Origin: a virus
DNA: 23,357 nucleotides
Virus record (IMG/VR): IMGVR_UViG_3300017977_000100
Coordinates: 1-23,357 of that record
Direction: 5' to 3' (one strand)
Shown here: positions 1 to 23,357 of the stretch, one piece after another
Layout of the letters: the number at the start of each line of letters is the position of its first letter
Position numbering within the stretch: the first letter of the stretch is position 1
Made by a program: the position numbers and the translations under genes
Notes under the pieces: generated by a model
What the model saw: the letters and a program-made list of their open reading frames with translations, nothing else
Database searches by the model: none
Told to the model about the DNA's origin: nothing

Positions 1-2436
1 TATACTCTCACCTATGCTACTAAATCCTGTACTTACCCAATTAAATAAAGAAGTGAATTTTGTCTTAATGTATTCAACACTTCCATTCCAAGCCGAACCT
101 ATACTCTCACCTATGCTACTAAACCCATTGACCAAATCAGCCCCAACATGTAAGATTGAGCTAATTGCCTTGATAACCAATTTGATAGGGAACAAAACGA
201 TTTTAAAAGCCGTTCCAATAGCACTACCTACACTATTTGCATTGATACCAACACTGTTTAAAACTTCTCCAACTCCTACAAGTATAGGTTTAATAGAGCT
301 AACTACAGAGCCTATCACATTACCAACAGATTGAAACACTGGCTTCAAAGCACTGTAAAGCTCATAGAACCCACTTCCAAGTTCAACTAATACACTTTTA
401 AAGTCTTGTAGAAAAGGAGAAACTGAAGAGCTAAATCCACTAAATACCCCTCCCAGAACAGAACCAATAGCCGAAGTGACTTTTTTGATTGTAGTATATG
501 CCACATAGATGTTTTTGGATACCACACTAAAGAGATATCCTACACCATTACCAATACTCTTTGATGTGATACCTATACCCTTTAGTCCAGAGCCTATTTT
601 AGAGAAAATACCGTTTGCAGTATCATATATCTTCGAGAATATTGAAGCCACATCCGAGCCTATTACCTTAAGATAAACAATTGCAGGTGCAATCCCCTCT
701 TTAAATCCATCCCATAAACCATTTAGAGTATCTCGAACAGGTTTAAATTTAGTATAGAGTGCAACACCAGCTGTACCTAAAGCGATAACACCAAGCGTGA
801 TAGCCGTGACAGGTCCAGCTAAAAAAGCAAGAGCAGACCCAACACCTGTAACAACCAAACCAAACCCAGCAAGTGCCACCGTTCCTACAATTAGACCAGC
901 ACCAAGACCAAAGACCCACTTAGAGAACTCTGGAAACTTTTCTGTAAATGCATTAAGAGAAGAGGTTACCGAGGTTAATCCACCTGTAACATAACGGATA
1001 ACTGGCAACAACCCAAGAGTGAGTGATATATTTAATCCCTCAACAGCAGAGCTTAGTAGTTTAAACTGCCCCAAAGTTGTATCAAGCTTTATATCTTGGA
1101 TTTTTTGCGTTGTCCCCAACGAGTTATCAATAGTGGACTTATATTTTAGAATAGAATCTTTACCCTCTTTTAGAAGAGCAATTCCTGAGCTTAGAGCTGT
1201 CATACCAAAGAGGTGCTTCATCTTCTCGTTCTTATCACCCTCATTCAGTCCTTTCATCGCTACATTCAACTCACCGATAATTGTTGGTAGCCCCTTAAAC
1301 TTACCTCGTGCATCATAAGCAGTTACTCCAAGTGATTCTAATGCTTTTCGTGCTTCACTTGGTGGAGCTGATAATCGCGTGTAGATCTGTCTAAGCGATG
1401 TACCAGCCATAGAGGCTTGTATACCAACATTACCAAGCTTCCCAGCTAATGCCGACACCTCTGTAATCCCTACATTTAACCCACTGGCTACAGGTGCAAC
1501 ATACTTCATCGTCTCACCCAACATGGTGAGGTCGGTATTGGATGTGGTAAATGTCTTAGCTAAAACATCTGATACCATTCCCATCTTCTCTGCTTTGATT
1601 TGAAAGCCACTCAATATATTTGAAGCGATATTCGCACTGGTAGCCAAATCTACTGAACCAGCTGTAGCCAACCCTAAGACACCATTCATAGCCCCTAACT
1701 GTTGTTTGGTATCAAAACCAGCTATGGCTAAAAACTTCATCCCCTGAGCTGCTTGTGTAGCACTCCACTCTGTTGTTGCTCCCAACTCCCTAGCTTTAGA
1801 AGATAGAATATCAAAGTTTTGAGCGTTCATATCTTTTGTAAATGCCTTAACATCTGCCATCGCCGTCTCAAAATTGATACTTGCGTTAAACGGTACAACC
1901 ATAACGCCACCTGCCGTTAATGCCCCTGCCATTGCTGTACCACTTAAGTGTCTTCTATCTCTTCTGTGTTCTACCACTGGCGATGGCGATACTGGAGCTA
2001 CAACAGTAGATGCCACTGCACTTCGAGATACAGAAGAGGACATTGAGGCACTAATCTTTTTTTGCTCTATTGCCCCTTTAGTTAGGTTTTCAGAGGTTTT
2101 TTTAGTGTAGAAAGCTGTCTGCTTTGCACTACGCTCCAACGCTGTCATATCTTTTCTAGCAGTAGTAAGAGCATCTCTACTAGTAGTCACATCCAGCTTT
2201 ATGGGATTGGCTGATATTTTTGCTGAAGTACTCCGTATCTTTCCTAGATGGTTTTCTAAACTAGTTATATTTCTTTTAAGAAGAGAGAAGTTAGTAGTTT
2301 TCATAAACTCTATTCTCTCCATCTTTTTAGCTGTTGTATGGAGTTTATTTACAGATACTTGGAGGAAGTTAGAACCACGAATGGCACTATTCATAACCAT
2401 ATTTATTGACAGGGATTGGTCTCTAGCTGAAGCCAC
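1..2436 (-). CDS. T: Phage tail tape measure protein (5' part, runs off left edge)
   Basis: The frame is open from a GTG at 2436 to the left edge, giving at least 812 residues. GTG is chosen because it overlaps the upstream stop (TAGTG) and has GAGG seven bases before it; the next in-frame ATG is at 2400. Residues about 165-400 read like the conserved core of the Mu/P2 tape measure family (FETAMADVKAFT, then TEWSATQAAQGMKFLAIAG). A long hydrophobic Gly/Ala/Val-rich stretch around residues 508-563 is the usual membrane-spanning or DNA-channel segment. At the left edge a 33-residue repeat begins, with FSSIGESI at 772-779 and again at 805-812. The protein sets tail length and is threaded through the tube before DNA ejection. 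It is the last tail gene of this operon in the window. The missing 3' end prevents a full length estimate. Confidence 0.93.
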   Translation of the reverse strand, partial: MASARDQSLSINMVMNSAIRGSNFLQVSVNKLHTTAKKMERIEFMKTTNFSLLKRNITSLENHLGKIRSTSAKISANPIKLDVTTSRDALTTARKDMTALERSAKQTAFYTKKTSENLTKGAIEQKKISASMSSSVSRSAVASTVVAPVSPSPVVEHRRDRRHLSGTAMAGALTAGGVMVVPFNASINFETAMADVKAFTKDMNAQNFDILSSKARELGATTEWSATQAAQGMKFLAIAGFDTKQQLGAMNGVLGLATAGSVDLATSANIASNILSGFQIKAEKMGMVSDVLAKTFTTSNTDLTMLGETMKYVAPVASGLNVGITEVSALAGKLGNVGIQASMAGTSLRQIYTRLSAPPSEARKALESLGVTAYDARGKFKGLPTIIGELNVAMKGLNEGDKNEKMKHLFGMTALSSGIALLKEGKDSILKYKSTIDNSLGTTQKIQDIKLDTTLGQFKLLSSAVEGLNISLTLGLLPVIRYVTGGLTSVTSSLNAFTEKFPEFSKWVFGLGAGLIVGTVALAGFGLVVTGVGSALAFLAGPVTAITLGVIALGTAGVALYTKFKPVRDTLNGLWDGFKEGIAPAIVYLKVIGSDVASIFSKIYDTANGIFSKIGSGLKGIGITSKSIGNGVGYLFSVVSKNIYVAYTTIKKVTSAIGSVLGGVFSGFSSSVSPFLQDFKSVLVELGSGFYELYSALKPVFQSVGNVIGSVVSSIKPILVGVGEVLNSVGINANSVGSAIGTAFKIVLFPIKLVIKAISSILHVGADLVNGFSSIGESIGSAWNGSVEYIKTKFTSLFNWVSTGFSSIGESI

Positions 2437-2918
2437 TACACCACCTCACAATAACCGTTAAAGGTAACTATTAAACCTTTTCTTATGAGAACTCTAATAA
2501 ACCTCTCTATCTCTCTTTGAGACTTATCAAAATACTCTTTTAACTCAATAGAGCTAATGGGTTGTTTTTCTTGGATTTGAGAGAATACGGCATCCAAAGA
2601 GAATGCCGTACCAACATGATTTAAGGAGAATAAATATGGCATATCATCGCTTGACTCTGAATCACTACCAACCGAATCAACACCCTGTACATAAGAAGTT
2701 GTATCATTTTCATAATTTGAGCCAACACCACTCAAAACAAAACTATCCAAAGTGTCCAACTTATCTAATTTGCCAAGTTTTTCAACCACTACACCAAACA
2801 GACCATCCACATACTGCCTATTGTCACTTTGAATTTTTTTACCATAATCCTTTATAACAGTAGCAGTACTTTTGCTCTTTTCAGTAAACAAAGTATGGAT
2901 AGCGTGTTCAGTACTCAT
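2436..2918 (-). CDS. Unknown tail-operon protein with coiled-coil N-terminus and winged-helix-like C-terminus
   Basis: 160 residues, unrecognised as a whole. Residues 16-41 resemble residues 20-45 of the neighbouring 276-residue protein (pattern STAxVIxxYGxK, then D, R, D and F at matching places), so the two genes probably share a duplicated N-terminal module. Residues 40-58 are rich in Lys-Leu-Asp, and 60-95 are Ser/Asp-rich and probably flexible. The C-terminal 50 residues (SSIELKEYFDKSQREIERFI, then an RKGLI turn and a short beta end) look like a winged-helix fold. The start has a good AAGAGGTAA ribosome site and the stop overlaps the tape measure start. The position, just before the tape measure gene, suggests a tail assembly or tape-measure-associated role. 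DNA binding is only inferred. Confidence 0.8.
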   Translation of the reverse strand: MSTEHAIHTLFTEKSKSTATVIKDYGKKIQSDNRQYVDGLFGVVVEKLGKLDKLDTLDSFVLSGVGSNYENDTTSYVQGVDSVGSDSESSDDMPYLFSLNHVGTAFSLDAVFSQIQEKQPISSIELKEYFDKSQREIERFIRVLIRKGLIVTFNGYCEVV

Positions 2919-2930
2919 AACATTTACCTC

Positions 2931-3761
2931 TTAGGCTGTTTGTTCAACTGGAACTGGCTCAAGCCCACAGATTACTCTCATTGCATTTTCATCAGCTGGA
3001 ATTTGAGTTTTTAAGTCATTGACCATATCAAGGCTTACAAAGTTACCATCAACATACTGCTTAGAGTTATTCTCTGCTGTCTCTGCTTGTTCTTTTGCTG
3101 TCTCTGCATTGGCTTTGATAGCTTTTTCAGAGTCATCTACACGGCTTTTTAAACCTTTTGTTGTAACACCATCAACTTCAGTGTCATTGATGACATCTTC
3201 AAGACTCTTGACACGTTGCTTTAGCAAAACAAGAGCTTCACCACCCTCATCAACAGCAACTTTAATCTCTTGGCGTAGCTTGTCACGCTCACCATCAGTA
3301 TACTCTTTACCAGCAGTTAGCGACTCTTCAATAGATTTTGCTAAATCTGCTTTAGCCTGTGCCAAGCCTTGCTGAAGAATCGTAATGTTTGTAGAGTTTG
3401 TTTTACTCGTTGCATCTGCTCTGTTTGCTGTTGCCTCAACAGTACTCAGACGTTCTTTAATTTCTGTAATTTGGTCATTAATATTTTTAAGTGAACCAAG
3501 AACGTCTTTTAGGTTACCATCTTCGCTAAGAAGCTTTTGTAGCTCTTGAATCGCTTCAACAGCAGTTTGCACACCATCTGTATCAGAGATAACATCAAGC
3601 TTATCTAAACGGTCAAAAGCACGTTTAAACTCAGCATCTAAACGAACTCGTTCATCTGCAATCAGCTTATTACCATAGGCAAGGATTACCTGTGCTGTAC
3701 TTTCACGTTGAGCTTTATAGTAATCTTGCCACGCTTGCTCTAAAACTGGATTATTTGACAT
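2931..3761 (-). CDS. Long coiled-coil protein of the tail operon, function unknown
   Basis: 276 residues, strongly helical and charged. Heptad-like stretches cover about 20-130 and 130-245, including LKNINDQITEIKERLSTVEA and DKLRQEIKVAVDEGGEALVL. The N-terminal 20-45 module is shared with the next gene, and a second QYVDGNF motif near residue 236 echoes QYVDGLF of that neighbour. No signal peptide or membrane span is seen. GAAGGTGG precedes the ATG, and the HU-like gene ends 15 bases upstream. Lying between the chaperone frameshift gene and the tape measure gene, it may be a scaffold or chaperone wrapped around the tape measure, or a fibre-like structural part. Neither is shown by sequence alone. 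Confidence 0.82.
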   Translation of the reverse strand: MSNNPVLEQAWQDYYKAQRESTAQVILAYGNKLIADERVRLDAEFKRAFDRLDKLDVISDTDGVQTAVEAIQELQKLLSEDGNLKDVLGSLKNINDQITEIKERLSTVEATANRADATSKTNSTNITILQQGLAQAKADLAKSIEESLTAGKEYTDGERDKLRQEIKVAVDEGGEALVLLKQRVKSLEDVINDTEVDGVTTKGLKSRVDDSEKAIKANAETAKEQAETAENNSKQYVDGNFVSLDMVNDLKTQIPADENAMRVICGLEPVPVEQTA

Positions 3762-3776
3762 CTAAACCACCTTCTC

Positions 3777-4127
3777 TTAATCAACCAAAGGGTTGTTCAT
3801 TTTTTGAACCAAGTTATCACTTGCCTCGAAGCGAACAGTATCATAAGCTGGTGTTACACCAGTAAGCCAACCACCTTTTCCATCTGGGGTTTTGTACGGT
3901 CTCTCTTTTAGGTGAACAATCTTCAGTGTTCCGAGTCCTCGAAACTTAATACCTTTACCTTGGACAAACGCACCCTCTGCAAGGTCATTACCTGTATCTA
4001 AAACAAGGTCAATCACCTCTTGTGTACAATGTTTTTTAACCGTATCACTCAAATCTGCACGACCTTTAATGTGGTCATAAACAGCTTTTCTAACCTCTTG
4101 TTCGTTGTAAGTCTCTTCTTTTTTCAT
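3777..4127 (-). CDS. HU/IHF-family DNA-binding protein inside the tail operon
   Basis: 116 residues. The layout follows the HU fold: two N-terminal helices (about 8-50), then the beta arm and core with GIKFRGLGTLKIVHLKERPY near 58-77, matching the family's GFGTF-x-V-x-x-R-x-x-R segment. The closing strand and helix, TVRFEASDNLVQKMN, matches the family's KFKPGKxLKxxVN. It is longer than a typical 90-residue HU because of a short Gly-rich insert (about 83-91) where the DNA-intercalating tip would be. The proline of the tip (RNP in HU) is changed to a KTPDGK context. AAAGGAAAG precedes the ATG. HU proteins bend and compact DNA. Placement between the tail chaperone and tape measure genes is odd, so it may act in late gene control, DNA packaging or tail assembly. 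Confidence 0.85.
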   Translation of the reverse strand: MKKEETYNEQEVRKAVYDHIKGRADLSDTVKKHCTQEVIDLVLDTGNDLAEGAFVQGKGIKFRGLGTLKIVHLKERPYKTPDGKGGWLTGVTPAYDTVRFEASDNLVQKMNNPLVD

Positions 4128-4238
4128 GAAACTTTCCTTTCGCTTTCTTTGTAATAGCTTTTTTACACCACTCTATCCAATGGATAAAGCCTATATAGTG
4201 GAAACCATGAACTGTATTTTTTAACAGCTTAGGTGAGT
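4128..4238 (-). other. 111-bp gap after E' with a start-less open frame
   Basis: This gap lies between the E' stop and the HU-like start on the minus strand. One frame stays open across it and reads FHYIGFIHWIEWCKKA but has no ATG, GTG or TTG start. The FH..W..W pattern loosely recalls the small P2 GpE family. It may be a remnant or chance. No terminator hairpin is evident. Confidence 0.3.
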
Positions 4239-4427
4239 TTAGAGCCTACCGAGGCTCATCAACTCTACTTTTTGCTTATGCCTTTTTAAAGCAACTTGAA
4301 ATCTTTTGTACCAATCCCTAATTAAAAGAGATTTTTGATACTCTTCGGTCAAACCAAAAAACTCATATATAAGGCTATAAGCCTCTAATATGTTCTCTCT
4401 ATCGCCTCCAAGGCGAACTAAAAACCC
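4239..4427 (-). CDS. E' frameshift extension of the tail assembly chaperone
   Basis: If ribosomes slip one base back on GGGTTTT, translation continues past the E stop for 60 more residues to the TAA at 4239-4241, giving an E+E' protein of 156 residues. The extension begins LVRLGGDRENILEAY and is helical and basic (a WYKRFQVALKRHKQK segment), a sensible protein sequence rather than random frame text. It has no start codon or ribosome site of its own, and a short one-frame reading would miss it. In P2 and lambda the equivalent extensions (E', T of G-T) link the chaperone to the tail tube. That function here is by analogy. Confidence 0.85.
   Translation of the reverse strand, partial: GFLVRLGGDRENILEAYSLIYEFFGLTEEYQKSLLIRDWYKRFQVALKRHKQKVELMSLGRL
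4402..4427 (-). promoter_or_regulatory. Programmed -1 ribosomal frameshift site: slippery heptamer plus hairpin
   Basis: On the minus strand the heptamer G-GGT-TTT (4421-4427) fits the X-XXY-YYZ rule in the E reading frame and is followed at once by the TAG stop. Four bases after the heptamer comes TCGCCT-TGG-AGGCGA (4402-4416), a 6-bp stem with a 3-base loop, placed to stall the ribosome. Tail chaperone genes of many dsDNA tailed phages carry a frameshift at this spot. Confidence 0.85.
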
Positions 4428-4708
4428 TGTAATTCCTGCATCAAAATATCACGGTCTTTATTTGCTAACATCAAGATATCAGAGTACTCAATTCCAGTAG
4501 AGACAGATATTTGAACATATCCTCCTAACTTTCCAGAGCTCTCTTCTTTTGCAATCGTTTCATCGTCATATCCTGTTAATTCATTCATAGTTAGAACAGT
4601 GACTTTGACAGTTTCTCTTCCTTCTTGAACCTCTCTAATCTCACCGAATGGATACGGACGCGATAACTGAACTTCTTTTGATGCGTATTGAACTGTTTTT
4701 TTACTCAT
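4418..4708 (-). CDS. E: Tail assembly chaperone E (zero-frame product)
   Basis: 96 residues, resembling the Mu gp41 / P2 gpE tail assembly chaperone group. It opens with a short beta segment (VQLSRPYPFGEIREV), followed by a polar middle and a C-terminal helix with the D-x-x-I/L-x-x-x-L pattern (NKDRDILMQELQGF). Such proteins coat the tape measure protein before the tube polymerises. It lies directly downstream of the sheath and tube genes, as in P2, with AAAGGA seven bases before the ATG. The gene ends in GGT TTT TAG, a slippery site, so ribosomes are expected to make both this short form and a longer E+E' form. Confidence 0.87.
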   Translation of the reverse strand: MSKKTVQYASKEVQLSRPYPFGEIREVQEGRETVKVTVLTMNELTGYDDETIAKEESSGKLGGYVQISVSTGIEYSDILMLANKDRDILMQELQGF

Positions 4709-4727
4709 TGTTTTCCTTTATTGTTTT

Positions 4728-5213
4728 TTAAATTCCTAGATTTTTAGCGAAAGTCTGCAATAGATTATCACCACTCCCATACGATAAGTGAACTCCTTGT
4801 CTATTCCATTTAACCGTTTGATCACCGTCAACTTTTTCAATATATGCATCAACGATAACTTCAAACTCTCTACCTGTTTTATCACCCTCCTTAGTAACCA
4901 ATTTACTTGATACCATTCGATGACTAATCGCCATAGATAAAGGTTTATCAACGGAGTCTTCCCCTCTAATATTTCCTTTTAGAAGAAAATCTTCACCATT
5001 TGCGATTGAATTTAAATAGTGCTGTGATGCATCCCACACCGTAAATTTCAATCTAGGTGATTTAGGGATACCCGTAATCTGCTCATCTACAACCTCATAC
5101 TCAAAATCAGGAGGTGCAACATCACCCGTTTTTCCGAATGTATTTTTCCCACCGATTACAAGAGCCAAACCAGTTAAAAGTTGTGCTTCAGCACCTAATC
5201 CTTGTTTTTGCAT
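4728..5213 (-). CDS. FII: Major tail tube protein (P2 gpFII-like)
   Basis: 161 residues, directly after the sheath gene with one base between the sheath TAA and this ATG; the ribosome site GGAGG lies inside the end of the sheath gene. The middle and C-terminal parts follow the tube pattern: a beta hairpin (HRMVSSKLVTKEGDKTGREF), then VIVDAYIEKVDGDQTVKWNR, and an ending in NLGI, like the P2 FII ending in a short R-NxGL tail. The protein should polymerise into the hexameric inner tube. The N-terminus is somewhat divergent from P2, so the call relies on position as well as sequence. Confidence 0.85.
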   Translation of the reverse strand: MQKQGLGAEAQLLTGLALVIGGKNTFGKTGDVAPPDFEYEVVDEQITGIPKSPRLKFTVWDASQHYLNSIANGEDFLLKGNIRGEDSVDKPLSMAISHRMVSSKLVTKEGDKTGREFEVIVDAYIEKVDGDQTVKWNRQGVHLSYGSGDNLLQTFAKNLGI

Positions 5214-5214
5214 T

Positions 5215-6414
5215 TTAAGCTCCTCCCTCTTCTAATTCAGGGGCAATGTATTCGTTTGTAGCCCACGGTTGAATCATAACTGTTCTAATCGCTGGATTAT
5301 TTCCTACTTTGTAATCAAAATATAAATTTCCTGCCGAAACCTCTTCAGGTGAGTTAGCATCTGATAACCACACTTCATAACCAAGTGCAACACCTTTTGA
5401 TTTTGCTTTACCCAAGAAGTTTTCAATCGCTAAACCGATATGCTCTTTTACTTCAGTAAATGGGCGTTGGTGATATTTTTTTAGCTTCTGTCTCATCTCT
5501 TCTGAAAGTCTGTCATGGAAGCGAATAAACTCTAATTTATTCTCTGTAGAATCTTGATATGTGGTTTCAAAGTTGTACATCTCAAAACCGTTATCATTAA
5601 AAATGACACATAGACCAGCCTGAGCCAAAGTGTTAACATCACACTGTTTACCCTCTTCATAAGTAAGTAGCACATCAAGAGCAGTTACACCATATACAGG
5701 ACGGTTACCGTGAGAGTAGGCAAAACCAAATTCACCTAAAGCACTATCCCAGTAAGCATTATGTCCAGCAATAACAGCAGATAACGGTCGCGATATTTCC
5801 TCTTTCTTATATTTAGAGAATTTCTTTCCATAGAATGGACTTACCAACAACCTCTTTGAACCAATCCCCTCAGAAGCCTTAACGGCTTCTTGAACAGAAG
5901 TAGAATTCAATTCAATTACACCAGCAGTCTGTGTAAATTCCACAAAACCTTTCATACGCTCAACAACATCTTTATCTGTTGAGAAATATGGTGCGACTGT
6001 CCATCTAATCTTGTAGACAAAAGAGAAGAGAGTTCTTGCATATCTAAATGAATCAATTACATCCAGTGCCTTAGCTTTAATCTCTTTACTATCATAGAAT
6101 GTCTCAGGCTTTTTAGTTAGCTGTGTCTTTGTTACAGGCACAACACCAACAACAACAGGAGCTTCGATATACTGCATAACAATATCATCTAACGACTCTC
6201 TAATCGTTCCCTCAATACCCTCAAAGGCTTCAAGAGCTTTACTAGCACTTGTAAAAAGAAGTAAGCCTTTTTGTGTATTCATTTTTTCCTGCAACTCTTT
6301 TGATAAAGATGTTGCAATTGCACTACCTACTAAACCAATAACCGAACCACCTTGAACAACAATAGATGGTGGTTTAACTTTTTTCAATGGTTTTAAATTA
6401 ATACCTTGATACAT
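5215..6414 (-). CDS. FI: Contractile tail sheath protein (P2 gpFI-like)
   Basis: 399 residues, in the size range of P2/Mu sheath proteins. The clearest family feature is around residues 215-250: PLSAVIAGHNAYWDSALGEF, then HGNRPVYGVTALD. This corresponds to the conserved sheath core in which the monomer wraps the tube. The C-terminal region contains a typical helical/beta packing domain (EHIGLAIENFLGKA and the segment before IQPWATNEYIAPELEEGG). The N-terminal 60 residues include a Gly-rich VVQGGSVIGLVGSA stretch, as in P2 FI. The ATG overlaps the upstream stop. The sheath contracts to drive the tube through the host envelope. Confidence 0.92.
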   Translation of the reverse strand: MYQGINLKPLKKVKPPSIVVQGGSVIGLVGSAIATSLSKELQEKMNTQKGLLLFTSASKALEAFEGIEGTIRESLDDIVMQYIEAPVVVGVVPVTKTQLTKKPETFYDSKEIKAKALDVIDSFRYARTLFSFVYKIRWTVAPYFSTDKDVVERMKGFVEFTQTAGVIELNSTSVQEAVKASEGIGSKRLLVSPFYGKKFSKYKKEEISRPLSAVIAGHNAYWDSALGEFGFAYSHGNRPVYGVTALDVLLTYEEGKQCDVNTLAQAGLCVIFNDNGFEMYNFETTYQDSTENKLEFIRFHDRLSEEMRQKLKKYHQRPFTEVKEHIGLAIENFLGKAKSKGVALGYEVWLSDANSPEEVSAGNLYFDYKVGNNPAIRTVMIQPWATNEYIAPELEEGGA

Positions 6415-7085
6415 TACACTACTCCATCATTTACACTAAAAATTTTAGTTTCAGGGTGATAGTTCACTCCTGTTCCACACTTTCCAGAGTGTAAAACTTT
6501 TACTTCACCATCATCTTTTTTTGAGATAATCTCCCATTCACAGCACATCCAACATGTAAGCGAATCATCATCCTCTTTTCTGACAAGATAATGATTTGTC
6601 TCATCATCAAACCATCTACTTAGCTCTACAACACATAGAGTTGCAATAGATGTTTCAGTTCTATATCTAAACTCTTTCAGCTCTTTTCGATAGGCTGACT
6701 CACAATGTCTTTTCTGCCGTTGGAACTGCTTATTATCTATAAGACCAAGAGCGTAAAGCATCTTTGCGATACGATAAGCCAAATAGTTAACTATACGCCG
6801 AAAGAAGTTCCATACACTTTCATCACGATACTTATATAGATTTGAACTAATCGTCCAGTCTTCTGTTCCAAAAATAAGCGTTCCTCCGTGTTGGTCGTTT
6901 GACACCATCACACTAAACATATATTTAAGAGCATGACCTTTGACAATACTTTTAGAGAGGACAATTAAAAATATCACTGGCCCTGTAACAGCAATCAGTA
7001 GATAAAGAATAGTGTTAACCACCAAAAGAATAAAACCAGCTGTCAATCTTCTCGCTACTCCGACTGTTCCAATATCATTATTCAT
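6414..7085 (-). CDS. Two-transmembrane phage protein with Cys-rich C-terminus, function unknown
   Basis: 223 residues. The N-terminus holds two close hydrophobic spans (about 14-33 and 34-50) with a short turn, like a membrane hairpin. Residues about 68-100 contain GGTLIFGTEDWTISSN and then FFRRIVNYLAY. Around 125-135 is HCESAYRKE. These two blocks recall a small phage family often found near lysis genes, with a G-D-x-x-ET(I/V)S motif and a later HC-x-x-(A/S)-Y-x-x-E motif; that comparison is from memory. The C-terminus has clustered cysteines (CWMCCEW, later GKCG) and may bind metal. It overlaps the preceding lipoprotein gene by eight bases and the sheath start by one. A holin-like or superinfection role is possible but unproven. 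Confidence 0.75.
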   Translation of the reverse strand: MNNDIGTVGVARRLTAGFILLVVNTILYLLIAVTGPVIFLIVLSKSIVKGHALKYMFSVMVSNDQHGGTLIFGTEDWTISSNLYKYRDESVWNFFRRIVNYLAYRIAKMLYALGLIDNKQFQRQKRHCESAYRKELKEFRYRTETSIATLCVVELSRWFDDETNHYLVRKEDDDSLTCWMCCEWEIISKKDDGEVKVLHSGKCGTGVNYHPETKIFSVNDGVV

Positions 7086-7551
7086 GGTCTACCTCTTTCA
7101 TTTCAAAATCAAAACGATAAACTTCCGTAAAACCATCATCTATATCAAGTATTCTAAACGAATGAATTTCATTAAAATGAATTCGTGAGATAGGCACAGA
7201 AACAGAGCATTGGGAATCATTTTTATCAATGCTTATCTCATATATATCAACACTACCAAGCGATTCAATCTCATGCTCCAACATATATGACTTGTTAACA
7301 TCCAATGCAGGTGCTAACCAATCAACTTCTAAGAGATAATCATCATTATTCTCTGCAGTATCATCGGATACAATGGTAGCTGTAACATTACTTTCATTCT
7401 TACTCAACTGGTAAGGTTTTCCAAGCTGCACCGTAACGCTCTCACCATTTGGTAAAGAGTACTCTCCACTCAATTTAATTTTTTCAGACAAACAGCCACT
7501 CAAAATAACGGCTAAACCTGCTAAGATTAAGATTTTATAAATCCACTTCAT
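7078..7551 (-). CDS. Predicted lipoprotein, about 157 residues
   Basis: The start is taken as ATG 7551 because AGGAGG lies eight bases upstream; the frame is also open from a GTG at 7557, which sits too close to that site. The signal peptide MKWIYKILILAGLAVILSGC ends in a clear lipobox (LSGC), so the mature protein should be lipidated at that Cys. The rest is beta-rich and acidic (LSGEYSLPNGESVTVQLGKP, then a series of short strands). No named family is recognised. The gene starts inside the end of the previous lipoprotein gene and its end overlaps the two-TM gene, so the three are co-translated. It could be an outer-membrane exclusion or conversion protein, or part of a lysis or adsorption device. 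Confidence 0.8.
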   Translation of the reverse strand: MKWIYKILILAGLAVILSGCLSEKIKLSGEYSLPNGESVTVQLGKPYQLSKNESNVTATIVSDDTAENNDDYLLEVDWLAPALDVNKSYMLEHEIESLGSVDIYEISIDKNDSQCSVSVPISRIHFNEIHSFRILDIDDGFTEVYRFDFEMKEVDHE

Positions 7552-7795
7552 TATCACTACCTCCTTTTATATTTTTATCTGTTGTATTGACATCTGTAAC
7601 ATTTATGTCATATCGATATGTAACGCTTTTTGCACCAGGGTCCGTAACATCAGATTCATTGCCATTTTCAAACGACTCTGCAATATCTGCCATGTTTGTT
7701 ATCGCTTCACCTAACTTTTTAAAATCATCAACTTCACAACCTGTAACCATTAAGGCAAAAACACCCATCAAAAAGACCATTAAAATTCGTTTCAT
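7535..7795 (-). CDS. Small predicted lipoprotein, 86 residues
   Basis: The frame is open from an ATG at 7807 that overlaps the previous stop, but GGAGG lies five bases before the ATG at 7795, so the latter is chosen. MKRILMVFLMGVFALMVTGC is a textbook lipoprotein signal with lipobox VTGC. The mature part is only about 67 residues, acidic, with a short helix (FKKLGEAITNMADIAESFEN) and a Val/Asn/Thr-rich end. Size and lipobox would suit an o-spanin, but no i-spanin partner is evident. It could also be a conversion or exclusion lipoprotein. It is the first gene of the three-gene block between the fibre genes and the sheath gene. Confidence 0.8.
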   Translation of the reverse strand: MKRILMVFLMGVFALMVTGCEVDDFKKLGEAITNMADIAESFENGNESDVTDPGAKSVTYRYDINVTDVNTTDKNIKGGSDNEVDL

Positions 7796-7806
7796 AAATT
7801 CCTCCA

Positions 7807-8397
7807 TTAACTTGTAATTATTTTTTCCACATGCTCTTTGGAAGCTGTGAATACCTCTGTTGGTGTTCCATGAATACCAACACCAATCTCTTTACCCTCT
7901 TCTATCAGCCGTACAACATCATTAAAAAGGGCTGTATCAATCTTTTGAGATACAAACCTACGATAGAGCCTAATAAGCTTTTTAAAAGAGGTGTGAGCGA
8001 ACTTATACGCCTCTTTTTGTTTTTTGGCTTTATCAAACTCATCCTGTGCCGTCGTACCTAACAACTTAGCTTCATCAGCGAACCAATCAACATCATTGGC
8101 ATTGATAGCATCCTCAACCAAGCCATATTCTTCCATCTGTTCAGAAGACACACCCATACCTGCGATGATGGCTTTAGCTCCTCTTGATTTTTCATCACAA
8201 ACAGCGTTTAACTCTTTAAGATATTGCTTCTTAAGCTCACTTTCCATTGTCTCAATCTCTTCATCAGACAAAGCCACCATGTAGCTCTTGTACCCATGAG
8301 TAGTTTTAACATTTAGAGCGACAATCTCACTGGTCTGATAGAGAACAACATCATCTTTTTTCTGTTTAAAATTTGGGGTTACAAATATTTTCTTCAT
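7807..8397 (-). CDS. Unknown protein following the fibre gene (position of P2 G)
   Basis: 196 residues, cytoplasmic, no signal or membrane span. The N-terminus (about 1-45) is beta-like; the rest is mostly helical with charged segments (EEIETMESELKKQYLKELNA and FAHTSFKKLIRLYRRFVSQK). The ribosome site AAGGAGGA directly follows the stop of the RCC1 fibre gene. In P2 this position is taken by the fibre assembly protein G, so a fibre chaperone is the simplest guess, but no sequence similarity to G or Tfa is recognised. Confidence 0.75.
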   Translation of the reverse strand: MKKIFVTPNFKQKKDDVVLYQTSEIVALNVKTTHGYKSYMVALSDEEIETMESELKKQYLKELNAVCDEKSRGAKAIIAGMGVSSEQMEEYGLVEDAINANDVDWFADEAKLLGTTAQDEFDKAKKQKEAYKFAHTSFKKLIRLYRRFVSQKIDTALFNDVVRLIEEGKEIGVGIHGTPTEVFTASKEHVEKIITS

Positions 8398-8412
8398 GCT
8401 TTTAAATCCTCC

Positions 8413-10110
8413 TTATATTGTTCTAATTGGTCTACGCACATTGGCTGAACCATTTTGTGGGTAGCTCTGTTGATATTCATTGGCTCCCCATCCATAGACA
8501 CGACCATCACTAAGTAACACATTAAAATGAGTAGAAGAAGAGTAGCCACCCTGAGAAATTTGGACGACTTTATCAGCGTTATCAAATGGGATTTGTTTTG
8601 GAGTTGTAGCGTTAGTAGTAGTATTATCTCCTACTTGACCATTGCCATTATAACCCCATGCGAAGAGCGTACCATCTAATTTTCTAGCGATGTAAGTTCT
8701 ATGATATCCGTATGTACCACTTGCAACAGACTGTACATAACTAACATCATTCATAACAAATGTAGGAACAAGTCTATTAGTTGTATCTCCTACACCAAGT
8801 TCACCATAGGCGTTATAGCCTGTCATGTAGAGCCTTCCACTCTCTGTTATATATCCTGAACTACCCATTGAAGCTTTTGATGTAAAAATATCCTTTACAG
8901 GGTCATTATTGTTTTCATGTCCATAGCTTATCTCTATAGGTAATCTTTGGTGTTCTGTATTATTTACACCAAGTTGACCATAGCCGTTATAACCTAGCGT
9001 AAACACACGCCCTGCATCTGTTAGGAAGAGAATAAAATTGTGATAATATGCAGAAGATGAATATCTAGTACCACCTGCTCCAACAATCTTAACTACTTTA
9101 TAATCAGAGATATTGTTTATCTTTTTGAAACCTGAGCTATTCGTTACGCTACCATCACCGAGCTGTCCATGACCGTTATAACCTGTAGCATAGACTGTTC
9201 CATCTTCTGTTAAAATATAACTTGTCGCATTATTTGTTCCAACAGCTAATATATCTTTTGCTTTTTCTAAAATATCGGCTTTAACCCAACTATTTTGACT
9301 TGTTGTATTGCCATTCCCTAGTTGACCAGCACCATTGTGACCAGTCAACCATGCAGAACCATCCTCTTTTAAAATCATCACATGATTATAATCTTGGTGA
9401 TAACCAACTGATGAAGTTGAAAGCTTTGTAACATTTTCAGCTGATTTAACAAGCTTATACTGAATAGCTGTATTTCCAACTCCAAGTTGACCATATCCGT
9501 TATACCCCATTACATAAAGGTCACCATCTTCATAGAGAACAAATAAGTTCCATGTATTGGCATATAATTTTTTAATCTCTACACCATGCTTCTCAACTGA
9601 TTGTGGAATGGTCTGAACACCAGCGTTATCAGTTCCCATACCATTAATAAAGTAACTTGCGTGATTGTAGCCCCAAAACACAAGCTCATTCTCCCATGTA
9701 ACACCTGCCATCCATTGAGCAGGAGCCGAGGTCTCTTCTGTATCAACCAACATCTTAATTCTGTTAAATGCATACCTGTAATATTCAGGGTTTTTACCAC
9801 CTAACTTAGTGGCATCAATACCAGCTCTTACCTCTTTGAGTGTTTTATTTTCAAGCTTTTTAGCATTATCAACCCATACAGGTTTTCCCTCCTGGTCTGT
9901 AACTTCACCATCAACACACTTAATATTATTTGCATTTAATTCATCAATCATCTTTTTAATGTTGCTAAAACGATACTCTTTTTCAACTGCCTTATCATTT
10001 TCCCAGTCATAAAGAGAAATTTCAACTTCACCAGCATCATCCAATGAAAACTTTTCAAGTATCATCATCACTCTATGATTGTTGATAATTGTAATATCAC
10101 CTTTTGTCAT
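8413..10110 (-). CDS. RCC1-type beta-propeller tail fibre / receptor-binding protein
   Basis: 565 residues. Residues 1-145 form a separate N-terminal part that probably docks on the baseplate. From about 147 to 550 there are eight G-(Y/H/W)-N-rich motifs at 147, 202, 257, 310, 373, 431, 486 and 540, best seen in GYNGYGQLGVGNT, GHNGAGQLGNGNT and GYNGHGQLGDGSV. The spacing of 53-63 residues and the motif are those of RCC1 repeats, which fold into a seven-bladed propeller; the first and last copies are worn. The ATG overlaps the previous stop and GGAG precedes it. As the last large protein after I and the DUF4815 protein, it stands where P2 has its fibre gene H, so host receptor binding is the likely role. 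Confidence 0.88.
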   Translation of the reverse strand: MTKGDITIINNHRVMMILEKFSLDDAGEVEISLYDWENDKAVEKEYRFSNIKKMIDELNANNIKCVDGEVTDQEGKPVWVDNAKKLENKTLKEVRAGIDATKLGGKNPEYYRYAFNRIKMLVDTEETSAPAQWMAGVTWENELVFWGYNHASYFINGMGTDNAGVQTIPQSVEKHGVEIKKLYANTWNLFVLYEDGDLYVMGYNGYGQLGVGNTAIQYKLVKSAENVTKLSTSSVGYHQDYNHVMILKEDGSAWLTGHNGAGQLGNGNTTSQNSWVKADILEKAKDILAVGTNNATSYILTEDGTVYATGYNGHGQLGDGSVTNSSGFKKINNISDYKVVKIVGAGGTRYSSSAYYHNFILFLTDAGRVFTLGYNGYGQLGVNNTEHQRLPIEISYGHENNNDPVKDIFTSKASMGSSGYITESGRLYMTGYNAYGELGVGDTTNRLVPTFVMNDVSYVQSVASGTYGYHRTYIARKLDGTLFAWGYNGNGQVGDNTTTNATTPKQIPFDNADKVVQISQGGYSSSTHFNVLLSDGRVYGWGANEYQQSYPQNGSANVRRPIRTI

Positions 10111-10361
10111 ACTATTACTCCAATTTTAATTTTTTGACTTTTTTCCAATGCCAATAAAGAGAGGTTTCCACTCAATGCTTTAGCCTCTTCTATTGATTCA
10201 TTCATCTCATTTTTTAGGTTTTTAAGACCTGTAGTAATTTTTTCGTCAATACCCTCTACATCCTCATCAATTTCAAGAAATGCTTTAATAAGGACTGGTA
10301 TATCATCATCTAACCAATGACCTTTAATGAGTGGGTATTTTCTATTTTTTGTCTGTTGCAT
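10107..10361 (-). CDS. Small fibre-region protein, 84 residues, unknown
   Basis: The start overlaps the stop of the 1011-residue gene (TAATG), with GAGG upstream; the stop overlaps the ATG of the propeller gene. The sequence begins with a compact polar segment (KYPLIKGHWLDDDIPVLIKA) and continues as a helix with heptad character (LKNLKNEMNESIEEAKAL). A connector or trimerising linker between the baseplate protein and the propeller fibre is plausible. It is not similar to any family I recognise. Confidence 0.75.
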   Translation of the reverse strand: MQQTKNRKYPLIKGHWLDDDIPVLIKAFLEIDEDVEGIDEKITTGLKNLKNEMNESIEEAKALSGNLSLLALEKSQKIKIGVIV

Positions 10362-13300
10362 TAGCTCACTATTCCTCTCAGGTTTTTAACTCTTGGTCTA
10401 ATTGTGTCTTTGCTGATTAAAACAATTTTAATTCTTGTTTTTGAGACACCCATATCATCTTTTTTAAAGCATGTCTCAACCCATCCATCACCAATATGAC
10501 GACTCTTATCTCTATCAATATCAAGCTCAACAAACTCACTATTAATCTCAGCGTAAACCTTGACCCCATCAGGTGTTGAATTTAAATCTAAATAAACATC
10601 TAAATTAGAGGCACTTAAAGAGAATTCCCTACTAACATAGGTAGAGCTATTTTTTACTTGACCAATGCCTAAAACAACATCTTTATCAAGTATTGGTGTA
10701 ACATCTCTATCCGTTGTGGTAAAGATTGCACTAAGGATAATTTCACCCGTGTATGTCTCAATGGATGTAAGATTAAATGGACTAATAAGAACTTCCTTAT
10801 TGGCATCAACAAGGTTCGCAATAAACTTAATATTTGTACCAACATAAAGGCTATTGATAGCCATTAAAAAGAGGTCTGTAATATCTTCAACATTTACACG
10901 TCCTATCTCTTTAATCATGTTCTCATCAAACATCGGTTTATGAACTACTAGAGATAAATCCTCTTTTTGGTAGGCTGTCCAAGTTGACGAGTTAGCAGAA
11001 CTCAAAAGAACACCTTCATAAGGTTGATGAGTAATCCAATCATTAGATTCCAAGTCATACGCCCCAAGCCGTGCCGTTGCTACTTTTCCAATCGCATCAC
11101 CAGATTCAATCACTAATGCATATTCAACATCAGATTCAAAAAGTACAGGAACATCAAACTTGAAAGTATTCCAACCAATAGTAAGGCTATCTACTTCATA
11201 ATTTTTCGAGTAGATTGTTTGTTGTAAATCAGGCATCCCAGCCGTTGTTTTACAGACTGTTAGCGTTACATAAGTAGTTGGTTTCTCAATAATATTAAGC
11301 TCTAATTCTGCTACAAATCTATCTTGTGTAAAGAGAATAGTTTGTGCGAGTGGGTCACGCCACCTAATACGTCTAATGATTGTTCTTTGAAGTGGAACAG
11401 CTGACCATATATATTCAACAGTTATACCTGTCGTTTTACCAATTACCTTAATCAGCTTATTACCACTTCTTAATCCTACTGGTGTAGTTATGTATCCATC
11501 AACTCTATATCTACTCTCTTCAATTTGGATAGTGTCAAGCGTTCCAACATGTCTGTCATCAACTACTACATCTACCTGCGTATCATCAAAGGTTTTTGCT
11601 TGAATTCTAAGCCGTGTTGGTGGAACAATGGCACTAGAAGAGCTAACAGATACCATGCTACCACTACTCCAACTACTGCTATATACAACCGTTCTTGCTA
11701 TCCACCTAAAAGTGGACGGTGTAACACTTATTGAGTTAAGTGGTGTATCTGCCTCTATATATTCATTTATTAACCTACCACCACTATTTTTTCTTTGCTC
11801 AATCAAAACACCATTATTCTGATAAGGAAGAGAGATATCAACATCAAAACTAAATTCATGTTGTGTAAAGTCAATGTTTGGGTGAAGCTCTTTTTCTGCA
11901 ATAACTGCATCCTGTTCTATACCCATATCACGCAAGTCATCATCATAAAATGGGTCAACAAATAATTCTCTTGTATTTAATGTTGGGTCAATACTTCTAG
12001 CGTTATTTAGCAGCTCTATTTTTCCTACATTATATTCAAGTGCTTCCATACGCTCATACATTCTCTGTATATCATCAGCTTTGAAAGTTTTTACAAAGTT
12101 AACCTTTAACGATGGCTCTTGACCAAATGAAACGGTAACCTCTGCAAGGGATAAACCTATAGCGTGATTTGGAGCAACAGGCGAGTACTCATCGGCTACC
12201 CCCCTAAGTACTTCAAAAGAGCCATTTCTCGTTAAAATGATTTTGTCAACACGACTAAGATAATATGAGTAATTAATGTAAAAGCTAGTGTTTTCTGCTA
12301 ATCCCTCTAAAGTAAATGCATTACTATTATATTGAACATCCTCTATGTGAGTCTGATAGCGATAGACAACGGTATAAGTTGAACTTGGAGAGGGTTCATT
12401 ACCCAATGGAGACCAATCAACAAAGTCACCATTTTGTACCCAATCCGTACCATTTTTATAGATGGTATCACCCTGTTTTATCTCAAGCACCTCTACAACT
12501 GGCGTGTTGGGTAAAATATCTTTTATCCCTCTATAGCTTCCATGCGTAATAGATTCAGTTGTCTCAACTATTCCTACGATTCTATCAATAGAGGCGATAG
12601 GGTTATGCCTTACCGTATATTCTCCATTGCCTTTAAACACGTTAGGTTCTGCTACTATCTCTCTTTTATCAAGGGCAAATGGTACACGAACTTTTTGTGC
12701 ATAATCAAAGATAAGCTCTTGACCCTCAACGTGTCCATTACCCTCACTAATAGTAATAATATGTTCTTGGTCTAAATCGTCATCACGGTCAAAGGTTGGT
12801 ACCAAGCCATCAACAACGTAATTTCCATTAGCATGATGGTCGTATCGTGCTACAATTTTTCTTGCTCCGTCCAGCTCTGGAGCGATACGCTTCACTGATT
12901 GTAAAATCCCATCAATAAAGGTAAAAGCTGGATAGAACGCCTCACCCTCTTTAATATCATCTTCACTACACCAGCGACCAGTTACTTTTAATCGTTCAGC
13001 ACCGACACTTTTAAATCCAGCTGTACCAATGGCTGGATTTAATAAAGTTGGGTCTTCTTTTGCTGTAACAATTTCCTGTTTAATTGCAGAACCAATAATG
13101 ATTGTATCAATTGGAGAAATTGGAATACTTATAGAAGAGAGAGGGACACCATACCCATTTGAGTAGATAGTTGCTTTTTCTATCTTTGCATTCTCTCCAA
13201 CCTTTTTAATTTCGCCACCCTCCAAAATAGCACCGTCACCAAAAACAGCACCAGCAAAGAGCTTCATATCATGGTGTTGGTAAGATTGCATCTCATTTAG

Positions 13301-13396
13301 CTCTGCACCCTGTATATATCGGTCATCAATAACCAATACTTGCTTATAGCCTTTATTAGGGTCAAAACGGTTATGATACATAGGGTTACTTGTCAT
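10361..13396 (-). CDS. DUF4815-type baseplate/tail fibre protein, 1011 residues
   Basis: The N-terminus has the DUF4815 signature: YHNRFDPNKGYKQVLVIDDR, then AELNEMQSYQHHDMKLFAGA and DGAILEGGEI. The DUF4815-like part extends to roughly residue 480 (ALEYNVGKIELLNN, then RELFVDPFYDDDLRD). The remainder (about 500-1011) is beta-rich, with Ser-rich and aromatic patches, and may form carbohydrate-binding or Ig-like domains. DUF4815 proteins occur in tail fibre and baseplate regions of several phages. It follows the I and 184-residue genes closely and comes before the propeller gene. Whether it is the fibre shaft or a baseplate wedge is not clear. Confidence 0.85.
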   Translation of the reverse strand: MTSNPMYHNRFDPNKGYKQVLVIDDRYIQGAELNEMQSYQHHDMKLFAGAVFGDGAILEGGEIKKVGENAKIEKATIYSNGYGVPLSSISIPISPIDTIIIGSAIKQEIVTAKEDPTLLNPAIGTAGFKSVGAERLKVTGRWCSEDDIKEGEAFYPAFTFIDGILQSVKRIAPELDGARKIVARYDHHANGNYVVDGLVPTFDRDDDLDQEHIITISEGNGHVEGQELIFDYAQKVRVPFALDKREIVAEPNVFKGNGEYTVRHNPIASIDRIVGIVETTESITHGSYRGIKDILPNTPVVEVLEIKQGDTIYKNGTDWVQNGDFVDWSPLGNEPSPSSTYTVVYRYQTHIEDVQYNSNAFTLEGLAENTSFYINYSYYLSRVDKIILTRNGSFEVLRGVADEYSPVAPNHAIGLSLAEVTVSFGQEPSLKVNFVKTFKADDIQRMYERMEALEYNVGKIELLNNARSIDPTLNTRELFVDPFYDDDLRDMGIEQDAVIAEKELHPNIDFTQHEFSFDVDISLPYQNNGVLIEQRKNSGGRLINEYIEADTPLNSISVTPSTFRWIARTVVYSSSWSSGSMVSVSSSSAIVPPTRLRIQAKTFDDTQVDVVVDDRHVGTLDTIQIEESRYRVDGYITTPVGLRSGNKLIKVIGKTTGITVEYIWSAVPLQRTIIRRIRWRDPLAQTILFTQDRFVAELELNIIEKPTTYVTLTVCKTTAGMPDLQQTIYSKNYEVDSLTIGWNTFKFDVPVLFESDVEYALVIESGDAIGKVATARLGAYDLESNDWITHQPYEGVLLSSANSSTWTAYQKEDLSLVVHKPMFDENMIKEIGRVNVEDITDLFLMAINSLYVGTNIKFIANLVDANKEVLISPFNLTSIETYTGEIILSAIFTTTDRDVTPILDKDVVLGIGQVKNSSTYVSREFSLSASNLDVYLDLNSTPDGVKVYAEINSEFVELDIDRDKSRHIGDGWVETCFKKDDMGVSKTRIKIVLISKDTIRPRVKNLRGIVS

Positions 13397-13398
13397 TG

Positions 13399-13953
13399 TT
13401 AAAACCTCAATATAAAGTTACTAACACGGTAACCACTGCTTAAATTCATTGGCGAGATATTTTGACCAACAATTTTTTCAATCTTTTCAGCATCAACATT
13501 TTCAACAGGATAAAAAGTTTGATATCCAATCTCTTCAGGTATTTCAACAGCTGTCACAACAACCCTTTGACGTATTGTAAAAGAGGCTAAATCCACCCCT
13601 CTTTGTCTGAACCCAACCAAAATAGTGTCGGTTGGTTCTGTTGTTTTACTGTAGAATCCACTATCATCCTCTATAAGGTTGGTTGCGTCCTGTGGCTCAC
13701 CCTTTGCATTTACAATAACACCTTTACCATCTCTATAAAAGCCCTGCTCTTTTTTAATAAACTCTTTAGAATGTTCAGGCAAAAACCCAAAGACTTTTTC
13801 AAGCTTACCATCATATACAGGAGCCTCGTTATAACCCCACTCGTCTTCACTATCTGCTAACGCCAGATGAAGAGGCATTTTAAACACGGCTAAAGCTATA
13901 GCTCTATGTGCATCAGCATCAAACACAACAGGTGTATTAATCTCAGTACTCAT
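13399..13953 (-). CDS. Unknown baseplate/tail protein, 184 residues
   Basis: The start overlaps the I stop (TAATG) and the end lies two bases before the DUF4815 gene, so it belongs to the baseplate/fibre block. No signal peptide or membrane span. The middle has Gly/Asp-rich text (GFYRDGKGVIVNAKGEP) and the C-terminal half is beta-like (TILVGFRQRGVDLASFTIRQ). No family recognised. The position between I and the fibre genes suggests a baseplate adaptor for the fibres. Confidence 0.75.
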   Translation of the reverse strand: MSTEINTPVVFDADAHRAIALAVFKMPLHLALADSEDEWGYNEAPVYDGKLEKVFGFLPEHSKEFIKKEQGFYRDGKGVIVNAKGEPQDATNLIEDDSGFYSKTTEPTDTILVGFRQRGVDLASFTIRQRVVVTAVEIPEEIGYQTFYPVENVDAEKIEKIVGQNISPMNLSSGYRVSNFILRF

Positions 13954-14957
13954 TAATTTTCTCCTTTTTCATTTTCATTTTCAAAAGACGTAGAAACTAA
14001 CCTATATCTTCCATCCCATTCACCAGCCCATGCACCAAACCATGCACGGTTAAGCGTTACGCTGTCCAGCTCTGTATCGTGAGTTGAAGCTTTAGGGAAA
14101 CAGGTAGAGGTGATATATTCCTCTTCGGTATCAGATACACCCAATTCAAGATGTACAGAAGTATCAATATCAATACTGTAAGATTTAGCTGATATGGCAT
14201 ATCTTCCATCCCACTTACCAGCCCACGCACCGAGCCAAGATTTAGGCATTGTTGACAATGGTTCATATTCATAGATTCCATCCGTTACACTACAGGTAAG
14301 ATTATCTTTATGACCAAGAACTAAAGAGCTGTATCTTATAGAGAAATAATCTACATTTACAGGTTCAACAAAAAGCTCAATTGAAGTGGCTTCATAGTTA
14401 ATTGATTTGGATGTGAAAAAATCAATTTGTTTAAAAGAGACTTTAATACCATGCAACAGGTCACCATCATTGTCAGAGATAATCGCACAACTGTATTTAT
14501 CTCTACTCAATTTCAATCTAGGTGATACATTTCCATCATCAATTGAAACCAGCTTACTTCTAGTGTTTTTAAAATGCTTGATATTTTCAATAAAAGGGAA
14601 AACATTCGGATTAGTGGTTTTAATACCAAATTGACCACGAGCGAAACGCTCTCTATTTTGATACCACTCTTTAAGTTCACCCTCTGTTAGAAAGAAATTG
14701 ATTGCTTTATCAATAGCACCTACCGTTCCAGTAATTGAGCGAGTTCTTTTTATTAGGTCTAAAAACTCTCTACTCTCTTTCTCACTCATGCCTTTAATGC
14801 TCACACCATAATCAAACGCGATATGAGGCAATACAGTTACATGGCATTTCAGAGGGTCAACAGTTAATGAGCTATAATCCTCTTTTGTTCTTCTATCAAT
14901 AAAATCAGAAAAACGCTGATCCAGTAAGCTTGAATTTGATGGTAGTAACTGGCTCAT
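13953..14957 (-). CDS. I: Tail protein I (P2 gpI-like baseplate protein) with duplicated C-terminal motif
   Basis: 334 residues, longer than P2 I (about 176). Residues 1-105 are I-like: LLPSNSSLLDQRFSDFIDRR near the start, then a calculated-helix stretch with PHIAFDYGVSIKGMSEKESR and ITGTVGAIDKAINFF. Beyond about 110 the protein carries an extension. It holds two copies of the motif W-(L/F)-GAWAG-(K/E)-WDGRY at 240-253 and 305-318, separated by a 50-residue polar beta-type insert. Genes J (overlapping by 4) and the 184-residue protein flank it. I builds the baseplate and links J to fibres; the repeated Trp-rich motif may form a docking or surface module. Confidence 0.85.
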   Translation of the reverse strand: MSQLLPSNSSLLDQRFSDFIDRRTKEDYSSLTVDPLKCHVTVLPHIAFDYGVSIKGMSEKESREFLDLIKRTRSITGTVGAIDKAINFFLTEGELKEWYQNRERFARGQFGIKTTNPNVFPFIENIKHFKNTRSKLVSIDDGNVSPRLKLSRDKYSCAIISDNDGDLLHGIKVSFKQIDFFTSKSINYEATSIELFVEPVNVDYFSIRYSSLVLGHKDNLTCSVTDGIYEYEPLSTMPKSWLGAWAGKWDGRYAISAKSYSIDIDTSVHLELGVSDTEEEYITSTCFPKASTHDTELDSVTLNRAWFGAWAGEWDGRYRLVSTSFENENEKGEN

Positions 14958-16063
14958 GTATTAGCCTTTTCAAAGAGTAGAGTGAGTGATTTTAATTCAA
15001 TAATTTCTGTATCAGAAACAATCACATCTTCAAAACTGCTAAGTACTCTAAACACACCGTCAAGGTGACATTTTCTAATAAAGTCACTTCTTGTAAAGTG
15101 TTCACCGATGAAAAAGTTATCTTGGAAATTAGCTCTTATCTTACTTTCAATTCTTTCCTTATCAGACAAATCAAAAAGCTCTATAGTAGCTACTGCGTTT
15201 ATCTCTTTTTTAGGGGCTTCAATAACCCTTATTACATCGTTTAAAGAACGCTTTAAACGCTCAGTTACAAGGCTATAAACGCGTTGCTTCATAACTTCAT
15301 CAACACCATCAAAAGAGGCTATATAAATATCAATTTCAAGAGCTTGTGAAGAATGAATAACAACATCATCAACCCTACTATCAGCCGTAAAGGCGAAGTA
15401 AGCGTAAGCATCATCCGTTCCAGTTGTGTTGTACTGGCTACGGCTTAATATAATTCTTAGCCTGTATCTCTCATCTTTCTCTACATCTTTACCGTTTGCA
15501 AAATTTGTTATCTGTTTAATGGAATGCACATAAGAGAGGTCGGTCATTAATGTATCAAGCACAATATCATTACTTTCAGACATAACGCTAAACTGCCCAG
15601 GGATTGTAACGGATGATTGACCGTTAGGAACAGTAACATCATAAACCGTTTCAGCCCAGTACTGATTATTTTGAATAGCTGTTATTCTTGTACCTTTTGG
15701 TATCATAAAAGTACCATTGCTTTGAGCTGTTAGAAAAAAAGTAAATTGTGCGTATGGGTACTCTCCACTATCTCTTATAACAGTTCTATCAATACCAATA
15801 TTATCAAGGTCGCTATAAGTTGCTGTAGTGGGTAAAAAGCTTAAGATTGTGTGATTTTTATCAGCTTGGTTGTGGAGCTGTCTAAGGGTCATTACCCTTA
15901 TTTTTTTCATATATGGGTCAGACTCTAAAGGATACCAATCCTCACCAAACACCTTTTCTTTAGCAAGTTTTATATTTTCTTGCAATAGTTCATCAAAGCT
16001 TTTAACATTTACGGCTTGTGGTGTACCCAGTTGTTTAATGGCTGTTTGAATATCATTTGTCAT
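14954..16063 (-). CDS. J: Baseplate assembly protein J (P2 gpJ-like)
   Basis: 369 residues, similar in layout to Baseplate_J proteins. The N-terminal part has DNIGIDRTVIRDSGEYPYAQ and a beta region with IPKGTRITA; the middle carries the block VEKDERYRLRIILSR and the YFAFTADSRVDDVVIHSS segment; the C-terminal part ends in helical INAVATIELF and later strands. J wedges form the inner baseplate ring with W and I. The stop overlaps I by four bases and the start overlaps W by four, as in P2-like phages. Confidence 0.9.
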   Translation of the reverse strand: MTNDIQTAIKQLGTPQAVNVKSFDELLQENIKLAKEKVFGEDWYPLESDPYMKKIRVMTLRQLHNQADKNHTILSFLPTTATYSDLDNIGIDRTVIRDSGEYPYAQFTFFLTAQSNGTFMIPKGTRITAIQNNQYWAETVYDVTVPNGQSSVTIPGQFSVMSESNDIVLDTLMTDLSYVHSIKQITNFANGKDVEKDERYRLRIILSRSQYNTTGTDDAYAYFAFTADSRVDDVVIHSSQALEIDIYIASFDGVDEVMKQRVYSLVTERLKRSLNDVIRVIEAPKKEINAVATIELFDLSDKERIESKIRANFQDNFFIGEHFTRSDFIRKCHLDGVFRVLSSFEDVIVSDTEIIELKSLTLLFEKANT

Positions 16064-16353
16064 ACTGCCATCTCCAACGATACTGGATTACCGATACCGA
16101 TATCCACATTAAACAGAACAATACCAGCTGTTAAATTTTTAATATCATAAGAAGCACCCATAAAGTTCAATCTAGGGTCAAAGCTACAGGCATCTTTAAA
16201 AGCTCTACGCATCTCAATAACATAATCTGTATTGAATGGTCGGTGCTTTAATTTGTGTGCAAATGTGCCATAAATATAGTTCCCTATAACTGTACCACGA
16301 GGAGTGCCAAAAGCATCCATAAAACTTTCCTCAGGTGTAGCTAAATAACTCAT
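16060..16353 (-). CDS. W: Baseplate wedge protein W (gp25-like)
   Basis: 97 residues, about the size of P2 W and T4 gp25. The conserved pieces are the opening TPRGTVIGNYIYGTFAHKL (G-T-x-x-G-x-x-x-Y-G), FNTDYVIEMRRAFKDA and then FDPRLNF with the C-terminal strands ending in GNPVSLEMAV. Small gp25-like domains sit next to J and V. It overlaps both neighbouring genes by four bases. Confidence 0.9.
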   Translation of the reverse strand: MSYLATPEESFMDAFGTPRGTVIGNYIYGTFAHKLKHRPFNTDYVIEMRRAFKDACSFDPRLNFMGASYDIKNLTAGIVLFNVDIGIGNPVSLEMAV

Positions 16354-16883
16354 CTTGGTACTGCCACAGAATGATTTTGAACAGCATGTTGATGGTCGGT
16401 AAGATTACCTTTTTCATCATGGATTTTTTTAGATACTTTTAGATTTTTAGTTATCTCAACCTCACCATCAAGTATGATTTTTGGAGCTTTACAATTTATT
16501 TTTGAAGAAGATTTAATATTAATTTCACAAGGGGTATCAAAAGTTACTTTTTTCTTTATTGCATCATGAATATAAGTAGTTCCATCCTTAACCCACCTAA
16601 CAATCTTATTTTCATTAATATCATTTGGTAAAGGAACAGATTCATAAGCCGTACCTATTTCGACATAGGCATTTTCATTATCTGCTCCATTTGGATTATG
16701 TACGATTGATTGGTCATTTATAGAGGGTGGCGTAAACTCTTTATAGAACTTAGTTACGCGTGTTCTTACCTCTAGCCAAGGTGTTGAGCGTCCGTCAACA
16801 TCAACTTTTACCTCGCACCGTTTTCCCTCACCAAGAGGGATATAACGAATATCAGTAATCAAACCCTCTTGTTCAAATTTCAC
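16350..16883 (-). CDS. V: Baseplate spike protein V (P2 gpV-like)
   Basis: 177 residues. The N-terminus forms an OB-like domain (LITDIRYIPLGEGKRCEVKV, then WLEVRTRVTKFYKEFTPP). The C-terminal part is a beta-helix-like repeat region (CEINIKSSSKINCKAPKIIL, then VEITKNLKVSKKIHDEKGN). The tail end has a histidine cluster, DHQHAVQNH, resembling the HxH iron-binding tip seen in P2 gpV, which sharpens the spike that pierces the membrane. Its ATG overlaps the upstream gene by four bases. The position just before W and J is as in P2. Confidence 0.88.
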   Translation of the reverse strand: MKFEQEGLITDIRYIPLGEGKRCEVKVDVDGRSTPWLEVRTRVTKFYKEFTPPSINDQSIVHNPNGADNENAYVEIGTAYESVPLPNDINENKIVRWVKDGTTYIHDAIKKKVTFDTPCEINIKSSSKINCKAPKIILDGEVEITKNLKVSKKIHDEKGNLTDHQHAVQNHSVAVPR

Positions 16884-17251
16884 TTACCAGCCTTTTTATC
16901 GGTTTCATAGTAGATAACCAACTGTTTTAATTGGTTCTCTATTTTTTCGTAACATACTTTTGTGTTTTCACGCTCAATTTGATTAATTTCAGAAACTATA
17001 TTTAACAGTTCCCTATTATGCTTTTCTGCCTCTTCTTGAAGCTTCAAAGCATTCTTTTGATTTTCAACTGCCTTTTCTAAGGATTCAGCAAACTTTTTAT
17101 TTGTTGCTCTATCACGAATGACGATATAGAGCAACACGCTAGAGACAATCAGAAGAATAAGTACAGTTGCACCGAGAACACCAGCTTGAAGATATACTTC
17201 AGCAGTATTTGCCACCGTGTCACTCACTGCTCCCTCTATTGCTAACGCCAT
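16880..17251 (-). CDS. Single-pass membrane protein with long coiled coil, unknown (possible holin-class)
   Basis: 123 residues, the first gene of the leftward operon. After a short polar N-terminus there is one hydrophobic span (about 24-46, LGATVLILLIVSSVLLYIVI), then a highly charged helix of about 70 residues with heptads (KFAESLEKAVENQKN, LKLQEEAEKHNRELL) and a short tail. Similar small TM/coiled-coil proteins lie near holin or tail genes in various phages, but no family is recognised. It could be a holin, an i-spanin-like part or a tail assembly anchor. The start is supported by AAGGAA about ten bases upstream. Confidence 0.75.
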   Translation of the reverse strand: MALAIEGAVSDTVANTAEVYLQAGVLGATVLILLIVSSVLLYIVIRDRATNKKFAESLEKAVENQKNALKLQEEAEKHNRELLNIVSEINQIERENTKVCYEKIENQLKQLVIYYETDKKAGK

Positions 17252-17327
17252 AACTTATTAATTCCTTATATAAAATATTTAATTCTTATATAAAGCATTT
17301 AACTAAAATTCTTTAAAGTTTGTCAAT
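17252..17327 (-). promoter_or_regulatory. Probable late promoter region with 20-bp tandem repeat
   Basis: This AT-rich divergent gap lies between the leftward tail operon and the rightward orphan gene. Two near-identical direct repeats lie side by side: 17261-17281 (ATTCCTTATATAAAATATTT plus one A) and 17282-17301 (ATTCTTATATAAAGCATTTA). On the minus strand each gives a TATATAAG-like box. They may be activator sites for late transcription. No exact -35/-10 pair is certain. Confidence 0.5.
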
Positions 17328-17729
17328 GTGGTTTTTGATATAATCTTTTATGTTTATAAAGTTGTTGACCTCTCATCAAAAAAAGATAGTTCACTGAAAG
17401 TATCGGAGATAGCAAACTGGTGTCACCAAGAGAAGCTAAACAACCCAATACTATTTCTAAGTCACCCAACAGCAGAAGAACACAGAGATATAGAGAATGA
17501 AGCCTATACTATATGCAAAATCCTTATCGAGAAACAATTTACCCAAGAGGTAAATTTTCCATACATGGAGAGAAAAATATTCAGAAAAGAACCTAACAGA
17601 TACATTGTAAAATCAACAATAGAACTGAACAATGTCACTAGTTTGTGGTCATGTGACATAAAATATATAGGCAAGGATGAAGAGTATATGAATATTAATA
17701 ACTGGGACTACAAGTTATCCTTTCAATAA
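17328..17729 (+). CDS. Orphan small protein convergent on the repressor, unknown
   Basis: 133 residues from a GTG at 17328; no in-frame ATG is nearby, and a TAA at 17304-17306 bounds the frame upstream. The ribosome site is weak. No signal peptide, membrane span or known motif is clear. The middle has a Glu-rich helix (AEEHRDIENEAYTICKILIE) and the end is beta-like (YIVKSTIELNNVTSLWSCDI). It reads away from the tail operon and its last 15 bases overlap the 3' end of the repressor gene. Such a place between late genes and the repressor often holds anti-repressors or exclusion genes, but nothing in the sequence shows a function. Confidence 0.6.
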   Translation: MVFDIIFYVYKVVDLSSKKDSSLKVSEIANWCHQEKLNNPILFLSHPTAEEHRDIENEAYTICKILIEKQFTQEVNFPYMERKIFRKEPNRYIVKSTIELNNVTSLWSCDIKYIGKDEEYMNINNWDYKLSFQ

Positions 17730-18392
17730 TCTACCAACAACGACACCAAGGACATCAAAGTAATCATTTGGTATTCCACCAGAGACTATACAGTCCCTAT
17801 AGTCCTTGTTGCAATTTGAAATAATAATATCGCCGTTTACTTTAAAAGTTAGATTTTTAACCATTACCCCTTGTTCAGCCTCAATCACATATTTACCATC
17901 ATTAAACTTATCACCTTGTGTATAAGTCTTTATCTCTTCAAATAAAACGATATCAGAATTATCAATATATGGCTTCATGCTATCTCCAAGCACAATAAGT
18001 GCTTTCAAATCTACGCTTTCCCTATATTTTTTCTCAACTAGATATTTATCAATATAAATATATTTTTCAGATGTTTCCCTATTTATAAAGCCTCCAACGA
18101 TTGGCACTCTAATTGTATTTTCAAACATTTTTTCTAATCTAGGCATCTCATTTTTAATTATTCTCCTTATCACTTCATCACTATCGTCAAAAAGATACTG
18201 AACGGGTATCTCTAAAATATCAGCGAAAGCGACTATGAATTCCACTTTTGGATTACTGCCAGACTCATAAGAGCTTATATATTTTCCCTTGCAAGTCATA
18301 CCAGTCAAAACTTCAACTCTATAGGCTAACTGGTTCTGAGTAAGATGCTTTTTTTCTCTGTATTTTCGCAATTTCTCACCGAACAAAACCAA
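17715..18392 (-). CDS. CI/LexA-type phage repressor (HTH + S24 peptidase domain)
   Basis: The N-terminal HTH is at about residues 7-66 (LTQNQLAYRV, then ISSYESG), of the Xre/CI type. The C-terminal S24 domain runs from about 95 to 225, with the catalytic Ser in VLGDSMKP (Ser138) and Lys in GVMVKNL (Lys179). The usual Ala-Gly autocleavage dipeptide between the domains appears here as Gly-Gly (VGGF, residues 100-101). The frame has no ATG: it opens with TTG at 18392, but the TTG at 18386 lies six bases after GGAG and may be the true start. It faces the early genes across 231 bases with the operators. It should keep the early promoter off in the lysogen and be inactivated in the SOS response. 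Confidence 0.92.
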   Translation of the reverse strand: MVLFGEKLRKYREKKHLTQNQLAYRVEVLTGMTCKGKYISSYESGSNPKVEFIVAFADILEIPVQYLFDDSDEVIRRIIKNEMPRLEKMFENTIRVPIVGGFINRETSEKYIYIDKYLVEKKYRESVDLKALIVLGDSMKPYIDNSDIVLFEEIKTYTQGDKFNDGKYVIEAEQGVMVKNLTFKVNGDIIISNCNKDYRDCIVSGGIPNDYFDVLGVVVGRLLKG

Positions 18393-18511
18393 TCTCCATA
18401 ATCATAATATTAAAACTTTTCAACATTTTATACTTGTAACTTATTTTTTTAATTCATGCTAATCATAAAACAACACTCAGTATTTAACATTGTTACATTT
18501 TACAGGAAAAG

Positions 18512-18532
18512 AATTACTTTTAAAATCATTTT
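18512..18532. promoter_or_regulatory. Operator copy 1 (21-bp repeat)
   Basis: Perfect copy of the sequence at 18564-18584. Its core ATTACTTTTAAAATCAT is a 17-bp imperfect palindrome (six of eight pairs match around the central base), the size of a lambdoid repressor operator. It lies between the two divergent promoters. Confidence 0.7.
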
Positions 18533-18563
18533 AATATTTACATTCAACCCAAATAGTAAAAAA

Positions 18564-18584
18564 AATTACTTTTAAAATCATTTT
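18564..18584. promoter_or_regulatory. Operator copy 2 (21-bp repeat)
   Basis: Identical to copy 1, 52 bases to the right. It covers the -35 and spacer positions of the TATAAT promoter at 18588-18593, so repressor bound here would block early transcription. Confidence 0.75.
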
Positions 18585-18623
18585 TTATATAATCATATAG
18601 ATTTTTATTCAAAAGGGTTATAA

Positions 18624-19085
18624 ATGCTAGATGTTTCTCAAATTTCTGAAATTTTAGACATAACGCCACAGCAGGTATACAACCATATAGATAACGAAAA
18701 TCTAAAGGCAGATAAGAGGGGTGGAAAGTATGTTGTTAAACTAAAAGATTTCAACGACTTTCAGGATTTTTTCTATGAGACCAAACATAAGTCAAAAGGT
18801 TTTAAAACACCGAACCCAAAGCAGTTTGAAACTATGCAGGAGTTCATCGAAGATATAAAAAACAAAGACATACCATATGAGGTTTTCCTTTCAAAATACA
18901 GAGATATAGACAAACTTATCGCACCAATCAAAAATTTTATCAAATTCAAAAGGGACTTACAAATAGTCTATGATTTTAAGATAAAAAAGTTGAATCAAAA
19001 TGAGCTGTCCACAAAATACAACCTATCAAAGAGGTCAATCGAAGAGATTACAAGAAGCAAAAAAAACTACATAAAGATATATTAA
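18624..19085 (+). CDS. Early two-HTH DNA-binding protein (excisionase/Cox-like)
   Basis: 153 residues. Residues 1-45 form a MerR/excisionase-type HTH (VSQISEILDITPQQVYNHID, then a GGKYVVKLKDF wing). The C-terminus has a second HTH-like segment (LNQNELSTKYNLSKRSIEEI). The middle is helical and charged. It is the first early gene, directly under the operator-controlled promoter, with AAAAGGG before the ATG. This is the place of Cox/Cro-type proteins in P2-like phages, so it may oppose the repressor or act in excision or replication initiation. No integrase gene is in the window to support excision. Confidence 0.8.
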   Translation: MLDVSQISEILDITPQQVYNHIDNENLKADKRGGKYVVKLKDFNDFQDFFYETKHKSKGFKTPNPKQFETMQEFIEDIKNKDIPYEVFLSKYRDIDKLIAPIKNFIKFKRDLQIVYDFKIKKLNQNELSTKYNLSKRSIEEITRSKKNYIKIY

Positions 19086-19114
19086 AAGATTACAAAAAAG
19101 ATTTCATAAAGCTT

Positions 19115-19131
19115 TACTATAGTAATATTAC
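19115..19131. promoter_or_regulatory. Overlapping palindromes before the RHH gene
   Basis: TACTATAGTA (19115-19124) and GTAATATTAC (19122-19131) are both perfect 10-bp palindromes sharing three bases. They lie about 40 bases before the RHH start, a usual place for RHH autoregulation sites. Confidence 0.6.
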
Positions 19132-19166
19132 AGTATATCAAATAGAGTAAGTCAGAAAGGAAAAAA

Positions 19167-19364
19167 ATGTCACTTATAGAAGGTGTAAAAAAGAAGTCTG
19201 AAAAACCAGCAAAGCAAAAAATTCTATCTACTAGACTAGACGAAAACTTAGTTGACAGATTTAGAGAACTTGTAAAAATACACAATTTTAAACAAAAAGA
19301 CATCATGACCAATGCAATAAAAAGTGCCATAATTGACATGGAAAAGCTTTTAGAAAAAAATTAA
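19167..19364 (+). CDS. Ribbon-helix-helix DNA-binding protein (CopG/ParG-like)
   Basis: 65 residues. After a basic, flexible N-terminus (about 1-18, rich in Lys and Pro), the core KILSTRLDENLVDRFRELVK forms the ribbon and first helix, and the following FKQKDIMTNAIKSAIIDMEK the second helix, as in CopG/Arc/ParG. Such proteins bind DNA as dimers and often repress their own promoter or the replication genes of plasmids. The ribosome site AGAAAGGAAA is near the ATG. It lies just before the primase gene and after the palindromic sites. No ParA partner was found, so copy control is more likely than partition. Confidence 0.85.
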   Translation: MSLIEGVKKKSEKPAKQKILSTRLDENLVDRFRELVKIHNFKQKDIMTNAIKSAIIDMEKLLEKN

Positions 19365-19370
19365 TTGGGA

Positions 19371-19431
19371 GAGGAGTCTAACTCCTCAGATAAGTTGATA
19401 CAACTTACTTAGTGGTGTAAGTAATTGTATC
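19371..19431 (+). promoter_or_regulatory. Tandem and mutually exclusive hairpins in front of the primase gene
   Basis: Hairpin 1: GAGGAGT-CTA-ACTCCTC (19371-19387), 7-bp stem. Hairpin 2: TAAGTTG-ATA-CAACTTA (19391-19407), 7-bp stem. An alternative hairpin 3 pairs GATACAACTTAC (19397-19408) with GTAAG (19417-19421) and TTGTATC (19425-19431), leaving a three-base bulge. Hairpins 2 and 3 share bases 19397-19407 and cannot form together. None is followed by a strong U-run. Confidence 0.6.
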
Positions 19432-19468
19432 GTCATTATCCTTTAAACAGAGATTAAAAAGGCGTAAA

Positions 19469-20479
19469 ATGAACGATAATACAGAACTAGCATCCTTAAA
19501 AGAACAGCTAGATATACTTTCTGTTGCAAAGATGTATGGAGAAGTAAAAAAATCAGGTAGTAACTACTGCTACAAAAATGATAAAAGCATAGTTTTCAAT
19601 CCATCAAAACAGATATTCTCAAACTTTAATGGGGATATCACAGGTGGAAGCGTGTTAGACTTAGTTTGTTACATGGAAAAACTAAACTTGCACGATGGTA
19701 TTAACCGACTCAAAGAGCTTTCAGGGGTTGATACATATAAGCCAACTAAAACTAGGCTACTAGAAAGAAAAAAGAAACAGGTAAAGCCTGTCAACTTCGA
19801 TAATCTGCATAAATATTCAGAGAGAGACCTCCAAAGAGGGAAAACGCTCAAACCATTTACATATGAAGAAGAAAACAAAACTCACTTAATGGTTCAAAGC
19901 CATTTCAAAAAGTTGTTTGAAGCATCAATATTCCCACTGAGTTTTAAATCAAAGTTCGATTATCTGCACAATAAGATACTTGGATATGATGACTTTTTTA
20001 GATGCCCTAGTATTATTATCCGTGACAGTACAGGTAAGATTGTTGATAAAGTAGCGTATAGACCAAAGAAGCCAGACCAGTATGACGACTGGTCAGAACC
20101 AAAGTATATACATAAGAACGCAAATAATCGAGGAGACGACTTTCTGTATCCATTTCAATCAGAGATGGAGAAGATTATCCATAGAGAAAAATATATCATT
20201 GTTGGTGAAGGAATTAAAAATAGCCTAAATGGCTTATTGTACAGCGTTCCATTTATCACCACTGGTGGCTCTTCGGTATATGCCGATGAAAGACTCATAG
20301 TATACATAAAAGACCTTACCCAGCAAGGGTATGGGATTATCTGTATGTTCGATGGGGACAAAGCAGGCAAAAACGGATTCAACGCTTTTCAAGAAGCCAT
20401 GGGAATGAATCTTGAAAACTATCTAAGCTTTCAATCCAACTTAGACTTTGTTGACTACCTCCAAGAGGAGTCAAAATGA
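19469..20479 (+). CDS. TOPRIM-type primase with degenerate CHC2-like zinc finger
   Basis: 336 residues. Residues about 30-65 align by eye to the CHC2 zinc finger of DnaG-like primases (NYCYKNDKSIVFNPSKQIFS, then a GGSVLDLV end). Only one of the zinc ligands (Cys34) is left; the second Cys pair is replaced (FSNFNGDITGG). The C-terminal TOPRIM domain (about 240-330) has the catalytic Glu in VGEGIKNS (Glu247) and the DxD in MFDGDKAGK (Asp295, Asp297). The segment between (about 100-240) is probably the catalytic core linker. It ends in an ATGA overlap with the helicase gene. Primase and helicase together should start phage DNA synthesis at the nearby origin. Confidence 0.88.
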   Translation: MNDNTELASLKEQLDILSVAKMYGEVKKSGSNYCYKNDKSIVFNPSKQIFSNFNGDITGGSVLDLVCYMEKLNLHDGINRLKELSGVDTYKPTKTRLLERKKKQVKPVNFDNLHKYSERDLQRGKTLKPFTYEEENKTHLMVQSHFKKLFEASIFPLSFKSKFDYLHNKILGYDDFFRCPSIIIRDSTGKIVDKVAYRPKKPDQYDDWSEPKYIHKNANNRGDDFLYPFQSEMEKIIHREKYIIVGEGIKNSLNGLLYSVPFITTGGSSVYADERLIVYIKDLTQQGYGIICMFDGDKAGKNGFNAFQEAMGMNLENYLSFQSNLDFVDYLQEESK

Positions 20480-22281
20480 ATAACATTGATAAAAAGCTTG
20501 AAAAAATCAAGCAAAAAGCTCAAGCATCGTTAACCACAGATGATGACAAGCATAACGATGTAAAAAAATACATCGATGAAGCCAACGATATAAGGGAGCG
20601 AAACAAGCTCCACAACGAAGAAGAGGTTATCAAGATTTCAAAAGATTTTGATAAAGCAGTTCATGGTATCAATGAAACATTTGAGACATCGGACAAGATG
20701 TCAATAAAAGATAAACTTGAACTACTCGAAGAGGCATACATGAAGTATGCAAGTAAAAAAGCATCACTTGATAGACTTGGTAGCGAAACACTATTCTTCG
20801 ACTCTATTACAGACACCTATGTCAGGGTGTCATGGCATGAGTATGAAGATATACAGGGTAATAAAAATCAAAGGTTGAGAACAGACAGGTTTAAACCTGC
20901 TGTAATTAAGAAATTTATTGACCTCGACTCAAAAAGAAAGATAGGCATACATATTGAGTCCAAAAAGGTCAATGTCATTATGAGGAACTTTAGACCATAT
21001 ATTAAAGAATTTGAGCCATCAAAGCCTAAATTCTATGGTGATTTCTTCAACACCTATACACCAAATGGATTCCTAGATGTAAAGGTTGAGAACACTTTAA
21101 ACCTATCGAAGTTCACAAGTGTAACCCTGCCTATAAGATATCCTCACATCAATGCGTTGCTGGAAAATATCGCCCCTTTTGAGGGAGAGAGAGTGTTTAT
21201 GTTGAACTGGTTAAGTACAATACTAAATACCTCTCAAAAGACGAGAACAGCAATCATTTTAAAAGGTATTCAGCGTACTGGTAAAGGTGTATTCTCATCA
21301 AAAATTATAGAGTATGCCATGAATGAGGCGAACTGCTTCACAGCAACCAACGCCAACCTATCGGACAACTTCAATAACTACTTAGAGGATAAGTTATTCA
21401 TAAAGTTCGATGAAGTCAAAGGTGATTTCCATAAAGACAAAGATATCGCAAACAAAATAAAACTAATCGTATCTGAAGAGAATATATCAATTCGGTCAAT
21501 GCATACAAACCCCTATATGATTCGTTTCTACGCAAACTGTATATTTCTGTCCAATGAAGAGCTACCTATACCAATGGATCAGAGTGATGAGAGGCTCTCC
21601 GTTATTGAAACGAGGTCAAAAACACTAGCAGAAGTAGCTGAAGAAAAATTCAATCTTGAAATCAGAGAGTTTATTCAGCTGATAGAAGAAGAAAGAGACG
21701 AATTCATAATTCACCTAAAAATGTGCAAATACAACAAGCAGTTGGCGAGTAGCACTATAAAGAACAAGACAAAGAAAGCCATTCAGGACGCTACTGCGAC
21801 CACTCAATCTATCCTAAAAACAGCTTTCAGGGCGAAAGACTACGAAACGATAGACGAAATGCTCATTGAAGCGATAGAGGATAGCCAATACGAAGTTACC
21901 ATCAAGGGCGAAAAAGAAGTGCTTGTTGAAAATCCAGACGGAAGCCATAAGGTCAAGAAACCTATACCTTTTACACAAAACAACGAGACTATGAGACAAC
22001 ACTTCATGCAAGAAGTTGAATCGGGTCAGATATCAAACACATCGCTCAAATGGTTCTCTATAGTCATGAACATAGAGCATATCTTAAAAAGTGACCTAAA
22101 GTTTGGGAAGTTCTGGAACCTCATCCTCAGCTCACCAGTAAGCGTAAAATTGAAAGCTGCTGAGTCACAGAAGATAGAGAAATTCAGAACAGTATCTCTA
22201 CATGAAGAGATATCAAACTTCAAGTTTAATGGCACAGATTGGACTTATACAGGCAAAAAAACAGCCGAGCCTATGCAGTAG
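20476..22281 (+). CDS. SF3-type / DUF5906-like replicative helicase
   Basis: 601 residues. The N-terminal 1-100 are helical and charged. From about 240 the ATPase core begins: Walker A in GIQRTGKG (264-271, with Gly instead of the usual Ser/Thr after Lys, as in many DUF5906 proteins), Walker B in LFIKFDEVKG (Asp312, Glu313), and a sensor/arginine block NCIFLSNEELPIP with Asn360 and DERL (Arg373). This arrangement is that of virus and P4-type SF3 helicases. The C-terminal 400-601 is helical with a basic region. Translation is coupled to the primase by ATGA. The 3' end runs directly into the iteron region, as for plasmid and P4-like replication genes. Confidence 0.88.
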   Translation: MNNIDKKLEKIKQKAQASLTTDDDKHNDVKKYIDEANDIRERNKLHNEEEVIKISKDFDKAVHGINETFETSDKMSIKDKLELLEEAYMKYASKKASLDRLGSETLFFDSITDTYVRVSWHEYEDIQGNKNQRLRTDRFKPAVIKKFIDLDSKRKIGIHIESKKVNVIMRNFRPYIKEFEPSKPKFYGDFFNTYTPNGFLDVKVENTLNLSKFTSVTLPIRYPHINALLENIAPFEGERVFMLNWLSTILNTSQKTRTAIILKGIQRTGKGVFSSKIIEYAMNEANCFTATNANLSDNFNNYLEDKLFIKFDEVKGDFHKDKDIANKIKLIVSEENISIRSMHTNPYMIRFYANCIFLSNEELPIPMDQSDERLSVIETRSKTLAEVAEEKFNLEIREFIQLIEEERDEFIIHLKMCKYNKQLASSTIKNKTKKAIQDATATTQSILKTAFRAKDYETIDEMLIEAIEDSQYEVTIKGEKEVLVENPDGSHKVKKPIPFTQNNETMRQHFMQEVESGQISNTSLKWFSIVMNIEHILKSDLKFGKFWNLILSSPVSVKLKAAESQKIEKFRTVSLHEEISNFKFNGTDWTYTGKKTAEPMQ

Positions 22282-22305
22282 GTTCTATCACTCTTAGATA
22301 GAACC
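22281..22305. repeat. 9-bp perfect inverted repeat at the helicase stop
   Basis: GGTTCTATC (22281-22289) and GATAGAACC (22297-22305) with a 7-base loop. The first base is the last base of the stop codon. No T-run follows, so it is more likely an origin structure or transcript end of another kind than a classic terminator. A partial match, GTTCTAT, recurs at the far side of the iterons (22614-22620). Confidence 0.6.
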
Positions 22306-22307
22306 AC

Positions 22308-22384
22308 TAAAAACACTCCATAAACATCCTAGAAACACTATAGAAACACATTAGAAACGGGTTAGAAACACTATAAAAACACTT
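22308..22384 (+). repeat. Left iteron array: seven 11-bp units
   Basis: Seven contiguous units of exactly 11 bases, consensus TAGAAACACTA. Exact or near units are at 22330, 22341, 22352 (TAGAAACGGGT) and 22363; weaker ones (TAAAAACACTC, CATAAACATCC and TAAAAACACTT) are at 22308, 22319 and 22374. The 11-base spacing puts all sites on one face of the helix, as for initiator-binding iterons. Confidence 0.8.
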
Positions 22385-22532
22385 ATAAATCCCACAATAT
22401 AAGAGTTTACTACTTTTATGTTAATATTGTATTTTTATTTTTACACTCTAAGATTTTTTTTCAAAATTATATATATTAAATTTAAAAAATACCATCAAAT
22501 CCCTATATTATGGGATTTACTAGTAATAATCT
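22385..22532. other. AT-rich origin centre with stem-loop
   Basis: About 150 bases of very AT-rich DNA between the opposed iteron arrays, a candidate melting zone. At 22497-22518 AAATCCC-TATATTAT-GGGATTT is a perfect 7-bp inverted repeat. A related AAATCCCACAATATA copy is at 22387-22401, whose partner on the opposite strand is AAATCCCATAATATA from the stem-loop. Confidence 0.6.
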
Positions 22533-22576
22533 TAGTGTTTCTAACCCGTTTCTAACCCGTTTCTAACCCGTTTTTT
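22533..22576 (-). repeat. Right iteron array: four inverted 11-bp units
   Basis: On the minus strand: TAGAAACACTA (22533-22543), TAGAAACGGGT (22544-22554 and again 22555-22565) and a partial AAAAAACGGGT (22566-22576). Units are contiguous, 11 bases each, and point against the left array. Further AGTGG-T-rich 11-base units follow to 22610, mirroring CCACTAAAAA at 22304-22313. Confidence 0.8.
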
Positions 22577-22679
22577 TATCTAATTTTAGTGGTTTTTTAG
22601 TGGTTTTAGTAAAGTTCTATTAGGGAAGAGTTAGTTTTTAAAATTGGGTATACTTTTATAAAAAACTAGGAGTTTAGTT

Positions 22680-23081
22680 TTGGAGACATTTTCAAATGGA
22701 GCTATCAGCTTCAATTACGATACAGAGGAGGAGCTTGTCGACTCAATGCTTATGGTTGCAGGTTTTACGAGGGATTCTTTTGCTTTATACATGGGCATAG
22801 AACCCGATTATTTAGCCAAGAACCCCTTATGGGTCAAGAGATACCTCATTGACACAATAAGCCTTAATTTGGAGCATCTAGGCTACGTGATGGAGGACTC
22901 ACGCCAAAAGGGTATGCTGTCAGAATATGAGGCAGAGGTACAACGTATTAGCGAGAAAGCATTAGGTGCTGACCATATCCAACAACCGATAATTATAAAT
23001 AGCAATAAGATACTAAGTAAGGATGGCATACTTAGAATATCTATACTTTCAAACATAACCAGTGAGCTTAAAAACATATAA
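22680..23081 (+). CDS. Unknown early protein, 133 residues, downstream of the origin
   Basis: The TTG start is favoured by AGGAG eight bases upstream. A candidate -10 (TATACT, 22649-22654) lies just before it. The protein is helical and acidic in the first half; residues 29-50 (GFTRDSFALYMGIEPDYLAK) have the feel of a helix-turn-helix. The end is Ile/Leu-rich (KILSKDGILRISILSNIT). No family recognised. It may be a replication accessory or regulator, or the first gene of a further early block beyond the window. Confidence 0.65.
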   Translation: METFSNGAISFNYDTEEELVDSMLMVAGFTRDSFALYMGIEPDYLAKNPLWVKRYLIDTISLNLEHLGYVMEDSRQKGMLSEYEAEVQRISEKALGADHIQQPIIINSNKILSKDGILRISILSNITSELKNI

Positions 23082-23357
23082 ACATACAATATCCCATATC
23101 CCATATTTACAGAATATAAAGGATTTTATGTTTCTATGTATTTATACATAAAAACTTATTCACGCTTGCTCCAAACAACAGTGTGAATAACTATTCTTTA
23201 AAAAATAATCATAACTAAATATTATATAAGCAGATGTGAATAAAGTCCCACATACAGGGTTGCATGTGAATAACTAATCTTAAACATGTTACATTATGTT
23301 AATATGTAGACTATTAACTATTCTTTAAGTAGTTCTTAAGGTTAGTTTTATTATACA
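23082..23357. other. AT-rich non-coding right end with DnaA-box-like sites
   Basis: No gene is seen in these 276 bases. Four TTATTCAC octamers occur: 23156-23163 (plus strand), and 23183-23190, 23236-23243 and 23266-23273 (minus strand, each TTATTCACA). TTATTCACA differs from the E. coli DnaA box at one base and resembles the Campylobacterota form. AACTATTCTTTAA-type repeats recur at 23189-23201 and 23318-23330. Confidence 0.55.

What the first reader, a model, noticed from the sequence alone, without database searches (positions are those of the whole stretch)
22281..22620. Inverted 11-bp iteron arrays form a likely replication origin
Seven units on the left and four on the right, each exactly 11 bases, face each other across an AT-rich centre. 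Outer elements (GTTCTAT, CCACTAAAAA) and the AAATCCCA-AATATA boxes are mirrored too, so the whole 340 bases act as a large imperfect inverted repeat. It lies directly after primase and helicase genes. The helically phased, opposed layout suggests bidirectional loading of an initiator, possibly the SF3 helicase, and plasmid-like maintenance. I do not recall this arrangement from a described phage of this host group.
Basis: partly seen in the sequence, partly recalled or inferred. Interest (0 to 1): 0.85.

Follow-up and report, generated by a model that had tools for sequence, protein, structure and literature searches.

The report
Iteron replication origin beside hairpin telomere
A 340-base stretch of two facing rows of 11-base repeats, right after a DNA-unwinding-enzyme gene, is almost certainly the replication start site of a small linear DNA element with closed hairpin ends that lives in Sulfurimonas-type bacteria and encodes a phage-like contractile tail but apparently no phage head.

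Summary
Window 22306-22382 carries seven 11-bp units (NNTAGAAACAC). Window 22535-22611 carries four clear units in the opposite orientation plus two degenerate ones in register. Between them lie 150 bp with 82% AT. The region is an inverted repeat of itself (E 2e-18), and lag-11 periodicity exceeds every shuffle.

Eleven relatives found by the adjacent DUF5906 (SF3-type) helicase all have an array directly 3' of that gene; in nine both arrays are present in full. The core differs between loci (AGAAAC, AGGAAC, AGGAAT) but matches on both sides of each locus (permutation p 5e-5). Three distant, integrase-linked relatives without protelomerase, and phage NrS-1, have unrelated iterons in the same place. 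The array therefore travels with the helicase, which points to a Rep/iteron origin like those of SaPI Rep and SCCmec Cch2. Binding and replication were not tested.

Outside the finding, all seven records that reach the far end encode a protelomerase there, and one (27,145 bp) ends in palindromes on both sides. The host element is a hairpin-ended linear replicon with a contractile tail and no detectable head genes. The origin lies about 1 kb from one telomere. Verdict: a new variant of a known kind in an unusual replicon.

The parts
22306..22382 (+). left iteron array: seven 11-bp units, consensus NNTAGAAACAC
   Evidence: lag-11 z 5.7
22535..22578 (-). right iteron array: four 11-bp units in opposite orientation (GTTAGAAACGG/AC)
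   Evidence: lag-11 z 5.5
22579..22611 (-). outer continuation of the right array in the same 11-bp register, degenerate (CTAAAAAACCA, TACTAAAACCA)
22384..22533 (.). AT-rich centre (82% AT), presumed melting region
   Evidence: 76-83% AT in most relatives, 69% in L023
22387..22401 (+). inner box AAATCCCACAATATA at the left edge of the centre, mirrored on the right
   Evidence: relatives carry CCCTATATATAGGG-type palindromes at the same places
22497..22518 (-). inner box/palindrome AAATCCCTATATTATGGGATTT at the right edge of the centre
22281..22305 (.). hairpin GGTTCTAT..ATAGAACC starting at the last base of the helicase stop codon; its right arm is also the outer mirror of 22614-22620
22594..22620 (.). 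outer mirror of 22298-22313 (TTTTTAGTGG, GTTCTAT)
   Evidence: pair I4
20476..22281 (+). DUF5906 (SF3-type) helicase, proposed initiator; closest solved relative NrS-1 PrimPol C-terminal region
   Evidence: PF19263 E 3e-21; PDB 6k9e/6k9c E 7e-20; Foldseek top hit 6k9e
19469..20479 (+). DnaG-type primase (CHC2 zinc finger, weak Toprim), overlaps the helicase gene start
   Evidence: PF01807 E 1.5e-5
22680..23081 (+). conserved small ORF after the origin, function unknown, mostly helical model
23156..23273 (.). four TTATTCAC boxes (23156 +; 23183, 23236, 23266 -) in the presumed subtelomere; match the Sulfurimonas denitrificans DnaA-box consensus HHATTCACA
   Evidence: PMC5043019

Best explanation
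The stretch 22281-22620 is the vegetative/plasmid replication origin of a hairpin-ended linear element. Shown by sequence: two opposed arrays of 11-bp iterons flank an 82% AT centre directly 3' of a DUF5906 helicase gene; this layout is conserved while iteron sequence changes in step on both sides; and related records that reach the far end encode a protelomerase there. Inferred: the helicase itself, probably through its C-terminal domain, binds each array; one hexamer is assembled on each side, facing each other; the AT-rich centre is melted; the DnaG-type primase from the same operon primes both forks; and host polymerase copies the element. Forks run to the telomere about 1 kb to the right and about 25 kb to the left. 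The replicated telomere junctions are then resolved by the element's protelomerase into hairpins. The working model is the SaPI Rep / SCCmec Cch2 type of initiator-helicase origin.
For: Array directly 3' of the helicase in the window and all 11 relatives with 53-71% helicase identity; right array absent only where the contig ends (L009) and cut short in L004. Same core letter class on both sides in 11 of 11 loci; left-right profile distance below 20,000 permutations, p 5e-5. Core class changed at least twice on the helicase tree, including between the window and its sister L023. Distant DUF5906 helicases (24-25% identity) in integrase-linked elements of two genomes with no protelomerase match have iterons GTGATACTAAA or AGGGTCTAAAG in both orientations plus CCCTATTTTAGGG palindromes within about 200 bases of the stop codon. 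NrS-1 shows GGTTACACTTT repeats in both orientations after its primase-helicase. Among the three distant elements, the pair sharing an iteron keeps 82% identity in the last 100 residues, the pairs that differ 61-62%, while the ATPase core is 79-86% in all. Strongest periodic array in each of eight near-complete records. Precedent: SaPI Rep recognises iterons directly downstream of its gene through its C-terminal domain; isolated Cch2 C-terminal domain binds iterons 3' of its gene (PMC7581432).
Against: No replication, binding or copy-number data. The helicase model is poor in the ATPase part (pLDDT under 50 at 279-381), so the C-terminal domain as DNA reader is not shown; residues about 60-140 also diverge with the iteron. 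Three of six distant DUF5906 genes (L035, L038, L039) show no clear array downstream. GC skew follows gene orientation and is uninformative. No sequence similarity to SaPI Rep was seen in the PDB search. The window itself is truncated on the left and holds no protelomerase.
Confidence: 0.82

Rival explanations
1. The arrays are a partition centromere bound by a ribbon-helix-helix protein working with the ParA-like ATPase, as in ParMRC parC (two clusters of 11-bp iterons) or ParA/RHH systems.
For: The near-complete relatives encode a ParA-like protein followed by a ~100-aa gene, there is no periodic array beside that operon, and 11-bp iterons in two clusters are known from parC (own knowledge). 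In N15 the centromere sites lie away from the par operon (own knowledge).
Against: The array is 20-25 kb from the par operon but always touches the helicase gene. NrS-1 and the integrase-linked elements have arrays after the helicase, and no relative of this ParA was found on the contigs of the latter. The arrays face each other across a very AT-rich centre; parC repeats are direct.
Confidence: 0.06
2. An operator or regulatory site: repeats bound by a repressor to control the downstream small ORF or the replication operon.
For: A conserved small ORF begins shortly after the right array in the relatives; an initiator bound to iterons could also autoregulate.
Against: Two arrays of 44-80 bases in opposite orientation around an 89-166 base AT-rich centre are far larger than a usual operator; the layout persists in elements whose downstream gene is different.
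Confidence: 0.04
3. The origin is the subtelomeric cluster of DnaA boxes, and the 11-bp array is an accessory or copy-control (incompatibility) locus.
For: TTATTCAC boxes occur 3-6 times in the last 600 bases and practically nowhere else, and match the S. denitrificans DnaA-box consensus.
Against: The boxes lie at both telomeres, including the protelomerase end, and are interleaved with telomere-like TAACNGTTA motifs, which suggests an end-related role.
Confidence: 0.06
4. A structured RNA or DNA hairpin (terminator, packaging or resolution site) that only looks like iterons.
For: Large imperfect inverted repeat; single-strand fold z -9.9; a hairpin starts at the helicase stop codon.
Against: The exact 11-base phase and repeated identical units are not needed for a hairpin; in relatives unit numbers differ between the sides. 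No Rfam match.
Confidence: 0.02

Closest known systems
SaPI Rep helicase and its origin (Staphylococcus pathogenicity islands)
   Same: Initiator helicase whose origin of short iterons lies directly downstream of its gene; [quoted passage not shown] That SaPI iterons flank an AT-rich region is from own knowledge.
   Different: No sequence similarity detected here; here 11-bp phased opposed arrays, CCCTATATAGGG-type boxes, and a hairpin-ended linear element in Campylobacterota.
SCCmec Cch2 helicase and putative origin
   Same: Iterons 3' of the helicase gene; C-terminal domain binds them (PMC7581432).
   Different: Three 5-bp iterons (AAGTG) in one 23-bp region, not two large opposed arrays; primase is a different enzyme.
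Nitratiruptor phage NrS-1 primase-polymerase/helicase region
   Same: Closest solved homologue of the helicase; array of GGTTACACTTT with 11/12-base steps and both orientations directly after the gene.
   Different: PrimPol fused to the helicase; array lies within an annotated ORF; classic phage with head and terminase genes.
N15/PY54 telomere phages
   Same: Protelomerase, hairpin ends and linear plasmid-prophage logic.
   Different: Their repA gene alone is a minimal circular replicon (PMC10612081), so no separate 3' origin is needed; they have complete heads. Protelomerase similarity is distant (31% to phiHAP-1 over 28% of the length).
ParMRC parC centromere of plasmid R1
   Same: 11-bp iterons in two clusters (own knowledge).
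   Different: Direct not inverted; next to the par operon; no AT-rich melting region.

Membership tests
Initiator-helicase / 3' iteron origin (SaPI Rep, SCCmec Cch2 type) | AAA+/SF3 helicase gene with Walker A | tested here: met
   PF19263 E 3e-21, GIQRTGKGVF motif invariant
Initiator-helicase / 3' iteron origin (SaPI Rep, SCCmec Cch2 type) | Iterons directly downstream of the helicase gene | tested here: met
   window and all 11 relatives
Initiator-helicase / 3' iteron origin (SaPI Rep, SCCmec Cch2 type) | C-terminal domain of the helicase reads the iterons | tested here: inconclusive
   C-terminal divergence tracks iteron type in three distant elements, but so does that of residues 60-140; no binding data
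Initiator-helicase / 3' iteron origin (SaPI Rep, SCCmec Cch2 type) | Autonomous replication from the site | not testable with these tools
   needs a replicon assay
Initiator-helicase / 3' iteron origin (SaPI Rep, SCCmec Cch2 type) | Homology to SaPI Rep or Cch2 | tested here: inconclusive
   profile search of PDB chains found only NrS-1 at E <= 1
N15-type telomere phage | Protelomerase gene | tested here: met
   in all seven related records that reach the far end (PF16684 over cut-off in three, A2 profile in four); not in the truncated window
N15-type telomere phage | Palindromic/hairpin ends | tested here: met
   in relatives: G003 both ends, arms 52; ends of L003, L025, L026, near end of L027; not reached in the window
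N15-type telomere phage | Origin inside repA | tested here: not met
   array is outside the helicase gene, 3' of it
N15-type telomere phage | Head, portal and terminase genes | tested here: not met
   PF04860, PF03237, PF05065 absent in 10 records; all ORFs over 280 aa of G003, which has palindromes at both ends, have other roles
RHH centromere (parC/parS) | Array next to the par operon | tested here: not met
   more than 20 kb apart, at opposite ends
Campylobacterota DnaA origin | DnaA boxes in the array region | tested here: not met
   TTATTCAC boxes only at 23156-23273 of the window, none in 22281-22620

The most novel reading that the evidence does not exclude
A family of 25-28 kb linear plasmids with hairpin telomeres in Campylobacterota carries a contractile-tail (tailocin-like) module without any head. 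It replicates from a lineage-specific, helicase-coevolving opposed-iteron origin placed about 1 kb from one telomere. The origin module is shared, with swapped iterons, by integrated elements and phages of the same host group.
Probability: 0.6. Interest if true: 0.8.

Novelty: new variant of a known kind. Interest (0 to 1): 0.62.

Why it matters
It gives a compact, testable initiator-origin system in a bacterial phylum with few characterised replicons, with natural variants in which iteron and helicase differ together. Swapping C-terminal domains and iterons between loci would map how these ring helicases find and open DNA. It also places the origin on what seems to be an undescribed kind of replicon: a telomere-bearing linear plasmid that encodes a phage tail but no head. 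No paper in the searched library joined protelomerase with Campylobacterota, and none of the ten listed by a tailocin/protelomerase/linear-plasmid search mentioned tailocins.

Tried and rejected
A scan of viral contigs for three phased AGAAACAC units found, besides a family member, only two contigs where similar repeats lie inside open frames (L050, just before a DnaB-like helicase gene; L049); not members, possibly convergent. Helicase search in plasmid records: nothing. Other arrays beside ParA-RHH: none. GC skew to locate the origin: follows gene strand, uninformative. AlphaFold model of the helicase with 12 sequences: mean pLDDT 63, ATPase part unusable. Discriminating residues between AGAAAC and AGGAAC loci: four weak columns, not interpreted. 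Rfam on the window: no hit. L038 was first read on the wrong strand and was repeated.

Full report
WHAT IS THERE. The window is a 23,357-base virus record from IMG/VR, truncated on the left. A leftward tail module (tape measure, sheath, baseplate) occupies about 1-17,250. A CI/LexA-like repressor follows, then a rightward operon ending in a DnaG-type primase (19469-20479) and a DUF5906 helicase (20476-22281). Directly after the helicase stop codon lie seven 11-bp units (cores at 22310 to 22376). Then comes a 150-bp centre with 82% AT, then four opposed units (22537 to 22570) and two degenerate ones in register. Lag-11 self-match is 0.54 and 0.51 against 0.31 +/- 0.04 in dinucleotide shuffles. 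The region aligns with its own complement at E 2.3e-18, and these are the only strong periodic arrays in the window.

CONSERVATION. The helicase finds eleven relatives: L003-L007 and L023-L026 in viral contigs, L008 in a Sulfurimonas MAG, L009 in a Helicobacteraceae MAG. All have an 11-bp array directly downstream of the helicase. Nine also have the full opposed array; in L004 the contig ends after two right units, in L009 before it. Centres are 89-166 bases long and 69-83% AT. The core is AGAAAC in eight loci and AGGAAC/AGGAAT in four, and within a locus both arrays use the same class (11 of 11 with both arrays). Left-right profile distance is smaller than in 20,000 random pairings of arrays from different loci (p 5e-5). 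On the helicase tree the class changed at least twice; the window and its sister L023 differ. The simplest reading is that one protein reads both arrays and that its specificity drifts.

WHICH GENE DOES THE ARRAY TRAVEL WITH? A search of 228 genomes of the L008 host family gave six distant DUF5906 matches besides the two known. Three of them (L036, L037, L040; 24-25% identity) lie in elements with a tyrosine integrase and in genomes with no protelomerase match. Each has within about 200 bases of the stop codon five iterons in one orientation and one in the other, 12-13 bases apart within clusters, plus two CCCTATTTTAGGG-type palindromes. The iterons are GTGATACTAAA (L036, L037) or AGGGTCTAAAG (L040), unrelated to the window's. 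The other three (L035, L038, L039) show no clear array. NrS-1, whose primase-helicase is the nearest solved relative, has GGTTACACTTT units in both orientations just after that gene. So the array goes with the helicase, not with the telomere or partition genes. Among L036/L037/L040 the last 100 helicase residues are 82% identical between the two that share an iteron and 61-62% otherwise, while the ATPase core is 79-86% throughout. Residues 60-140 behave likewise, so the reading domain is not settled.

MECHANISM. Shown: position, opposed phased layout, AT-rich centre, coevolution of the two sides, and association with one helicase family. Inferred: helicase binding, two facing hexamers, melting of the centre, priming by the neighbouring DnaG-type primase. 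[quoted passage not shown] It works like those; membership by homology was not shown. N15-type phages differ: repA alone is a replicon (PMC10612081).

THE REPLICON. PF16684 protelomerase is over cut-off in G003, G004 and G007:C236, and a profile of these finds it in all four further records. The profile matches ResT and TelK-type protelomerase chains in the PDB at 4e-6 and 1e-5. It always lies at the end opposite the origin, with ParA-like and ~100-aa genes close by. G003 (27,145 b) ends on both sides in perfect palindromes with arms of 52. L003 ends in one with arms of 127; L025, L026 and L027 end in or near shorter ones sharing TAACNGTTATTTA. An assembler artefact at a palindrome would still need a palindrome there. 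TTATTCAC boxes, which match the S. denitrificans DnaA-box consensus HHATTCACA (PMC5043019), cluster 3-6 times in the last 600 bases and occur once at most elsewhere in the loci tested. The window has four of them at 23156-23273, so it probably ends a few hundred bases short of the telomere.

NO HEAD. In G003, complete by its two palindromic ends, every ORF over 280 aa has a non-head role: protelomerase, PAPS reductase, tape measure, sheath, gpJ-like baseplate, primase, helicase. Portal, terminase and HK97-type capsid models find nothing in ten records. Gene order is the same in all seven records that span from protelomerase to helicase. A linear tailocin-like plasmid, or a satellite that borrows heads, fits; neither is proven.

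RIVALS. A centromere is the strongest structural look-alike (11-bp iterons, ParA plus a possible RHH gene), but distance and the NrS-1/integrase-linked cases argue against it. DnaA boxes at the telomeres could take part in initiation, but their presence at both ends suggests an end function. Operator and RNA readings explain neither size nor phase.

LIMITS. All evidence is comparative. Hosts are inferred from two binned contigs. The window's own left end is unseen.

Noticed in passing
G003 = L016+L017; also G004, G007:C236, G008-G011: 24-28 kb linear elements with protelomerase at one end, origin at the other, a contractile-tail and lysis module, and no detectable head, portal or terminase genes: linear tailocin-like plasmids or head-borrowing satellites.
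   Followed up: partly
window 23156-23273; L003 9000-9150; L012 3060-3190; L027 3005-3105; L028 1-125: Subtelomeric TTATTCACA boxes (DnaA-box-like) interleaved with TAACNGTTA motifs at both telomere sides, almost absent elsewhere.
   Followed up: partly
L017 3955-4090 (- strand) and the same place in G002, G004, G007:C236, G009, G010, G011: Conserved stretch after the ParA-RHH pair, AACAGTCGCTC..GAGCTAAC..ACGG..TTTTGGTCGAGC..CCGTATTATATCC, possibly a structured RNA; the ACGG/CCGT-flanked stem looks compensated by eye, but the automatic alignment supports only two covarying pairs and Rfam has no match there.
   Followed up: partly
window 22387-22401 and 22497-22518; L004 7946; L007 7944 and 8058; L036 2455 and 2531; L040 2447 and 2543: CCCTATATATAGGG-type boxes flank the centre even in distant elements whose iterons are unrelated; binding factor unknown.
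   Followed up: partly
L032 5072-5290: NrS-1 phage: GGTTACACTTT array after the primase-helicase, inside annotated gene NRS1_29, a candidate NrS-1 origin.
   Followed up: partly
L050 6290-6450, L049 13150-13260: GAAACAC-like repeats inside open reading frames of two other viral contigs, in L050 just before a DnaB-like helicase gene.
   Followed up: no
L058 1-5515 (G237:C3): Short contig in a genome of the Sulfurimonas family with protelomerase directly followed by tail genes (gpD-like, tape measure).
   Followed up: no
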